Assembly: GCF_000697965.2 (NCBI RefSeq)
Contig: NZ_CP015882.1
Coordinates: 372,001-436,000, forward strand
Length of the DNA stretch: 64,000 nucleotides
Direction of reading: 5' to 3'
Source: Ensifer adhaerens
Lineage (GTDB): Bacteria; Pseudomonadota; Alphaproteobacteria; Rhizobiales; Rhizobiaceae
Of this stretch, positions 1-64,000 are shown piece after piece; position 1 is the stretch's first letter, and the number at the start of each line of letters is the position of its first letter. The translations under genes and the position numbers were made by a program. The notes beneath the pieces are model-generated. The model had not been told where the DNA came from. It saw only the letters and a list, made by a program, of their open reading frames with translations, and searched no databases.

Positions 1-228
1 CGTTGCTGGCACGAGCCTCGGCGTAATCGATTTCGAGGTCGACGACCTTAATGCTTTTCATGGATTCAATGGACGTGGTCGGGCGGCCACAATGGCGGTC
101 CGCGACGTCGTCGCGGAGGTGTCTGACCCCGCATCGGCTGCGTCGGCAAAGCCAAGTTTGACGGCTGCGGCGGTAAATGCAGCCAGGCTGAACAAGCGAC
201 GGCGTTCAAGGTTGAATTCGACGGACAT
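1..228 (-). pseudogene. Alpha/beta hydrolase with Tat signal, frameshifted, partial at window edge
   Basis: Translation from 228 gives MSVEFNLERRRLFSLAAF followed by an Ala-rich stretch, which looks like a twin-arginine signal peptide (ERRRLF). This frame stops at 58-60. An overlapping frame starts with ATG at 61-59 and runs off the edge as MKSIKVVDLEIDYAEARASN. That segment resembles the start of the hydrolase domain of Tat-exported alpha/beta hydrolases, which normally continue into a LLHGWP motif. In those proteins signal and domain are one chain, so a single frameshift at about 58-62 is the likeliest explanation. The TGA and ATG overlap as ATGA, so translational coupling of two short genes cannot be excluded. 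The rest of the domain lies outside the window. Confidence 0.5.
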
Positions 229-417
229 CGATCCGGCTGCTTGGCTGGTCCATTCCGATAAGACCGGTGCACCACGAGTTTGCGCGGAGCGTGCGAGATA
301 GGGAGGACCGTCCCTCACGATCCATGTCGACCGCGTAGACGACCATGCTCCCGGCAAACACCCTCCCGCACACAAAAGGCGCTTGCAAATCTCGCATTTA
401 GACAACGGTCTTGCTCT

Positions 418-443
418 GGAACATCGCCTTGCGGAGGGGGTTT
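418..443 (+). promoter_or_regulatory. Candidate EcfG (general stress sigma) promoter
   Basis: GGAAC at 418-422 is followed after 16 bases by GGTTT at 439-443. This fits the alphaproteobacterial EcfG consensus GGAAC-N16/17-CGTT with one mismatch in the -10. It lies 33 bases upstream of the small membrane protein gene at 476. Confidence 0.4.
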
Positions 444-475
444 AATAGGATCGTTGTAAAAAAGGACGTTTTGCC

Positions 476-703
476 ATGCCAACCCATCTGGATAAGGGAG
501 GCGACAGAGTCGGGACATCGAATGGTAGGAACCCACTGCCAACAGGATTGGGATTTCTCAGGCGCGCTTTCTTACTTGCAGTTATTATCGGTTTAACACT
601 TGCAGTGATTGCGTTCACAATATCGCGCTCCTTGGAACCAGGCAGTGACCTCGGCAGCAATCAGCAAACGGTTGTACCAACAGGTACCGATAAGGCCAAG
701 TGA
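476..703 (+). CDS. Small single-pass membrane protein, unknown function
   Basis: The 75-residue product has a polar N-terminus, one hydrophobic segment at about residues 28-47 (AFLLAVIIGLTLAVIAFTI) and a short polar tail. No family is recognised. Support for a real gene is the clear membrane segment and an EcfG-like promoter just upstream at 418-443; many small membrane proteins of rhizobia belong to the general stress regulon. The ATG lies in a GC-poor leader without a strong Shine-Dalgarno sequence, so the start is uncertain. Confidence 0.45.
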   Translation: MPTHLDKGGDRVGTSNGRNPLPTGLGFLRRAFLLAVIIGLTLAVIAFTISRSLEPGSDLGSNQQTVVPTGTDKAK

Positions 704-1103
704 AGTTGAAGCACCCACGAACCGCCAAGCGACATCCGCTCGAGCAACGGTCGGAGCGGTGGTGACGCATGCGTAACCCCTCACGCGCGAACCGGCCCGA
801 TAGGATTGGACCGCGGGCGGGTCGAGAATGCTTGTAGGTCTACTTCAACTGCAGCGCGTTCATAGATAATGACGCTTTCTGGTGCACTGCTTACCGAACG
901 TGCGGCCGGCAGAAGCATGCCACTGTTCAAATGCTAGTTTGATGACACGGCCGGACGCTAGACTTCTTTCTGGCACGTATGGCTCTCCGGGAAGTCCGGA
1001 TTCGCTGGATCAACCGAGATTTTGCCCGAGAATTCCTTCCTTGAAGGAACGTGCACATCGATACGGTGAAAGTGAAGGCACGAAAGTTCCACGGACGGCA
1101 CGC
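704..1103. other. Gene-free stretch, nothing recognised
   Basis: About 400 bases between the small membrane protein and the convergent hypothetical gene. Short open frames on both strands lack recognisable protein content. No repeat, RNA gene or convincing promoter was seen. Confidence 0.4.
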
Positions 1104-1742
1104 CTATCGAAGGAGACCGTCGCTCCCGAATTCGTCCCATCCGCTCAAGCCGGTCGCGGCTTCGTCGGCTCGTTCGCTTGGTTTGACTTTTTCCTTTTTC
1201 TTCAGCGACCGCGTCAACTTCGCCTGATACGCGGCCCGCCTGCGATTTTCCGCTTTCGCCGCTATATCTTCTTCTCGCCACTCATCCACGGCGCCACGGT
1301 CGAGTAGATCTTCGACGACACGAGGATCGAATATGTGAAAGGTGATCTTCCTTGCGCGTCCTTGTAGCCTCACCGTTCGCGTCCCGGCGCTGGGCAGACG
1401 ACCGTCTGCGAGCCAGCGCTTCCGCTCTGATGCCGTGATCGTCAGAATATCCTCGATCTCTCGAGGAATGATCGGAAGGTTTGCGATGCCGTCCAACGCG
1501 CTGGAGACGGCCGATGCCGTAGCTCTGAAGGCTGTCTTCGAAGTCTCTGGCATGACGAGGATCAGCCCGCCTGGCTGCATATCCAGCGACTTCCGGATCG
1601 TGGATGGTAGCCGGGACCGGATTTCCTGCAGAATACCCTTAAGCCTGACACCAGATCCGAGGGTCGCCACCACGGGAAGCGGCCACTCCCTGATCAGTTC
1701 GGGATCGTCACTTTCCTTGCTCTTTGTCTTCGTCTTGGGCAT
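1104..1742 (-). CDS. Conserved-looking hypothetical protein, charged C-terminus
   Basis: A start at 1742 (MPKTKTKSKESDD) gives 212 residues; an upstream extension to 1847 is open but looks non-coding. The protein is soluble, with a Lys-rich N-terminus, a helical mid-region (ITASERKRWLADGRLPSAG) and a very charged C-terminal third rich in Arg, Lys and Glu, which suggests nucleic-acid or protein contact. No domain is recognised. It stands alone with about 780 bases of degenerate sequence upstream and 400 bases of empty sequence downstream, so context gives no clue. Confidence 0.6.
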   Translation of the reverse strand: MPKTKTKSKESDDPELIREWPLPVVATLGSGVRLKGILQEIRSRLPSTIRKSLDMQPGGLILVMPETSKTAFRATASAVSSALDGIANLPIIPREIEDILTITASERKRWLADGRLPSAGTRTVRLQGRARKITFHIFDPRVVEDLLDRGAVDEWREEDIAAKAENRRRAAYQAKLTRSLKKKEKVKPSERADEAATGLSGWDEFGSDGLLR

Positions 1743-2295
1743 TCCGCAGGAGATGGTGTTGAAGGGGCCGCGCGTCAACGGAGCTTGGGATGATTTGCCA
1801 CGTTCCCTCCTCATATCTGTGTCGATGCCGAGTTGGTTTCCGGTCATGGGACCGCAAAACCCCGTTTAGAACTGAGGAGATGCCCATGTTCCGGCGGACC
1901 GCCGGGACAGACGACACTGGCCGGGTGAACTCTTTACCAAGCTACACATCGACACCCGAGAAACGTTCATCAGGGACAGCAGGCAGACCGGGATTTCTCA
2001 GCGGTCCGGTCGCAGCGCTGTTAAATGATTGACAAAACCCGGTTGGGATTAAGTTCACGATGCCAGGGGCCTTAGAGGATGTGCCAGACAGGGCACCCGA
2101 CGTTCCTATGTCCGTCGTCGGTCGAAACAGCGTGCAGGTCGACCGCGCAATGATCTTCGCCCACCGCTTCGGCTCCGATCAGAATATGTGGCGGTGGTCA
2201 CTCCAGCGGCGCCTGCGAGCGCCATTCCAGTCATAGCCCATCACGTTCTCCCTGCGGTGAACTGCGCGCGTGGATCCTTCGACGGCATTGTTGTC
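1743..2295. other. Degenerate intergenic stretch
   Basis: No convincing gene. On the minus strand a short frame beginning MGYDWNGARRRR stops after about 20 codons and may be another eroded gene start. The neighbouring antitoxin remnant suggests the whole stretch is decayed. Confidence 0.35.
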
Positions 2296-2439
2296 CTAGG
2301 ACAGCATCTCGAGACCGTGTTTCCGGACGATCTAAAGCAGCTTCAATGCGGGGCCGCTCGGCCCCTTCGCGCCGGTTTCCCACTTTTGCACTGTCGATTC
2401 CCTGGTGTTCAGGTATCGCGCGCCGCTCAGGTCATAGTT
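2296..2439 (-). pseudogene. HigA/XRE-type antitoxin remnant with internal stop
   Basis: Read leftward from 2439 the frame gives DLSGARYLNTRESTVQKWET, then GAKGPSGPALKLL, a TAG at 2334-2332, and IVRKHGLEMLS before a second TAG at 2298-2296. This matches the helix-turn-helix and C-terminal end of HigA/NadS-like XRE antitoxins, whose hallmark is a TVQKWE-G-xxPSGPALKLL core. The internal stop and the missing start show it is dead. No partner toxin frame was found next to it. Confidence 0.6.
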
Positions 2440-2524
2440 GCGCTGCCGCTAGCCGTGATCCTTCTTCCCCGCGAGAGGTCGCTTCCGGCACACTCGATGA
2501 GCGCGCCGGAACGAGGTCCGCTCT

Positions 2525-4711
2525 TCACTCGGATGCGGCCGCAGCAACAACCGCCTCATTGTGTTTCGCCAGAGCTTGCTGGGCTGCCGCAGCGACGTCC
2601 GAACTCCTATCTCCCGCGACTTGAACTGTCGGGAACGCCGGTTTGATGTCGTTGTCGTGAAACGCCTTGTTGATCATCATCAGCGCGCGGCGCTTGAGCA
2701 TGAACTGTTCTCCGGGCACGGTGGTGAACTTCATTCGCAGGATCAATCCTGAATCCCCGAGGCTATCAATACCCTGCATCTTCAGGGGTTGAATGGTAAT
2801 CGCCGCAAACTCAGGATCGACCAGCAATTCCTGCCCAATCTTTTTGATGATCTTGCGTGCTTTGTCCACGTCGGTGTCGTAGCCGACGGTAACCGTGAGC
2901 TTCTCGACGACCCAGTCCCGGCTCATATTCTGGACCGCGCCAAGCTCGCTGAAGGGAACGATATAGATCGCGCCCCGGTGGTGACGCAGCTTCACCGATC
3001 TGAGGCTGAACGACTCGACGGTGCCCTTGTAGCTGCCGCTTTGGATGTACTCCCCGACCCGGAACGCGTCGTCGAGCAGATAGAACATGCCGCTGATTAC
3101 GTCCTTGACCACCGTCTGTGCACCGAAGCCGATCGCTACACCGACGACACCGGCGCCTGCGATCAATGGAGCAATCTCAACGCCGAGCGACGACAGGGCC
3201 ATCATAATGGCGACCGCCACGAACAGGATCATTAGGACGTTCTTGAGGATTGGTAGAAGCGTCCTGATCCGGGCACGCTTGCGTTCGCGTTCACTCCCGG
3301 TTTCGTGGGCCGTTTCCGTCTCGCCAAGCTTCCGATCGATCAGCACCTTAACGATGTTCCAGACAAGGTCGATTGCAAGCAGGATGATCCCGGCACTCAA
3401 CGCTCCGCGCATCAGCCTCAATGCAGCCGAATCCTGAGCGGCAATCCCTGTCAACTCGATATCAAGCACCTCCGCCAAAACGACAATTGCACCGACGAGA
3501 AGCGCTGCGCGAATCCCACGCTCGACCATCACCGAGATTACCCCCGGTCTGGTTGGACTTTCGGCATCGGCCAGACTGCTCGTCAGAAGATTGTCGACGG
3601 AAGCGCGCGTGAGGGCGATCGCGCCGGGAAGTGCGGCGGCAACGACTGCGATCCAGAATGGCTTCATGGCACCTGCCACCCAGAGAAGCCAAAGCGCAAC
3701 AAAATAGCCAGTCCAGACCCAGTTTCGGGCGCGGACACCTATCCTGCTGAAGCGGCTTGCGTGCTCAGTCGGGCGATGGACCATTGGACGGTTCCACACG
3801 GCTTCGATGCCAAGAAGGAGAAGGACGATCCCCAGCGTATAGGCCACCACCTGTCGCGACGGGTCGGCAAAGCCAAGCGTGGTGAGAAGATGAACGGTGA
3901 CGGAGCCGAAAGCATACCAACCCACCAAGTAGCCCAGCCGCTTCGTCCAATGCGCAGCCGCCTGATCGGAGACCGGTATGACCCGAAACCGTTCGGCATT
4001 TGCGAAGCCATCGGATCCAGACGGTGCAAGGAGGAAATCGAAAGCGACGAGTGCGAGCCGGAAGATCACCACCGCGAACAGGTAACCGACAACGATTTCG
4101 CGGACGAGCGGCGACCAGTCGAAGGCAAGGAAGAAACCAAGGCTCCCCAGCGCAAATGCGAGCACGTAACTCGTGCCCCATAGCAGTCTCGCCGAAATCG
4201 CCACCAGCTTGTCGCGTACGGTCAGAAATCGCAGCGAAGCGATCCAAGCACGCCAGCCTCGGCTGAGCCACCAGAAGCACCATTGTGCGGCCAACCCTGC
4301 TGCGATGAAAGCGAGCACAAAGACGATGGGGCGTGCACTGCGGCTGGTATCGAGCTCGCTCTGCAGGACGGACGCCGCGCGGGCGGTTTCGGCCGGGAAC
4401 GCGCGCAAGCCTCCGAGAAGCTGGGCTGCTCGCGCACGAAAGATCGAAGCAAAGCCGGCATAAGAAACAGTTGCAACGGCGGCCGGCGCCGCTGCACCAG
4501 TGGCGGGTTTCGCGCTCAGTAGCCAAGATCGCACGTGTGGGTCATCCACAAGTTCGAGGAAACGCTGAACTTTCTCTGCCTGGACCGGATCTGGAGCCTT
4601 TTCCTGTGCGGAGCCCGGCGAAGATAAGACGGCCAGTGCGGCCACAAACGCGAGCCCGGCAAGCGCCAAGCGGATGAATGTACACATTCGATTCATAGAC
4701 AACGTTTGCAT
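2525..4711 (-). CDS. MscS-family mechanosensitive ion channel, large type
   Basis: A start at 4711 (MQTLSMNRM) gives 728 residues with a Sec signal peptide ending near SSPGSAQ. A long N-terminal part has roughly eight to ten hydrophobic segments. The last 240 residues hold the MscS core: a glycine/alanine-rich pore helix (AGAGVVGVAIGFGAQTVVKD), the beta domain and the cytoplasmic vestibule, ending in an Ala-rich tail. Length and layout match the MscM/YbdG-like large MscS proteins rather than the 286-residue MscS. Its job would be release of solutes on hypo-osmotic shock. It stands alone with no operon partner. Confidence 0.88.
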   Translation of the reverse strand: MQTLSMNRMCTFIRLALAGLAFVAALAVLSSPGSAQEKAPDPVQAEKVQRFLELVDDPHVRSWLLSAKPATGAAAPAAVATVSYAGFASIFRARAAQLLGGLRAFPAETARAASVLQSELDTSRSARPIVFVLAFIAAGLAAQWCFWWLSRGWRAWIASLRFLTVRDKLVAISARLLWGTSYVLAFALGSLGFFLAFDWSPLVREIVVGYLFAVVIFRLALVAFDFLLAPSGSDGFANAERFRVIPVSDQAAAHWTKRLGYLVGWYAFGSVTVHLLTTLGFADPSRQVVAYTLGIVLLLLGIEAVWNRPMVHRPTEHASRFSRIGVRARNWVWTGYFVALWLLWVAGAMKPFWIAVVAAALPGAIALTRASVDNLLTSSLADAESPTRPGVISVMVERGIRAALLVGAIVVLAEVLDIELTGIAAQDSAALRLMRGALSAGIILLAIDLVWNIVKVLIDRKLGETETAHETGSERERKRARIRTLLPILKNVLMILFVAVAIMMALSSLGVEIAPLIAGAGVVGVAIGFGAQTVVKDVISGMFYLLDDAFRVGEYIQSGSYKGTVESFSLRSVKLRHHRGAIYIVPFSELGAVQNMSRDWVVEKLTVTVGYDTDVDKARKIIKKIGQELLVDPEFAAITIQPLKMQGIDSLGDSGLILRMKFTTVPGEQFMLKRRALMMINKAFHDNDIKPAFPTVQVAGDRSSDVAAAAQQALAKHNEAVVAAAASE

Positions 4712-5535
4712 CTTGGGTTCTCGCTTCCCGGGTGTTCCGGTTAATTTCTGCAGTCTGTGGCAGAAGGCTGACACGCTGGCTTAGTCTGTGATCTTCCAGC
4801 CATCTTGGACGGTCCCCATCCGGCGGCGTTTCCTGCGGCTGCGACCGTGTGGCTGCGAGGATCTTATCTCCAAGACCGACGCGGCTATCCGTTAGTGTAT
4901 GCCCGTCGGAGATGCGCGCCGCCATCAGCCGGACGATATCAGGCGATGGGGCGAACTGCCGTGATTGAGACAATCACATTCCAATGAACAACAAGTGTCG
5001 CACCAAGAACCGCGAGCCGGATTTAGACGAGCTGTGGGCCAAGGTTCCTTCACCCATGTCCGATCCTCTCATGGCAATGGTGGTGACGTTCCGTGGCAGG
5101 AGAATCGAGCTGCCGTTGATGCGCATTGCGGGCCCCAGACCGAGCTTGACGCGATTCCAAGCCTGCCGACGGGCTAGTGGCCACAACCTCAAACAAATCC
5201 TCGGAGGGCAGGAATTTCCCGGATTATAGCACGGTGTGGATGGGAAACGACGACTTGGCACCGCGCGGCCAGTCTGGGGATGTTTGAAGCCGCCTGGAGG
5301 GTCACACATTGAACGACTTCGACGATAGGAAGCGGGGTTCATCTGTACCCTCTTCGGCGGTTGCCAACGTGCGACCTTGACCGCTTTGCGTTATTCGACT
5401 GGCTCAAGCGCCCGCTCCTGCCAATCCGTTAGTTCGTTAGCAGCTTACTTACGCTGCCAGAACAGCAAGGAGCCCCCTGTTAAGCAGCCTTTGTCTCATG
5501 TCTGCACCCTTTCACGGACCACGTTTCACTATGCC
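4712..5535. other. Long intergenic stretch, nothing recognised
   Basis: About 820 bases between two leftward genes. An 81-codon rightward frame at 4984-5229 and a leftward frame at 4974-5342 lie over each other; neither has a ribosome-binding site or recognisable motif. The promoter of the MscS-like gene must lie near its right-hand start, but no clear boxes were seen. Confidence 0.35.
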
Positions 5536-6771
5536 TCAATGCCCCCCAAGCACCAGCGTCTGCACCGGCAGCACCAGTGCCTGCAAGCGCAGGATCATCG
5601 CGTGCACGAGGCCGAGGGTATCGACCACGTGCAGGTAGATCCAGCGGCCAGTGCTGATGTCGGATGACTCCAGTTCCTCATGGCTGTTGGTATAGGCATT
5701 GGCGATGCAGGTGCTGCCCGGAGGCACGTCATCGAGCCCGCCGGGATAGAGTGGCTCCATGAAAACAGTGAGCGTGCCAGGCTGCGAAATATTCGCAACA
5801 TCGATCAGCTGATCGCTGGCGCGAACCTGGCCAGAGGCAATCACCTCCTGCACCTCGGTGACGACGAGCGGGATGATGGTGAAAGGCTTGCCGACGCAGG
5901 TCGCCTCGCCGATCATGCCGACCTTGATCACTTGCGTCTCGATCTGGCCGAAGCCGGCAACCAGCCACGGCTTGCCACCGTTACCTTCAGGCACCAGAAC
6001 GCCCGCCGGCCGCAACATTGGATTGACCACTTCGCCCACCCGGAGGGTGAACTGCTGCAGCGTGCCAGACACGCCGGCGCGCACGGTGGTCTTGGCGATG
6101 TCGACTTCCGCCTGCTTCAAGGCCGCTTCGGCGCTGGCCTTCTGCGAGGGCAGTAGCGACTGGAGCTTGGTCTCCAGCGTCTGCCTGTTGGATTGGGCGG
6201 CGGTAAGCGCACCCTTGCTACCTTCCAGTGCGACTTGTCGACGCTCGATCTCGCGCCGTGCGACGACATTTGGGTTCAGCTTGTTCAGTTCGACCTGGGT
6301 GTCGTACTCGTCTTGGGCCTGCTGCACCGCCGCCTGTGCCTGCACAATCGCGCCATCGGCAGCGACCAGCTCGGTGCGCGAGACGGTCATCTCGGCATCG
6401 ACTTCGGCGATCTGGCGGCGCGCTACCTCGGCGGCGGCTTCCTCTTCCGAACTGTCAAGCTTGAAAAGCGGCTGGCCGGCCTCCACCTTTTGAAAGGCGG
6501 TAACATAGATCTCGGAGACCCGTCCGCTAGTCTCGGGCAGCACCGCGACAGTGCGGAACGCCGCGTTCACATGGGACGTCGACGGATGGAAGTAGAAGAT
6601 CAGTGTGATCAGCGAAATCGTCAAGACGATGCAGGCGGTGATCCCCCAGCGCAGTTCGAACCAGACCGAATAGAGCGTAATCTCCCGCCCGAACCTTTTG
6701 CCCTGGACATAGCGGCGGAAGAGGTAATCGGGAAAGATCGTCAAAAGCGAACAGAGAAGAAACTCGAACAT
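5536..6771 (-). CDS. HlyD/EmrA-family membrane fusion protein
   Basis: The 411-residue protein has an N-terminal cytoplasmic stretch, one transmembrane helix at about residues 45-65 (ITACIVLTISLITLIFYF), a lipoyl/barrel half (VSEIYVTAFQKVEAGQPLFK), a long Ala/Gln/Glu-rich coiled-coil hairpin and the second barrel half. This is the periplasmic adaptor architecture of HlyD/EmrA/YibH proteins. It starts three bases after the stop of the small membrane gene (6775-7206), so the two form an operon. No outer-membrane channel or pump is adjacent, as in the E. coli yiaVW/yibHI pairs. Substrate unknown. Confidence 0.85.
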   Translation of the reverse strand: MFEFLLCSLLTIFPDYLFRRYVQGKRFGREITLYSVWFELRWGITACIVLTISLITLIFYFHPSTSHVNAAFRTVAVLPETSGRVSEIYVTAFQKVEAGQPLFKLDSSEEEAAAEVARRQIAEVDAEMTVSRTELVAADGAIVQAQAAVQQAQDEYDTQVELNKLNPNVVARREIERRQVALEGSKGALTAAQSNRQTLETKLQSLLPSQKASAEAALKQAEVDIAKTTVRAGVSGTLQQFTLRVGEVVNPMLRPAGVLVPEGNGGKPWLVAGFGQIETQVIKVGMIGEATCVGKPFTIIPLVVTEVQEVIASGQVRASDQLIDVANISQPGTLTVFMEPLYPGGLDDVPPGSTCIANAYTNSHEELESSDISTGRWIYLHVVDTLGLVHAMILRLQALVLPVQTLVLGGH

Positions 6772-6774
6772 GGC

Positions 6775-7206
6775 TCAGATCCTCACTTCCGCCCTCGGCT
6801 GACTGGATGCGGCGGCAGAACCACTCGCTAAGGCTTCGGGCTCAGGTGCCGATGGCTTCTCCGCCTTGCCGGCAATCCTCTCCAGCGAGCGGGCGATCGA
6901 ACCAAGCGGCGAGGAGAAGTCAGGCAGGTCGATCAGCGCCAGGATGAGGGCGGCGATCCAGAAGATGTTGTTGTGGGTGAGCAGCGAGATCAGCCCCAGC
7001 ACGGCCACTAGCTCGTACTGGACCTTGTGGGTCTTGTGGGCGAGCGTCTCTGGCAGTGAGTGCAGCCGGAGATAGAAAGTGCCGATCGCGAAGATCGCCA
7101 GGATCATGAAAGCGACGACGACGTTGAACAGGACGTCGGTCTGTCCTGGCGCCGTGATGAATGCGGGCAGATGATGGATCGCAGTCGAATGCACTAATTC
7201 TGCCAA
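6775..7206 (-). CDS. Small inner-membrane protein, YiaW/DUF3302-like partner of HlyD protein
   Basis: The 143-residue product has two hydrophobic segments, LFNVVVAFMILAIFAIGTFY near residues 26-45 and NIFWIAALILALI near residue 80, then a charged Ala/Pro/Glu-rich tail. The segment SLPETLAHKTHKVQYE between the membrane spans resembles the loop of E. coli YiaW (DUF3302), which is paired with the HlyD-like YiaV. The same pairing here, three bases apart, is the main support. Exact family membership is an inference. Confidence 0.7.
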   Translation of the reverse strand: MAELVHSTAIHHLPAFITAPGQTDVLFNVVVAFMILAIFAIGTFYLRLHSLPETLAHKTHKVQYELVAVLGLISLLTHNNIFWIAALILALIDLPDFSSPLGSIARSLERIAGKAEKPSAPEPEALASGSAAASSQPRAEVRI

Positions 7207-7576
7207 CTGCGTTTTCCTCGAACCTGGTCAGATTAGGCCCTATTTCAGAGGCTTAGCATACAATTGATATTTGTACAGCGGAAGTTTCTTTAGGCCTCCC
7301 ATCGGGCTGAAATTGCGATGTGTTGCAGCTGGGGAGCTTGTAGCGGACTTCGACGACATCAGCTTCGACTTGCATTTTGACGGGCAGTCGGCCCCGAATA
7401 CATAAACGTGAAATCCGACAGCGCGCGGTCATGTTTAACGGCAATGTGCTTGCCTGTCGCACACCCTTTTAGTCAATCATCGGGCGCCGGCCCGGAGTTC
7501 GGCATTGAGCTCGGCCTGGGGCTTGCGCCGGTAGAGTTCGGCAATGACAATCGACAAGTCAACGGGGAGCAAAGTA
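7207..7576. other. Gene-free stretch, nothing recognised
   Basis: Upstream region of the HlyD operon. No ribosome-supported frame, repeat or clear promoter box was identified. Confidence 0.3.
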
Positions 7577-7745
7577 CTATTTGTCGCGATTGCTGAGAAG
7601 CCCCGCCAGCAACTCGATATGTTGTTGTTGCTTGTCAATCAGCGATTTCAGCTCGACGTCGCGCATTTGATCCAGCTTGTCCATGCAGCGCCATGATCTC
7701 AATTTCCGCCTTCAGGTTAACCTCATAATCGTGTGTCGCATCAGG
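7577..7745 (-). pseudogene. DUF1003 C-terminal remnant, frameshifted
   Basis: Leftward from about 7740 one frame reads DYEVNLKAEIEIMALH. After a frameshift near 7681-7690 a second frame reads DKLDQMRDVELKSLIDKQQQ and ends HIELLAGLLSNRDK with TAG at 7579-7577. Together they reproduce the C-terminal tail of DUF1003 membrane proteins (YxxNLKAExEIMxLHxKLD). The membrane part that should precede it is missing. Confidence 0.6.
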
Positions 7746-7909
7746 CCCTCTTTTTGGATGCCTGTTGTTTGACACGGCTCCGTAGAGGTTTGCCTTCGAT
7801 ATGCTGGATATCGAAGGCGTTTGTCCTGCACAAGATCGCTGAGCTTGCGAAAGCCGTAGGTAGGCGGATCGAAGTTTTCGCTTTCCACGGCGGCTCGAAT
7901 GTGTTCCCC
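7741..7909 (-). pseudogene. LOTUS/OST-HTH domain remnant (NYN-type protein tail), frameshifted
   Basis: Leftward from 7909 a frame reads EHIRAAVESENFDPPTYGFR then KLSDLVQD. After a one-base shift near 7820-7828 another frame continues TNAFDIQHIEGKPLRSRVKQ to a TGA at 7743-7741. FDPxxYGFRKLSDLV followed by a beta hairpin is the OST-HTH/LOTUS domain found at the C-terminus of LabA-like NYN-domain RNA-binding proteins. The N-terminal NYN nuclease-like part is absent, so this is a fragment. Confidence 0.55.
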
Positions 7910-8108
7910 ACCTGCGATATTCCGGGGGCATAGCGAACAAAAGGTTGGGCCACTCGCTGTGATCGCATGACCCGCCCAATTCCATTGCCTACATCGGCTC
8001 CTAGCAATTCGGCTCCTCTAAGGAGAGGTATCAACGTCATACAATTCACCTCGTTACGCCGGGGCGTTTGCTGCTTACCCGTCGGAGGTGGCCTTTCGCC
8101 GGGAATCC

Positions 8109-8134
8109 GGAACATAGAGACCCAGCAAGCGTTT
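8109..8134 (+). promoter_or_regulatory. EcfG (general stress sigma) promoter
   Basis: GGAAC at 8109-8113, 16 bases, then CGTTT at 8130-8134: a full match to the alphaproteobacterial EcfG consensus, 24 bases upstream of the small gene at 8159. Confidence 0.6.
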
Positions 8135-8158
8135 AGATTCATCCACTGGGAGGTAATG

Positions 8159-8437
8159 ATGACGAAGCGCTCCCTTCCCATGTCGCCTGAGGTGCGCGCG
8201 GCAATTGCCGCGTTTCTGAGCGCGTGCCAGAAAGAAGCCCGGCCCTTTGCCACGTCTGAGGCCCTAGGGGCAGTCCGGCGTATATTCCCTGATCTGGATA
8301 TTTCCGACACGGATCTCATGGATGCAATCACCAGCGAAGCATTCGTGGCTGGTTTTGACGTGGATACTCCGAATACTGCTTCCGGGGAATGGGATAGTGA
8401 AGGCGGCGCACCGCGGACCGAAAATCAACGGCATTAG
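8159..8437 (+). CDS. Small hypothetical protein, probable general-stress gene
   Basis: Two ATG codons stand in tandem (8156, 8159). The second is five bases after a GGGAGG ribosome-binding site and is preferred, giving 92 residues (MTKRSLPMSPEVRAAIAAFL). The sequence is soluble and helical with an acidic middle; no named family is recognised. A consensus EcfG promoter at 8109-8134 suggests induction by stress or starvation. The stop codon TAG lies inside a strong hairpin (8429-8472), which probably ends transcription. Confidence 0.65.
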   Translation: MTKRSLPMSPEVRAAIAAFLSACQKEARPFATSEALGAVRRIFPDLDISDTDLMDAITSEAFVAGFDVDTPNTASGEWDSEGGAPRTENQRH

Positions 8438-8472
8438 GTAGCAAAGACCGTGGTTTTTGCTACCTAATGCCG
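8429..8472 (+). terminator. 17-bp perfect inverted repeat at gene end, probable terminator
   Basis: The left arm 8429-8445 and right arm 8456-8472 are exact reverse complements (CGGCATTAGGTAGCAAA on the left) with a 10-base loop. The left arm contains the stop codon of the upstream gene. An 11-base direct repeat CCGAAAATCAA occurs at 8418-8428 and 8470-8480, just outside and overlapping the hairpin. There is no terminal U-run on the plus strand, so termination is inferred from stem strength. Confidence 0.5.
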
Positions 8473-8661
8473 AAAATCAAGGCATGGGCGGTAATGACAG
8501 GGATGATAGAAGGTGGCAGGCAAGAGCAACCAAGGAAGGTAATGAGTTGCTCTAGGACGGTCCTGGGGACCGGCCCAGTGGGGCCCACGCAAAAGCGCGA
8601 TCCGATAGGGTCCGCTTCACGTGGATGGCGGCCTCGGCTGCGCCGAGTAGTGGCACTTGCT

Positions 8662-8829
8662 TCAGATTAAATCCAGATAGTGGAGCAACGCGATAACGCC
8701 GACGACGACAACAACGATGTGTGCCATCTGCTTCATTGCCGCGTCGATTGGAAGTTTTTGAACGAACCACAGCATCAGGGTAATGACAAGGCCCGTGACT
8801 AGGATGCTGATTGCGATGAACAACTTCAA
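8662..8829 (-). CDS. Thivi_2564-like small membrane protein
   Basis: The last 55 codons read KLFIAISILVTGLVITLMLW, then FVQKLPIDAAMKQMAH and VVVVVGVIALLHYLDLI. Two membrane helices joined by a short loop with xLPIDxxMKxM fit the tiny Thivi_2564-family membrane proteins. The frame is open much further right to 9147, but that part is compositionally unlike a protein. The start is taken at the TTG at 8829-8827 and is uncertain. Function unknown. Confidence 0.5.
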   Translation of the reverse strand: MKLFIAISILVTGLVITLMLWFVQKLPIDAAMKQMAHIVVVVVGVIALLHYLDLI

Positions 8830-9152
8830 GGAGCGGCTTTTTCGACTGTATGTCAGAGTCAGATATCGCCTGTGGAAACTTGCTAGTTGTTGCGGCAAGT
8901 CAACGCGAGGGACGAAACGCGAACAGGCCGCTGTCGGGATCTTTATGTCCAGGGATCCCTGTAGATCCAATATCTGCGGCGATCTGATTGGATGTAATTC
9001 CGTTGCTACCATATGCATGGCGGCATGCGCCAATGCGACGTGGTACCCGCGCTTATCGTCCGCTTTCATGTTATCATGAAAACCAGATTGCAAGCATCCA
9101 CACAAGCGTCGAGTTCGTCTAGCGACACTGAGAATTACAGGGAGCAACGCCA

Positions 9153-9590
9153 GTGAGATTGCGCGAGATGCTACCCAGCGAATGCAGCATGCTCATCGCC
9201 GAGCAGCGCGTCGCCCGGCTTGGGTGTTGTCGCGACAATCAGCCTTATGTTGTGCCAATTTATTATGTCCGCGCAGAGGGCCAAGTTTTCGGGTTTTCGA
9301 TGCCGGGACGGAAGATTGAATTCATGCGCAGCAATCCGCTCGTTTGCGTTGAGATTGAGCATTGCACTGATCAGCACTGCTGGAAGTGCGTCATCATTGA
9401 GGGCAGGTACCACGAATTCCACAAAGAGACGGACAAGAAACACGCTTGGAACATACTGAAGGTTTACAATGATTGGTGGGATCCAGGTGCCCTCAACTTG
9501 GGCTCGGATGCCAAGCCACCGGGGTACCTTCCTGTTTTTTTCGCAATCAGTATGGACAGTGTGACGGGCCGTGAAGCGACTCTAGTTTAG
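9153..9590 (+). CDS. Pyridoxamine 5'-phosphate oxidase-like flavin-binding protein
   Basis: The 145-residue protein starts at a GTG preceded by GGGAG. It is a single split-barrel domain: LREMLPSECSMLIAEQRVAR, then GCCRDNQPYVVPIYYVRAEG, then a FSMPGRKIEFMRSNP segment and WKCVIIEGRYHEF. These are the hallmark blocks of the PNPOx-like (Pyridox_ox_2 type) family that bind FMN, F420 or haem. Such small members often act in stress responses, but the substrate is unknown. It stands alone. Confidence 0.8.
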   Translation: MRLREMLPSECSMLIAEQRVARLGCCRDNQPYVVPIYYVRAEGQVFGFSMPGRKIEFMRSNPLVCVEIEHCTDQHCWKCVIIEGRYHEFHKETDKKHAWNILKVYNDWWDPGALNLGSDAKPPGYLPVFFAISMDSVTGREATLV

Positions 9591-9711
9591 GTTGACGCAG
9601 GCTATCAGTCAGCGACTGCTGGCCCAGCTTTCGCCTGAGCTGAGTTGAGTTGACAGCGCCGACACGTGCTCCAAACTCTGCTTTCATGGGTTATGGAGAC
9701 TTGTAGCCGCC

Positions 9712-10110
9712 ATGCGAAGTCACGCTTGGCAGTTTGTCAAACGGTTGCTCGGCCGCGAGGCAGGCGAACGCTGGCGCGAGGCTTGGGGACTAACATTTGC
9801 CATTCTTGTGCTGACGCCATTGACCGCGCGGGCCAGCGTCTGGTTTGCGGTCACCTCGGGCGAGTTGATAAATCGGATCGCCTACTTCCACCATCCAGCC
9901 ACACCCACCACGCCCATGGCATTGTTGACTACAGCGGCAACGCTTGCCGCATTCGCGATCATGAGGGACGTGTTTTTCACAGCTGTCCGCCACTTCTTCT
10001 CGACTACGCTTCACGGCAAATGGCGCGCGTGGCTCGATCGACGCTTCAACGAAGCATTGCTCGACAGCAACCATACGCATTTCCCGCTCAGATGCGTCCG
10101 GGTCCGCTAA
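9712..10110 (+). pseudogene. SbmA/BacA-like ABC transporter membrane domain, truncated
   Basis: The 132-residue frame begins with a helical segment (WREAWGLTFAILVLTPLTAR) and ends FRxx-like with HGKWRAWLDRRFNEALLDSN then HTHFPLR. The KWRAWLxxRFNxALLxxNHTHFxL block is typical of ABC_membrane_2 proteins (SbmA/BacA, YddA type), which continue for about 450 more residues with further helices and usually an ATPase. Here the frame ends six residues later and nothing downstream resembles the rest, so this is an N-terminal remnant. Confidence 0.55.
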
Positions 10111-10200
10111 AAAACTCGTACCTCCTCTACGTCCGCGTGTTTTTCCATTGGATCGGGCGTTACCGACATTCCGCCGGCATTCCCGAAACGGGAGACTGTC

Positions 10201-10570
10201 ATGAGAACGTTGTTAATCGCGATCGGGCTGGTGTCTGTTATGGGTGGGACTGGGTTCGCAGCCGAACCGGCCAAGATCGTCGACACCAAGATGGGCAAGG
10301 CGTTGGCTGATGACGGGGATGACCCTCTACACTTTCGACAAGGATGCCAAAGAAAAATCCAACTGCGACAAGGATTGTCTAAAGAAATGGCCGGCATTCC
10401 ACGCCGCCGCGAACGCTAAGGCGGAAGGAAAGTGGTCTCTGGTCAAGGCGGCAGACGGCGGGGAAATGTGGGCGTATGAAGACAAGCCGCTGTACACATA
10501 TGCCGAGGACAAAAAGGCCGGTGACACTAACGGCGATGGCGTTGGAGGTGTTTGGCACCTGGCCAGATAG
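10201..10570 (+). pseudogene. COG4315-type secreted protein, single frameshift
   Basis: Frame 1 from ATG 10201 gives a signal peptide (MRTLLIAIGLVSVMGGTGFA) and AEPAKIVDTKMGKALADDG. Frame 2 then gives MTLYTFDKDAKEKSNCDKDC, LKKWPAFHAAA and a second repeat GEMWAYEDKPLYTYAEDKKA up to 10570. Joined, they make a complete roughly 123-residue COG4315 protein with two YT(F/Y)xxD motifs and a C-x3-C pair. The shift lies at a GGGG run (10315-10318). All downstream codons are intact, so the lesion is very recent, or a sequencing slip. Confidence 0.75.
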
Positions 10571-10732
10571 CGAAATGAACGGGCGGGCTTCCGATCGCCC
10601 GCTTAAGGCACATGCCCCTGGTGTGATAGCAACAAAGCAAAGCAGATATGTTCCGCTCTTGGCGTTGAACATCTGACCCTTTTGAAGCGGAACCTGCGCC
10701 CCCGACACAGCGTTCCAACGGGAGATCTGTGC

Positions 10733-11776
10733 CTACGCGGCCGCTGGGGGGTTCTTTTCGCGAGCGACGTCTCCCCGATGCCTGATGGTCACGGCAGTGC
10801 CGGGATTTGCAACGCTCAACTGGATTTCGCTCTCCAGGGTCCTGGCAAGCGCGTCGACGATGCCGGTACCCAGCCCGGGGACAAGTTTGCCGCTCGGCAT
10901 GCCGATGCCGTCGTCGGTGACACGAAGCGTCCACTCGTTGCCGGTCGAACTATAGTCGATGGCAATTGTGCCGCATTCCTGCCCCGGGAAGGCGTGCTTG
11001 AGCGCGTTGATCACCAATTCGGTCACAATAAGCCCGAGCCTGACAGAAACATCGGCTTCAACAGCGCTCTCATCAACTGTCACCGATATCGAAACCCGGT
11101 CGTCGGCGAGCATCGACGCGCCAAGGCTTTCGCAAAGCTGGGTGAAGTAGGTGCGCAGTTCGACGCTGCCGGCGCCGGACGTACAAAGCTGCCGTTGCAC
11201 GGCCGCAATCGACATGACCCGGTGATGGGCGTTGTGAAGGTGGCCGCGCGCTTCGTCCGACTGAACCCGGCGTGCGCTCTGCATGAGAACGCTGGCAATG
11301 ATCTGAAGGCTATTTGCGACCCGGTGCTGGACCTCCTGCACCAGGATGGCCTTCTCGCGGATAAGGTCATCTTTCAGTTTCGCTTCAGCGCGCGCATCCG
11401 TCACATCAGTGATGGCCAGCAGCAGCCGGATATGCGCCTTGTCGCCATCGTCGAGGATCTGCGCATTGACGATCAACTGTCGTGTGCTCCGGTTGGGGCG
11501 CTGGAAGTCGATTTCGTAGGCCTCGATCCGGGCGCTTCCGGAAGCGGTAGCGTTTAGGAGCGAGGCGAGCTTGGGCATTGCCCATTCGCCATTTCCAAGC
11601 GAACCGAGCGGTCGGCCGGGAACGGTCGCCGGATCGATTTCGAAAGTGCGGCAGAACGATGTGCTCGCTGCAATAACCTTCTGGTCTCTAGACAGGAAAA
11701 GCAGCGGCTCGTTCGATGAAACCACCACGGCAAGGGTACTCGCCGCTTCGAAATGGACTATCGGTTCGTTCGACAT
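10733..11776 (-). CDS. PAS-domain sensor histidine kinase, HisKA_2 family
   Basis: A start at 11776 (MSNEPIVHFEAA) gives 347 residues. A PAS domain spans about residues 20-130 (PLLFLSRDQKVIAASTSFCR). The phospho-acceptor box EVQHRVANSLQIIASVL has His at about residue 151. A HATPase domain follows with the N-box TELVINALKHAF and G-box DDGIGMP. No membrane helices are present, so it senses a cytoplasmic cue. HisKA_2/HWE kinases with this layout act in alphaproteobacterial light, redox or general-stress (PhyR) signalling. No response regulator is adjacent. Confidence 0.88.
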   Translation of the reverse strand: MSNEPIVHFEAASTLAVVVSSNEPLLFLSRDQKVIAASTSFCRTFEIDPATVPGRPLGSLGNGEWAMPKLASLLNATASGSARIEAYEIDFQRPNRSTRQLIVNAQILDDGDKAHIRLLLAITDVTDARAEAKLKDDLIREKAILVQEVQHRVANSLQIIASVLMQSARRVQSDEARGHLHNAHHRVMSIAAVQRQLCTSGAGSVELRTYFTQLCESLGASMLADDRVSISVTVDESAVEADVSVRLGLIVTELVINALKHAFPGQECGTIAIDYSSTGNEWTLRVTDDGIGMPSGKLVPGLGTGIVDALARTLESEIQLSVANPGTAVTIRHRGDVAREKNPPAAA

Positions 11777-12609
11777 GAAATGGCCCTCAGGGGCCGAAAA
11801 CTCGCGGGGCACGAGCCATCACTCGGCAGGAACGCCGCGACACGGGACTTCGTGCTGACGTTCGAGTATAAGGTATCATGTCGGATGCGGGAGACATCAC
11901 ACTTAATTGGCATCGTCGCTGATATCTCGAGCGGAGTGGCGGGCCGCCAGTCCGTTTCCGCTCAAAAGTGAGGGATAGGAGAAGAAAAGCACAATGAGCG
12001 ATCCAAGGCACGGCAAGTGTGCGCCAGGAGCGGCTTTTACTAAAATCGAATTGTCCAACGACGGGTTCGGGGCCGGTAGGGGAAGCCTGCTACAGGGCAA
12101 ATTCGTCGGAAAGCCGCCGTTCGGCAACCCACCCAAAGTCTGTTCTAGCTGCCGGCTTCTTCATCCCTCGACACCGATTGCCTCGACGACTTCACCAGCG
12201 GGATGTCAATTTCCGGGTGCCGGGCGGGTTATTCTGGAACGAGTCAGGGCCCGCGGTCCGGGTTACTTTGGCGGGCGGAAAGCCGTCGGCATCGGCGCGT
12301 ATTGGCCGTAGCGCTGGGAACAGCAGCTCCCTCAACACGGCGCGCAAGGTCCTGCCACTAAAGGCCGCATGGCCGACTTCATGGAAACCTTTCCAATGAC
12401 GGGACGGCGCTTTACGGCTGTGCAGAGTGGCTGAGGCTGACGTCGGGCCCGCACGTTAACGATTGACACTAGCTGTGATGGCAAACACAAACCATATTTC
12501 GCTGGTTCGATCTCCGCCGGCCTTGGCATCGACTTTGCGCCGGAATGTTGATCGGTTGCTGGGGGCGGACCGATGAATTGAGCCTGAGGCGCGCCAGGGC
12601 CTGTCTGTA
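11777..12609. other. Long intergenic stretch left of the organosulfur island
   Basis: About 830 bases with no supported gene. A rightward frame at 11994-12311 starts after a purine-rich GGATAGGAGAAG but its product shows no motif and overlapping frames are equally long. No insertion-sequence end or tRNA was seen that would explain an island boundary. Confidence 0.35.
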
Positions 12610-13908
12610 CTAGTACGGGAATGGCAATGCATAGCGCTCGCGAATGGTTTGTTCCTCGTAACGGTTACGATAAACACCGCGGTCCTGGAGGATCGGGACG
12701 ACCTTCTTCACGAATTCTTCGATGTCATCAGGTGCCCGGGGCGGCTGAAGCGTGTAGCCGTCGACGGTGCCGTCCGCCCAAAGGTCGATAAGCGCATCGG
12801 CGACCTGTTCCGGCGTCCCGAGCAGCAGGCGGTGGTGCCCTTCCGAGCGGCGCACAGCCTGCCTGGCCGTCAACTTCTCATGTGTCAGCAGATCGGAGAG
12901 ACCAAGGCCCATTCCGACCGCCTGAAGACGGTTGGGATCCGGAACGAAACGCTCGGCATCCAGAATGGCATCCGGATCGAAACCGTTGGGATCAATACCG
13001 TTCTCCCTGACGAAGCGTGCGATCAGGCCGTCCTCCGAGCCCGCGCCGCTGAAGAGTTCGTGTTTTCGCAACGCCTCCTCTTTCGTCTCGCCAAGGATCA
13101 CCACCACCCCGGGCACGATCTTAATGCCCTTCGGGTCGCGACCGATGGCTGCAGCGCGATCCCTGACCTTCTTGCCGAAGGCCTGGCCAGCAGGGCGGGA
13201 GAGGATGTTGCAATAAATGATCTCGCCATGGCGGGCGGCGAGCTCGATACCGCCTTCGGATGCGCCTGCCTGCGCGATCACCGGATGGCCTTGAGGGCCA
13301 CGCGGCACGTTCAGCGGTCCCTTCACTGCGAAATGATCGCCTTCGTGGTCGATCGCATGCGCACTCGCCGCATCCCAGAACCGTTCGTCGGGCACATGGC
13401 CGTCGCGGGCGGGATCCCAGCTTGCCCAGAGTTTCTTGGCAACATCGAGAAATTCGGAAGCTTTAGCGTAGCGCTCGGCTCGTGGGGGCAGCGGCGCCGA
13501 GCCGAAGTTGGCAGCCACATTCGGATTGAAGGACGAGACGATGTTGATGATCAGCCGGCCACCGGCCACGATATCCGTCGACTGGGTGCGGCGGGCGAGA
13601 TTATAGGGCGAATTGTATGTGGACGACATGGTTGCGACGAAGCCGATGTCGGGCACCTGTGCCGCAAGCGCCGTACAGAGGATGAGCGGGTCGATGGTAT
13701 GGAATGGTCGGCTGTTCGGGTCGGTCATCAAGGCTGGATGATCGGACAAGAACACGGCGTCGAACAGACCTTTGTGGGCGAGTTCCGTCAGGCGTCTGTA
13801 GTATTGAGGGTCATAGATGTCGTGGCGGCTCCCGCTGCGATATTTCCAGGCGGCCGGCAGATAGCCTGTCGTGTTGATGCCGACATTGAGATTGAGCGTG
13901 CGGGGCAT
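12610..13908 (-). CDS. LLM-class FMN-dependent monooxygenase, NtaA/SnaA/DszA family
   Basis: The 432-residue protein is a full-length bacterial luciferase-like barrel. It opens LNLNVGINTTGYLPAAWKYR, has SRPFHTIDPLILCTALAAQ and the FATMSSTYNSPYNLARR block typical of the NtaA/SnaA/DszA branch, and ends with the GTPEQVADALIDLW segment. These enzymes use FMNH2 from a separate reductase to hydroxylate or cleave heteroatom compounds; DszA cleaves the C-S bond of a sulfone. It is the last gene of the leftward operon 20044->12610, beside two DszB-like proteins, which favours a sulfone or sulfonate substrate. No flavin reductase gene was recognised nearby. Confidence 0.85.
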   Translation of the reverse strand: MPRTLNLNVGINTTGYLPAAWKYRSGSRHDIYDPQYYRRLTELAHKGLFDAVFLSDHPALMTDPNSRPFHTIDPLILCTALAAQVPDIGFVATMSSTYNSPYNLARRTQSTDIVAGGRLIINIVSSFNPNVAANFGSAPLPPRAERYAKASEFLDVAKKLWASWDPARDGHVPDERFWDAASAHAIDHEGDHFAVKGPLNVPRGPQGHPVIAQAGASEGGIELAARHGEIIYCNILSRPAGQAFGKKVRDRAAAIGRDPKGIKIVPGVVVILGETKEEALRKHELFSGAGSEDGLIARFVRENGIDPNGFDPDAILDAERFVPDPNRLQAVGMGLGLSDLLTHEKLTARQAVRRSEGHHRLLLGTPEQVADALIDLWADGTVDGYTLQPPRAPDDIEEFVKKVVPILQDRGVYRNRYEEQTIRERYALPFPY

Positions 13909-13923
13909 GCGAATTGAGGTCCT

Positions 13924-14574
13924 TCAATAGGCCGCGGTGAAGCGGCGGCGGATGAACTGTCCCTTGTCGAGTTCATCGAGAATGGCGACGGCGAAATCGG
14001 CTTCGGAAATCCGGCTTTCGCCCGTATCGTCTCGCAGAAGCGCATCCTCGCCGAGCCTGAAACGGCCGGTTCTTTCGCCGGCCTTGATCGAAAGAGGCGG
14101 GGATACATAGGTCCAGTCGAGATCGTGCTCGCCGCGTTTCAGACTGCGCAGGATCTCTCGGTTTCGCAGCGTGTGAGCCTTGTGGTCCGCCGGGTAGAAA
14201 TCACTGTCGACCACGTCGACGCCGGGGCTTGCCTGGAGGCTTCCGACGCCGCCGACGATGATGATGCGGCGGACGCCGGCGCGCTTGACGCCTTCAAACA
14301 GGGAAGCATGTGCATTCTCGATGAGAACCGCGGCATCTTCCGCCGAATGGCGGCGCAGACCGGGACTATAGGCACTGATGACCGCATCGTGGCCGGCGGA
14401 GATCTTTGCCACTTCCTCCGGATCGGCAATGTCCGCCTTCAGTGCCGTGAGACGCTCGGCAGGTTCCAGGTTTGAAGAGCGCGTCACGGCTGTCACGCGG
14501 TGATTTCGCGAAAGAGCTTCCTTGCGGATGTTGCTGCCGATGTTTCCTGAGGCGCCGAAGACGACAATGGACAT
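13924..14574 (-). CDS. NAD(P)-binding oxidoreductase, NmrA/YwnB-like
   Basis: The 216-residue protein has an N-terminal Rossmann motif (VFGASGNIGSNI), a segment RRIIIVGGVGSL and the LDWTYVSPPLSIKAGERTGR block of the atypical short-chain NAD(P)H-binding family. It lies between the DszA-like monooxygenase (15 bases) and the FAD monooxygenase (19 bases) in one operon. It could reduce a product of the oxygenases or act as a redox partner. Catalytic role unknown. Confidence 0.8.
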   Translation of the reverse strand: MSIVVFGASGNIGSNIRKEALSRNHRVTAVTRSSNLEPAERLTALKADIADPEEVAKISAGHDAVISAYSPGLRRHSAEDAAVLIENAHASLFEGVKRAGVRRIIIVGGVGSLQASPGVDVVDSDFYPADHKAHTLRNREILRSLKRGEHDLDWTYVSPPLSIKAGERTGRFRLGEDALLRDDTGESRISEADFAVAILDELDKGQFIRRRFTAAY

Positions 14575-14593
14575 GATCGATTTTCCTTAAGGG

Positions 14594-15844
14594 CTAAAGG
14601 GCAGGTATCGCCTTGAGCGGTTGATTGGCGCCGACATTGCGCTGCATGGCGGAAAGCGACGACCGTACGGCCTCGTAGCCGTGTTCGCGCATGGCGTTTT
14701 CGTAGTCGTTTAAGGCCGCAAGCAGTGGCTTGCCTTGGCGCCTTGCGGCGACGAGTTCGCGTACGAGCAATCCGGAATCGTAGAGGGCGGTGTTGCCGCC
14801 AAGCGCGCGGAAATAGGTCATCGCGTGGATCGCGTCGCCGAGTAGCGTCACCGGACCGCTTTGCCATACCGCGCCGGGTGTGGAGCTCTTGACCTTGAGG
14901 AAGGCGACCGTCGACGTGTCGCTGTGGCGAATGAGGTCCAGGATGCGCTCATCCCAGTGACGGATACGGTGAAGCAGCGTTTCGATGAGGGCCGCGCCGT
15001 TGAGCCGTTCGAGCAGTTCGTCCGGCCCGAGTTCATCCGTATCATAGGCCGTGTTCCACCAGGTGTAGCTGGTGGAGTTGTTGAAGTGGAAGCCAGGGAT
15101 ATCGGCATGGCCGGGATCTTCCCTGCCTATGAAATCGTGACGCGCATAGGCAGACGGATCCACCCGATGGCTGGTGATCATCAGACCACGACCGTCGCGC
15201 GGGCGGATGTTGGTATTGAACTCGGTCAGCAGCGGTGAAATGCCCTGTCGTTCCGCTTCATCGATCGTGATCTTGCCGGCCAACCGGCGTACCCCAGTGT
15301 CGATGCTCTTGAGGTCAGGCAGGAGTTGGCGACGCACCGCCGATCCCGCCCCGTCGGCCCCGACCAGAAGATTGGCGTGTACGGCCGAGCCGTCGGAAAA
15401 ATGCGCAAGCACGGTTCCGTCGGCAAGCTGCTCATAGCGCTCGAACCGTTTGCCTGTGTGAAAAAGGCCGTCGAGCCCGGACAGGAGGATCTGGCGTAGC
15501 GTGATGCGGCTGACCGATTTCTCGATATGCGTATCTTCGGGTTCGCCTGATCCCTGGCTCGTGTTCTCGAGCCTTTGGAATGTCTCATCGAGAACAAGGT
15601 TTTCCGTCGGCGCAAGCCCGAGCGTATCAAGGAAGGCTTGAAAGAGGTGCGCCGGAAGGTTCGCCTGAAGCGCGTCGATGCCCCGTTGCCGGATCCGCAT
15701 GCGGAAACCCTGCACATAGTCCGACCGGACCTCGTCGCGCTCGAAGACGGCGGTGTCGATGCCATTCTTCTTGAGGCCTTGCGCCAGGGCGAGCCCACCC
15801 GGTCCCCCACCGATGATGGCGACGTCGATGAAGGGTATGGTCAT
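14594..15844 (-). CDS. FAD-dependent aromatic-type monooxygenase
   Basis: The 416-residue protein has the dinucleotide motif IIGGGPGGLALAQGL at residues 9-23, the second FAD contact LVGADGAGSAVRR and the third motif LLGDAIHAMTYFRALGGNTA. These define the PHBH/TetX-like single-component NAD(P)H hydroxylases. It starts four bases inside the stop of the upstream NmrA-like gene (overlap 15841-15844), which indicates translational coupling. In this operon it may hydroxylate an organosulfur or aromatic carrier molecule; the substrate cannot be told from sequence. Confidence 0.85.
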   Translation of the reverse strand: MTIPFIDVAIIGGGPGGLALAQGLKKNGIDTAVFERDEVRSDYVQGFRMRIRQRGIDALQANLPAHLFQAFLDTLGLAPTENLVLDETFQRLENTSQGSGEPEDTHIEKSVSRITLRQILLSGLDGLFHTGKRFERYEQLADGTVLAHFSDGSAVHANLLVGADGAGSAVRRQLLPDLKSIDTGVRRLAGKITIDEAERQGISPLLTEFNTNIRPRDGRGLMITSHRVDPSAYARHDFIGREDPGHADIPGFHFNNSTSYTWWNTAYDTDELGPDELLERLNGAALIETLLHRIRHWDERILDLIRHSDTSTVAFLKVKSSTPGAVWQSGPVTLLGDAIHAMTYFRALGGNTALYDSGLLVRELVAARRQGKPLLAALNDYENAMREHGYEAVRSSLSAMQRNVGANQPLKAIPAL

Positions 15845-16719
15845 GGCTGGTACTCGGGGACCGCGGTTTCGGCGGTCACTTGTTCGAGGATGAAGTCGGC
15901 GACGGTACGGGGCGAACGGCCAAGCAGCGTTGGAACGACGTCGGTCGTCGTCGCGGCGCGACCGGCAGCGATCAATCTTACGAATTGCGCAACGGCGCGG
16001 TGTTCGAAGTCACCCTCTTTTGGAACCGTCCGGGGCGGCTTCTCGAGGGCAGCAACCGGCCGTTTCAATGCAGCCGTCAGCAGAGCGGCGACCTGCCGGA
16101 ACGACACCACGTCCGGGCCGGTGAGGTTGAGCGTGCGCCCCCGAATGCGATCGGCCAGAAGTTGGTGCACGGCGACATCGGCGATGTCGCGCGCGTCGAT
16201 GTAGCCGATGCCGGCGTCGAGGTTGGCTGCGACGACCTGACTGTTCGTGATCGCGTTCCGGATGGTGTTGGCGAGCGAGACCTGCATCCAGGCATTGGGA
16301 CGAAGCGAAACAGCCTCGGTCGGAAGGCCATTCAAGTGCCGTTCCACGGCAGCGTGCGCTTCACCGGAGATAGAATTCCCTGGCGGCTCGATCGTCCAGT
16401 CGGAGCCCGAGATCTTGACGATGCGGGCAACATTTGCGGCGACGGCAGCATCGGCGACGGCGACCTGGTCCGTGACGAGCCTCGTGCTGATGGGGGATAA
16501 CAGAAGAAGGCGTCCGACGCCTCGAACGGCCGTGTCGAGCGCGGCGCGGTCGCCAAAATCACCTGCGGCAATCTGCAGAGTTTCACCGAACAGGGCACGT
16601 GCCGTCTCCGGGCGTCGGGTAAAGACGCGAACCGGTTGTCCGCGTGCGAGAAGTCGTTCGACAACGAGGCGCCCAAGCTTGCCGGTGGCGCCAGTAACGA
16701 GGATCGGCCTCTCACTCAT
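15841..16719 (-). CDS. NmrA-like NAD(P)-binding protein
   Basis: The 292-residue protein opens LVTGATGKLGRLVVERLLAR, the NmrA/TMR Rossmann signature, and contains IGYIDARDIADVAVHQLLAD. It overlaps its upstream neighbour, a DszB-like gene, by four bases at 16716-16719 and its downstream neighbour by four bases at 15841-15844, so the three are coupled. NmrA-like proteins are either redox-sensing regulators or NAD(P)H quinone-type reductases; the YxxxK catalytic pair of classical SDRs is not evident. Confidence 0.8.
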   Translation of the reverse strand: MSERPILVTGATGKLGRLVVERLLARGQPVRVFTRRPETARALFGETLQIAAGDFGDRAALDTAVRGVGRLLLLSPISTRLVTDQVAVADAAVAANVARIVKISGSDWTIEPPGNSISGEAHAAVERHLNGLPTEAVSLRPNAWMQVSLANTIRNAITNSQVVAANLDAGIGYIDARDIADVAVHQLLADRIRGRTLNLTGPDVVSFRQVAALLTAALKRPVAALEKPPRTVPKEGDFEHRAVAQFVRLIAAGRAATTTDVVPTLLGRSPRTVADFILEQVTAETAVPEYQP

Positions 16720-17750
16720 GCGGCGGCCCGCTGCAAGGCGGCCTCTAGCGGTCGGCGATCAATCCAACTGAAGACGTCGAAATCGGCCGGAATGAACTGC
16801 CAATCGAGAAGGAAGCGCTTGAAGTGGTCGAACGCGGCGATCTGGTTTTCGTCCAACGCCAGACCGAGATGACGGTGGACGTCCGCGCCGTTCGCCGCCC
16901 AGACGGCGTCCTCCCCGACGCCGATCTCGTTGGCGATGAACCGAACTGCTGTGTCCGGGTTCGAGGCCGCCCAATCACCAACACTGGCGACGGTCGACAC
17001 AAGATCGACGACGAGGTCGAAATGCTGGTCAAGAAAGCGGGCGTCGACTGTCAGCGGCCTTGGCGTGCCATTGTTGATGCGGATCTTTGGATCCGGATGG
17101 AAACCGAATTCCGCCACCACAACTGCACCAATCTGATTGGCGAGCACGATGCCTTCTGCACCTTTGACGAAGAAAGCGTCGATCTTGCCCGAGGCCAGGG
17201 CCAAGAGTTCCTCGCCATAGGGATATCGGCGCTTCAGGCCCAGGAAGGCGGCGTTGCCCCGTTCGATGAGGTTGCCCTCGTTGGTGTCGAGATAGACGAG
17301 TTCGACATCACCGTGATCAAGGCCGTCGAGCGAAAGCGCCGAGACGATGCCTTTCAAGGCGGTGGCCCGCTGGAAGTCGACGACGTCGGAACTGGGCTTG
17401 CGTGGTACACCGATGCGGCGGCCTTTCAAGTCCTTCGCGACAGCGATCCCGGAACCTGGAAGCGCGATAATCGCCTGGAACTCGTCTGTCGTGGTGATGC
17501 CGACAACGCGTGTGGCGCGGCCGCCGGACCGCGCCCAGATCGGCGGAATGTTGCCGCCCTGTCGGAACGAGTAATCGAGCGCATGGGTAAAATGGCTCTG
17601 GCGGACCGACGGATCCTTGCTGTCGCGGATCGAGCGGACGGCAACGCCGGCGTTCTCAAACTGTCTGTCGATCCAGCCGAGCTGATGGGCGATCGACAAT
17701 GGTGTCGGGGCGGGGCAGCGCGTGTACCAGACGGAAGAGAGGGAAGACAT
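16716..17750 (-). CDS. DszB-like desulfinase homologue (periplasmic-binding-protein fold, no signal peptide)
   Basis: A start at 17750, with AGGAG at 17759-17763, gives 344 residues (MSSLSSVWYTRCPAPTP). The family would be called an aliphatic-sulfonate ABC binding protein, but there is no signal peptide. The catalytic residues of 2'-hydroxybiphenyl-2-sulfinate desulfinase DszB line up: Cys12 in the CPAP motif (DszB Cys27 in CPVP), His53 in SHFTH (His60), Arg63 (Arg70) and Gly66 (Gly73) in FRQGGNIPP. The His-to-Arg spacing of 10 and Arg-to-Gly spacing of 3 are the same. A cytoplasmic C-S lyase acting on a sulfinate is therefore more likely than transport. A binding-protein role without a signal sequence remains the alternative. 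Confidence 0.7.
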   Translation of the reverse strand: MSSLSSVWYTRCPAPTPLSIAHQLGWIDRQFENAGVAVRSIRDSKDPSVRQSHFTHALDYSFRQGGNIPPIWARSGGRATRVVGITTTDEFQAIIALPGSGIAVAKDLKGRRIGVPRKPSSDVVDFQRATALKGIVSALSLDGLDHGDVELVYLDTNEGNLIERGNAAFLGLKRRYPYGEELLALASGKIDAFFVKGAEGIVLANQIGAVVVAEFGFHPDPKIRINNGTPRPLTVDARFLDQHFDLVVDLVSTVASVGDWAASNPDTAVRFIANEIGVGEDAVWAANGADVHRHLGLALDENQIAAFDHFKRFLLDWQFIPADFDVFSWIDRRPLEAALQRAAA

Positions 17751-17760
17751 CAGGGAACTC

Positions 17761-18993
17761 CTAGCGGCCGCCGACGACGGCAAGACGAGGTTGCTGGGGA
17801 GGTCGAACGGGGACCGGCTCGAGCGCAACCGCAGGTGTTGCGGCATGCCGGCTGAACGCAGCCTTGGCAAGCATCGTCCGGATCAGGTTGTTTTGCGGCG
17901 CGTGCGCCTTGCCGGAAAGCGCATCGCGATGATGGCGTTCCAACGGATTGTCGCGACTGATGCCGGGGTTACCGCCCAGTTCGAGCGCAAGGGTCGTCAC
18001 GGTGATCGCGTTGGCGATGACCGTGTGTTTGACCGCGGCGGCATCGGCGCCGAAGGGGCGCCCCGCATCGAAATCCTCGGCGATCGAGCGCAGGAGCCGG
18101 CGGTTGACCGTCAGCAAGACCTCGATTTCGCCAAGGCCATCCTGGATGCGGGGAACGGTGGAGAGCGGTGCGCCGAGGCTTGCCGGTGCGCGCGAGGTCG
18201 TAAATTCGATCAGCCAGTCGCGTGCCCCGCGGGCAGCACCGTCGTAGATCGCGGGGACCAGTGAGAAATACCAGGCGCCCATGCGCTCGTCACGTTTCAG
18301 GCCTTCGCTCGCCGGCGCGATGTCGAGAACATCGGCGAGCGGGATCGCGACGTCGTCGAGGATCAGGTCGTCGCTGTTGGTTGCTCGCATGCCCGTTGCG
18401 TTCCAGGTTTTTTCGACGCGGATGCCATCGGCCGATGTCGGAACGAGGAATGAGCCCAGCCTCGGCTCAGGCTCGTCAGTAACCGCAAGCACAGCCACCC
18501 AGCGCAAGAGCGGGATGCCGGTGGCGTAGGTCTTGTGGCCCGTAATGCGCCACTGATCGCCAACGCGGCGGGCAATCGTTTCGGGCAAGGAACCATGCGA
18601 TGGCGAACCGACGCGCGGCTCCACCTGTGCCGCATTGATGAGCGCGACACCCTCGCGATTGGCCCGGGTGACACGCTCGACAAGGTGGGGCGGCCACTTG
18701 CCTGAGGTTCGCACCGAAAAGTGCTGATTGTAGTGCATCGAAAGAACGAGAGCAGTCGATGGCTCTCCACGCGCGATTGCCGAGACGACCGCCAGCGCTT
18801 CCGTCAGTCCACCGCCGAGGCCCCCGTGTTCGAGCGCTGTGACCAGGCCAAGCAGCCCCGCCTCGTGCAGCGCGTCGAAATTGGCGAAGGGGAATTCGCC
18901 AGTTTCATCATAGTGGCGTGCTGTCAGGGCGAAGCGTTTTCCGAGTTCTTCGGCCGTGGCAATCACCGGTTCGAAACGTGTGGGGTCGGTCAT
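17761..18993 (-). CDS. Acyl-CoA-dehydrogenase-fold flavoprotein, possible DszC/SfnB-type monooxygenase
   Basis: A start at 18993 (MTDPTRFEPVIATAEELGKR) gives 410 residues; an upstream extension to 19230 lies over another gene. The N-terminal helical domain (EFPFANFDALHEAGLLGLVT), middle beta domain (RITGHKTYATGIPLLRWVAV) and C-terminal four-helix domain (LERHHRDALSGKAHAP) are those of the acyl-CoA dehydrogenase superfamily. It sits between two DszB-like genes, so a role as an FMN-dependent oxygenase such as DszC or SfnB is plausible. A true dehydrogenase is the alternative. Confidence 0.8.
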   Translation of the reverse strand: MTDPTRFEPVIATAEELGKRFALTARHYDETGEFPFANFDALHEAGLLGLVTALEHGGLGGGLTEALAVVSAIARGEPSTALVLSMHYNQHFSVRTSGKWPPHLVERVTRANREGVALINAAQVEPRVGSPSHGSLPETIARRVGDQWRITGHKTYATGIPLLRWVAVLAVTDEPEPRLGSFLVPTSADGIRVEKTWNATGMRATNSDDLILDDVAIPLADVLDIAPASEGLKRDERMGAWYFSLVPAIYDGAARGARDWLIEFTTSRAPASLGAPLSTVPRIQDGLGEIEVLLTVNRRLLRSIAEDFDAGRPFGADAAAVKHTVIANAITVTTLALELGGNPGISRDNPLERHHRDALSGKAHAPQNNLIRTMLAKAAFSRHAATPAVALEPVPVRPPQQPRLAVVGGR

Positions 18994-19006
18994 CGGCTTT
19001 ACTCGT

Positions 19007-20044
19007 TCAGGCGACAGCGCGGGCGTCGAGTTCCGCCCAGGGGCGCTGGTCGACCCATTGGTCGATGTCGAAGTTGCTCGCGAGGAACCCCCATTCATGC
19101 AGGAAGTCCTTGTAGTGTCCGATCGCCGCGACGAGTTCCGGTTCGAGGCCGATGCCGAGATGTTTGTGGAGATCCGGACCGTTAGCCGCAGCCACGACCT
19201 CTTCTGAGGCGCCGACTTCGCGGGCAACAAAGCGACGCACCTCGTCGGGGTGCTCTTCGGCCCATGAGCCGGCCTGTTTCAAGGTCGAGATCAGCTTGGC
19301 GACGAGATCGGGCCGATCTTCAGCGAGCCTTTCGTCGACGGTCAGCACCCGAGGGGAGCCGGAATTGATGCGGATCTTCGGGTCCGGGTGGAAACCGAAT
19401 TCCGCGACCGTGTGAGCCGCAAAGAGATTGGCGACGGCAATACCGGGCGTGCCTTTGACATAAATCGCGTCCACCTCACCGCGCAGCAGTGCGGCCGCTT
19501 CCGGCCCGTAGGCCTGCCGGTTTCTGAGGCCGTAGAGCTGCGGGCCCTCCCTGCCATCAAGAACGCTTTCGGAAAGCGGGATATCGACGATCTCGACATC
19601 GGAGGGCGTGAGCCCTTCGAGAGACAGAGCGGAAACCAGGCCCTTCAGCGCCGTAGCTGCCATGAAGTCGACGATACCGGGTGGTCGGCGCGCAATGCCG
19701 AAGCGCCGGCCGACAAGATCGCGCGTCGTTTTGATCCCGGTCTCGGGCAACGTGATGATGGCCTGGAATTCGTCGGTCCAGGTGATGCCGACGAGCCGCG
19801 TCGGGTTGCCTTCCGAGCGGGCGCGGATCGGCGGGACGTTGCCGCCATGGCGAAACGAATAATCGAGATGGTGATCGAAGTGGCTGGATCGGACGGAGCG
19901 GTCCTTGCTGTCGATGATCGAGTTGAGCGTAATGCCCTCCGTGGCAAACGCCTTGTCGAGCAGGCCGAGCTGGGTGGCGAGCCCCACGGGTGTCGGGACA
20001 GGGCAGCGCGTGTACCAGATTTGCGAGATGGCATTTTTTGTCAC
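19007..20044 (-). CDS. DszB-like desulfinase homologue, second copy
   Basis: The 345-residue protein starts at GTG 20044 and is the first gene of the leftward operon. It is a clear paralogue of 16716-17750 and also lacks a signal peptide. The DszB catalytic set is present: Cys14 in YTRCPVP (the CPVP tetrad is identical to DszB), His55 in SHFDH, Arg65 and Gly68 in FRHGGNVPP, with the same 10 and 3 residue spacings. The two copies differ enough to suggest different substrates or a heteromer. Automated annotation would call it an ABC transporter substrate-binding protein. Confidence 0.7.
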   Translation of the reverse strand: MTKNAISQIWYTRCPVPTPVGLATQLGLLDKAFATEGITLNSIIDSKDRSVRSSHFDHHLDYSFRHGGNVPPIRARSEGNPTRLVGITWTDEFQAIITLPETGIKTTRDLVGRRFGIARRPPGIVDFMAATALKGLVSALSLEGLTPSDVEIVDIPLSESVLDGREGPQLYGLRNRQAYGPEAAALLRGEVDAIYVKGTPGIAVANLFAAHTVAEFGFHPDPKIRINSGSPRVLTVDERLAEDRPDLVAKLISTLKQAGSWAEEHPDEVRRFVAREVGASEEVVAAANGPDLHKHLGIGLEPELVAAIGHYKDFLHEWGFLASNFDIDQWVDQRPWAELDARAVA

Positions 20045-20344
20045 GAGGTTCTCCGCTGTCTTCGATGGGGTGTGCCGGGAAGCGTTTTTCGTTGGAGTGG
20101 CTCTTCCTAGTCGGTCATTGCTATTAGCTGTACTGATTTCGGATTAGATTTCCCAGACTGGCGCCGTTCACGACATATTGTAGGAATGACGTTCCTGCTA
20201 ATGGTCACTCTCAGGGTGAAATTACTAAAACAGATTTGACAAAGCCTATGTAATTAGTCAACTATAAAAATCATCCGCGGCGACAAGGTCAGGCCGAGGT
20301 GAAGGTTCGCTGTTGGCGGACAGCCAAACGGAGAGGCGACATCG
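20045..20344. promoter_or_regulatory. Divergent control region between desulfinase operon and dipeptide-type transporter operon
   Basis: This AT-rich 300-base region must hold both promoters. TAGATTT (20145-20151; AAATCTA on the other strand) matches the element found upstream of other units of the island. CAGATTTG (20231-20238) and ATAAAAATCA near 20264-20273 are weaker relatives. TTGACA at 20236-20241 could be a -35 box for the rightward operon, but no TATAAT is at the right spacing. Confidence 0.4.
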
Positions 20345-21331
20345 ATGCCGGTGCTGATCAGAATTGCGCGAACGCTTCGACGAACGCTTCTGCAGGCAGT
20401 TCCAACGATCCTTGGAATTGTGATCCTGAACTTTTTCCTTTTGCAGCTGGCTCCCGGCGACGCGGCCGATGTGCTTGCCGGCGAGGCGGGTTCGGCGACC
20501 GAAGAAAGCGTTGCGGCACTGAGAGCCCGCTTCGGCCTGGATAGTCCGGTGCTCGAGCAATTGGCCACCTATCTCGGCAACCTCGCGCAATTCAGCCTTG
20601 GATTTTCCCCGCGCTACGGCATGCCGGTCGCCGACCTGATTGCGCAGCGCCTGCCCGGAACATTGACGCTGATGGCGGTGGCACTCGTCATCGCGATCGT
20701 CCTCGGTGTCATCCTCGGATCGCTGATGGCGACGTTTGCGGGGCGGATCCCCGATCGGCTTTTGTCGATCTTCTCGCTGCTCTTCTATTCGATCCCGAGT
20801 TTCTGGATCGGCCTGATGCTGATCGTGCTCTTCTCGGTCAAGCTCGGCTGGTTGCCGACCGGGGGTGCAGGCACGATCGGATCCCAGCTGAAAGGGTTCC
20901 CGGCGCTCTTCGACAAGGCCCGCTACATGGTGCTCCCGGCAACGTCGCTCGCGCTTTTCTACGTCGCGATCTATGCGCGGCTGACGCGCGCCGCCATGCT
21001 CGAAGTCAAAAACCAGGACTTTGTCCGCACTGCCTATGCCAAGGGGCTGACGCCTTATGGCGTCACCGCGAGGCATATCTTGCGAAACGCGTTGATCCCG
21101 ATCACGACCATGGCCGGCATGCACATCGGCGGCATGCTCGGCGGCGCCGTGGTGGTGGAAACCGTCTACAGCTGGCCGGGCCTTGGCAGGCTCGCCTTCG
21201 AGGCGGTCATGGGCCGGGATTTCACCGTGCTCCTCGGCATCCTGCTTCTGTCCTCACTTCTCGTCATCATTGCCAATGCCACGGTGGACCTTGTCCACGC
21301 CTGGCTCGACCCTCGAATTGGAGCGCGCTGA
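20345..21331 (+). CDS. Dipeptide/oligopeptide-type ABC transporter permease (DppB-like)
   Basis: The 328-residue protein has six hydrophobic segments and the binding-protein-dependent permease motif in the cytoplasmic loop (YAKGLTPYGVTARHILRNAL). The first segment TILGIVILNFFLLQLAPGDA is characteristic of DppB/OppB. It opens a rightward operon of two permeases, two ATPases and an aldo/keto reductase; its stop overlaps the next start by one base. The operon has no binding protein of its own. The only peptide-type binding protein in the island is at 27817, and it is the likely partner. Confidence 0.88.
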   Translation: MPVLIRIARTLRRTLLQAVPTILGIVILNFFLLQLAPGDAADVLAGEAGSATEESVAALRARFGLDSPVLEQLATYLGNLAQFSLGFSPRYGMPVADLIAQRLPGTLTLMAVALVIAIVLGVILGSLMATFAGRIPDRLLSIFSLLFYSIPSFWIGLMLIVLFSVKLGWLPTGGAGTIGSQLKGFPALFDKARYMVLPATSLALFYVAIYARLTRAAMLEVKNQDFVRTAYAKGLTPYGVTARHILRNALIPITTMAGMHIGGMLGGAVVVETVYSWPGLGRLAFEAVMGRDFTVLLGILLLSSLLVIIANATVDLVHAWLDPRIGAR

Positions 21332-22329
21332 TGTCCGCCACCGACTTCGGAGCTTTCCCAGCGGTTACGGGCGGCGCCTATGCCGCTCCTGCCACGAGCG
21401 AGCAGGCTACCGCGCCGGAGCGCCCGTCCTGGTCCAACGTAAAGGCGCCCGATGCGCGCTCCCAGCAGAGCACTGCGGTCGCCATTACCAATGGGCGAAG
21501 GGCCCTCAAGGTCTTTCTGGCCAACCCCAATGCCCTGTTCGGAACGGCCTTCCTTGCGCTTGTGATCGCCGTCGCGCTGCTGGCTCCAGTGCTTTATCCC
21601 GACGACCCGCTGTCGATGGTCGGAAAACCGTTCCTGTGGCCGGGCCAGGATCCGGCTTTCCCGCTCGGCACGGACGCGCTCGGCCGCGACGTGCTCGCTG
21701 GCATCCTGCATGGCTCGCGCATTTCCCTGTTCGTGGGGCTGATGGCAACAGCGCTCGGTCTCACCTTCGGCGTGATCGTCGGCGCGATCGCCGGTTACTT
21801 CGGCGGCTGGATCGACGATCTCCTGGTGCGGCTGATCGAGATCTTCCAGACCTTGCCGAGCTTCGTGCTGCTCGTCGTTCTGGTCGCGATCGTCCAACCC
21901 TCGGCATCAACGGTGACGCTTGCGATCGCCGTCATTTCCTGGCCGACGGTGGCAAGGCTGACCAGGGCCGAGTTTCGTGCGATCCGAGAGAAGGATTTCG
22001 TCATGGCCGCCCGCAGTCTCGGCTTTGGCCATGGACGGATCATCTTCCGCGAGATCCTGCCCAACGCGCTGCCACCGATCATCGTGACGTCATCGGTCAT
22101 GGTCGCCACCGCAATCCTGATGGAATCCGCACTTTCCTTCATGGGTCTCGGCGACCCCAATGTCGTGAGCTGGGGCTCGATGATCGGTACCGGTCGCGAA
22201 CTGGTCCGGACCGCCTGGTACCTGACGGCCCTTCCGGGCCTCGCCATCGTCTTTACGGTGCTTGCGCTCAATCTCATCGGCGACGGGCTGAACGATGCCC
22301 TTAACCCCCGCTTCACGCAGGATCGTTGA
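21331..22329 (+). CDS. Dipeptide/oligopeptide-type ABC transporter permease (DppC-like)
   Basis: The 332-residue protein has an unusually long hydrophilic N-terminus of about 65 residues before the first membrane helix (LFGTAFLALVIAVALLAPVL). It then has the DppC signature FPLGTDALGRDVLAGILHGS and the EAA loop MAARSLGFGHGRIIFREILP. It pairs with the DppB-like protein to form the membrane channel. Starts at the ATG at 21331-21333, overlapping the preceding TGA. Confidence 0.88.
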   Translation: MSATDFGAFPAVTGGAYAAPATSEQATAPERPSWSNVKAPDARSQQSTAVAITNGRRALKVFLANPNALFGTAFLALVIAVALLAPVLYPDDPLSMVGKPFLWPGQDPAFPLGTDALGRDVLAGILHGSRISLFVGLMATALGLTFGVIVGAIAGYFGGWIDDLLVRLIEIFQTLPSFVLLVVLVAIVQPSASTVTLAIAVISWPTVARLTRAEFRAIREKDFVMAARSLGFGHGRIIFREILPNALPPIIVTSSVMVATAILMESALSFMGLGDPNVVSWGSMIGTGRELVRTAWYLTALPGLAIVFTVLALNLIGDGLNDALNPRFTQDR

Positions 22330-22331
22330 CG

Positions 22332-23330
22332 ATGGCGCCGCTGCTCCAGGTCGGAGACCTCACCATCGGCTTTCCGCGTGCCGAGCCAGTCAGAAATCTC
22401 TCGTTCGAGGTGGGGGCGGGGGAGACGCTGGCGATCGTCGGCGAGTCCGGTTCGGGCAAATCGTTGACCGCGCTCGCGCTGATGCAGTTGCTGCCGCGCG
22501 CAGCACGGGTGACCAGCGGCCGCATCGTCTTTGACGACCGCGATCTTCTGGGGCTCGATGCGCGCGAGATGCGGCAGCTGCGTGGGCGCGACATCGCCAT
22601 GATCTTTCAGGAGCCGATGACGAGCCTCAATCCGGTCATGTCGATCGGCCGGCAGATCGGCGAAGTGCTGAAGGTGCACGAGAAGCTTTCAGGTCGAGCG
22701 GCGCGGGAACGCGCGATCGAACTTTTGAAGCTCGTGCGTATTCCTGCCGCCGAAAAGCGGGTCGACGATTATCCGCATCAGCTGTCGGGCGGCATGCGCC
22801 AGCGGGTGATGATTGCCATGGCGGTTGCGTGCCGGCCAAAGTTGCTGATCGCCGACGAACCGACGACGGCGCTCGACGTGACGATCCAGGCGCAGGTGCT
22901 CGACCTGCTCGACACGCTCAGGCGCGAGCTTCAGATGGCTGTGGTGTTGATCACCCACGACCTCGGCGTCGTCGCGCAATGGGCCGACAAGGTCGTCGTC
23001 ATGTATGCCGGCCGCAAGGTCGAGCAGGCCTTGCCCGGAGATCTCTTCAACGATCCGCTGCATCCCTATACGCGCGGGCTGCTTTCGGCCTCGCCACGGC
23101 TAAAGAACGACCTTCACTATCTGAGCGGCCGCTTGACGGAGATCCCCGGGTCGATCGTCTCGGCGGCCGGCGAGGCCGGCTGTCCCTTCAGGCCGCGCTG
23201 TCGCCAGGCGCGTGCGAGCTGCGGCCATCAGGTGCCGCCGCTGATTGCTCAGACGCCGGAGAGGCTCGTTGCCTGCCCGTTCACTTCGTCCCTCAAGGCC
23301 GTGCCCGATGCCGCTCATCTCAGCCTCTGA
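22332..23330 (+). CDS. Dipeptide-type ABC transporter ATP-binding protein (DppD-like)
   Basis: A start at ATG 22332 gives 332 residues, two bases after the permease stop. Walker A (GESGSGKS), signature ([14 protein letters not shown]) and Walker B ([16 protein letters not shown]) are intact. The C-terminal oligopeptide/dipeptide transporter extension with a Cys motif ([14 protein letters not shown]) is present, as in DppD/OppD. It powers uptake together with the next gene, whose start overlaps its end by 23 bases. Confidence 0.88.
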
Positions 23331-24252
23331 TCTGAAGACACACTACAAGACGCGCGACGGCCTCTTGCGCTCCGTCGATGGCGTCGATCTCGTGGTCGAG
23401 CGCGGTGAAACCGTCGGGCTTGTCGGCGAAAGCGGCTGTGGCAAGTCGACGCTTGGCAAGACGCTTTTGCGCCTGGTCGATCCGACCGAGGGGCGGATCG
23501 AATTCAAGGGCGAAGACATCACGAGACTTGACCAGGGTCGGCTCAGGAACGTGCGCAAGTCGATCCAGATGATCTTTCAGGATCCCTTCGCGTCGCTCAA
23601 TCCGCGCCACACGATCGGTGAAATCCTGGAGGCGCCTCTGATCGTGCACAGGGCCGGCAGCCGAGCGCAGCGGCGTGACACCGTTGCCGGCATCATCTCC
23701 AAGGTCGGGCTGCCCGCCGATGCCATCAATCGCTATCCGCACGAATTCTCGGGCGGCCAGCGGCAAAGGATCGGCATTGCCCGCGCGCTGCTGCTCAACC
23801 CGGACCTGATCGTTTGCGACGAGCCCGTATCGGCGCTCGACCTGTCGATCCAGGCGCAGATCCTGAACCTTTTGGTGGAGATGAAGAAGGAGTTCGGTCT
23901 TTCCTATCTTTTCATCAGCCATGACCTGTCTGTGGTGCGTTATTTCTGCGACCGGGTTTTGGTCATGTATCTCGGCCGGATCGTGGAAAGCGCCGACAAT
24001 GAGACGCTCTGGTCGGACCCGCGCCATCCCTACACGCGCGCTTTGATGGCTGCGGTTCCCGATCCCTCGCGGCCGCGGCAGGCGGCTCCCCTTGGCGGCG
24101 ATCTGCCGAGCCCGAGCGACATTCCGTCGGGCTGTCGGTTCCACACCCGCTGCCCGCTGGCGACGGACCTCTGCCGCGTCACCGAACCCGAATTCCGCGC
24201 CATCAAACCGGGCCATCAGGTGGCCTGTCATGTCGCGGACCAGATCAACTGA
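23308..24252 (+). CDS. Dipeptide-type ABC transporter ATP-binding protein (DppF-like)
   Basis: A start at ATG 23308 ([14 protein letters not shown]) gives 314 residues. Walker A (GESGCGKST), signature (FSGGQRQRIGIARAL) and Walker B (VCDEPVSALDLSIQ) are complete, with the Cys-containing C-terminal extension CRFHTRCPLATDLC. Second ATPase of the heterodimer. The 23-base overlap with the upstream ATPase gene implies coupled translation. Confidence 0.88.
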   Translation: MPLISASDLKTHYKTRDGLLRSVDGVDLVVERGETVGLVGESGCGKSTLGKTLLRLVDPTEGRIEFKGEDITRLDQGRLRNVRKSIQMIFQDPFASLNPRHTIGEILEAPLIVHRAGSRAQRRDTVAGIISKVGLPADAINRYPHEFSGGQRQRIGIARALLLNPDLIVCDEPVSALDLSIQAQILNLLVEMKKEFGLSYLFISHDLSVVRYFCDRVLVMYLGRIVESADNETLWSDPRHPYTRALMAAVPDPSRPRQAAPLGGDLPSPSDIPSGCRFHTRCPLATDLCRVTEPEFRAIKPGHQVACHVADQIN

Positions 24253-24266
24253 AATGGAGAACTTGA

Positions 24267-25328
24267 ATGGTTGAGTATCGCTATCTTGGGCGCAGCGCCC
24301 TCAAAGTGTCGCCGCTGACGCTCGGATCCATGATGTTCGGCAACCAGACGCCTGACGACGTTGCCTTCCGCATCATCGACAAGGCGCGCGAGCAGGGCAT
24401 CAACTTCATCGACACGGCCGACGTCTACCACGACGGGAAGTCGGAAGAGGTGGTCGGGCGCGGCATCAAGGCCAACCGCGACCATTGGGTGGTGGCAACG
24501 AAGTTCGTCAATTCGCGTGCGAAGGGGCCGAACCTCGGGGGCTATTCGCGCAAATGGGTCTATCAGACTGTCGAAAACTCGCTGCGCAATCTCGGCACGG
24601 ACTACATCGACATCCTCTACTTTCATCGCGCCGTCTTCGATGCGCCGCTCGAAGAGCCGGTGCGGGCGATCGCCGACCTGATCAAGGCCGGCAAGCTGCG
24701 CTATTTCGGGGTCTCAAACTTCCGGGGATGGCGCATTGCGGAAGTCGCCCATCTCGCCGACCAGCTCGGCATCGATCGGCCGATCGCAAGCCAGCCACTC
24801 TATAACATCGTCAACCGCACCGCCGAGGCCGAGCAGCTGCCGGCGGCTGCAGCCTATGGACTGGGTGCTGTGTCCTACAGCCCGCTCGCCCGCGGCGTTC
24901 TGACGGGCAAGTACAATCCCGGCGAAGCGCCAGCTGCCGATACCCGCGCCGGACGCGGCGACAAGCGCATGCATGACGTGGAGTTTCGCGAAGAATCGGT
25001 GGCGATCGCCAAGGAGATTGCCGCACACGCGAAGGCCAAGGGAATTGCTGCCGCCGATTTCGCGCTCGCCTGGGTGCTGAACAACCGGCTGATCACCTCG
25101 ACCATCGCAGGGCCCCGCACGGAAGAGCATTGGGATGGCTATATCCGCGCGCTGGACGTCAAGCTCGATGCGGAAGACGAGGCGCTGGTTGATCGCCTGG
25201 TCGCGCCCGGTCATCCGTCGACACCGGGCTTCACGGATCCGGGCCACCCGCTCGAAGGCCGTGAGCCGCGGTCCGGCGCGGGCGAAGCCGAGATCATCCC
25301 GCTCGCCCGCTCGCAGCGCGTCGCTTGA
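24267..25328 (+). CDS. Aldo/keto reductase
   Basis: The 353-residue TIM-barrel protein has the catalytic tetrad of the family: Asp and Tyr in FIDTADVYHDGKSE, Lys in WVVATKFVN and His in ILYFHRAVFD. The C-terminal NADPH-binding block ITSTIAGPRTEEHW is also present. It is the last gene of the transporter operon, 14 bases after the ATPase. It may reduce an aldehyde left after C-S cleavage of an imported compound; that is inference from position. A strong terminator follows at 25377. Confidence 0.85.
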   Translation: MVEYRYLGRSALKVSPLTLGSMMFGNQTPDDVAFRIIDKAREQGINFIDTADVYHDGKSEEVVGRGIKANRDHWVVATKFVNSRAKGPNLGGYSRKWVYQTVENSLRNLGTDYIDILYFHRAVFDAPLEEPVRAIADLIKAGKLRYFGVSNFRGWRIAEVAHLADQLGIDRPIASQPLYNIVNRTAEAEQLPAAAAYGLGAVSYSPLARGVLTGKYNPGEAPAADTRAGRGDKRMHDVEFREESVAIAKEIAAHAKAKGIAAADFALAWVLNNRLITSTIAGPRTEEHWDGYIRALDVKLDAEDEALVDRLVAPGHPSTPGFTDPGHPLEGREPRSGAGEAEIIPLARSQRVA

Positions 25329-25376
25329 GAGGGTCCTGGCTGGGTACCTCCCGACCAGTACCATCCTGTTGCAAAG

Positions 25377-25407
25377 AGCCCCGGATCATCGATCCGGGGC
25401 TTCGTTT
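25377..25407. terminator. Bidirectional Rho-independent terminator
   Basis: AGCCCCGGATC (25377-25387), loop ATC, GATCCGGGGCT (25391-25401), then TCGTTTT. The 11-bp perfect GC-rich stem with a T-rich tail lies between the convergent aldo/keto reductase and amidohydrolase genes. Confidence 0.8.
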
Positions 25408-25416
25408 TGCGCGTGA

Positions 25417-26370
25417 CTATTCCGCAGCTACGGCCTGCTGGTGCCTGAGGCCGAGAAGGCGCCGGGCGTTGCCGCCAGCAACGAGACGTGCCTCCTGATC
25501 GCTTAGTCCCGCTTGCTCCAAGCTCTGCCGCAACGCGTCCGCATCGAGCGCAGGAAGAATTGGCCAGTCCGTGCCGGCAAGCACGCGGTCTGCGCCGAAA
25601 AAGCCTGTCAGCGTGCGTACGATGTCCGGATCATGCCCCATCGTGTCGAAGTAGATATTGGGCCGTCGCCCCGCTTCCCTGGCAGAGCGAGCATAGATGC
25701 CGCCGCGTGCCGCCTGGACAATCGCGCCCAGACCGAGCGTTGCAAAGACCAGATGCAGGTCTGGCAGTTCGTCAAGAAGCGGAGACTGGCTGACCGACAG
25801 GAAGGCGACGCCGTTCATCAATCCACGCCCGAGCGAGTTGCCGAGATTGCCGGCGCCGTCGATCAGAACGCCGGCGTCCGGGTGGGCGACGGGATGCACG
25901 AAAACCGGAACCCTGTGGCGCGCCGCAACTTCGAGCGTGGGGCGGACGGCGGGATCGGCGATGAACTTGCTGGCGCGTGAACTGTCAATCACCAGTCCTG
26001 AAAGACCGAGCTCGACGATTGCCCGCTCGGCTTCGCGGGCCGCTTCGTCGCCGGCAAAGGCATCGACGACGGCAAATCCGGTGAGGGTAGAATGCTCGCG
26101 CGAAAGCGTCGCCAGCCAGTCGTTGGCCTCCCGGACGGCTTCAAGCGGTATGCTTGCCTCCAATCCGAAGAGGCTTTCGATCGTCGCCGTGACCACAGCG
26201 AGCGACACGCCGCCTTGTTCAAGTTCGTCGACCAGCGCCTGAGGCGTCGTGATCTTTCGATGTATCTCCGGCGAAAATGCGCCAGCGGGCTTTTCGTATT
26301 TGCCTCCGGGACGCCAGGCTGGCGGCCAGAGATGGGCATGGATGTCGACGATATCGAGCGGAGCGGTCAT
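25417..26370 (-). CDS. Amidohydrolase_2 family metal-dependent hydrolase/decarboxylase
   Basis: The 317-residue protein has the metal-binding HxH at its start (VDIHAHLWPP), a mid-barrel histidine segment (VPVFVHPVAHPD) and the terminal motif LAGTDWPIL. These mark the Amidohydrolase_2/ACMSD-like family of hydrolases and non-oxidative decarboxylases. It overlaps the SsuD-like monooxygenase stop by four bases (26367-26370), so the two are coupled; it probably processes the product of that oxygenase. Substrate not deducible. Confidence 0.82.
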   Translation of the reverse strand: MTAPLDIVDIHAHLWPPAWRPGGKYEKPAGAFSPEIHRKITTPQALVDELEQGGVSLAVVTATIESLFGLEASIPLEAVREANDWLATLSREHSTLTGFAVVDAFAGDEAAREAERAIVELGLSGLVIDSSRASKFIADPAVRPTLEVAARHRVPVFVHPVAHPDAGVLIDGAGNLGNSLGRGLMNGVAFLSVSQSPLLDELPDLHLVFATLGLGAIVQAARGGIYARSAREAGRRPNIYFDTMGHDPDIVRTLTGFFGADRVLAGTDWPILPALDADALRQSLEQAGLSDQEARLVAGGNARRLLGLRHQQAVAAE

Positions 26371-27467
26371 TCGGCGGCAACCTTTCTCGCTTGGCGTTCA
26401 GCAATGCCAGCTTTGACCAGCGGCACGACATCACGCCCATAGGTGACGGTATCTTCTGTCGGGTAGAAGCCACGAACGAGGAAGTTGGAAACGCCCGCGT
26501 CGTAATAGTCGAGGATGGCGTCGGCGACCTGTTCGGGTGTCCCGACAAGAGCTGTCGAATTTCCGCCGGCGCCACTCGCTTCTGCGACTTCGGTCCAGAG
26601 CCGCTTGTCCAGCACCTTGCCGCGGCTGGCGGCCTGCCGCAGGCGAACAGAACCGACGTTAGATGGCAGCTTCTCGCCGTTGCCGCCGGCCGAGCGCGCG
26701 ACCTGTGACTTGACCTTCTCGAGGATATCGGCCGCCTTTGCCCAGGCGGCGTCTTCGGTCTCAGCCACGACGGTGCGAAAGGCGAGGGTGAAGCGGATAT
26801 CGTCTGCCGCGCGACCATTGGCAATCGCCGCTGTGCGTACCTTGCCTATGGTTTCCCGTGCGCCGTCGAGCGGTTCGCCCCAGAGCGCATAAATATCGGC
26901 GTGCTTACCGGCAACGGCGATCGCCGCATCGGACGAACCGCCGAAGGAAATCGGGATACGGGGCTTCTGGAACGGCTTTACCTGGCTATAGGCGCCCTTG
27001 AACCTGTAGAAGCGCCCCTCGTGATCGAAGGGCTGATCGCTCTCCCAGACTTTCCTCAGCACCTGCAGATACTCGTCGGTGCGGGCATAGCGGGTGTCGT
27101 GATCCTCGAAGTCGCCGTCGCGAGCCTGGTCCGTGTCGGATCCGCCGGTGATGATATGCACCCACAAGCGGCCTTCGGAGAACTGATCGAGGGTGGCAAG
27201 CTGGCGCGCGCCGAGTGTCGGGGCCATCAGGCCGGGCCGGTGGGCAAGCAGCGCCCCGATCCGGTCGGTCTGGCTGAAGACATAGGCGGCGATCTGGTTG
27301 TTGTCGGGCCATTGCGCGAACTGGCCGATCAGCAGACGATCGATGCCGGCGGCCTCCGCGGCCTGCACGTGATTGCGAATATAGGTCTTGTCGATGACCG
27401 GACCGGAGGCCGGCACGATGTCGGACCCTTCCCTGTTGGACGTATGGCCGATGAATTCGGGACGCAT
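26367..27467 (-). CDS. SsuD-like LLM-class flavin monooxygenase with altered active site
   Basis: The 366-residue luciferase-like protein aligns with alkanesulfonate monooxygenase SsuD over its length (GGSSDAAIAVAGKHADIYAL, WGEPLD, TALVGTPEQVADAILDY). However, residues important in E. coli SsuD appear replaced: the Cys54 region reads IGQFAQWPD, Arg226 and His228 of IRLHV become Ala and Arg in LAFRTV, and the Arg297 loop reads EASGAGG. FMNH2-dependent oxygenation of an organosulfur compound is likely, but probably not of simple alkanesulfonates. It is the first gene of a two-gene operon with an AATCTA-type element 36 bases upstream of its start. Confidence 0.82.
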   Translation of the reverse strand: MRPEFIGHTSNREGSDIVPASGPVIDKTYIRNHVQAAEAAGIDRLLIGQFAQWPDNNQIAAYVFSQTDRIGALLAHRPGLMAPTLGARQLATLDQFSEGRLWVHIITGGSDTDQARDGDFEDHDTRYARTDEYLQVLRKVWESDQPFDHEGRFYRFKGAYSQVKPFQKPRIPISFGGSSDAAIAVAGKHADIYALWGEPLDGARETIGKVRTAAIANGRAADDIRFTLAFRTVVAETEDAAWAKAADILEKVKSQVARSAGGNGEKLPSNVGSVRLRQAASRGKVLDKRLWTEVAEASGAGGNSTALVGTPEQVADAILDYYDAGVSNFLVRGFYPTEDTVTYGRDVVPLVKAGIAERQARKVAAE

Positions 27468-27816
27468 GGAGAACTCCTTCAGAATGCTGGGCGCGCAGAT
27501 CGCAATAATCTATTTATCATATGTATTTTGTCGATTGCTTTTTGCCCGCCGATCTTGGGATGGATTGTCGTGCGATGGGCCCTTCGGGAACTTTTCCTCC
27601 ACCAAGGCGGCTTTTACAGACACTCATCCTGTCTGCGTGCACATCGCCGGTCCGGCAAAGGCTTCGGCGTGAGTAGCTTTTTTCAGAAAAGCCCTGGACT
27701 TTAGAATTACACTATCTCGATAAATATAGTAGATTTTATAAAGTCTGGCTAACACCCTGACAGGGGTGCTGGAGAAATCGGCGTTGCCTGTGCTTCGCCT
27801 GCTAGGGGATACTCAG
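27468..27816. promoter_or_regulatory. Divergent control region with two AATCTA-type elements
   Basis: This AT-rich region lies between the SsuD-like gene (leftward) and the binding protein gene (rightward). CAATAATCTATTTATCATAT (27503-27522) lies 36 bases from the left start. At 27720-27739 the plus strand reads ATAAAT-N8-TTTTAT; its complement begins ATAAAATCTA and matches the element before 38242 at 15 of 20 positions. These are candidate operators of one regulator. Confidence 0.5.
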
Positions 27817-29448
27817 ATGACAGCAAGACACAACGGGACTTTCAAGCCGACGCGGCGCGCGTTCCTCCTTTCCTCCGTTGCGCTGGCGAGCGCGATTGCC
27901 GTTCCAATGCTGCCGGTGCCCTCGCTCGCGGCAGACGAGCCGCCGCGCGGCGGCAGCGTATCGATCAACATCGGCACCGAACCGCCAGTTCTTGTCCTTA
28001 TCGCCCATAGCGCCGGCGCTGCCTACTACATCAGCGGCAAGGCGACCGAGAGCCTGCTCACCTATGACAAGGACTTCAATCCTCAGCCGCTGCTCGCCAC
28101 CGAGTGGACGGTCAGCGAAGATGGCCTGCGCTACTGGTTCAAGCTGCGCCAGGGTGTCCGTTGGCACGACGGCAAGGATTTCACGGCCGAAGACGTCGCC
28201 TTTTCGATCCTGGCGCTTAAGGAAAACCACCCACGTGGTCGGGCGACCTTTGCCCATGTGAAGGAGGCCAATATTCTCAATTCGCATGAGGTCGAATTGA
28301 TCCTTGCCAAGCCGGCTCCTTACCTTTTGACCGCCTTTGCAAGCTTCGAGGCGCCAATCGTCCCGAAGCACCTCTATGAAGGCACAAAGATTGCGGAAAA
28401 CCCGCACAACGTCGCGCCTGTCGGCACCGGCCCCTACAAGTTCGTCGAATGGGTGCGCGGAAGCCATGCGCTTTTCGTGCGCAACGAGGACTATTGGGGT
28501 TCGCCCAAGCCCTACCTTGATCAGATCATCTTCCGCTTCATCATCGATCCGGCGGCAGCCGTCGCTGCGATCGAGACCGGCGAGGTGCAGGTCTCGACCG
28601 CCAACCTGCCGCTCACCGACATCGACCGGCTGAAGGCCAACCCGAACCTCGTCGTCGATACCGATCCGGCGCCCTATTCGCCGAGCATCGCCCGCGCCGA
28701 GTTCAATCTCGAAAACAAGTATCTTGCCGACATCAAGGTGCGCCATGCGATCGCGCACGCGGTCGACAAGGACTTTATCGTCAATACCGTCTACCTCGGC
28801 TATGCAACGCGGCTCGACGGGCCTGTCAGCCCGGATCTCGCGAAGTTCTACACTCCGGACCTTCCCAAATACGAGTTCGACCCGGCCAAGGCCGAAAAGC
28901 TCCTCGACGAGGCAGGTTATGCGCGGGGCGCCGACGGTTTCCGCTTCAAGCTGTTCATCGATCCGACCCAGCCTTCCGGTCCTCCCAAGCAGACCGCGGA
29001 ATACATCGCCCAGGCCCTTGCCAAAGTGGGCATCAAGGTAGAGCTGCGAACCCAGGACTTTGCGACTTTCGTCAAGCGCGTCTTCACCGATCGCGACTTC
29101 GATATCGCCATTGAAGGCATGAGTAACCTCTACGACCCGACCGTCGGTGTTCAGCGGCTCTACTGGTCGAAGAACTTCAAGCCGGGCGTGCCCTTCACCA
29201 ACGGGTCCAAGTATTCGAACCCGGACGTCGATCGACTGCTCGAAACGGCCGCCGTCGAGATCGATCCGAAGAAGCGCCTGCAGCTCTTCAACGAGTTCCA
29301 GAAACTGGTGGTTCAGGATCTGCCGACGCTCGACATCGTCACCCCGGCTGTCATCACCGTCTACGACAAGCGGGTAAAGAACCTGAAGCTCGGCGTCGAG
29401 CATCTCTGGAGCAATGGGGCAGGCATCTATCTCGACGGGCAATCGTAA
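27817..29448 (+). CDS. Peptide/nickel-type ABC transporter substrate-binding protein, Tat-exported
   Basis: A start at ATG 27817, after AGGGGA, gives 543 residues. The N-terminus has a twin-arginine signal (PTRRAFLLSS) followed by a hydrophobic stretch and LAADEPPRGG. The mature part is an SBP_bac_5 protein (ESLLTYDKDFNPQPLLATEW; FKLRQGVRWHDGKDFTAEDV). The Tat signal suggests folding before export. It lies downstream of, and is transcribed in parallel with, the Dpp-type permease/ATPase operon that lacks a binding protein, so it is the probable partner. In this setting the ligand is probably an organosulfur compound rather than a peptide. Confidence 0.88.
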   Translation: MTARHNGTFKPTRRAFLLSSVALASAIAVPMLPVPSLAADEPPRGGSVSINIGTEPPVLVLIAHSAGAAYYISGKATESLLTYDKDFNPQPLLATEWTVSEDGLRYWFKLRQGVRWHDGKDFTAEDVAFSILALKENHPRGRATFAHVKEANILNSHEVELILAKPAPYLLTAFASFEAPIVPKHLYEGTKIAENPHNVAPVGTGPYKFVEWVRGSHALFVRNEDYWGSPKPYLDQIIFRFIIDPAAAVAAIETGEVQVSTANLPLTDIDRLKANPNLVVDTDPAPYSPSIARAEFNLENKYLADIKVRHAIAHAVDKDFIVNTVYLGYATRLDGPVSPDLAKFYTPDLPKYEFDPAKAEKLLDEAGYARGADGFRFKLFIDPTQPSGPPKQTAEYIAQALAKVGIKVELRTQDFATFVKRVFTDRDFDIAIEGMSNLYDPTVGVQRLYWSKNFKPGVPFTNGSKYSNPDVDRLLETAAVEIDPKKRLQLFNEFQKLVVQDLPTLDIVTPAVITVYDKRVKNLKLGVEHLWSNGAGIYLDGQS

Positions 29449-29539
29449 ATGATCTCGACGACGTAGTCGTCGAAGGCGCGAGTGTAGCCGGAGCGGACCC
29501 TGGCTGCACTCTCTTTTTCTTCAGTGTCGGAGTTGACGT

Positions 29540-30763
29540 GTGACGATAACCAAGGTGCTGACTGTTTCCCGCCCAACACGCGCGCAGCTTCTCGCGCGCA
29601 TTCCCGGCTTCGTGGCCGAAGTCGCCAAGGGCGCGTCCGAACGAGACCTGCAGCGTCAACTTCCCTTCGAAGCCTTCAAGCTTTTCCGCGAGCTGGAACT
29701 TGGAACCCTGCGCATCCCGGCGGCGCTCGGCGGGCCGGGCGGTTCTGTTGCAGATTACATCGAGATGATCGCGGCGATCGGTGCTGCCGATTCCAACGTC
29801 GCCCACGCGCTCCGGTCCCATTTCAACTATGTCGAAAACGTTATCCTCAGCGAGCCTCGTGAGCGGGATGCCGGTGCGGTCGAGCTTATTCTGAGCGGCA
29901 AGCTTTTTGGCGGCGCCCATACAGAGCAAGGCACGGCTCGCCCCGGCCAGGTGACGACGACGATCGCCAGAAAGGGCGACACCTACAGGCTCAACGGCCG
30001 CAAATGGTATGCCACGGGAACAGCCTTTGCCGACTTCGCTTCGTTCAGCGCGCTGGACGAGGAGGGGCAGGCCGTTGGTGTTCTCCTGCCGGTCGACCGG
30101 CAGGGCATTACCATTCTTGACGATTGGGATGGCATGGGGCAGCGCCTGACCGCCAGCGGCGGCGTCATCCTCGACAATGTCGAGGTGTTTCCGCACGAAT
30201 TGGCCCGGCGCGCCCTCGACAATCTCGTCGGTCGCCACTGCTCGACGCTGCGCCAGTTGCATCTGGCGGCAAGTGCTGCCGGCGCGGTGCGCAACGTCCT
30301 TTCGGACGGCCTTGCCTATGTTCGCAGCCAAGCGCGATCTGCCGCCCACAGCAGCGCCGAAACGGCCAATCAGGATCCGTTCGTGCAGCAGGTGATCGGC
30401 GAAATCGCCGCCAATTCCTTCGCGATCGACACGGCGGTTGCCGCCGCCGCGGTTGCGCTCGACCGGACGGTTGCCGCCTTGGGCAGTAGCAACGATGCCG
30501 AGATCGAGGACGCCTTGATCGAGAGCGCGCTGACGACAGCGCGAGCGCAGCTTGTTCTTGGCCAGCTCGGATTGCGAAGCGCTGAGCGCATGTTCGAGCT
30601 CGGCGGTGGCTCGGCGACTTCGCGCGGCAACAACTTCGATCGGCACTGGCGCAACATCCGCACCGTTCTCAACCACAACCCGCTCCTGCATAAGTCGCGT
30701 GTGCTGGGCGACTACCTGCTGAACGGCACGACCACGCATCTGAGGGAAGGAAGGGTGTTTTGA
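29540..30763 (+). CDS. SfnB/DszC-type acyl-CoA-dehydrogenase-fold monooxygenase
   Basis: The 407-residue protein starts at GTG 29540. It has the marks of the SfnB/DszC sulfur-acquisition branch: GGAHTEQGTARPG, RLNGRKWYATGTAFADF, LDDWDGMGQRLTASGG and the C-terminal FDRHWRNIRTVLNHNPLLHK. Members such as DszC oxidise sulfides to sulfones with FMNH2, and SfnB is induced by sulfur limitation in Pseudomonas. It follows the binding protein by 91 bases in the same direction. It would be the entry oxygenase for the compound imported by the neighbouring system. Only about a third of its length resembles the other acyl-CoA-dehydrogenase-like protein closely (17761-18993). Confidence 0.85.
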   Translation: MTITKVLTVSRPTRAQLLARIPGFVAEVAKGASERDLQRQLPFEAFKLFRELELGTLRIPAALGGPGGSVADYIEMIAAIGAADSNVAHALRSHFNYVENVILSEPRERDAGAVELILSGKLFGGAHTEQGTARPGQVTTTIARKGDTYRLNGRKWYATGTAFADFASFSALDEEGQAVGVLLPVDRQGITILDDWDGMGQRLTASGGVILDNVEVFPHELARRALDNLVGRHCSTLRQLHLAASAAGAVRNVLSDGLAYVRSQARSAAHSSAETANQDPFVQQVIGEIAANSFAIDTAVAAAAVALDRTVAALGSSNDAEIEDALIESALTTARAQLVLGQLGLRSAERMFELGGGSATSRGNNFDRHWRNIRTVLNHNPLLHKSRVLGDYLLNGTTTHLREGRVF

Positions 30764-30929
30764 CTGCACACACCTGTCTGGCAGCGCCTGCGGTCTGGTC
30801 GGCTTGCTGACGGTCGCTTCGGCGCTCAACTGAGCCGATGGTTGGAAGCTCTATCGTCGCAAACTCCCAGGCGTGAGGAGAAAAAACTACGCGCGGCGGT
30901 AAGCTTGGAAAGGGCGCTCTAGAATGAAG

Positions 30930-30949
30930 GTGAAATCTATCGATTATAT
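30930..30949. promoter_or_regulatory. AAATCTA-type element upstream of ssuA-like gene
   Basis: GTGAAATCTATCGATTATAT, 37 bases before the start at 30987. It matches the element at 38186-38205 at most positions, including the core AAATCTAT. Confidence 0.45.
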
Positions 30950-30986
30950 GTGCTAATATACACCTTTCGCACAGGAGAACGTCATT

Positions 30987-31937
30987 ATGATTTCCAGACG
31001 CCTTTTCTCGATAGCGCTTGCGGCCCTGTTTACGGTGCCGCTTCTTGAGCTCGCTCCCGCAGCAGCCTCCGACAAAGTGATCCGCATTGGCTACCAGAAA
31101 TACGGCACGCTTGTGCTGCTCAAGGGAAAGGGTCTTCTGGAGAAGAAGCTGGAGAAGATCGGCTACACGGTCACATGGGCAGAATTCCCGGCGGGCCCGC
31201 AACTTCTCGAAGCCTTGAATGTCGGCGCAGTCGATTTCGGTACGACGGGAGAAACGCCGCCGATCTTCGCGCAGGCGGCCGGCGCGCCGCTGGTCTATAT
31301 CGCCCATGAACCGCCGGCGCCGCGCGGCGAGGCGATCCTCGTGCCGAAGGGTAGCCCCATCCAGAAGGTTTCGGATCTCAAGGGTAAGACCGTCGCCCTT
31401 AACAAGGGTTCGAACGTGCACTTCCTCCTGGTGAAGGCGCTGGAGGAGGCTGGTCTCAACTATAGCGACATCAAGACCTCCTTCCTTCCGCCCGCCGACG
31501 CCCGCGCTGCCTTTGAACAGGGCGCCGTCGATGCCTGGGTGATCTGGGACCCGTTCCAGGCTGCAGCCGAGCTCGCGATCGAGGCACGCGAACTTCGAAA
31601 CGGCGAAGGGATCGTACCCAACCACCAGTTCTACCTGGGCGCAAAGCCATTCGTGGACGGCCATCCCGAGGCCGTCGATACGGTGATCGAGGCCGTTGCA
31701 GAGATCGACGAATGGGCGAAGGCCAATCCGGCCGCCGCGGCCGCCGAACTTTCGCCTTCCGTTGGCATTCCCGCGGACGTGCTGGCCGTCGCGCTGCAGC
31801 GACAATCGTACGGCGTGAAGGCTCTCGATGAGGGCATCGTCAAACAGCAACAGACGATCGCCGATACCTTCTTCGAACTCGGCCTGATCCCGAACAAGAT
31901 CTCGATCGCGGACGTCGTGCGCAAAGGCGGTGCCTGA
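30987..31937 (+). CDS. ssuA: Aliphatic sulfonate ABC transporter substrate-binding protein (SsuA-like)
   Basis: The 316-residue protein has a Sec signal peptide (MISRRLFSIALAALFTVPLL, cleavage after AAA). The mature part opens VIRIGYQKYGTLVLLKGKG, the classic SsuA start, and contains EFPAGPQLLEALNVGAVDFG and FEQGAVDAWVIWDPFQAA. Preceded by AGGAG and by an AAATCTA-type element. It begins a rightward operon with permease, ATPase, DUF971, flavoprotein, ferredoxin and HEAT-repeat genes. Its start overlaps nothing; its stop overlaps the permease start by one base. Confidence 0.9.
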   Translation: MISRRLFSIALAALFTVPLLELAPAAASDKVIRIGYQKYGTLVLLKGKGLLEKKLEKIGYTVTWAEFPAGPQLLEALNVGAVDFGTTGETPPIFAQAAGAPLVYIAHEPPAPRGEAILVPKGSPIQKVSDLKGKTVALNKGSNVHFLLVKALEEAGLNYSDIKTSFLPPADARAAFEQGAVDAWVIWDPFQAAAELAIEARELRNGEGIVPNHQFYLGAKPFVDGHPEAVDTVIEAVAEIDEWAKANPAAAAAELSPSVGIPADVLAVALQRQSYGVKALDEGIVKQQQTIADTFFELGLIPNKISIADVVRKGGA

Positions 31938-32773
31938 TGGTGGACGTGTCGGTAGCCGGTATTGCTACCGGCGAAGCCCGCAGGCCCAATCTGAAGAACC
32001 TGTGGAGCGGGCTCGCTCCATGGGCTCTTCCGCTTGCGCTTCTCGTCGTTTGGGAAATTGCGGCGCGCACGGGTCTCGTCACCGCCCGCCTCATGCCGGC
32101 GCCGACGACGATTGCTGCGGCCTTCTGGCGGTCGTTGCTTGATGGCTCGCTTCTTTTCCATACGCTCGCCTCCACCCGTCGGGCCTTCATAGGCCTTGCG
32201 ATCGGCGGTGGGCTCGGCTTCGTCGCCGGCGTCGTTACCGGTCTGTGGAAACCGGCCGAAACCCTCCTCGACAGCACCGTCCAGATGGTGCGCAACATCC
32301 CGCATCTTGCCTTGATCCCGCTCGTGATCCTCTGGTTCGGTATCGATGAAACCGCCAAGATCTTTCTGGTTTCGATCGGCGTCTTTTTCCCGATCTACAT
32401 CAACACCTTCTATGGCGTGCGAACCATCGACCCTCAGATCGTTGAAATGGCGTCCGTCTACGGGCTCGACCGCAGGGCGCTGATCCGCCGCATCATTCTT
32501 CCCGGCGCGCTGCCCTCCATCCTGGTCGGCCTGCGCTATGCTCTCGGTTTCATGTGGCTGACGCTGATCGTCGCTGAAACGATTTCATCGACGAACGGCA
32601 TTGGATACATGACGATGAACGCGCGGGAGTTCCTGCAGACGGACGTCGTCCTGCTCGGCATTATCGTCTATGCGCTTCTCGGAAAATTCGCTGATGTTGT
32701 GACCCGTTCGATTGAGAAGCGCGTTCTCGTATGGCATCCGGCCTATCAGTTGAAGCAGGGGGGCCGACAATGA
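31937..32773 (+). CDS. ssuC: Sulfonate-type ABC transporter permease (SsuC-like)
   Basis: The 278-residue protein has six hydrophobic segments and the conserved loop VYGLDRRALIRRIILPGALP followed by SILVGLRYALGFMWLTLIVA, typical of SsuC/TauC. The ATG overlaps the preceding TGA by one base, and its own stop overlaps the ATPase start by four bases. It imports sulfonates together with the neighbouring binding protein and ATPase. Confidence 0.9.
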   Translation: MVDVSVAGIATGEARRPNLKNLWSGLAPWALPLALLVVWEIAARTGLVTARLMPAPTTIAAAFWRSLLDGSLLFHTLASTRRAFIGLAIGGGLGFVAGVVTGLWKPAETLLDSTVQMVRNIPHLALIPLVILWFGIDETAKIFLVSIGVFFPIYINTFYGVRTIDPQIVEMASVYGLDRRALIRRIILPGALPSILVGLRYALGFMWLTLIVAETISSTNGIGYMTMNAREFLQTDVVLLGIIVYALLGKFADVVTRSIEKRVLVWHPAYQLKQGGRQ

Positions 32774-33513
32774 GTGCCCTGCAGGCCCATGTGAGGGAAA
32801 GCGACGGCGGTCTCCCGATTTCGCTGTCGCGGGTCGAAAAGTCTTTCGGCCAGCTCAACGTCCTCGACAGTTTCAACCTGGAAGTTCCCGCGGGCCAGTT
32901 TCTTGCCGTCGTCGGAAGGTCGGGTGGCGGCAAATCAACCTTGTTGCGGCTGATCGCCGGTCTTGATGCGGCAACAGCGGGCCGCGTCAGTATCGCCGGA
33001 CAAAAGGTTGACCGCACCCTTGCGTCCGTGCGCCTGCTTTTCCAGGAGGCGCGCCTTGTTCCCTGGCAGCGGGTCATCGAGAACGTCGGCATCGCCCGCG
33101 GCCAGAACTGGCAAGAAACTGCCCGTCGAGCGCTCGCGGACGTGGGGTTGGGGGGACGTGAAAACGATTGGCCGAGTGTACTTTCCGGCGGCCAGCGTCA
33201 GCGCGTGGCTCTCGCCCGCGCCCTCGTCAGTGCGCCGCAGATCCTGTTGCTCGACGAACCTTTCGGCGCGCTCGATGCGCTGACGCGCATTGAAATGCAT
33301 CGCCTGCTCGAGGGGATCTGGACGGGTCGAGGTTTTACCACCGTGCTGATCACCCACGACGTCGCGGAGGCGGTGGCGCTTGCCGACCGTGTGGTGGTGC
33401 TGCGGGAAGGGGCAATCGCGCTCGATATCGACATCGATCTCGAGCGTCCGCGGCGGGAGCTGGCTGACCCCCGTGCGGTCGATTTGCAGCGTCAGATACT
33501 TGAGGCCGTGTAG
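32770..33513 (+). CDS. ssuB: Sulfonate-type ABC transporter ATP-binding protein (SsuB-like)
   Basis: A start at ATG 32770 gives 247 residues. Walker A (GRSGGGKSTLLRLIAG), Q-loop (LFQEARLVPWQRVIENVG), signature (LSGGQRQRVALARAL) and Walker B (LLLDEPFGALD) are intact; the EARLxPW block is typical of SsuB. About 220 bases of non-coding sequence with a small dyad (33708-33720, ATGGT-CGA-ACCAT) separate it from the next gene, so a second promoter there is possible. Confidence 0.9.
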   Translation: MSALQAHVRESDGGLPISLSRVEKSFGQLNVLDSFNLEVPAGQFLAVVGRSGGGKSTLLRLIAGLDAATAGRVSIAGQKVDRTLASVRLLFQEARLVPWQRVIENVGIARGQNWQETARRALADVGLGGRENDWPSVLSGGQRQRVALARALVSAPQILLLDEPFGALDALTRIEMHRLLEGIWTGRGFTTVLITHDVAEAVALADRVVVLREGAIALDIDIDLERPRRELADPRAVDLQRQILEAV

Positions 33514-33732
33514 CGTTCGATTTGACTGCCGGCGAGAGCGTTGGGGTTTGCGGCCACGATCGTGGGCGCCGGGTGCGGACGTGCGCTTCGTCGCCCGGCC
33601 TTACGGGCGTTGGCGCGCGTTCGTGGGGACCTCGTTCGGCTGCGACAGGGTCCCTATCGAAATGCCAAGGCAATTTATTGCGTGTGCGGGGCCCCCACCT
33701 TCCTAAAATGGTCGAACCATCAAGGAGCGCCC

Positions 33733-34020
33733 ATGATCGCTATCAGTCTCAAGGTCAATGCTGCACGCAGCAGTCTCGCTGTCACGTGGGACGATGGGGC
33801 GGTTTCTCATATCCCGGCGACCGTGCTGCGGGCGCGCAGCCGCGCTGCCAGCCAGGTGCGCGCGGATATCGAAGGGCGCGCTGGTTCCTATGATGCCGTC
33901 ACCCTCAGCGGTGCAGAGCCAATCGGCACCTACGCGATCCGGCTGGTTTTTTCCGATGGCCATGATCGCGGCATCTACCCCTGGCCCTACCTGCGCGCGA
34001 TCGCCGACTCTACGTTTTGA
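33733..34020 (+). CDS. DUF971 domain protein
   Basis: The 95-residue protein is a stand-alone DUF971 (GBBH-like beta) domain: LAVTWDDGAVSHIPATVLRA and a C-terminal FSDGHDRGIYPWPYLRAIAD. The HxxGIYxWxYLR motif is diagnostic. The same domain is fused to Mrp/HCF101-type Fe-S cluster carriers and to gamma-butyrobetaine hydroxylase, where it helps metal or cluster handling. Lying just before a flavoprotein and a 2[4Fe-4S] ferredoxin, it may help mature or dock these iron-sulfur proteins. That is inference. Confidence 0.85.
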   Translation: MIAISLKVNAARSSLAVTWDDGAVSHIPATVLRARSRAASQVRADIEGRAGSYDAVTLSGAEPIGTYAIRLVFSDGHDRGIYPWPYLRAIADSTF

Positions 34021-34029
34021 GGAAGAAGC

Positions 34030-35766
34030 ATGGACGATTTTATTGATGGCCTGTCGGAAGTTGCCTGCGATGTCCTGGTGATCGGCGGCGGAACCGCCGG
34101 TCCGATGGCGGCCTTGAAGGCGAAGCAGAAGAACCCTGCGCTGAACGTCGTGTTGCTGGAAAAAGCCAACGTGAAACGATCCGGCGCAATCTCGATGGGC
34201 ATGGACGGGCTGAACAACGCCGTCGTGCCGGGCTATGCGACACCGGAGCAGTACACGAAGGAAATCACGATCGCCAACGATGGCATCGTCGATCAGGCGC
34301 CGGTCTTCAACTACGCATCACGCTGCTACGACATCATCCAGGAACTGGATCGCTTCGGCATCCGCTTCCAGAGGAATGCCAACGGCGACTACGACCTGAA
34401 GAAGGTCCATCACCTCGGCACTTATGTGTTGCCGATGCCGAATGGCGAAACGGTCAAGAAGGCGCTCTATCGCCAGCTGAAACGCGAGCGCATCCTGATT
34501 TCCAACCGCTTCATGGCCACCCGGTTGCTGACGGCGAAGGATGGTCGCATCGCCGGTGCCGTCGCCGTCAACACCCGCACGGCGGAATTTCTCGTGCTTC
34601 GGGCCAAGGCGGTGATCCTGTGCATGGGAGCGGCCGGTAGGCTCGGCCTGCCGCATTCGGGCTATCTGTTCGGCACCTACGAGAATCCCACGAACTCCGG
34701 GGATGGCTATGCCATGGCCTATCATGCCGGGGCGGCGCTCGCGAACCTCGAATGCTACCAGATCAATCCGCTGATCAAGGACTATAACGGTCCCGCCTGC
34801 GCTTACGTCGCCGGTCCGTTCGGCGCCTACACCGCCAACAGCGAGGGCAAGCGGTTCATCGAAAGCGATTACTGGTCCGGACAGATGATGCAGGAGTTTT
34901 ACAATGAGCTGCAATCGGGAAAAGGCCCTGTCTTCCTGAAGCTCAACCATCTCCATCCCGACACGGTCGGTGAGATCGAAGACATCCTGCATCGGGTCGA
35001 GCGCCCCTCCCGTGGGCGGTTTCATGCGGCGCGGGGCACCGACTATCGCGACAAGATGATCGAGATGCACATTTCCGAGATCGGTTTCTGCTCCGGCCAC
35101 AGCGCATCAGGCGTCTTCGTCGACGAATATGCGCGCACGACCGTGCCTGGCCTTTATGCTGCCGGTGACATGGCAAGCGTGCCGCACAACTACATGCTCG
35201 GAGCCTTCACAAACGGGGCGGTGGCTGGAGAGCATGCGGCAGAGGTGGCATTGGAAACCGACCTTCCGGACTACGATCCCGACTTCGTGCGGCTCGAGCG
35301 CGAGCGCGTTCTGGCGCCGACGCGTCGTGACGACGGAATTCCCCCCAACCAGCTCGAATACAAGGTGCGGCGCCTCGTCAACGACTACCTGCAGCCGCCC
35401 AAGGTGACGGCTCGGATGCAGATCGGCCAGCAACGATTGGCCGAGGCCAGGGACGACCTTGAGACAACCCTCGTCGCGCGCAACGCGCATGAGCTGATGC
35501 GGTCATTGGAGGTGTCGTCCATCCTCGATTGCGCGGACATGGCCGCCCATGCATCGCTCTATCGGACCGAAAGCCGCTGGGGCCTTTATCACAACCGGAT
35601 CGATTATCCCGAAAAGGACGACGAGAACTGGTTCTGCCACACGCTGCTTCGCAAGATGAATGGCCGCATGAGCTCCGAGAAGCGCGCCATTGAGCCCTAC
35701 ATCGTTCCTATCGAGACCGAAGAGCGAACGGCCTACGAGCGTCTGCGCGTTTCCAACCAAGCCTGA
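34030..35766 (+). CDS. Fumarate-reductase/AprA-like FAD oxidoreductase, large subunit
   Basis: The 578-residue soluble flavoprotein has an N-terminal FAD motif (VLVIGGGTAGPMAALKAK), the mid FAD contact ILCMGAAGRLGLPHSG, the cofactor block VPGLYAAGDMASVPHNYMLG and a C-terminal helical part with TESRWGLYHNRIDYP and DDENWFCH. The last two motifs resemble the alpha subunit of adenylylsulfate reductase (AprA) more than SdhA or NadB. The next gene encodes an AprB-like ferredoxin, so the pair mimics AprBA without a dissimilatory sulfate operon. Being coupled to a sulfonate transporter, it probably carries out a redox step on an organosulfur compound. True APS reductase activity is unlikely without SAT genes. 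Confidence 0.82.
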   Translation: MDDFIDGLSEVACDVLVIGGGTAGPMAALKAKQKNPALNVVLLEKANVKRSGAISMGMDGLNNAVVPGYATPEQYTKEITIANDGIVDQAPVFNYASRCYDIIQELDRFGIRFQRNANGDYDLKKVHHLGTYVLPMPNGETVKKALYRQLKRERILISNRFMATRLLTAKDGRIAGAVAVNTRTAEFLVLRAKAVILCMGAAGRLGLPHSGYLFGTYENPTNSGDGYAMAYHAGAALANLECYQINPLIKDYNGPACAYVAGPFGAYTANSEGKRFIESDYWSGQMMQEFYNELQSGKGPVFLKLNHLHPDTVGEIEDILHRVERPSRGRFHAARGTDYRDKMIEMHISEIGFCSGHSASGVFVDEYARTTVPGLYAAGDMASVPHNYMLGAFTNGAVAGEHAAEVALETDLPDYDPDFVRLERERVLAPTRRDDGIPPNQLEYKVRRLVNDYLQPPKVTARMQIGQQRLAEARDDLETTLVARNAHELMRSLEVSSILDCADMAAHASLYRTESRWGLYHNRIDYPEKDDENWFCHTLLRKMNGRMSSEKRAIEPYIVPIETEERTAYERLRVSNQA

Positions 35767-35778
35767 TCGAGGAGAGCC

Positions 35779-36012
35779 ATGCCGCTTGCACTTTCCCCCA
35801 CCACAGTTCCCGTCGTCGTCGACGAAGCGAAATGCATCGCCGACAAGGGCTGCACCGTCTGCGTCGAGGTTTGCCCGCTCGATGTCTTGCGTATCAGCGA
35901 CCTCACCGGCAAGGCCTACATGAAGTTCGACGAATGCTGGTATTGCATGCCGTGTGAAACGGATTGTCCGACGGGCGCCGTTACCGTCAACATCCCCTAC
36001 CTGTTGCGCTGA
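35779..36012 (+). CDS. 2[4Fe-4S] ferredoxin, AprB-like small subunit
   Basis: The 77-residue protein carries two cysteine clusters: C-x5-C-x2-C-x3-CP (KCIADKGCTVCVEVCPLDVL) and C-x2-C-x2-C-x3-CP (CWYCMPCETDCPTGAV). The enlarged first loop and the ECWYC..C..DCP segment resemble the core of AprB, the electron-transfer subunit of APS reductase, without its C-terminal tail. Twelve bases separate it from the flavoprotein, with GGAGAG before the ATG. It should pass electrons to or from the flavoprotein. Confidence 0.88.
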   Translation: MPLALSPTTVPVVVDEAKCIADKGCTVCVEVCPLDVLRISDLTGKAYMKFDECWYCMPCETDCPTGAVTVNIPYLLR

Positions 36013-36013
36013 C

Positions 36014-36970
36014 ATGGCGACGTTCGATCCATTCGAGGATTTCGGCAATGCCGATGAAATTGTCGGCCGTCTCGCTGATGCGGATCCCGCCGTTCGCCGC
36101 CTCGCCGTCATCGATCTTGCCGAGACGGCGATGCCGGACAGTCTCCTGCATCTGCTGGCGATGGTTGGAGACAACGATGCGACCGTGCGCCTTCAGGTGG
36201 CGATGGCACTCGGCGATTTCGACACGATCGATGCCGCCAGCGGGCTGGCGAAACTCCTGATTGATCTGGATAGATCGGTGGCTTCTGCTGCGGCGGACAG
36301 CCTTGCCGAGTTGAAGGATCCGTCTGCGGTTCCCGCGCTCCTTTCGTTGCCTACACATCCGGACCCTTTTGTGCGCGCATCCGGTTTTCGCGGAATGAAG
36401 GGACTGCGCTCACGCGCAGCGCTTGGTCCCGCACTTAAAGCGATGTCGGACGAAAGCGCTCAGGTGCGGGCCGAGGCGCTGGGAGTGATCGCCTATCTCA
36501 AACTCGAAGAAACGCTGCCATCATTGATCGCGGCCACGCGCGACGCCGACGCTTCTGTCCGTGCGGAGGCGGTCAACGCCTTGTCGTTCACAAAACAGGT
36601 CGCAGCGGCCACCGCAGTTGCTGCGGCGCTACGGGACGATGTCTGGCAGGTGAGGGCGGCCGCGGCGCAATCGCTCGGGAGGATCGGCCAGGCATTTGCC
36701 GTCGGCGGTCTCGTTGCGGGATTAGCGGACGACTACTGGCAGGTCCGCCAGAAGTGTCTTGGCGCGCTCGGGAGCCTGAAGGCGCAATCGGCCGTGGCCG
36801 ATATAGCGGCGCAGCTTGCGAGCGACCTGCCGTCGCTCCGCAAGGAGGCCGCGGCAGCGCTCGGCGAGATTGCCGATCCATCGGCGCGCGAGCCGCTGAT
36901 GGCCCATGCCTCCGACACGGATCCCGATGTGCGAAAAACGGTGCGCTGGGCGCTGACCCGGATTGGTTGA
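36014..36970 (+). CDS. HEAT-repeat protein
   Basis: A start at ATG 36014 gives 318 residues made almost wholly of about nine or ten HEAT/PBS-lyase-type helical repeats of 30 residues (for example VRRLAVIDLAETAMPDSLLH, VRAEALGVIAYLKLEETLPS, VRAAAAQSLGRIGQ, VRQKCLGALGSLKAQSAVAD). No enzyme domain. Such solenoids act as scaffolds or as maturation factors. It closes the operon after the flavoprotein/ferredoxin pair, so it may assemble or stabilise that complex. One base separates it from the ferredoxin stop. Confidence 0.85.
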   Translation: MATFDPFEDFGNADEIVGRLADADPAVRRLAVIDLAETAMPDSLLHLLAMVGDNDATVRLQVAMALGDFDTIDAASGLAKLLIDLDRSVASAAADSLAELKDPSAVPALLSLPTHPDPFVRASGFRGMKGLRSRAALGPALKAMSDESAQVRAEALGVIAYLKLEETLPSLIAATRDADASVRAEAVNALSFTKQVAAATAVAAALRDDVWQVRAAAAQSLGRIGQAFAVGGLVAGLADDYWQVRQKCLGALGSLKAQSAVADIAAQLASDLPSLRKEAAAALGEIADPSAREPLMAHASDTDPDVRKTVRWALTRIG

Positions 36971-36989
36971 TTGCGATCGAAGCGCAATC
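36969..36989. terminator. Inverted repeat between convergent genes
   Basis: GATTGCG (36969-36975) and CGCAATC (36983-36989) form a perfect 7-bp stem with a 7-base loop in the 19-base gap between the HEAT gene and the Crp-type regulator. There is no clear U-tract, so terminator function is only likely. Confidence 0.45.
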
Positions 36990-37796
36990 TCACGCGCCGC
37001 GCTTCGACACCATCTCCATCAAGGCATGCGGGCGCTCGATGCGAATGTGGCGCGGCGACACGGATACAAGTCCGTCCTTCTGGAACCGCTTCATCATCAT
37101 CGTCACCCATTGGCGGGTCGAACCGACCATGGCGGCGATCTGGTCATGGGTGACCTTCGCGTTGATGATGATGGCTCGCCCGTCCCGCACCCCGTGCAGA
37201 TCGCCGAGATTGATCAGGAACTGGGCAAGGCGTTCGATGACGGAGCGGGTGCCCAGCATCTGCGCCATAGCCGAATAGCACCGTCCCTTGGCGGCCAGCC
37301 CCTGCAGCAGACAGAGCGCGAAATTTGGCATCTCGACGACCAGCTTCTTCAGCGCTGGCGCGGGAAGGAAGAGGATACGACAGTCGCTAAGAGCTTCTCC
37401 CGACCAGATGTGCACCCCGCCGCCCGTCATTTCCGGGCCGCCGATAAAATGGCCCTTCGTCCAGTAGGCCAATGTGATCTCGCGCCCCGACGGTGCGGTG
37501 TAAAAGACCCTGACGTCGCCGGCTTCGATGATGAAAATACCGCCGTGCCCGTCGCCCTGGTTGAAGATTGCTTCACCCGTTCGAAACGCAAGCTGGCGGC
37601 CCTGCGCTCTCAGCCTCGTCCATTCGTCGGGGGCAAGGGCATCGAGAAAATGCGCTCCTTCGTCGAGCCCGCCGATCGTTTCACTCAAGAAAAGGGCCTG
37701 ATCACCGGGAAGAATGGCCGGGGCCGGCAGATCAACCGAGGGGGTGTGTTTGGGGCGTGCGTCCTGATTGGCGGTCACGCGGACGTCGAGGCTCAC
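36990..37796 (-). CDS. Crp/Fnr-family transcriptional regulator
   Basis: The 268-residue protein has a cyclic-nucleotide-binding-like sensor domain (GEAIFNQGDGHGGIFIIEAG, ITLAYWTKGHFIGGPEMTGG), a long dimer helix and a C-terminal winged helix (KVTHDQIAAMVGSTRQWVTM, MMKRFQKDG). The N-terminus lacks the cysteine cluster of Fnr, so it is not an Fnr-type Fe-S oxygen sensor. Its effector is unknown. It lies between the two flavoprotein/ferredoxin transporter units and is the only regulator inside the island, making it the best candidate regulator. An AAATCTA element lies 40 bases upstream of its own start, compatible with autoregulation. Confidence 0.88.
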   Translation of the reverse strand: MSLDVRVTANQDARPKHTPSVDLPAPAILPGDQALFLSETIGGLDEGAHFLDALAPDEWTRLRAQGRQLAFRTGEAIFNQGDGHGGIFIIEAGDVRVFYTAPSGREITLAYWTKGHFIGGPEMTGGGVHIWSGEALSDCRILFLPAPALKKLVVEMPNFALCLLQGLAAKGRCYSAMAQMLGTRSVIERLAQFLINLGDLHGVRDGRAIIINAKVTHDQIAAMVGSTRQWVTMMMKRFQKDGLVSVSPRHIRIERPHALMEMVSKRGA

Positions 37797-38241
37797 ATCG
37801 CTCTCCTTCCACAGCGTAGATCGCCTTTAAATTATAGAAAATCTACCAATTAAGAAGAAAAATAATCGCGGTTTCGGAACTGGACTTGGAAGATTTTCGT
37901 CGAATCGATGTTTGAAGCGCCAGAGTCAGGAGGCCTTCCTGGGGCGCCGCACGCTCCCCCCTGTGAAAGTCGCCACGCGTCTGCTCGTTTTGCGAGATGA
38001 GCCTGGCCGGGGGCGTGGTTCGCGCCTGGAGCGATTGTTGTCCGCTCATGCGCCGTAGAACTTCGCGAGATCGACCGACGCGCGCGCTGCCAAAAGACCG
38101 CCGCTCCGAAACGAGAATCCGAGCCTTGTGTCCTTGCGCAGCAAGATTATCTCCGCGGCCTGCAATCCGGAGAAAATTTATATCTATAAAATCTATGTGT
38201 TTTATGAGGTAATATTTCTATTGGCTTGCCAGGAGGATACC
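37797..38241. promoter_or_regulatory. Divergent control region with two AAATCTA-type elements
   Basis: AGAAAATCTA (37836-37845) faces the Crp-type gene. ATAAAA-N8-TTTTAT (38186-38205, core AAATCTATG) lies 36 bases before the GTG of the redoxin gene. The 300 bases between them hold no recognisable gene. Confidence 0.5.
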
Positions 38242-38829
38242 GTGCCCAAAACCGAATCCAATCCCATTACACTTGGAACCCGCGCGGCGGACTTCACGTT
38301 GCCCGATGCCGATGGCAACCTGTTCACGTTGGCCGAGTTCAAGGACAGCCCGGCGCTGCTCGTCGCCTTCATCTCCAACCGCTGCCCCTTCGTGGTGTTG
38401 ATCCGCGAGGAACTGGCGAAATTTGCGCGCGACTATGCCACGCAGGGGCTTGCCGTCGTCGCGATCAACAGCAACGACGCCAAGACGCATCCGGAAGAAA
38501 CGCTGGAGCGGATTGGTGTAGAGGCAAAGACTCACGGCTATGGCTTCCCCTATCTGAAGGACGCGTCGCAAAGTGTCGCCAAGGCCTTTGGTGCGGCCTG
38601 CACTCCGGACTTCTTTCTCTATGACCGAGATCGCAAGCTTGCCTATCACGGCCAGTTCGACGAAGCCCGGCCCGGCAACGGCAAGGATGTGACGGGCGCG
38701 GATCTGCGCGCTGCGGTCGACGCGGTCCTGAAGGGCGAAGCTGTCGGCGCCGGCCAGGTGCCCTCGATCGGCTGCAACATCAAGTGGTCGGCTGGCAACG
38801 AACCGTCCTGGTTCTCCACCGCAGCCTGA
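38242..38829 (+). CDS. Thioredoxin-fold redoxin (AhpC/TSA-like)
   Basis: A start at GTG 38242, five bases after AGGAGG, gives 195 residues; an upstream in-frame extension lies in the AT-rich control region. The domain opens LGTRAADFTLPDADGNLFTL and has AFISNRCPFVVLIREELAKF, the NxCPFV motif of single-cysteine redoxins near ResA/peroxiredoxin. A distal GCNIKW segment supplies another cysteine. First gene of the operon with the second flavoprotein/ferredoxin pair. It may reduce thiols or a sulfur intermediate. No signal peptide, so cytoplasmic. Confidence 0.85.
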   Translation: MPKTESNPITLGTRAADFTLPDADGNLFTLAEFKDSPALLVAFISNRCPFVVLIREELAKFARDYATQGLAVVAINSNDAKTHPEETLERIGVEAKTHGYGFPYLKDASQSVAKAFGAACTPDFFLYDRDRKLAYHGQFDEARPGNGKDVTGADLRAAVDAVLKGEAVGAGQVPSIGCNIKWSAGNEPSWFSTAA

Positions 38830-38893
38830 TCCGCAATCGTGAAACGGCCGGCCGTACAGCCGGCCAACGCTTCCTTTTCTACACCGGGACATC

Positions 38894-40522
38894 ATGGCAT
38901 CGCGTCGCAAGGAACAGCCCACCGAAGACGGGCGCCACATCGAAACGGACGTGCTGGTTGTCGGTGGGGGCCCCGCCGCCGCCTGGGCGGCGCTTTCCGC
39001 TGCCGAGACCGGCGCGCGCGTCGTCTTGGCTGACAAGGGTTATCACGGCACGAGCGGTGCCACGGCTCCGTCCAACACGGGAACGTGGTGTGTGCCGCCG
39101 GGAGAAGGGCGCGCAGCCTCGGTCGAGCAACGTTTCAAGCGCACTGCCGGCCTTGCCGATCGTCGCTGGATGTTGCGCGCGGCTGACCGCGCCTACGAAA
39201 ACCTCCTGAAGCTCGTCGAATGGGGCTATCCCTTTCCGAGCGAAGAGGATGGCAACCTCTATATCGCCAACCTGCGCGGTCCTGACTACATGCGCTTCAT
39301 GCGCCAGCGTGTGCACAAGGCCGGTGTCACGATCCTTGACCACCATCCTATCCTGGAACTGCTTGGCGACGATCATCATGTCGGGGGGGCTGCGGGGCTT
39401 TCTCGCCGCAATGGCGCAAGCTTCTCCGTATCGGCCGGTGCCGTCGTGCTTGCCACCGGCGGCTGCGCCTTCTTCGAACGCATCCTCGGTGGCACGGGGC
39501 TCACCGGTGATGGCTATCTCTTCGCCGCAGAGGCCGGCGCGTCCCTTTCCGGCATGGAATTCACCGGCAAATACACGCTCGCCCCGCACGGTTCCTCGCT
39601 GAACAAGGGTTTGCCTTTTCGCTGGGCGACCTTCTACCGAGAGAACGGCGAGGTGCTGCGCGACGCCCGCGGTGAGCCGGTGACGAACGGTATCGGCGGC
39701 GGCGAGCGGCAAGTGGCCGAGGCCCTGCTGTCCGGCCCGGTCTATGCCCGGCTCGATCTTGCCGAACCCGCGATGCAGGACTGGCTGCGTCGTGGCCAGC
39801 CGAACTGTTTTCAGCCTTACGACCGGATGGGGATCAATCCCTTCGAGCACCTGTTCCGGGTCGACCTCAAATACGAGGGCACCGTGCGCGGCACCGGCGG
39901 TATCCGCATCGTCTCGTCCGACTGTGGCACCGACATTACCGGGCTTTACGCCGCCGGCGACGCGGCGAGCCGCGAAAACGTGACGGGTGGGGTTTCCGGT
40001 GGCGGCGCCATCAATGCCTCCTGGGCGATTGCCAGCGGCTGGTGGGCCGGTCACGGCGCCGCCCGGCATGCGAGCAGCAGAAAGTCCCGTGATGCCGCGC
40101 GCTTGCGGCCGCTCGGGTCGACGGGTTTGCGCGGCGCCGGCGAACGTGAAGACGTCAATCTCGCGGCCGCCGCCCGCGCGGTGCACGAGGAGATCGTGCC
40201 GCTCGACAGGAGTTACTGGCGCAAGGCCAGCGCCCTGGAGACAAGTCACCGCATTCTGGAAGGCGTGTGGGCCGGCCTCAACCAGGCAAAGCCAGCGGTC
40301 GGCATCGACCGACTTCGCGCACGAGAGGTGGCGTCGGTTACGGCGAGCGCCCGCTGGACGGTCGCGGCTGCGCTCTTGCGCACGGAAAGCCGGGGCGTGC
40401 ACCGCCGGAGTGACTTTCCGACCGAGGACGACGGGCAGGCGAGCCGCACCGTCGTCTCCGGGCTCGATCAGGTGAGCGCCGTGCGTGAAGACCTCGCTTT
40501 CGAGACGGTTCGGGAGGGCTGA
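38894..40522 (+). CDS. Fumarate-reductase/SdhA-type FAD oxidoreductase, second module
   Basis: The 542-residue soluble protein has the FAD motif VLVVGGGPAAAWAALSAAET, the internal block VVLATGGCAFFERILGGTGL, the cofactor motif TGLYAAGDAASRENVTGGVS and a C-terminal helical segment with TESRGVHRRSDFP, the arginine motif of SdhA/NadB proteins. It is diverged from the first flavoprotein (34030-35766) but plays the same part: a ferredoxin gene follows after three bases and an ABC transporter comes next. No signal peptide or membrane anchor. Substrate unknown; organosulfur oxidoreduction is inferred from context. Confidence 0.85.
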   Translation: MASRRKEQPTEDGRHIETDVLVVGGGPAAAWAALSAAETGARVVLADKGYHGTSGATAPSNTGTWCVPPGEGRAASVEQRFKRTAGLADRRWMLRAADRAYENLLKLVEWGYPFPSEEDGNLYIANLRGPDYMRFMRQRVHKAGVTILDHHPILELLGDDHHVGGAAGLSRRNGASFSVSAGAVVLATGGCAFFERILGGTGLTGDGYLFAAEAGASLSGMEFTGKYTLAPHGSSLNKGLPFRWATFYRENGEVLRDARGEPVTNGIGGGERQVAEALLSGPVYARLDLAEPAMQDWLRRGQPNCFQPYDRMGINPFEHLFRVDLKYEGTVRGTGGIRIVSSDCGTDITGLYAAGDAASRENVTGGVSGGGAINASWAIASGWWAGHGAARHASSRKSRDAARLRPLGSTGLRGAGEREDVNLAAAARAVHEEIVPLDRSYWRKASALETSHRILEGVWAGLNQAKPAVGIDRLRAREVASVTASARWTVAAALLRTESRGVHRRSDFPTEDDGQASRTVVSGLDQVSAVREDLAFETVREG

Positions 40523-40525
40523 GCG

Positions 40526-40855
40526 ATGATCGAGGTTATCTCCGTCGACCGCTGCATCCGCTGCGATATCTGCGAACGGATCTGTCCCGCCTTCGTCTTC
40601 GATCGCGACGAAACGGGTCTGCCGATCATTGCCCGGCAAGACGACTGCCAAACCTGTTTTCTCTGCGAAATCTATTGTCCGACGGATGCGCTCTATGTCG
40701 CCGAGGCGGCGCACGGACCAACAGGCATCGCGGAGGCCGAGGTGCTGGAACGCGACCTTTTTGGCGCCTACGCCCGCTCGCTCGGGTGGAACCGCGGCCG
40801 CGCCGGCGGCGCGCAAGATGATCCGACCCGTCACATCCGCGTGGCGCAGGTTTGA
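40526..40855 (+). CDS. 2[4Fe-4S] ferredoxin
   Basis: The 109-residue protein has two classical clusters, C-x2-C-x2-C-x3-CP (DRCIRCDICERICPAFVF) and C-x2-C-x2-C-x3-CP (CQTCFLCEIYCPTDAL), then a 45-residue charged tail absent from the first module's ferredoxin. Three bases separate it from the flavoprotein, so the two are surely co-translated and form an electron-transfer pair. Ends 13 bases before the ATPase gene. Confidence 0.9.
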   Translation: MIEVISVDRCIRCDICERICPAFVFDRDETGLPIIARQDDCQTCFLCEIYCPTDALYVAEAAHGPTGIAEAEVLERDLFGAYARSLGWNRGRAGGAQDDPTRHIRVAQV

Positions 40856-40868
40856 AGGGAGTTCGACC

Positions 40869-41705
40869 ATGGAACGCATAGCTGTCAGCGCGCTGCGCAA
40901 GATCTTTACGCTCAAACAGGGCCAGACCGTAACGGTGGACGGTGTCGCCTCGAGCCGCATTGCGGTGCTGGATGGCGTCGACCTGACCATCAAACGCGGC
41001 GAATTCATCACGCTGGTCGGGCCGTCCGGCAGCGGCAAGTCGGTGCTGCTCGATGTCATTGCCGGATTGACCGAAGCGACCTCGGGCGTCGCTCGCATCG
41101 ACGGCATCGAGGTCTCCAAACCGCATGCCCGCACCGCCTATGTCTTCCAGCAATATGCGCTTTTTCCCTGGCGAACAGCGCTGCAGAACATCGAATATGC
41201 CCTGGAGGTGCGTGGTGTGCCGGCGGCGGCGCGTCGCGAGAAGGCACGTCATTTCCTGCATCTCTTCGGCCTCAAGGGCTTCGAAGACCGCTTCCCCTCG
41301 CAGCTTTCCGGCGGCATGCAGCAGCGCGTGGCAATCGCCCGGGCGCTCTCCACCGATCCGCAGGTGCTGCTGATGGACGAGCCCTTCGCGGCTCTTGACG
41401 CCCAGACGCGCGACATCCTGCAAAGCGAACTGTTGCGCATTTGGGAACAGATCAAGACGACCGTCGTATTTGTCACCCATTCGATCGACGAGGCGATCTA
41501 CCTCGCCGACCGCGTGGTCGTGATGACAGCGCGCCCGGCGAGCGTCAAGGAAATCGTCGAGATTGACCTGCCGCGCCCGCGCGACCTCGATATCCGCAAC
41601 AGCGCGGCCTTCAATGCCTATCGGGGCCGCGTCTGGGAAAGCTTGCGTGACGAGGTCGTCAAGGCCCAGCGCGATTGGGCGCTCGCATCCAACTATACCA
41701 ACTAA
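40869..41705 (+). CDS. Sulfonate/taurine-type ABC transporter ATP-binding protein
   Basis: A start at ATG 40869, after AAGGGAG, gives 278 residues. Walker A (GPSGSGKSVLLDVIAG), Q-loop (VFQQYALFPWRTALQNIEYA), signature (LSGGMQQRVAIARAL) and Walker B (LLMDEPFAALD) are intact. The FPWRTxxxN segment places it with the SsuB/TauB/NrtD group. An in-frame extension upstream overlaps the ferredoxin gene and is not used. Partner of the following permease and binding protein. Confidence 0.9.
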   Translation: MERIAVSALRKIFTLKQGQTVTVDGVASSRIAVLDGVDLTIKRGEFITLVGPSGSGKSVLLDVIAGLTEATSGVARIDGIEVSKPHARTAYVFQQYALFPWRTALQNIEYALEVRGVPAAARREKARHFLHLFGLKGFEDRFPSQLSGGMQQRVAIARALSTDPQVLLMDEPFAALDAQTRDILQSELLRIWEQIKTTVVFVTHSIDEAIYLADRVVVMTARPASVKEIVEIDLPRPRDLDIRNSAAFNAYRGRVWESLRDEVVKAQRDWALASNYTN

Positions 41706-41716
41706 GGGAGGATCCG

Positions 41717-42580
41717 ATGAGTCTGATCGCCGACCGTAACCTGCCGCTCCGCCGGACATTTTCATCGCGCCGAAAGCGCGCCGCGGAGAACCCGCCGACG
41801 GTTCTCGGTGAAGCCTTCTCAACCATTACGCTGGGCCTGCCGGCGCTCGTCGCCTTCGCGCTTCTCTGGGAGATCGCGCCACGCGCCGGCTGGATCAACG
41901 CGCTGTTCTTCCCGCCACTCAGCCAGGTGCTCTCGGTCCTGTGGGAGATGATCGCCTCGGGTCAGCTTGCCGACCACATCGGCATCAGCCTGCAGCGCGC
42001 CGCGATCGGCTTTTCGCTTGCCGTTGTTGTCGCCGTACCGCTTGGTCTTTTGATGGGGCGCTATCCGCTCTTCGAAAAGGCCTCGGACTTTCTCGTCCAG
42101 ACCCTGCGCAATACCTCGCAGTTCGCGCTGCTGCCGGTCTTCATCCTTTTGCTCGGCATCGGCGAGGCGTCAAAGATCGCCATCACATTCTACGCGGCCG
42201 TCTTCTTCCTGCTGATCAACACCATCGTCGGTGTGAAGTCGGTCGATCCACTGCTGGTGAAGGCAGCGCGTTCCATGGGAACGTCTGACTGGGATCTCTT
42301 CAAGAAGGTCATTCTGCCCTCGGCCGTTCCCTCGATTGTCGCGGGCGCTCGGCTTGGTGTGAAGACCTCGCTCTTTTCGGTCATCGCCGCGGAGATGCTC
42401 GCGGCCCAATCCGGCATCGGCTACCTCATCCAGAATTCGTCGCTGATGCTGGAAACAGACCGGATGTATGCCGGCATCCTGACGCTGACGATCATCGGCC
42501 TCCTGCTGAACTACTTGCTCGTCGCTGGGGAACGACGCGCCACCCGCTGGCGCGGCGACGGCGAAAGCGGCCCGAACTGA
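41717..42580 (+). CDS. Sulfonate/taurine-type ABC transporter permease
   Basis: A start at ATG 41717, after GGGAGGA, gives 287 residues. It has a hydrophilic N-terminus and six membrane helices (TLGLPALVAFALLWEIAPRA first), and the conserved loop ARSMGTSDWDLFKKVILPSA then VPSIVAGARLGVKTSLFSVI. Family: TauC/SsuC. It works with the ATPase and the periplasmic binding protein encoded either side. Confidence 0.9.
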   Translation: MSLIADRNLPLRRTFSSRRKRAAENPPTVLGEAFSTITLGLPALVAFALLWEIAPRAGWINALFFPPLSQVLSVLWEMIASGQLADHIGISLQRAAIGFSLAVVVAVPLGLLMGRYPLFEKASDFLVQTLRNTSQFALLPVFILLLGIGEASKIAITFYAAVFFLLINTIVGVKSVDPLLVKAARSMGTSDWDLFKKVILPSAVPSIVAGARLGVKTSLFSVIAAEMLAAQSGIGYLIQNSSLMLETDRMYAGILTLTIIGLLLNYLLVAGERRATRWRGDGESGPN

Positions 42581-42628
42581 GCCCCAGCCTCTCTTCCAAC
42601 GAACACGCGATTTCGAAAGGATCCATCC

Positions 42629-43654
42629 ATGACATCGAATTCACTCCGCCGCACATTGTTGAAGCTCGCCTTGGCGCTATCGTTCCTGCCGGCGGCGGGT
42701 GGCGCGCCGGCCTTTGCCGACGACGCGAAGCCCGAGGTCATCCGCATCGGCTCGACCGCGCCGGGCCACCTGAAATTCATCCTTTATCGCAACAAGAAAC
42801 TGCTGGAAGACGAGTTCGCCAAGGACGGCATCAAGATCGAGCTGACGACATTCGATGGCGGTTCCGCTGCAACGGTTGCGCTCGGTTCGGGAGCGATCGA
42901 CTTCACCTATATCGGCAACAACCCGTCGCTTCGTCTGGCGGCGACCGGGGCCGACGTGAAGCTCATCGGCCTTTCGAGCTGGAACCGTTCGAACGAGACG
43001 CAGATCGTCGTCAAGCCGGAGTCTGCGATCCAGAAGATTGAGGACCTGAAGGGCAAGAAGGTCGCCTATCTCTCAGGCACGGTGCGTCATTCGACCTTCG
43101 CCAAGGCCCTGCAGGCCGCAGGTCTTTCCCTCGCGGACGTGGAAAGCCTGAACCTCGGTATCGACAGTTCCGGCCCGGCGCTGGCCCGTGGTGACGTCGA
43201 TGCCATCGTGGAAAGCACCGGCCCGGTGCAGACGCTTGTTGAAAAGGGCGGAGCGCGGGTGATCTTCGACGCCGGCGTGTCGGGCAGCCCCGATTGGGCG
43301 GTTCCACATCTTCTCAGCGTCAACGGTGAATTCGCCCGCAAGTATCCTGAAATCGTGACACGTCTGCTGGCTGTCGATATTGCGACTGCCCGCTGGGCCG
43401 ACGCCAACCCGGAAGAGACGACTACGATCTTTGTCAAGGAGACAGGCAGCAGTGACAAGGCAGTCCGCGCCACCTACCCGGATGGAAAGTTCTTCCAGGA
43501 CCCGGAAATCACGGATGCGGCAGTGAAAGCGCTTCAGGGGGAGGAGGCCTTCATGGCCGAGGCCGGGCTGCTGAAGGGCAAAGTCAATTATGAGAGCTGG
43601 ATTGACCGCTCCTTCTACGACGCAGCTCTAAAAAGAGTTGCTGCCAGCAATTGA
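42629..43654 (+). CDS. ABC transporter substrate-binding protein, sulfonate/nitrate type
   Basis: The 341-residue protein has a Sec signal peptide (LRRTLLKLALALSFLPAAGG, cleavage after AFA). The mature protein opens EVIRIGSTAPGHLKFILYRN and contains GGSAATVALGSGAIDFTYIG, the SsuA/TauA fold, plus the DLKGKKVAYLSGTVRH hinge. It comes last in the transporter set, unlike the first unit where ssuA leads. Ligand unknown; the short-chain sulfonate or aromatic sulfonate type is likely. Confidence 0.9.
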   Translation: MTSNSLRRTLLKLALALSFLPAAGGAPAFADDAKPEVIRIGSTAPGHLKFILYRNKKLLEDEFAKDGIKIELTTFDGGSAATVALGSGAIDFTYIGNNPSLRLAATGADVKLIGLSSWNRSNETQIVVKPESAIQKIEDLKGKKVAYLSGTVRHSTFAKALQAAGLSLADVESLNLGIDSSGPALARGDVDAIVESTGPVQTLVEKGGARVIFDAGVSGSPDWAVPHLLSVNGEFARKYPEIVTRLLAVDIATARWADANPEETTTIFVKETGSSDKAVRATYPDGKFFQDPEITDAAVKALQGEEAFMAEAGLLKGKVNYESWIDRSFYDAALKRVAASN

Positions 43655-43708
43655 TCCTGTAGGTTCGGGCGGCGGCGCACCTGCGTCTCCGCCCTCTCTT
43701 CTTCTTGA

Positions 43709-45148
43709 ATGATGTCCTCCATTTCCTCTTCTCCACTTCCGTTTCACCGCACCCGCATCGTCCCGGCCGTCGTGGCCGTGGCCTTTTTCATGCAGATGCT
43801 CGACAGCACGATCATCGCAACCTCGCTGCCGGCCATGTCCAAGGCCTTCGCGACGGATGTGGTGGCGCTCAACATTGGCTTCACCTCCTATCTTCTTGCG
43901 ATGGCCGTGTTTATTCCGCCGGCCGGATGGCTCGCCGAGCGTTTTGGCGCGCGAGAGGTCTTTCTTGCCGCTATCGCGCTGTTCACGCTCGCCTCCGTTG
44001 CTTGCGGCTTCTCGGCGTCGCTTGGTCAATTCACCGTGGCTCGGCTCTTCCAAGGTGCGTCCGCAGCGCTGATGACGCCGGTTGGGCGTCAGCTCGTACT
44101 GCGCGATGCACCGAAGGCGGAATTGGTGCGGGCAATCGCCACCATCACCTGGCCGGCTCTGATTGCCCCCGTCATCGGGCCTCTGATCGGTGCCTGGATT
44201 ACAACCCACGCCGGCTGGGAGTGGAACTTCTTCATCAATCTGCCTCTCGGCATATTCGGTGTCGTGCTCGTTGCCTTTTTCGTGCCGCGCGTGCCTGCGG
44301 AGGGAGCGCGGCCCTTTGATGTGACCGGCGTCTTGCTGACTGGAGGCGCGCTCGCACTCACCCTTGGCGGTCTGGAGCTTTCCAGTTCATCCTCGGGTGG
44401 GACCGCTTCACTTGGCCTTCTGGTGGCCGGTCTTTTCGCCGGCTTTTTTGCAGTCCGCCATCTGCGGCGCGCTGCGCATCCCCTGCTCGACATGACAGTG
44501 CTGAAGATCCCGACTTTCGCCTTCGCAACGCTTTCGGCGGGCACCGCCGGGCGGCTTGCCGTCAATGCGACGCCATTTCTGCTGCCGCTGCTCTTCCAGG
44601 TTGGTTTGGGTTTCAATGCGGTGGAGACGGGCTCGCTGGTCTTCGTCTACTTTCTCGGCAACCTTTTGATGAAGAGCGTCACCACACCGGCTCTGCGTCT
44701 TTTCGGCTTCCGCAGCCTTCTTGTCGTAAATGGCATGATCGCCGCCACGACGATCGGTGCCTTCGCATTCGTCGACGGAGAAACGCCGCGCATTGTCATG
44801 TGGGTGCTGCTGATTGCCTGCGGCCTTTCCCGCTCGATGCAGTTTACGGCGCTGACGACGATCGCCTTCGCGGATGTACCGCCTGCTCAGCGAAGCGCGG
44901 CGACGACGATTTCGGCGATGCTGCAGCAACTCTCCCAACTGCTTGGCATCGCCGTTGCCGCAGCCGTCATTCGCTTCGCATCCTATCTGGGCGGGGGAGG
45001 AGGCGATTATAATATGCTTCCGGATATTCGCGCCGCCTTCCTCTTTATCGCCGCCATAGGCTTCGTGTCGGCGCTTCGCTTTCTCGCACTGTCGTCCGAC
45101 GCGGGTGCTGAGGTTTCCGGCCACCGTGGTCGCCCTGTCGTCGGATAA
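43709..45148 (+). CDS. MFS exporter, DHA2 (14-helix) family
   Basis: The 479-residue protein has about fourteen hydrophobic segments. The motif A-like loop AGWLAERFGAREVF and the motif C-like ARLFQGASAALMTPVGRQL with PVIGPLIGAWITTHAGWEWN identify the EmrB/QacA DHA2 drug:proton antiporters. It follows the binding protein by 54 bases with a weak GGGCGG/CCGCCC stem between (43667-43694), so it may have partial or separate expression. In this cluster it could expel a toxic product of organosulfur breakdown. Confidence 0.85.
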   Translation: MMSSISSSPLPFHRTRIVPAVVAVAFFMQMLDSTIIATSLPAMSKAFATDVVALNIGFTSYLLAMAVFIPPAGWLAERFGAREVFLAAIALFTLASVACGFSASLGQFTVARLFQGASAALMTPVGRQLVLRDAPKAELVRAIATITWPALIAPVIGPLIGAWITTHAGWEWNFFINLPLGIFGVVLVAFFVPRVPAEGARPFDVTGVLLTGGALALTLGGLELSSSSSGGTASLGLLVAGLFAGFFAVRHLRRAAHPLLDMTVLKIPTFAFATLSAGTAGRLAVNATPFLLPLLFQVGLGFNAVETGSLVFVYFLGNLLMKSVTTPALRLFGFRSLLVVNGMIAATTIGAFAFVDGETPRIVMWVLLIACGLSRSMQFTALTTIAFADVPPAQRSAATTISAMLQQLSQLLGIAVAAAVIRFASYLGGGGGDYNMLPDIRAAFLFIAAIGFVSALRFLALSSDAGAEVSGHRGRPVVG

Positions 45149-45803
45149 GGCGGCGTAACAGAAACCGCGGTTCGCGCAGCCTTTGGAAACGGCCAGCGAT
45201 CAGACATATGGCGTATTCCTCAAGAGAGCAGACAGGTTTCGGTGCGACCTGCCGGCGGTAACGACCTTGGGCTTCGAAGACAGAGAAGAAGAGCCACTGG
45301 CGACTTTTGAGCGGAGATCGCCAAAGAGCCGGGGAAAGACCGGCGGAGGCGCCGGGCGAAAACTTCCTTCCCATTTTCAAGGCTAGAAGTTTCGCCTGAC
45401 CTCCCGGTCTGCGGTTCGTAAGCAGGGTACGGCACAAATCGGCGGCCGGGGCGAAGCGCCGGCTTTGTTCGTCTGCGAGGGTAAGTTCGCCTTCGATGCG
45501 TTTCAGCCATCGTTTCGCTTCCGCCGGCTGACACCCAAATAGACGGTGCTCTTTCATCGGTGCGACACAGTCGACGAACTCGACTTTTTATTTCCGCCTC
45601 TGATCGTAACGGTCGGGCAGATATGCCCTGGGTCGGGAGGGCGGAACCATTCGCTCGTAGCCTCATTTTACCGAGGTATCATAGATGGAGCGGACCAACG
45701 GCACGCCCCAGATTGCGCCTGGTGTCGACCAGCCCCTCACTGCTGCGTCGCCTGTCTCGCGTCTCCACTGCGCATTGCGATCGCGTGTGTCGAGTTGCAG
45801 TCG
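45149..45803. other. Right border of the organosulfur island, nothing recognised
   Basis: About 650 bases with overlapping short frames on both strands, none with motifs or ribosome-binding sites. No tRNA, insertion sequence or attachment-site repeat was seen. Confidence 0.35.
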
Positions 45804-45848
45804 ATGGTGAACGGGATGGGAGATGGAATAGCAGCGACCGTTAAAGTC

Positions 45849-46856
45849 ATGCGCTGGTTGGCAATTACGATGTTCTGTGCGTTCGGTGGAGCCTGCACCA
45901 CGACATTTACGCCCGACATGACCAGCCTGAAGGCGCATTCTCCCGCCACGCTGCACCGTGTCTATGTCAAAATGCCAGATGCTTCCGGCAAAAGAACCTC
46001 GCAGCGTGCCGGCCATTATACTGTCGGCAAGCCTTACGTGGTCAAAGGCAAGCGTTACTATCCGAAGGAGGAACCGGGCTACGATCGAAGCGGCATTGCC
46101 TCCTGGTACGCTCGGGGGTTTCAAGGGCGGCGGACCGCAAATGGCGAGACTTACGATCCGGGCCGCCTCTCCGCCGCGCATCCGACACTTCCCTTGCCCA
46201 GCTACGTGCGGGTGACAAATCTCACAAACGGCTCGTCGGTCGTTGTGCGCGTCAATGATCGTGGCCCTTTCCACAAAGGACGTTTGATCGATATTTCCAG
46301 CAAGGCAGCAGAGATGCTGGATATGACGCGCCGCGGGACAGCGTACGTCCGGGTACAATATGTGGGGCGCGCCGCTCTAAACGGAGATGACATGGCGTTT
46401 CTCATGGCGTCACAAAGGAAGCGCCAGGGTCCCCTTGGCGTCAATCGGCCAATCGGCGCGCAGGTCGCCGGCAAACCGCTTACCAGCTACGGTGAGCGCA
46501 GCACCCTGTTCGTCGGCTCGAAATCTGCCGGTAACTTTCTGGCTGCCTCTCGTTTGGGGGGACGGGAGGCTGCGTATGCGCTCTGGGCTTCCCAGGCACA
46601 CCACTTGGCACCCCTCGGCAAGGCAAGTATTGCAAGGGAAACCGCGATTTTTGCCGAATGCTGTTTGAACAATGAGCGGGTGGGCGAGAAATCTGTGTTG
46701 CAGGCGTTTCTCCCGGCAGCTTTCGATCGCAAAAGCCACCGGACCGGAATGACTGGCCGACGATCGCCAGCAAGGCGACGACGGGGAGACCCGGAAACCG
46801 GCCATATCCGGTGGTGTGAACGTTGCCAGAGCGCGTGGCGTGCGTGTCGAGGGTGA
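45849..46856 (+). CDS. rlpA: RlpA-like septal-ring lipoprotein (DPBB domain)
   Basis: A start at ATG 45849 gives 335 residues opening with a lipoprotein signal (MRWLAITMFCAFGGAC, lipobox FGGAC); 45804 is an alternative start. The double-psi beta-barrel domain spans about residues 80-175 (GIASWYARGFQGRRTANGET, VVRVNDRGPFHKGRLIDISS). RlpA proteins bind or cleave denuded glycan strands at the septum and localise to the outer membrane. The C-terminal SPOR domain of the E. coli protein is not apparent; instead there is a basic low-complexity tail (SPARRRRGD). Stands alone. Confidence 0.83.
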   Translation: MRWLAITMFCAFGGACTTTFTPDMTSLKAHSPATLHRVYVKMPDASGKRTSQRAGHYTVGKPYVVKGKRYYPKEEPGYDRSGIASWYARGFQGRRTANGETYDPGRLSAAHPTLPLPSYVRVTNLTNGSSVVVRVNDRGPFHKGRLIDISSKAAEMLDMTRRGTAYVRVQYVGRAALNGDDMAFLMASQRKRQGPLGVNRPIGAQVAGKPLTSYGERSTLFVGSKSAGNFLAASRLGGREAAYALWASQAHHLAPLGKASIARETAIFAECCLNNERVGEKSVLQAFLPAAFDRKSHRTGMTGRRSPARRRRGDPETGHIRWCERCQSAWRACRG

Positions 46857-47033
46857 GCCGGAAGCTTCAGAGAAGTTAGCCGGACCAGAATTATGCGCTC
46901 AGTTTCCGTTTTGTGCGTTGGGATCGCCTGCAAAAAAGGAGGACCCGACGGCCTCGCGAGACGACATCATAATATTTCCCGGCCGCTGGCGCGGCCGGAA
47001 TCAAGCGAATTCCCGAAGCTTGGTATCCGAAGT

Positions 47034-47237
47034 TCAGGCTGACCTGACGTTTTCGGCCTTCGATTTTCCGGTCTTGCGGTCCTGGCCAAGTTCATAGCTG
47101 ACCTTTTGACCGTCGCGCAGTGACGTTGCGCCCTCAAGCGCCGACACATGGACAAAAACGTCCGGTCCGCCATTGTCAGGCGTGATGAAGCCAAAACCCT
47201 TGTCCTGGTTGAAAAACTTTACGGTACCGGTTGCCAT
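47034..47237 (-). CDS. Cold-shock protein, CspA family
   Basis: The 67-residue protein opens [18 protein letters not shown] with RNP1 (KGFGFI) and RNP2 (VFVHVS) RNA-binding motifs. The start is set at 47237 because GAGG lies six bases upstream; the ATG two codons earlier would touch it. Acts as an RNA chaperone. The unusually C-terminal extension [10 protein letters not shown] is normal for alphaproteobacterial Csp. Single gene with about 235 bases of leader upstream. Confidence 0.95.
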
Positions 47238-47472
47238 AGTCATCCTCGTCAGCTGAGTGCTCTGCGTTTTGCCGGAGCACCATATCCAGCGCCTGCCTTA
47301 GCGGCAATCGCGCATGTTGGCAAAACTTAATTTGCTGAGCCGGACCTTCTTCCTTCATACCAGGGGCCGTTTAGACCCTGGATAAAGGCGGCAATGGCGA
47401 CGGCGCGACAGTCACGACGTTAAACGCGGCCGCGCGGCTGTCCGGCCATCGCGCTCTCGGCTTGAGCGTTCC

Positions 47473-48483
47473 TCAGATGGTATCACACGAAATCATCGAA
47501 GAGGGTCGCAGGATCAGACCTGGTGGCGAGAGATCACTTGGTTCGACGTTCACCTGCTCCAATCGCGCCAAGAGCAGGTTGACTGCGGCTCCTGCCACCT
47601 CACCAAGGTGCAGATCAACTGCGGTCAGCGGAGGGGTGGCGAGTTTGGCGCGCATGCCGTCATAGCGGGTCGCGATCCGAAGGTCGTGGGGGATCTGGCG
47701 ACCGGTGGCGCGGGCCGCGTTGAGAACGCCTGTCGCAAAGGCGTCGACCGGCACGCAAAGGGCCGAGATCGAGGGATTGGCGCGCAGCAAGCTTTCAGCA
47801 GCGATTGCTGCCGCTTCTTCGCCCCCCTGTTCGTCGATGCGGATGGCGCGTGGCGTAAAGCCGCTTCCGGCCATGCGCTGCGCATACACAGCCTCCATCT
47901 CGATATAGGAATTGCGCCTTTGTTCACCCGTTATCAAGCCGACCTGACCGTCGCCCGCAAGCAGGTGATCGAGCAGCAGATGCGCCGTTGCGGCGCTCTG
48001 CAAATCCACGAACGGAAGATCGTCTCGGCCGGGCGCACGCCCGATGCACACGACCTCGGTCCCGCGGGACGAAAAGAAATCCAGCACCGGGTCGTCTCGT
48101 TCCGGCTCCACGACGATGGCGCCGTCCACCTCAAGCGCGTCGAGGCGGTCGCGGGGCCCGAGTGGAGGAACGAGGCAAAGGGAAATACCCCTGGCAAAAG
48201 CCGTCACGGCGGCGGCAGCAGCAATTTCCATGAGGAAGCCCAGCCTCGACGGTCCGGCGGCCACCGCAAAGGGCATCGATGAAACCAGTGCGATAGATCC
48301 GGCTCTGCCGGTGCGCAAACGCTGCGCACGGTGATTGGGACGATAGCCCATTTCCTGCGCCAGCGTTTCGATGCGCTTGCGCGTTTCCGGCTCGACGTAA
48401 CGTCGGCCGCTGAACGCGTGCGAAACAGTTGTGACCGAGACTCCAGCCGCCTTGGCAAGGTCGGCGATAGTAGGTTTTCCCAT
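47473..48483 (-). CDS. LacI-family transcriptional repressor
   Basis: The 336-residue protein has an N-terminal LacI helix-turn-helix (TIADLAKAAGVSVTTVSHAF SGRRYV is the region) with hinge, and a periplasmic-binding-protein-type effector domain ending LILRPSS. It is divergent from the NCS2 permease gene, with two matching palindromes in between (48527-48540 and 48571-48588). It therefore probably represses the permease/amidohydrolase/TauE operon. The effector is likely a purine, pyrimidine or related heterocycle. Confidence 0.9.
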   Translation of the reverse strand: MGKPTIADLAKAAGVSVTTVSHAFSGRRYVEPETRKRIETLAQEMGYRPNHRAQRLRTGRAGSIALVSSMPFAVAAGPSRLGFLMEIAAAAAVTAFARGISLCLVPPLGPRDRLDALEVDGAIVVEPERDDPVLDFFSSRGTEVVCIGRAPGRDDLPFVDLQSAATAHLLLDHLLAGDGQVGLITGEQRRNSYIEMEAVYAQRMAGSGFTPRAIRIDEQGGEEAAAIAAESLLRANPSISALCVPVDAFATGVLNAARATGRQIPHDLRIATRYDGMRAKLATPPLTAVDLHLGEVAGAAVNLLLARLEQVNVEPSDLSPPGLILRPSSMISCDTI

Positions 48484-48526
48484 CAGCCCTCCGATGAACG
48501 TCTTCTATCACGCCGATCGCACCGAA

Positions 48527-48540
48527 GCAAAACGATTTGC
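48527..48540. promoter_or_regulatory. LacI-type operator 1
   Basis: GCAAAACGATTTGC: GCAAA and TTTGC arms around ACGA. It lies 43 bases upstream of the LacI gene start. Confidence 0.75.
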
Positions 48541-48570
48541 AAAGGCGCGATTGTGTGTTAGTGGATGCGC

Positions 48571-48588
48571 ATGCAAAACGATTTGCAT
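48571..48588. promoter_or_regulatory. LacI-type operator 2
   Basis: ATGCAAAACGATTTGCAT, a 7-4-7 palindrome sharing the 14-base core of operator 1, centred 44-46 bases away and 31 bases before the permease start. Confidence 0.8.
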
Positions 48589-48619
48589 AACGGCTTGAGG
48601 AGGCCGGGAGGAGGAAAAC

Positions 48620-49987
48620 ATGCAGAGTGAATTGAATGGAGTGGTCGAGCCGGTCGATGAGGGGCAGCCGCTTCGCAGCCTGTTCCTGTTTGGCCTTCAA
48701 CACGTGCTGGTGATGGCCGCGTCTCCCATCACCGCCGTCTTTCTTGTCAGCAAGGCCCTTGGGTTTTCGGACGCGGTGACAGTCTCGCTCATCAGCGCAA
48801 CCTTTTTCGTCTGTGGCCTTGGCTCGATGCTCCAGAGTTTCGGGCCAAAGGGGTTTGGTGCACGCCTGCCCTTCGTGATGGTGCCGGGAGGCGCGCCAAT
48901 TGCCATCTTTCTGGCGATCGCCCAGCAGACGGACATCCAGACAGCCGTCGGTGCCGTCATCGTAACGGCTCTCTTTTACTTTCTGGCGCTGCCGGTCTTC
49001 CGCAGGCTGCTGCGTTACTTTCCGCCGATCGTCGTTGGAACGATGCTGTTGCTGGTCTCCGTCAATCTTGTGCGCATCTATGGCGTGACCATCACCGGAA
49101 AGCCTGGCAGCGAGGGCTTCGCAGCGCCCGTCGAGGTCGGACTGGCACTGATCACCATGATCCTTACAGTCGCTGCCGCGCGGGTCTTTTCTGGAACGCT
49201 CCAGCGGCTCGCCGTCATGCTCGGACTGGTCGGTGGTGCGCTCGTCGCGCTCGCCATCGGCCACATGGATCTGTCGGGTGTGTTCACCGGGCCGGTCATC
49301 GCCGTTCCGCAATTATTTCCCTTCGGCATGCCGAAGTTCGACCTCGTCGCAGCCATCCCGCTGATCGTGTTCTCGATCATTTCCATGGCGGAGGCGACCG
49401 GTCAGACGATCGCGACGGCTGAAATCGTCGGCCGCCGGGGAGATGCCCATGCGATCGTGCCTTCGACCATCCGCGGCGATGCACTGATGTCGCTCGTCGG
49501 TGGCCTGTTCGGCACATCGCTGATCATCACCAGCGGCGAGAACGTCGGTATCGTGCGCGCGACCGGCGTCAAGTCTCGCTATGTGACCGCGATGGCGGGC
49601 GCCATCCTCGTTCTCATCGCGCTCTTCGCCCCGATTGGCCGGATGGCCACGGCTTTGCCTGAGGCCGTCGTCGGCGGCACGGCAGTCATCGTCTTTTCGA
49701 TTATTGGCGTCATCGGGATCGACCTCCTGCGTCGCGTCGATCTGCGCGAACATGGCCCCATGTTCACCCTCGCGGCCGCCCTCTCGATGGGTCTGCTGCC
49801 GATCCTGGTGCCCGGTGTCTACAGCCAGTTTCCGCAATGGACGCAGATGATCCTCGGCAACGGACTTGCCGCAGGCACGATCACCGCCGTCGTCGTCAAC
49901 GCCATCTTTTCACATTGGGGCCAAGCCGGACGATCCGAAATTGCGGCGGCGCCCCTGCAATCCACCACTCAAGGAGCAAGCGAGTGA
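48620..49987 (+). CDS. NCS2-family nucleobase permease
   Basis: The 455-residue protein has about 12-14 membrane segments. It opens FLFGLQHVLVMAASPITAVF and has the family signature SGENVGIVRATGV in the eighth region (QN/EN-x-G-x4-T-R). Members carry uracil, xanthine or urate with protons. It has a strong GGAGGAGG ribosome-binding site and is under the two LacI-type operators. Its stop overlaps the next gene by four bases. A full NCS2 specificity call is not possible from motif alone. Confidence 0.9.
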   Translation: MQSELNGVVEPVDEGQPLRSLFLFGLQHVLVMAASPITAVFLVSKALGFSDAVTVSLISATFFVCGLGSMLQSFGPKGFGARLPFVMVPGGAPIAIFLAIAQQTDIQTAVGAVIVTALFYFLALPVFRRLLRYFPPIVVGTMLLLVSVNLVRIYGVTITGKPGSEGFAAPVEVGLALITMILTVAAARVFSGTLQRLAVMLGLVGGALVALAIGHMDLSGVFTGPVIAVPQLFPFGMPKFDLVAAIPLIVFSIISMAEATGQTIATAEIVGRRGDAHAIVPSTIRGDALMSLVGGLFGTSLIITSGENVGIVRATGVKSRYVTAMAGAILVLIALFAPIGRMATALPEAVVGGTAVIVFSIIGVIGIDLLRRVDLREHGPMFTLAAALSMGLLPILVPGVYSQFPQWTQMILGNGLAAGTITAVVVNAIFSHWGQAGRSEIAAAPLQSTTQGASE

Positions 49988-51384
49988 GCGCAATCCGCCA
50001 ACAACTATCGACCGCCGGCGACCTCATGCTGCGCCCAGGACAAGTTCTTCTGCCGGATGGCCCGCGCACCGGAAAAGCCATCGTCGTGCGCGATGGCGTC
50101 TTTCAGCGGATCGATACCGTGGAAGCGATCGCCCGGGACTTCCCCGAGATTGTTCCGATCGACCTGCCCAACCATCTCCTGATGCCCGGTTTCGTCGATA
50201 CCCATACGCACCTGACCCAGTCGCTTGGCAAGGCCCTCGTCTTTGGAGAACCGTCGGAAATCTTCCGGCGGATCTGGGTGCCGCTGGAAGGCAGTCTCAA
50301 CGAGCGCATGGTCTATCTCTCGGCAAAGCTTGCCGCATTGGAAGCGCTGCGTGGGGGGTTCACGACCGCCGTCGATGCCGGCACCCGCTCAAAGGGTCAT
50401 GTCGGCGCTCTGGTGCGGGCTGCAGGGGAGGTGGGGCTTCGCAGCGTCGTCGGCTTTATCTGCAACGATCTTTCGGGAAGTGCGCAGATCGCCGAACCCG
50501 GCGTCATCCTGCGCCAGGCGGAAGAGCACGTCTCCACCTACAGGCAGGACCCGCTGATCCATCCCTCGCTGGCGATTTCGATCCCGGAGGCCGCAACTGA
50601 CGGAATGCTCAAAGCGGTTTCCGAATTGGCAGCCGCGTCCGGGGTGGTGTTCCAGACCCATGTCAACGAACACCTTGTTGCCGTCGAACGCTCGTTGGCA
50701 GCGAAAGGATTGCGACCGATCGAGCACCTGGCGCATCTGGGCGTTCTTGGGCCTCAGGTCCTCCTCGCGCACTCGACGCTCGTCACGCCGCATGAACTCA
50801 ATCTTTTGCGCGAGACAGGCACGGCTGTCGCTTACAATCCCGTCGCCACCCTGTGGAAGGGGAATGCCGTCGCACCAGCCCTGCAAATGGCAGCGCTCGG
50901 CATGCGGTTCGGGCTCGGAACGGACGGAACCCGCGCCGACGCGTTCCGTCTGATGGACGCAGCCGAGGGCCTCCAGCGCGCGGGGTTTGGTCTTGCAACG
51001 GGGGATTCTTCCTGCGGCGGCGGCTGGCTGTGGCTCGACCGGGCAACATCCGGCGCCGCAGACGCTGCAGGCCTGTCTCATGTGACCGGCTCGATCACCG
51101 AAGGTCTTGCCGCCGATTTCCTGCTCGTCGACCTCGATCGACCCGAGTTCACGCCCTCGCACGATCTGACGTGGGAGCTTGTCCGCTACGGCAATCGCGA
51201 TCAGATCGACGCGGTCTTTACCAGCGGCCAGCTTCGGCTTTGGCAAGGCTGGCCGATTGATTGGGACGCCCGGGCACTGCTCGAAGAGGTGAGAGGCGAA
51301 ACGGCGACCGCCATTGCCGAAGCGCCGATCCAGCGCATTCATCCGCTCTCCGAAGCACATCGCCGCCTTGGACAATACCGATGA
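49984..51384 (+). CDS. Amidohydrolase, ATZ/TRZ or guanine-deaminase type
   Basis: A start at GTG 49984, overlapping the permease stop as GTGA, gives 466 residues. The metal ligands are in place: HxH in GFVDTHTHLTQ, His in FQTHVNEHLVAVE, His in LLAHSTLVTPHE and Asp in GLGTDGTRADAF. This pattern is that of chlorohydrolase/8-oxoguanine-deaminase-like enzymes that remove amino or halogen groups from heterocycles. Coupled to an NCS2 permease, it probably deaminates an imported nucleobase-like compound. Confidence 0.88.
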   Translation: MSAIRQQLSTAGDLMLRPGQVLLPDGPRTGKAIVVRDGVFQRIDTVEAIARDFPEIVPIDLPNHLLMPGFVDTHTHLTQSLGKALVFGEPSEIFRRIWVPLEGSLNERMVYLSAKLAALEALRGGFTTAVDAGTRSKGHVGALVRAAGEVGLRSVVGFICNDLSGSAQIAEPGVILRQAEEHVSTYRQDPLIHPSLAISIPEAATDGMLKAVSELAAASGVVFQTHVNEHLVAVERSLAAKGLRPIEHLAHLGVLGPQVLLAHSTLVTPHELNLLRETGTAVAYNPVATLWKGNAVAPALQMAALGMRFGLGTDGTRADAFRLMDAAEGLQRAGFGLATGDSSCGGGWLWLDRATSGAADAAGLSHVTGSITEGLAADFLLVDLDRPEFTPSHDLTWELVRYGNRDQIDAVFTSGQLRLWQGWPIDWDARALLEEVRGETATAIAEAPIQRIHPLSEAHRRLGQYR

Positions 51385-52088
51385 GTCTTGGTCTTCTTGC
51401 CGTTCTGGCTGCCGTGACATTAGTTTCGGCCTTCATTCAAGGGGCGCTCGGCATTGGCTTCGCCCTGATCGTCGCGCCGATCGTCGGTATGCTGAAGCCC
51501 GATCTTCTGCCGGTGACCCTGCTTTTGCTGATGCTGCCGCTCAATCTGCATGTGGCGGCGCGAGAGCGTGCCCATGTCGACTGGTCAGGCGCGACCTGGA
51601 TCACGATCGGACGCTTCGCGGGAACGTTTGCTGGCCTTTGGCTGCTGGCAGCGCTTTCCATCGAACAACTGGATCTTGCCGTCGGTGTGTTCACGGTGGT
51701 CGCAGCCGTCACCGCGCTCATAGCCCCGCCGTTCACGCCGAACAGGCCGAGTGCGCTCGGGGTCGGATTGTTTACGGGCGTCACCGAAACTGCCACGGGT
51801 ATCGGCGGCCCGCCGCTTGCGCTGCTCTACCAGCATGCCAAGGCGCCGGTGCTAAGGGCAACGGTGGCCCTTTGCTTCTTCGTCGGCGAGGTCATGTCCC
51901 TCGTCGTGCTGGCCATATCCGGGCGCGTTGGGTCAGAGCAACTGCTCGTCGCCCTCTACCTGACGCCGGCGGTTCTGCTCGGAAGCGCGGTCTCAAAGCA
52001 CGTGCATGGCCGCATCGGCGGCCGCGGTCTTCGGATCGCCGTTCTGGGCTTTGCCATCGTCAGCGGATTGTTCCTTATCGTCCGGTAA
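51381..52088 (+). CDS. TauE/SafE-family exporter
   Basis: A start at ATG 51381, overlapping the amidohydrolase stop by four bases, gives 235 residues with about seven membrane helices (LGLLAVLAAVTLVSAFIQGA first). The two repeat motifs with GALGIGFALIVAP and GVTETATGIGGPPLAL identify the TauE/SafE (DUF81) family, whose members export sulfite, sulfoacetate or other anions. It closes the LacI-controlled operon. Why an anion exporter is tied to a deaminase is unclear; it may expel a product acid. Confidence 0.88.
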   Translation: MSLGLLAVLAAVTLVSAFIQGALGIGFALIVAPIVGMLKPDLLPVTLLLLMLPLNLHVAARERAHVDWSGATWITIGRFAGTFAGLWLLAALSIEQLDLAVGVFTVVAAVTALIAPPFTPNRPSALGVGLFTGVTETATGIGGPPLALLYQHAKAPVLRATVALCFFVGEVMSLVVLAISGRVGSEQLLVALYLTPAVLLGSAVSKHVHGRIGGRGLRIAVLGFAIVSGLFLIVR

Positions 52089-52104
52089 ACGAGGCTCTCT
52101 CGTT
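52088..52104. terminator. Small hairpin between convergent genes
   Basis: AACGAG (52088-52093) and CTCGTT (52099-52104) form a 6-bp stem with a 5-base loop at the end of the TauE-like gene, before the convergent DUF2325 gene. Confidence 0.35.
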
Positions 52105-52130
52105 AACCGGCCGTCGGCAGACCACCGGAG

Positions 52131-53375
52131 CTAGAAACGTCCATAGGCGCCGCCGGCGCCGCTGATGGCCGTGAGGAAACTGGCAAGTCCGGCAGAGCGA
52201 AGCGGCAGGTATTGTTTTTGCTGCTCGCGGCAAAGGCGTTTGACCAGGCCCACCGCCGAGTGACTGATGTGATCGACCGGAAAGAGGATCGTCGCTGCCT
52301 GCCCGACGAGGGCGGGCAAGAGCGTCGTGCTGTCTTCCATGCCTCCGTCGTGGAGGAGGAGGTCGATGTTGCGCACTCTTGCGTAGGCTCGAAGATGATC
52401 AAACAGATTGCGTCGGCCGCCGACATAGAGCACGGGGCCGCTGAGCTGTGCGGGCGGCGCGCTGCCGTCGTCTCTGAGCTGAGCTGTGATTGCCGTCTCG
52501 AGGGCTTCGTTTTCGCGTAGGACCGCATAACGCAGATCCTGCATCTGCTCCAGTTCCCGCTGAAGAGCATCGGATTTCTCCTCAGACGCGGCAAGGCGCT
52601 GGGCGAAGGCCTCGTTGCGCGTCACGTCCGCTTCGTTGCTTGCGGATAGACCCCTCGTGCTTTTTGCAATGCGCGCCAAGGGTGCGACCGACGCGGCGAT
52701 TGCTTCGGCGTGGATCGCTCGCTCCTCCAATCGCCGGAGGCGCTGTTGCAGGGCGATCCGCTCATCGGCGGCCGCCTTCAGACGCGTCTCCTGCCGGGCG
52801 GTTCGTTCGCGTTCCTGTTCGAGTTCCCTTTCCAGCTCTGTCAGTCGTGCGATGTCGAGCCGACTTGCGCTGCCGACAAGGTGCGACAGCATATGCACTT
52901 CTCCGAAGATCTCGCGCATTAGTGCTGGCGATGTTCCCGGATGGCTCATCAGTGCCCAATACGGACCGGCGATGTCGCCGCGCTCGAAGGAATTGCGCCA
53001 GATGTTTCGGAGTTCGTCTTGATCGGCCTGCCGGGGAATGCGCTTGATGTTGCTCTCGTGGCGCTTGTCGAGCGCCTTGTTGAGCAACTTTGCCGCCTGA
53101 TCCCGTTGACCAGCAAGCCACACGCCTCGACCGTGCAGGGTATGGTCCGTCGCAGTGCGCACATCGTCTTGTCCGGTCCTGATCAGGACCTGGCGCAATT
53201 CTCCCGCCGTCAGGCAGGTGCCGATGATCGAGCAATGAAATGTCGAGGCAATGTCCCAGGTCCGCAAGCGATGGGCACTGATCTTGGGTGTGTGGCCATC
53301 CGGGGATGCAGCGAAGGACAAGGCTGCGGCAGGCAGGGGGACACCGTGGGATTTGAGACGGGGCAACGTGGGCAT
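52131..53375 (-). CDS. DUF2325 domain protein with long coiled coil
   Basis: A start at 53375 (MPTLPRLKSHGVPLPAAALS) gives 414 residues. The N-terminal third has CSIIGTCLTAGELRQVL, a helical part follows, then about 130 residues of Glu/Arg/Gln-rich coiled coil (ELERELEQERERTARQETRL). The C-terminal DUF2325 domain reads GPVLYVGGRRNLFDHLRAYA and LLHDGGMEDSTTLLPAL. Function unknown. In other bacteria DUF2325 genes lie near nitrogen-fixation or molybdenum genes. A Mo-box-like palindrome lies about 100 bases upstream of the start. Confidence 0.82.
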   Translation of the reverse strand: MPTLPRLKSHGVPLPAAALSFAASPDGHTPKISAHRLRTWDIASTFHCSIIGTCLTAGELRQVLIRTGQDDVRTATDHTLHGRGVWLAGQRDQAAKLLNKALDKRHESNIKRIPRQADQDELRNIWRNSFERGDIAGPYWALMSHPGTSPALMREIFGEVHMLSHLVGSASRLDIARLTELERELEQERERTARQETRLKAAADERIALQQRLRRLEERAIHAEAIAASVAPLARIAKSTRGLSASNEADVTRNEAFAQRLAASEEKSDALQRELEQMQDLRYAVLRENEALETAITAQLRDDGSAPPAQLSGPVLYVGGRRNLFDHLRAYARVRNIDLLLHDGGMEDSTTLLPALVGQAATILFPVDHISHSAVGLVKRLCREQQKQYLPLRSAGLASFLTAISGAGGAYGRF

Positions 53376-53472
53376 GGGCGTTCCGGAGCTAGGGCAGTTG
53401 CTGGCACTTCGCGACGCGGCCGTCCGCATTGCACATCCGCGAACGGGCCTTTCATCACAGGTAAACCCAATT

Positions 53473-53500
53473 AGCGTTATGTTTCAAGAAATATAACGCT
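53473..53500. promoter_or_regulatory. 28-bp palindrome resembling a ModE Mo-box
   Basis: AGCGTTATGTTT (53473-53484), CAAG, AAATATAACGCT (53489-53500): all 12 pairs match except one G-T. The form CGTTATGT-N8-ATATAACG equals the E. coli ModE operator layout CGTTATAT-N8-ACATAACG. Confidence 0.5.
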
Positions 53501-53707
53501 GAGGAAAACGCGCGCCCGAACGGGAACCACAGAATTCCCGCGCAGTTTTCGTCATTGCGTCGTTCAGCGAACAAACGTGCATGTCTGAAACGGAGCGCTG
53601 CCTAGGGGTTTCCCGCACAGCAATTGGTGTGAGTTCAAGCCTTTGCGCGTAGGAGAAAAGTGCCCGGACGGCGCTGGGCAGCGAGACGACCGGCCGTTTC
53701 CCAGGCC

Positions 53708-54604
53708 TCAGACCTGTTTCGCAACGCTGGCGATGAAGGCCGCTTTCAGATGCTCGGCGGCGGGCGAGAGGCTGTGGTGGCGCCGTTGAAGCAAAGAGAC
53801 GTCACGCATGACGATGGGGTCAATGAGATCGACTGTCGTTACACCGACGGCCGAGGCGAGCTGTCCGGAGTTTTCCGGTAGCACCGAAACGCCCATTCCG
53901 GCGGCAATCATGCTGATCGCCGTTGTCGAAAAGCGTACCTCGTACTTTGGCCGGTAGTTCGGCACGACGCGAATGAGGTTGTGCTCGACGATGTTGCGCA
54001 AAGGGTTGGAGGCGGCAAGCGTGATTAGCGTTTCGTCCTTGAGCTCGGCCCAGCGCACGGATTTGCGCTTGGCAAACCGGTGATCCTCGCGGCAGACGAG
54101 CATCAGTTTGTCGCGCAGCAGCGGGGTGGCGGCGATTTCGGGGTCTTCCTCCGAAAGGGTCCCGACGGCGATATCGACCTCGTGGCGCTTGAGCGCCGGG
54201 GTTATCTGCTCTTCCGGCATGTCGCGAATGTTGACGGAGATCTCCGGATACTTGTTCAGGAATCTGGCGATGATCGGCGGTACGACCGTTGCGGCAAGCA
54301 CGATCGCCGCGGCGATCGTCACTTGCCCACGCTTCAGCGAAGCGTTGTCGCGCACGTCGCCAACGGCAAGCTCGAGGTCCTTCATGATCTTGCGCGCCTG
54401 GGGCAGGAATTCCTGGCCGACCAGGGTGAGGGAGACCATGCGCGTGTGCCGGTCGAACAGGCGCACGCCGATCTCCCGTTCCAGATCCCGGATGAGGATG
54501 CTGACCGCGGACTGGGTGAGATGGAGGTTGCGTGCGGCGATGTTGAACTGGCCGAGCTCGGCCACAGCAATGAAGGCCCTGAGTTGCCGCAGGGTTATGT
54601 TCAT
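53708..54604 (-). CDS. LysR-family transcriptional regulator
   Basis: The 298-residue protein has the N-terminal LysR winged helix (MNITLRQLRAFIAVAELGQF, then NLHLTQSAVSILIRDLEREI) and a two-lobed effector domain. It lies in the same direction as, and 57 bases after, the BMP-type transporter ATPase gene, so it is probably the last cistron of that operon. It is a paralogue of the LysR gene at 61910-62806 with the same opening (TLKQLRAF, SAVSxLxRxLE). Confidence 0.9.
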   Translation of the reverse strand: MNITLRQLRAFIAVAELGQFNIAARNLHLTQSAVSILIRDLEREIGVRLFDRHTRMVSLTLVGQEFLPQARKIMKDLELAVGDVRDNASLKRGQVTIAAAIVLAATVVPPIIARFLNKYPEISVNIRDMPEEQITPALKRHEVDIAVGTLSEEDPEIAATPLLRDKLMLVCREDHRFAKRKSVRWAELKDETLITLAASNPLRNIVEHNLIRVVPNYRPKYEVRFSTTAISMIAAGMGVSVLPENSGQLASAVGVTTVDLIDPIVMRDVSLLQRRHHSLSPAAEHLKAAFIASVAKQV

Positions 54605-54661
54605 ATACGCGCGGCCTCCCGTTACATCGCTCCCATCAAAGCCTGCCAGACCTCGGCTTGT

Positions 54662-56194
54662 CTACCCCGCAAGTGCGGCTTGCTCTTTGTTGCCGGCCAT
54701 GAGCAGGCCGAGTTCGTCGAGACGGGCGCGGTCGGGCGGCAGTTCGCCAAGGATTTCGCCGTGGAACATGACGACGATGCGGTCGCAGATTGCAAACAGC
54801 TCCTCGAGTTCCGTGGAGATCAGCAGAATGGCGCGGCCGCTGTCGCGCTGGCGCAGCATCTCCTCCATCACGAACTCCATCGCGCCGATATCGATGCCGC
54901 GCGCGAGCTGATTGACGAGGATGAAATCGGGATCGCGCGCCAGCTCCCGCGCGACGACGAGCTTTTGCTGGTTGCCGCCTGAAAGTGCTGCGATCGGCTG
55001 GTTCTCGTCCCGGCTCTTCACGCGAAACCGCTTGATCAGGTCGCGGGTGTGCTCGCCGATGACCTTGCGGTTGAGCATGCCCCCCGTCGCGAACGGTTTT
55101 TGGTCGTAACGCTGCAGAATGGTGTTTTCGCTGAGCGACAGCGGCAAGACGATGCCGTGCTTGTGGCGGTCTTCCGGAATGTGGGAAAAACGCCTGGCAT
55201 TGATTTCTGCCGGGTCGAGCCCGGTTATATCGTTTCCGTTGAGAACGACGCGCCCGGAATCGACCGGCAGCAGGCCGGAGAGCGCGAGCGATAGTTCCGT
55301 CTGGCCGTTGCCGGAAACGCCTGCTATGCCGACGATTTCGCCGGCGCGTACATCGAGGCTCACGCCGCGCACGGCCGGAAGGCCGGTCTCGGCGCGGCAG
55401 GTGAGGTTTTCCACCGAAAGCACGATACGACCTGGCGGTTTGGGGCTACGCGGGAGCTCCATGCGCACCTCCCGACCGACCATCATGCGCGCGAGCTCAC
55501 GCGCATTTGTCTCCCCGACCCTGACCGTATTGACGACGCGGCCGTCACGCATGACGCTGATGCGATTGCTGACCCGCATCACCTCGTCCAGCTTGTGCGA
55601 AATGAAGACGACGGTCTTCCCATCCTTCACCAGATCACCCATCAGCGAAAGGAGGCGGTCGGTCTCTTGCGGGGTGAGAACGGCGGTCGGTTCGTCAAGG
55701 ATGAGCAGGTCGATACCGTGGAATAGCACCTTCAGGATTTCCACCCGCTGCTGCTCGCCGACCGAGAGGTCTTCGACGATTGCGTCGGGACGCACGTCGA
55801 GGGCGTAGCGCTCGGAAAGCGCGCGGATCTTTCGGTGGACCTTGTCGATATCGGATATGACGCTGAGCGCCGAACCCTGGCCGAGGATGTAGTTTTCTGC
55901 CACGGTCAGGTTCGGTACCAGCATGAAGTGCTGGTGCACCATGCCGATCCGCTGGCGGATCGCGTCGCGTGGGCTTGCAAAGCGCACCGATTGTCCCTTG
56001 TAGACGATCTCGCCTTCATCCGGCCGTACCATGCCACAGATCATGCTCATCAGCACGCTCTTGCCGGCGCCGTTTTCGCCGAGCAGCGAATGGATCTCGC
56101 CTTCCTCGATTTCGAGCGAAACGCCGTCGCTGGCGATGATAGGGCCGAAACGTTTGCGGATATTGTCGATGCGCAGGAACGGTTTTGCCGACAT
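54662..56194 (-). CDS. BMP-type nucleoside ABC transporter ATP-binding protein (tandem ATPase)
   Basis: A start at 56194 (MSAKPFLRIDNIRKRFGPII) gives 510 residues with two ABC domains. The first has Walker A GENGAGKSVLM, LSVGEQQRVEILKVLF and LLILDEPTAVLTPQE. The second has a degenerate Walker A (GVSGNGQTELSLAL) and LSGGNQQKLVVARELARDPD. The degenerate second site is normal for this family (NupO/YufO type). It energises two permeases and the BMP-family binding protein upstream in the operon. Confidence 0.9.
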   Translation of the reverse strand: MSAKPFLRIDNIRKRFGPIIASDGVSLEIEEGEIHSLLGENGAGKSVLMSMICGMVRPDEGEIVYKGQSVRFASPRDAIRQRIGMVHQHFMLVPNLTVAENYILGQGSALSVISDIDKVHRKIRALSERYALDVRPDAIVEDLSVGEQQRVEILKVLFHGIDLLILDEPTAVLTPQETDRLLSLMGDLVKDGKTVVFISHKLDEVMRVSNRISVMRDGRVVNTVRVGETNARELARMMVGREVRMELPRSPKPPGRIVLSVENLTCRAETGLPAVRGVSLDVRAGEIVGIAGVSGNGQTELSLALSGLLPVDSGRVVLNGNDITGLDPAEINARRFSHIPEDRHKHGIVLPLSLSENTILQRYDQKPFATGGMLNRKVIGEHTRDLIKRFRVKSRDENQPIAALSGGNQQKLVVARELARDPDFILVNQLARGIDIGAMEFVMEEMLRQRDSGRAILLISTELEELFAICDRIVVMFHGEILGELPPDRARLDELGLLMAGNKEQAALAG

Positions 56195-56199
56195 GTCGA

Positions 56200-57132
56200 T
56201 CACCTCATCTCGTAGGGCTGGCCAAGCTTGCTGGGTGCGGCACCCTTGCCGCGGAAGGCGACGAGCGTGACGATCGTCATGATGTAGGGAAGCGCCTGCA
56301 GCACTTGGTAGGGCACGACGATCGATGCCTGCGCCTGGAGCATGAGCTGCAGGGCGTAAAAGAGGCCGAAGAGCAGCGAGACGAAGAAGGCGCCGATCGG
56401 CGACCAGCGGGCAAAGACCACGACGGCAAGGGCGATGAAGCCGCGGCCGGAGGTGATGCCTTCGACGAACTGGTTGGAATGGCCAAGCGTGAGGAACGCG
56501 CCACCGAGCCCTGCAAGCCCTGTACCGACGAGAACGGCGGCATAGCGGTAGCCGACGACACTGCGACCGGCGACGTCGACGGCCTTCGGGTGCTCGCCGA
56601 CGGCGCGAAGCGTCAGGCCGAAGGAGGTGCGGTAAAGCATCAGGGTGGCGAGTATGGCGACCAGCACGGTCGAATAGACGATCAGGTTCTGACGGAAGAA
56701 CGCCTCCCCGAGAAAGGGCAGATCGCTCAGCCAGGGTATGTGGACCGGCTGGGCGATCTCGATGCCCTTGCCGGTCGAAACGTAATAGGTGCGAAAGAGG
56801 AAGGCCGTCAGGCCCATGCCGAGCAGGTTGAGGGCCGCCCCCACCACGATCTGGTCCGCCTTGATGGTGATCGTGAAGACGGCGAAGACGAGCCCGAACA
56901 GCATGCCGCCGGCAACGCCGGCCAATAGCCCGAGCGGAATGTTGCCGGTGGCTGCGGCCGCAGCGAAGCCGCAGAAGGCGCCGACGAGCATCGTGCCTTC
57001 GAGCCCGATGTTGAGCACGCCTGCGCGCTCGGAAAAGACCTCGCCGATCGAGGCGAAGATCAGGGGGGTGGCAAGCCTCCAGGCGGCGCCGACGAGCGCT
57101 GCGAGAAAGGTGAGAGAAATCATGTCGTCCAT
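56200..57132 (-). CDS. BMP-type nucleoside ABC transporter permease (NupQ/YufQ-like)
   Basis: The 310-residue protein has about nine hydrophobic segments. It has the family loop SERAGVLNIGLEGTMLVGAF and GVTLRAVGEHPKAVDVAGRS-like LTLRAVGEHPKAVDVAGRSV, typical of YufQ/RbsC-like permeases. GGAGG precedes the ATG at 57132. Five bases separate its stop from the ATPase start. Confidence 0.9.
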   Translation of the reverse strand: MDDMISLTFLAALVGAAWRLATPLIFASIGEVFSERAGVLNIGLEGTMLVGAFCGFAAAAATGNIPLGLLAGVAGGMLFGLVFAVFTITIKADQIVVGAALNLLGMGLTAFLFRTYYVSTGKGIEIAQPVHIPWLSDLPFLGEAFFRQNLIVYSTVLVAILATLMLYRTSFGLTLRAVGEHPKAVDVAGRSVVGYRYAAVLVGTGLAGLGGAFLTLGHSNQFVEGITSGRGFIALAVVVFARWSPIGAFFVSLLFGLFYALQLMLQAQASIVVPYQVLQALPYIMTIVTLVAFRGKGAAPSKLGQPYEMR

Positions 57133-57211
57133 GGGTTCGACCCTCCAGGAATATCGCCAAAGTTTTGTTTTCCCGCGGGCGGTCTACGGCGACGCGGGAG
57201 TTTCCATGCTT

Positions 57212-58318
57212 TCAAGCCACAGTCCTGAGGATGTCGCGCAGCTTTGCGAAGGCGACGACCGAGAGGATGACGATGCCCTGAATGACCAACACCAGGACCT
57301 GCGGGACCTGTGAGGTGATCTGGAGGACTTCCGAGCCGGAGCGAAGCGTCGCAAAAAGCCCGCCCGACAGGATTGCCGCCAACGGATTGTTGCCGGCCAA
57401 GAGCGCCACCGCGATGCCCTCGAAACCATAACCCGGCGAAATGTTCTGGTAGAGCCGACGTGTGACGCCCGCCACCTCGAAGGCGCCGGCAAGGCCTGCC
57501 ATCGCGCCGCTGATGCACATCGCGATCATGACGTTCCTGGCGACGTTCATGCCGGCATAGCGGGCGGCATGCGGGTTGAGACCGACGACGCGCAGCGCAA
57601 AGCCGCGGCTGCTTCTTCGCAGGAAGATGTACAGCGCAACCGCCAGAACCACCGCAACGAGGATGCCGATGTGAAGCCTAAGGTCGGTTACCAGGCGTGG
57701 CGTCCAGGCTTCGCGCACCAGCCTTGCCGATTGCGGATAGGCGGCACTCGCATCGCGCATCGGACCGGTGACGAGATAGCTCGTGAGGATGAGGGCGATG
57801 TAGTTGAGCATGATGGTGGTGACGATCTCGCTTGCCTGAAAGCGCACCTTCAGATAGCCGGCTATGCCAGCCCAGGCGGCGCCCGCAAGCGCCCCCGCCA
57901 ACATCACAAGCGGCGCATGCACCCAGACGGATAGGCCGTCGATGCTGGTGCCGACAAGGGTTGCGGCGATCGCTCCGACATAGAGCTGGCCTTCGGCGCC
58001 GATGTTCCAGATCGAGCAGCGAAACGCGACGCACAGCCCTGCACCGATCAGGATCAGCGGCGTCGCCTTCAGGAGAATTTCTCCGACCGAGCGTATGTCC
58101 TGGAACGAGCCGAAGACCATGACGGTGACGACGTCGCTGCCGTTGAAGCCGTTGAGCCAGAGCAGCAGGGCGCCGAAGGCGAGTGCGACGAGAACTGCCG
58201 CGATGGGTGTCAGGGCGCTGATCGCAGCCTGCGAGAGTGTCCTGTAGAAAGCTTGGGCTGCTTGAGAATTCACGGTCTCACGCACTCCCTGGTTTATCTC
58301 AGCCATGGGTGTGTCCAT
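57212..58318 (-). CDS. BMP-type nucleoside ABC transporter permease (NupP/YufP-like)
   Basis: The 368-residue protein has a 30-residue hydrophilic N-terminus, then membrane helices (ALTPIAAVLVALAFGALLLW first) and the loop CSIWNIGAEGQLYVGAIAAT, the hallmark of the YufP branch, plus LNPHAARYAGMNVARNVMIA. It forms the channel with the neighbouring permease. A start at 58306 (MAEINQG) is an alternative. Confidence 0.88.
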   Translation of the reverse strand: MDTPMAEINQGVRETVNSQAAQAFYRTLSQAAISALTPIAAVLVALAFGALLLWLNGFNGSDVVTVMVFGSFQDIRSVGEILLKATPLILIGAGLCVAFRCSIWNIGAEGQLYVGAIAATLVGTSIDGLSVWVHAPLVMLAGALAGAAWAGIAGYLKVRFQASEIVTTIMLNYIALILTSYLVTGPMRDASAAYPQSARLVREAWTPRLVTDLRLHIGILVAVVLAVALYIFLRRSSRGFALRVVGLNPHAARYAGMNVARNVMIAMCISGAMAGLAGAFEVAGVTRRLYQNISPGYGFEGIAVALLAGNNPLAAILSGGLFATLRSGSEVLQITSQVPQVLVLVIQGIVILSVVAFAKLRDILRTVA

Positions 58319-58373
58319 TGGTGTGATGCGGGAAGTGGCTGCGGCTGGATATCCCGCCGCAGCATGGAGGCAG

Positions 58374-59363
58374 CTATTCTGCGCCGGTCTTGATCTCGCC
58401 GGCGGCGATCTTGGCGCTGATTGCCTTGACCTCGGCGCGGATATCCTCCGGCACGGAGACCGGGCCGTCGTCGCGGAAGGTAAACGAGATGACCTTCGGG
58501 TCCTTCAGGCCGAAAACCACGTTCTCCGTGGGCGGGTGGCCTTCCTTGATCGCGCGAACCACTTCGACCACGCCTTGAGCATAGTCGGCGACGTAGAGCC
58601 CGAGAATGTTGTTAGGCGCAACCTCGGTAAAGTCGCTGAAGATCGAGAAGGAGCGCACGTCCGGGCCGGATTCGGCAATCGCCTGGTAGCCGCCGACGGT
58701 GGCGCCGGAAGCGTTCGGTACGACGAAGTCAGCGCCTTGCGAGATCATGCTGAGCGCCGCTTCCTTGGCGGCGGTCGTATCGGTGAAGTTGCCGATATAG
58801 GCTTCGCTGATCGGGAAGTCCGGATTGATGCTTTTTGCGCCGTTCTTGAAGCCGGCGAATGCCTGCTGGATCGGCGGGATTTCCATGCCGCCGACAAGGC
58901 CGGCCTTACCGCCCATTTTCGCAGCGATCACACCCATCAGGTAAAAGGGCTGGCTGGTATCGGTATTGAGCCCGATAACGTTGCCTTCGTGGATCGCGCT
59001 CGACGAGATCAGGAAATAGGTGTCCGGATAATCGAGCGCGACATCGCGCGCGGCGTCCTGGAACTCAAAACCGTGGCCAAGGATGACCTTGTAGCCCTGG
59101 CTCGCATAATCTCGAAACGCCTTTTCGAAGGAGGCCGGGTTCTGCTGCAGCTCGACATAGCTGATCTTGGCGCCAAGCTGTTGCTCAACGCCCTTGAGCG
59201 CGTTGTAGCCGATCCGGTTCCATCCTTCTTCGGAAACACTGCCGGGCACGAGAAGGCCCATCTTGAAGTCTTCGGCGTGCGCGAGGTCCTGCCAGAGTAT
59301 TCCGGTCAGGGCCATTCCGAGAGTGGACGCAAGCAGCAAACGACGTGAAATTTCAGTTATCAT
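58374..59363 (-). CDS. BMP-family substrate-binding protein
   Basis: A start at 59363 (MITEISRRLLLASTLGMALT) gives 329 residues with a signal peptide cleaved near AHAED. The mature part reads FKMGLLVPGSVSEEGWNRIG and VGGMEIPPIQQAFAGFKNGA, the BMP/Med/PnrA fold that binds purine nucleosides or related ligands. No lipobox cysteine is visible, so it is a free periplasmic protein. It leads the transporter set; the deaminase gene lies 54 bases upstream in the same direction. Confidence 0.9.
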   Translation of the reverse strand: MITEISRRLLLASTLGMALTGILWQDLAHAEDFKMGLLVPGSVSEEGWNRIGYNALKGVEQQLGAKISYVELQQNPASFEKAFRDYASQGYKVILGHGFEFQDAARDVALDYPDTYFLISSSAIHEGNVIGLNTDTSQPFYLMGVIAAKMGGKAGLVGGMEIPPIQQAFAGFKNGAKSINPDFPISEAYIGNFTDTTAAKEAALSMISQGADFVVPNASGATVGGYQAIAESGPDVRSFSIFSDFTEVAPNNILGLYVADYAQGVVEVVRAIKEGHPPTENVVFGLKDPKVISFTFRDDGPVSVPEDIRAEVKAISAKIAAGEIKTGAE

Positions 59364-59417
59364 TTCATTCCTCCCATTAGATTGCAGTCCCAATCCCCCC
59401 GGAGCAGCCGTTCCCTT

Positions 59418-60713
59418 TTATGCGTTCTCCTTCAGGCGGATGTTTTCAGTAGTGCTCTGCGAGACCAGGCGCCCGTTCGAAAAGACGAAAGCCCGATCCG
59501 GCCCGCCGGCAATCAGCGTGTCGGTATCGATGCAGTCGGTAATGACGAAGTCGGCGCGCGCGCCGGGTCTGAAACCGTAGTCCTTGCCAAGCCCCATCAG
59601 TCGGGCAGGGGCCGTCGTGATCATGCTGTGCGCGGCTGAGAGCTCGTCCCCGCGCAGATGGCCTGCAAGCAGTGTCCAGCGGGCGATTTCCAGCATGTCG
59701 CCCGAGCCGGTCGGAACGAACGGATCCTGGATATTGTCCGAGGCGGTGGCGATGGTGATGCCGGCGCGATGGAGTTCGGCGACACGCGTCAACCCGCGCG
59801 GCGGCAGCATCTCGTAATCGCGGCCCTGTAGATAGAGATTTGCGGCCGGCAGTGTCACCACGCCGACATTCAGTTTGTCCAGGCGCTCTGCTATCCGCTG
59901 GAACTCCCGGCGCGGCAAGGCGCTCAACACCGAGACGTGGCTGAAGACGGTGCGCCCCTGCATGCCGAAGCGCTCGACGCGTTCGAGTGCGGCGTCGATG
60001 AGATGCACGCCGGCATTGAGGTGTTCGTCGAGGTGCAGGTCGATAGGCTTGCCGGATTTCACAGCGGCCGAAAACAGGATGTCGAGGTAGCGCGGCGGGT
60101 CCTCGGAAACGGCGGGCGTTCCGCCGACGGCATCGGCGAGCGCAACGGCGCCGTCGATGTTGTTGCCGAGCCACTCGAAGTCTTGGCCTGGATGCGGCGT
60201 CATGAAGGCGACGAGCTGAAGCGTGATGCGGTGCTTTTCGGCATCGCGAATGGCGGCCAGCGTCTCGATGCCATGGAAACCGGCATCCTTGTCGACGTTG
60301 ATGTGGCTGCGGATCGCGGTCGTGCCGCGCGAAAGACATCGCCCGATTGTGCGCGTCGCGCGCTTGTGAATGTCGTCGGGGCCGGCGGTGCGGGCGTATT
60401 TCGCAAAGGCTTCGCGGGCGCCCTGGAGCGTGCCGGAGGGATTTGGCGTAAACCGCAGCACCCCCGTCTTGTCGAGATGCTGGTGCGCGTCGACGAAGCC
60501 CGGCGAAACGAGCATGCCGGAAATGTCTATGCAGGCGCCGCACGAACCGGTGTCGAGAAAGGGCTCGACGACCGTGATGCGCCCGTCGGCGCCGACGATA
60601 ATGTCACTTGCCGACTGCGAGCCGTCATCGTTTATGACGGTACCGCCCGTGAGGGCAAAGGACTGACCGGGGATCAGTCTTGCGAGCAACGCAGCTGGAT
60701 TTTCACGTACCAT
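59418..60713 (-). CDS. Cytosine-deaminase-like amidohydrolase
   Basis: The 431-residue protein has the CodA-type ligand set: GFVDAHQHLDKTG, LHLDEHLNAG (His-Leu-Asp-Glu-His), FSHVSVLSAL and TIATASDNIQDPF. The HxDE motif is diagnostic of cytosine and related deaminases. It is in the same operon as a BMP-type nucleoside transporter and a class II aldolase-like gene, so it probably deaminates an imported pyrimidine or similar ring. Not assigned as codA because C-terminal identity is not certain. Confidence 0.87.
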   Translation of the reverse strand: MVRENPAALLARLIPGQSFALTGGTVINDDGSQSASDIIVGADGRITVVEPFLDTGSCGACIDISGMLVSPGFVDAHQHLDKTGVLRFTPNPSGTLQGAREAFAKYARTAGPDDIHKRATRTIGRCLSRGTTAIRSHINVDKDAGFHGIETLAAIRDAEKHRITLQLVAFMTPHPGQDFEWLGNNIDGAVALADAVGGTPAVSEDPPRYLDILFSAAVKSGKPIDLHLDEHLNAGVHLIDAALERVERFGMQGRTVFSHVSVLSALPRREFQRIAERLDKLNVGVVTLPAANLYLQGRDYEMLPPRGLTRVAELHRAGITIATASDNIQDPFVPTGSGDMLEIARWTLLAGHLRGDELSAAHSMITTAPARLMGLGKDYGFRPGARADFVITDCIDTDTLIAGGPDRAFVFSNGRLVSQSTTENIRLKENA

Positions 60714-60935
60714 GTCGTCCCCACCTTGTTGTTATGGCGGGAAACTAAGCACGCGCTTTTAATTCAAACAAATTCATTATTTCAATTATTTGATAAATGG
60801 ATCGTATTAATTGCCGATCGCCAGGCACCGTTCGAGCATGGCCAACGTCATGGAAAGAGACGCCTGATCAACTGGTTGACCGGCAATCTGGAACGGGCCG
60901 ATGCGATCGCTTTTGGCATCGGCCCTGGTTCGCAT
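60714..60935. promoter_or_regulatory. AT-rich control region upstream of deaminase/transporter operon
   Basis: An island of A+T around 60755-60795 contains CAAAT and ATTTG arms within a larger TCAAA/TTTGA repeat, and repeated TTCA motifs, as seen in LysR-type sites. The operon start is the likely promoter location; no boxes are assigned. Confidence 0.35.
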
Positions 60936-61724
60936 TCAGTGCCTGTATTGCGGTTCCTCGGCGTCGAGTTGCCGGCGGATGGCGGCAAGATGGGCCCGTG
61001 CCGACTCCGGGTCACCCTCGCGCATCTGCCGGTAAGCGGCCTCAGCGATCTGTGGGGCGACGGGCAGGACTTCCCGTCCGGTGGACATCGCAAGCACCTG
61101 CACTTCGGCCGCCCGTTCCAGATAGTAGAGATCGTCCCAGGCATCGGCGATTGTCGGCGCCAGGACCAGCACGCCGTGGTGTTTCAGGAAGACGATATCG
61201 GCGTCGCCCGCTGCAGCAGCAATGCGAGCGCCTTCCCGATGGTCGAGGGCAAGGCCGTTGTAGTTTTCGTCGACAGCGGTGCGTCCGTAGAATTTCAGCG
61301 CAGTCTGGCCGGCCCAAATCAAGGGGGCGCCCTCGGTCATGGATAAGGCGGTCGCATAGGGCATGTGCGTGTGGAAGGCGACTTTTGCGCGCGGCAGCCG
61401 GCGGTGGATTTCGGCATGGATGTAAAAAGCGGTTGCCTCCGGCTCACCGTCACCGTCGATGACGGTGCCCTTGAAATCGCACACCAGCAGCTTTGATGCC
61501 GTCAGCTCGCGAAAGGCATAGCCGTAGGGATTGACGATGAAGAGATCGTCATGGCCGGGTACGACAGCCGAAAAATGGTTGCAGATGCCCTCTTCGAAGC
61601 CGTTGCGCGCCGCCATGCGGAAGCAGGCCGCCAGATCTTCCTTGGTGCTGCGGATGGCATCTGTGGAAAGGTTGGGCCGGTTCGACCGTGCCGCTTCGGT
61701 GCTGCTTTTCAGGGAATGCGCCAT
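60936..61724 (-). CDS. Class II aldolase/adducin-family protein
   Basis: A start at 61724 (MAHSLKSSTEAARS), after AGGAGC, gives 262 residues; an in-frame upstream extension is Arg-rich and rejected. The zinc-site motifs are present: AFHTHMPYATALSM and FLKHHGVLVLAP, with the fold opening EGICNHFSAVVPGHDDLFIV. Enzymes of this fold split or decarboxylate short sugar acids and related compounds. It is the first gene of the leftward operon that continues with the deaminase and transporter genes, after a 222-base gap that may hold a second promoter. Confidence 0.87.
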   Translation of the reverse strand: MAHSLKSSTEAARSNRPNLSTDAIRSTKEDLAACFRMAARNGFEEGICNHFSAVVPGHDDLFIVNPYGYAFRELTASKLLVCDFKGTVIDGDGEPEATAFYIHAEIHRRLPRAKVAFHTHMPYATALSMTEGAPLIWAGQTALKFYGRTAVDENYNGLALDHREGARIAAAAGDADIVFLKHHGVLVLAPTIADAWDDLYYLERAAEVQVLAMSTGREVLPVAPQIAEAAYRQMREGDPESARAHLAAIRRQLDAEEPQYRH

Positions 61725-61909
61725 GAGTTGCTCCTGGTTTGGCTTGAGCTGGGAGCGGCGGCCGGCCGAAAGCCCGCCGCGCGCAGCGAAGGCTGCGCCC
61801 TGCCTGCCCGCCGTTCCGCGGTCCAGCAGCGCGCCCAGATAACGCCGGAAAATGCGCGTGGTCAAACGCAAGGTCGCGTCTGAATACAAGACGTCTTTCC
61901 ATGGAAACG

Positions 61910-62806
61910 TCAGTGCACGGATTTCAGCAGGAAGTCGCGAAACCGCCGGGCGGCCGGAGAGAGGGAGCGCGTGCGTTTCTGGATCAGGCTGACTTCGCGC
62001 TTGATGTGCGGCTCGGTCGGCGTGCGCACGACGAGGCCCATGGAGGTCGCAAGCCGTGTGACCGCCGATGTCATGATCGCGACGCCGAGCCCGCCTTCGA
62101 CCATGCCGATAATCGTCAGCGGCAAGGCCACCTCCTGCATCGCCTTGTCGAAGGGCAGCACGATACCGTTGCGTGCCAGCTCGTTTTCGAGGCGGTCCCT
62201 GATCGGATTGCCGCGGTGCGGACCGATCAGCTTGCGGTCAACCAGGTCGGTCCAACGAATTTCACGCAGCCTGACCAGCGGGTCGTCCGGGTGAAGGACG
62301 ATGAGGAATTCGTCGGTCGTCAGCCGGGTACCCATCAATTCGGTATCGTCCTCCGGCACGGTTCCGATCCCGAGGTCGACCGAGCTGTTGGTCACCTGTT
62401 CCAGGACGGCGATCTCCGCCACGTCATGGAGAGCGACGGTAATATCGGGGTAGAGCCGGGTGAAGGCGTTGACGAGCTGCGGCAGCATCAAAGCCGCCTG
62501 CACGGTGCCCGCTGCAATCGAGACCTTGCCACGTCTCAGCGCATTCAACTCGCGCGAGCTCTCCACCATGCCATCGATGTCGGCGACGGCACGTGCGGCA
62601 ACCGGCAAGATGTCCATGCCGGCCTGCGTAAGCCGTAGAAGACGCGTATGCCTGTCGAAGAGACGCAGCTTCAAATTCTGCTCCAGCTGCCGAACCAGCG
62701 TGCTCACCGCCGACTGCGAGGAGCCGAGCCTGTCGGCGGCGAGGGTGAACTGCCCCAGATTGGCTACGGTGACGAAGGCTCGAAGCTGTTTCAGCGTGAT
62801 GTCCAT
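61910..62806 (-). CDS. LysR-family transcriptional regulator
   Basis: A start at 62806 (MDITLKQLRAFVTVANLGQF) gives 298 residues; six residues further upstream is an alternative. The winged helix (ADRLGSSQSAVSTLVRQLEQ) is followed by the effector domain. It is divergent from the second NCS2 permease and lies upstream of the aldolase gene in the same direction, so it may control both. Paralogue of 53708-54604. Confidence 0.9.
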   Translation of the reverse strand: MDITLKQLRAFVTVANLGQFTLAADRLGSSQSAVSTLVRQLEQNLKLRLFDRHTRLLRLTQAGMDILPVAARAVADIDGMVESSRELNALRRGKVSIAAGTVQAALMLPQLVNAFTRLYPDITVALHDVAEIAVLEQVTNSSVDLGIGTVPEDDTELMGTRLTTDEFLIVLHPDDPLVRLREIRWTDLVDRKLIGPHRGNPIRDRLENELARNGIVLPFDKAMQEVALPLTIIGMVEGGLGVAIMTSAVTRLATSMGLVVRTPTEPHIKREVSLIQKRTRSLSPAARRFRDFLLKSVH

Positions 62807-62818
62807 GCCGGTCCATTC

Positions 62819-62837
62819 ATTCAATTACTATATGAAT
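62819..62837. promoter_or_regulatory. Candidate LysR autoregulatory site
   Basis: ATTCA-N9-TGAAT dyad in AT-rich sequence, 13 bases upstream of the LysR gene start and between it and the divergent permease gene. Confidence 0.4.
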
Positions 62838-62970
62838 AAATATGATTGTGCCGATTGTTTGCTGATTTGGCCAGCCGCATGATCCGCTTTGTACGGCGTG
62901 CGGTGACCACATCATGAGGCCGAAGTTGCCCTCCCACCGCGCCGGAAGCTGTTCGCTGGGAGGAAAGCGA

Positions 62971-64000
62971 ATGCATAAATCCGATACGACTGATCCTGTC
63001 GAAAAAACCTACCCGATCCCAAGTTTGATGGCCCTTGGCCTACAGCATGTTCTCGTCATGTATGCCGGAGCGGTCGCCGTGCCGCTCATTGTCGGCAGCG
63101 CACTTCAATTGCCCAAGGAACAGATTGCGATGCTCGTCAGCGCGGATCTCTTCTGTTGTGGCATCGTCACCCTCATCCAGGCGCTCGGCATCTGGAACAT
63201 CGGCATTCGCCTGCCGATCATGATGGGGATTTCGTTCACCGCCGTACCCTCGATTATCGCGACGGGCACCAATCCCGATCTCGGCATGCCGGGCGTCATC
63301 GGCGCGGTCATCGGCTCCGGGGTGTTCACGATCCTGGTCGCGCCGTTCTTCGGCCGCTGGGTACGGTTCTTCCCGCCTGTTGTCACCGGCACGGTGATGC
63401 TGGTGATCGGCCTTTCGCTGATGCGCGTCGGGGTAAACTGGGCGGCAGGCGGCCAGCCGATGATCAAGGGTCCGGACGGCATGATCCCGAACCCGGCCTA
63501 CGGCGCGCCGTTCGCGCTCGCCGTGGCTGCCATCGTGCTCATGTCGATCCTGCTTCTCACCCGCGTTCTCAAGGGCTTCATGGCCAATCTTGCGGTCCTG
63601 ATCGGGATCGGGATCGGCTTCGTGGTCGCGATCGCTGCCGGCAAGGTGGATTTCCACGGCGTTGCCGAGGCCGACTGGGTGCGCATCATTCACCCGCTCG
63701 CCTTCGGATGGCCGATCTTCGAGTTCTGGTCGATCCTGTCGCTCTGTGCGGTCATGACCGTCATGATGATCGAATCGACCGGCCAGTTCCTGGCTGTCGG
63801 CGACATGGCCGGACGCAAGATCACCGAGGCAGAACTGACCCGGGGTTTGAGAACCGACGGTGTCGGTAACATTATCGGCGGCCTGCTCAACACCTTCACC
63901 TATACGACCTATGCGCAGAACGTCGGACTGCTGCAGATCACCGGCGTGCTCAGCCGCTTCGTGGTGGCAGCGGGCGGCGCCATCCTGATCCTGCTCGGCT
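62971..64000 (+). CDS. NCS2-family nucleobase permease, truncated by window end
   Basis: The gene starts at ATG 62971 after GGGAGGAAAG and is open to the last base (343 codons seen). It opens YPIPSLMALGLQHVLVMYAG, has the family GLQHVLVMYAG block and the signature YAQNVGLLQITGVLSRF at the C-terminal visible end. It belongs to the uracil/xanthine permease branch, a different subgroup from 48620-49987 because of the QNVGLLQ form. It is divergent from the LysR gene. Confidence 0.9.
   Translation, partial: MHKSDTTDPVEKTYPIPSLMALGLQHVLVMYAGAVAVPLIVGSALQLPKEQIAMLVSADLFCCGIVTLIQALGIWNIGIRLPIMMGISFTAVPSIIATGTNPDLGMPGVIGAVIGSGVFTILVAPFFGRWVRFFPPVVTGTVMLVIGLSLMRVGVNWAAGGQPMIKGPDGMIPNPAYGAPFALAVAAIVLMSILLLTRVLKGFMANLAVLIGIGIGFVVAIAAGKVDFHGVAEADWVRIIHPLAFGWPIFEFWSILSLCAVMTVMMIESTGQFLAVGDMAGRKITEAELTRGLRTDGVGNIIGGLLNTFTYTTYAQNVGLLQITGVLSRFVVAAGGAILILLG

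Follow-up and report, generated by a model that had tools for sequence, protein, structure and literature searches.

The window, the whole 64,000-nucleotide stretch of Ensifer adhaerens DNA analysed here, encodes two related proteins, copies A and B, that carry a transporter label. The question raised by this locus is whether they are binding proteins, as that label implies, or enzymes related to DszB, the desulfinase of fuel desulfurization. On the sequence evidence below, they are very probably sulfur-cutting enzymes of the cell interior and distant cousins of DszB.

Gene organization and annotation

Copies A and B lie in a minus-strand gene run (12610-20044) that is probably co-transcribed:

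19007-20044, minus strand: DszB-like candidate desulfinase, copy B (345 aa, GTG start; C14, H55, R65, G68)
17761-18993, minus strand: acyl-CoA-dehydrogenase-fold flavoprotein between the copies, loosely DszC/SfnB-like (410 aa; Pfam ACAD domains)
16716-17750, minus strand: DszB-like candidate desulfinase, copy A (344 aa, ATG start; C12, H53, R63, G66)
15841-16719, minus strand: NmrA-type NAD(P)-binding oxidoreductase (PF13460/PF05368; 4-base overlap with copy A)
14594-15844, minus strand: FAD-dependent monooxygenase (PF01494)
13924-14574, minus strand: NAD(P)H-binding protein, possible flavin supplier (PF13460)
12610-13908, minus strand: NtaA/SnaA/DszA-family FMN monooxygenase, final gene of the run (TIGR03860, 386 bits; cut-off 279.7)

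An upstream TTG is also a possible start for copy A (384 aa); the ATG was retained in view of the 344-aa annotation of the S. meliloti orthologue. The ATG at 18993 was picked as the start of the flavoprotein, whose S. meliloti orthologue is annotated at equal length.

As originally predicted, both copies attract a binding-protein label. Pfam assigns them to NMT1, and most named relatives among the matches listed go by 'ABC transporter substrate-binding protein' or a comparable name. The SsuA-family model TIGR01728 gave 64 and 75 bits for the two copies, under its cut-off of 163.5, and 326 bits for the window's own SsuA (42629-43654). An annotated desulfinase adjoining dszC on a mycobacterial plasmid showed the same labelling pattern, with 65 bits against this model. 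Since that desulfinase scores alike, the NMT1 label is no argument for a binding protein.

Conservation of the DszB active site

To compare the copies with DszB, we aligned them with residues 21-352 of 2DE2. The columns of DszB Cys27, His60, Arg70 and Gly73 held C12, H53, R63 and G66 in copy A and C14, H55, R65 and G68 in copy B. All four residues are thus kept in both proteins, and the predicted spacings of 10 residues from His to Arg and 3 from Arg to Gly match those of DszB. The Cys-to-His spacing, which the original prediction did not mention, is 41 in the copies versus 33 in DszB.

The quartet at loose spacing occurred in 12 of the window's 568 open frames of at least 60 aa, both copies included, and is not rare enough to be given weight. 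The full signature, CP.P...H[FY]...R.GG, was found in copies A and B only (2 of 568), which argues against a chance motif.

Residues specific to the subfamily were compared after setting aside both DszBs, P0051 and P0070, two short sequences with a gap at the Cys, and L110, whose start is non-homologous. Tyr63, Trp225 and Ser253 of DszB are replaced by His, Lys and Arg, and Arg52 and Arg225 of the subfamily fall in gaps of DszB. The substrate would probably be more polar than 2'-hydroxybiphenyl-2-sulfinate.

Absence of an evident signal peptide

The N-termini of the copies lack a basic-then-hydrophobic start. The highest 15-mer hydropathy within the first 60 residues was 0.39 for copy A and 1.01 for copy B. 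The DszB control reached 1.38, and 10 of the genome's 11 other NMT1 proteins reached 1.46-2.37. This measure considers hydropathy only and does not separate the classes cleanly, the DszB control (1.38) lying close to the lowest of the ten exported-looking proteins (1.46). By eye, the 11 other NMT1 proteins have signal-like starts, in several cases following an internal start, and they lack the signature; the signal-like stretch of L118 was read by eye within a 636-residue open frame. A signal peptide was also apparent by eye in the window's SsuA. The Cys motif of the copies starts as early as residue 12-14, in the stretch that a signal peptide would take up. None was evident from the N-termini and hydropathy, in agreement with the original prediction, and the copies are probably cytoplasmic.

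Relationship to DszB and to binding proteins

A profile search and a tree placed copies A and B on the DszB side of the division from SsuA/NrtA. DszB outscored SsuA by profile and by fold, and the predicted structures of the copies have the DszB fold; Foldseek TM-scores by query length tied at 0.72 to DszB and 0.72 to SsuA (3uif). Sequence identity was 24-28% to DszB and 24% to the window's SsuA. In a plain BLASTP search, copy B matched a DszB with 90 bits versus 75 bits for the window's SsuA. Entries of DszB were the sole desulfinase found in the PDB searches.

In the tree, built from 56 selected rows (41 for alignments A1 and A2), long branches join where the binding proteins split off, and A and B belong to different clades, each with support. 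These clades rule out a recent tandem duplication and bear out the prediction that one gene run holds two diverged copies. With their low identity to DszB, the three replaced residues and a Cys-His spacing 8 residues longer, the copies fall outside DszB sensu stricto (HBPS desulfinase). The data support their assignment to a proteobacterial sister subfamily distinct from actinobacterial DszB.

The proposal of a 'new C-S lyase subfamily' holds as to this distinctness. 'New' needs care: among the matches listed, some members in Ensifer, Devosia and Rhizobium are already named 'desulfurase' and Pseudomonas members '2'-hydroxybiphenyl-2-sulfinate desulfinase'. 'C-S lyase' is loose, and protodesulfination is the better term for the putative chemistry.

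Partner genes

Relatives of DszA, DszB and DszC all occur in the run. The 12610-13908 monooxygenase shares 32% identity, over most of its length, with the LLM gene, presumably DszA, upstream of a desulfinase and dszC on pMyong1. Among solved structures it scored 306 bits with EDTA monooxygenase versus 191 bits with DszA, and it is also nearer to YtnJ than to DszA. The 17761-18993 flavoprotein is 23% identical to an annotated DszC, with two aligned His columns in common, including a C-terminal H-x-P. Its nearest solved structures are 5z8t/5gj7 (218 bits), for which the literature search found only work on rat gut microflora. The A- and C-like partners are relatives at family level only, and we do not equate the run with DszABC proper. 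For 13924-14574 the best solved relatives are 4jgb ('putative exported protein') and 3dhn; 4r01 and 3h2s ('putative NADH-flavin reductase') are among the others.

Divergently from the run, and beyond it, lie the following genes, with their occurrence among 80 related loci:

20345-21331, plus strand: peptide-type ABC permease, OppB-like, divergent from the run (PF00528, Opp/Nik models under cut-offs; 78/80)
21331-22329, plus strand: peptide-type ABC permease, OppC-like by position and sequence (77/80)
22326-23330, plus strand: peptide-type ABC ATPase, OppD-like by position and sequence (77/80)
23308-24252, plus strand: peptide-type ABC ATPase, OppF-like (PF00005 and PF08352 oligo_HPY; 77/80)
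24267-25328, plus strand: aldo/keto reductase (PF00248; 75/80)
25417-26370, minus strand: Amidohydrolase_2 protein (PF04909; 15/80)
26367-27467, minus strand: SsuD/SfnG-like FMN monooxygenase (alkanesulfonate monooxygenase model 216 bits, under cut-off 518)
27766-29448, plus strand: family-5 peptide-type periplasmic binding protein (PF00496, 328 bits; 79/80)
29540-30763, plus strand: SfnB/DszC-like flavoprotein (SfnB model 275 bits, under cut-off 431; 61/80)

Solved relatives of the last flavoprotein are 8cda, TdsC, MsuC and DszC; no gene reached a curated DszC or SfnB cut-off. Relatives of sulfur-type monooxygenases adjoin 73-78 of the 80 loci. No sulfite oxidase was found next to the window's cluster; the S. 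meliloti enzyme has its best match elsewhere, at C3:119867-120910 (40%).

Distribution and variants

In even draws at E 1e-15, a relative was present in 7 of 398 genomes of the phylum and 6 of 151 of the family, the window's own genome being included in each. With so few, the breadth of the subfamily rests on targeted searches, which covered the best 120 of 701, 120 of 973 and 80 of 109 matches; a list of records covered 50 of 80. The residue alignment excluded L001-L003 and L089-L102 as repeat loci and retains some near-identical rows. At 80% identity, 48 of 64 representatives of an enlarged set, biased to the Ser clade, carried CHRG. Cys and His are replaced by Ser and Tyr in L013 (843-1943), and the His is missing from L088 (5333-6508). 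In Pseudomonas, the relatives come as pairs of one Cys and one Ser copy. Copy A was present in 16 of the 80 loci found through B, and all 16 also have relatives of ACAD1 and the DszA-like gene.

Proposed function and alternatives

Copies A and B are probably (we estimate 0.78) cytoplasmic, cofactor-free sulfinate desulfinases with a type-II periplasmic-binding-protein fold, making up a proteobacterial subfamily that is sister to DszB. If they work like DszB, binding of the substrate would move the His beside the Cys, and the sulfinate would be held by the R-x-G-G Arg and the Gly after it. The Cys thiol would then protonate the sulfur-bearing carbon and SO2 (sulfite) depart. The favoured mechanism of DszB requires an aryl or vinyl carbon, a requirement that weighs against the proposal unless the substrate of A and B has such a carbon.

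The gene cluster looks like a second, non-fuel version of the fuel-desulfurization pathway. The DszC/SfnB-type flavoproteins (17761-18993, 29540-30763) would convert a thioether to a sulfone, and an FMN monooxygenase (12610-13908 and/or 26367-27467) would cut one C-S bond to give a sulfinate. Copy A or B would act last, freeing sulfite that a sulfur-limited cell could assimilate; reduction of the aldehyde fragment may fall to the aldo/keto reductase.

We consider it least probable of all that the copies are ordinary SsuA/NrtA-like binding proteins of a sulfonate importer, mis-started or otherwise exported. The NMT1 assignment, weak SsuA-family scores, identity to the window's SsuA and names of relatives point that way. 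Against it, the Cys motif occupies the signal site and no signal peptide is evident, unlike the starts of the genome's other NMT1 proteins, which lack the signature; DszB beats SsuA by profile and fold, and the neighbouring peptide-type transporter already owns a family-5 binding protein. Nearly as improbable are cytoplasmic sensors of an organosulfur ligand, resembling the C-terminal domain of NrtC/CmpC: this match is ~14 Z units weaker than that to DszB, Pfam finds NMT1 only, with no fused ATPase or DNA-binding domain, and sensing needs no strictly kept Cys/His/Arg set. Enzymes of other chemistry on this fold, like 4,5-dihydroxyphthalate decarboxylase or MqnD, would act on a carbon skeleton rather than sulfur. 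Their matches are far weaker than those to DszB, the DszB quartet is retained and sulfur-type monooxygenase relatives adjoin most related loci, making this highly improbable as well.

A more credible alternative, although we do not favour it, is that A and B differ in function, one being the desulfinase while the other serves as a binding partner or acts enzymatically on a second sulfinate. Their old divergence into two clades, the restricted occurrence of A together with its partner genes, and the Cys-Ser pairing in Pseudomonas are consistent with this; the quartet and the family-specific charged residues are nevertheless whole in both window copies.

Returning to the desulfinase assignment, a broader and doubtful conjecture is that proteobacterial desulfinases under a transporter label act on a natural polar aryl or vinyl sulfinate and occur as paralogue pairs, with two Cys copies in Rhizobiales and an active Cys copy plus a conserved, catalytically dead Ser partner in Pseudomonas. 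If so, the Pseudomonas pair would form a desulfinase of two proteins, one of them in a binding or regulatory role, the substrate would be plant- or soil-derived rather than a fuel thiophene, and the Rhizobiales copies would split substrate ranges.

Comparison with known systems

The original statement that the dsz pathway is not known from rhizobia is not supported: the available text of PMC3868597, PMC6630823 and PMC4327732 cites Sinorhizobium sp. KT55 for benzothiophene desulfurization (Tanaka et al. 2001). The A/B cluster may be a genetic candidate for that activity. It is absent from the organic-sulfur clusters of 48 Sinorhizobium genomes in the available text of PMC4053727. Among the matches listed from an open-licence library, none was a publication on rhizobial DszB-like enzymes, and none contained the strain name Rhizobium sp. 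SYY.PMSO, which hints at a sulfoxide. The DszB step of biodesulfurization is described as rate-limiting and cofactor-free (PMC6100217, available text). A diverged proteobacterial branch would offer natural variation around the DszB active site and a route to the physiological role of desulfinase chemistry outside fossil fuel, and reassignment of A and B would correct misleading transporter annotations.

According to fold matches, THI5, MqnD and 4,5-dihydroxyphthalate decarboxylase are, like the proposed enzymes, enzymes on the PBP-II fold. Their chemistry is other than desulfination. SsuA, TauA and NrtA (2x26, 3uif, 6ssy) share the PBP-II fold and oxyanion ligands with A and B but are the weaker match by profile and fold; the window's SsuA has a signal peptide and lacks the Cys/His/Arg set. 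In BdsA of Gordonia terrae C-6 (bdsABC, benzothiophene operon), a desulfinase likewise has DszC- and DszA-like partners; by description it differs in being actinobacterial and the single desulfinase gene of its operon (PMC3868597, available text). The likeness to DszB takes in the fold along almost the full length of the protein, the catalytic Cys/His/Arg/Gly, the His-Arg-Gly spacing, R-x-G-G, the (I/V)PP block, the lack of an evident signal peptide and the DszA/DszC-type neighbours. Unlike DszB, the desulfinase candidate is present here in two copies, and a peptide-type transporter and an aldo/keto reductase adjoin the cluster.

Conservation of the DszB active site

The predicted open reading frames of copies A and B are present on the minus strand, at 16716-17750 and 19007-20044, respectively. 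As originally predicted, both copies keep the quartet of the dibenzothiophene-pathway desulfinase DszB: their Cys, His, Arg and Gly residues align with Cys27, His60, Arg70 and Gly73. The quartet was intact in 237 of 246 aligned sequences. Of the nine exceptions, four have Ser for the Cys, one has Ser/Tyr for Cys/His and one lacks the His; two more are short and have a gap in the Cys column, and the last is not homologous at its start. Ser25 of DszB, which hydrogen-bonds His60, was replaced by Thr in 240 of the 246. According to a DszB study (PMC6100217), C27S is inactive, H60Q is ~17 times less active and Arg70 is part of an R-x-G-G motif conserved in homologues; the mechanism favoured there is electrophilic substitution, with the Cys proton as the electrophile and SO2 released.

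The Pfam domain NMT1 matched 13 places in the Ensifer genome, A and B among them. In each of the other 11 NMT1 proteins, visual inspection showed signal-like sequence close to the N-terminus; the signature CP.P...H[FY]...R.GG was absent from all of them.

Gene organization and conserved neighbourhood

Copies A and B share 53% identity and form separate clades (supports 100/94 and 98/94) in a tree of 56 chosen sequences. Both belong to a single run of seven genes, consistent with the proposal of two diverged copies in one operon. With the chosen starts, no intergenic gap in the run exceeds 19 bases, and at two junctions the adjacent genes share 4 bases.

Genes of the run and its divergent neighbours
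20044 down to 12610, minus strand: compact seven-gene run (open frames and domain matches); in order, copy B, acyl-CoA-dehydrogenase-fold (ACAD) flavoprotein (17761-18993), copy A, NmrA-type protein, FAD monooxygenase, NAD(P)H-binding protein, NtaA/DszA-family FMN monooxygenase (12610-13908)
20345-25328, divergent from the run: four peptide-type ABC genes and an aldo/keto reductase (domain and family models; second permease and first ATPase assigned by position and sequence only)
after 25328, to 30763: amidohydrolase, SsuD/SfnG-like monooxygenase, family-5 binding protein, SfnB-like flavoprotein

The window is carried by replicon C3 (1.46 Mb) of a 7.27-Mb genome in three contigs. Two more sulfonate/nitrate-type ABC transporters lie nearby (30987-33513 and 40629-43654), each with an NMT1-family binding protein and, by eye, an adjacent permease and ATPase; the region thus looks like an organic-sulfur island.

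Neighbourhoods were counted in the 80 loci (of 109) found through B, 11 of which were truncated, with matches at E 1e-10 that include distant relatives. Peptide-type transporter genes occurred in 77-78 loci, an ACAD/SfnB-type relative in 78, and the aldo/keto reductase and an LLM relative in 75 each. Copy A was also present in 16 loci, all of which hold relatives of the ACAD flavoprotein and the DszA-like gene. One locus with both copies is that of C. asaccharovorans (L017).

Proposed pathway

The flavoprotein encoded between the copies has two aligned His columns in common with an annotated DszC, one in a C-terminal H-x-P. From these columns, we infer that it is a monooxygenase and not a dehydrogenase; curated models place it only loosely, acyl-CoA enzymes scoring as high as SfnB. 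The FMN monooxygenase shares 32% identity with the presumed DszA encoded on the mycobacterial plasmid pMyong1 but, among solved structures, is closer to EDTA monooxygenase than to DszA. Based on the His columns and the DszA relationship, we propose a scheme in which an organosulfur substrate would be taken up by the peptide-type transporter and oxidized to a sulfone, whose C-S cleavage would yield a sulfinate and an aldehyde or alcohol. Copy A or B would then desulfinate the sulfinate, and the aldo/keto reductase would reduce the aldehyde fragment. The parts of this pathway are present as genes; we infer the order of the steps and the substrate.

On pSymA of S. meliloti M162, the orthologous cluster is flanked by a gene annotated as sulfite oxidase (locus L103, 17242-18636), whose best match in the Ensifer genome (40%) is elsewhere on C3. 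At 2977-4310 of L103, an SsuD-like monooxygenase and an amidohydrolase are annotated as short ORFs only, and tblastn matched 381 bases of the monooxygenase and no more, so this gene may be decaying on that plasmid.

Tandem pairs and other DszB-like loci

Four genomes of the same phylum (G058, G146, G387 and G062) carry a tandem pair, one member with the Cys and the other with Ser instead, with 107-125 bases separating the matched parts. The motif of the Ser copy is WYTHSPVP.

L104, 8858-9919 and 10000-12486: tandem Cys/Ser DszB-like pair (alignment); further pairs in L105, L106 and L112

In a search with one Ser copy, a sample biased by the query toward the Ser clade, the best 120 of 973 matches comprised 72 sequences with Ser and 48 with Cys; names, where given, were mostly of Pseudomonas and close genera. 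Besides the Cys, three further positions distinguish these Ser and Cys sequences at a 90% criterion. The natural Ser copies are analogues of the inactive C27S enzyme, a resemblance that suggests they may be maintained as a binding or regulatory partner.

DszB-like genes also occur on a plasmid of Rhizobium sp. ACO-34A (L085, 2823-9059), where one follows an SsuD-like monooxygenase and ABC-transporter-like genes (by eye, permease, ATPase and binding protein), all annotated 'hypothetical protein'. On a Sphingobium sp. TomTYG65 plasmid (L088, 5459-12302), three DszB-like genes lie next to ssuABC and ssuD; they carry the annotation 'monooxygenase', and one is given the gene name soxB.

Relationship to known desulfinases

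Among the best 120 of 701 and 120 of 973 matches, most named relatives are called ABC transporter substrate-binding protein or similar; desulfurase, 2'-hydroxybiphenyl-2-sulfinate desulfinase and monooxygenase also occur. Among the papers listed by searches of open-licence literature, we found no account of rhizobial DszB-like enzymes. The premise that rhizobia are not known for the dsz pathway was not supported: PMC3868597, PMC6630823 and PMC4327732 cite Sinorhizobium sp. KT55 as desulfurizing benzothiophene. In PMC4839641, use of the 4S pathway is reported for a Chelatococcus strain on the basis of peptides matching actinobacterial Dsz proteins. Calling the proposed C-S lyase subfamily new calls for caution, since some relatives already bear desulfurase or desulfinase names. 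Given these names and the KT55 and Chelatococcus reports, the A/B branch is, as judged by sequence, new as a diverged form of an enzyme type already known.

The branch departs from DszB in its Cys-His spacing, which is 41 in 280 of the 285 subfamily sequences with all four quartet residues and 33 in DszB. Subfamily-specific columns were those at least 95% conserved among 361 sequences and differing from DszB. They include two that are gaps in DszB, Arg52 and Arg225 (copy B numbering), as well as His58 and Lys197 in place of Tyr63 and Trp225, and Asn227 and Arg232 in place of Arg248 and Ser253. These residues are also present in copy A. Several of them come after strands in the predicted model, and the cleft of a PBP-II-type fold is usually located after strands. 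This placement suggests that the substrate of A and B would be more polar than that of DszB, and perhaps carboxylated.
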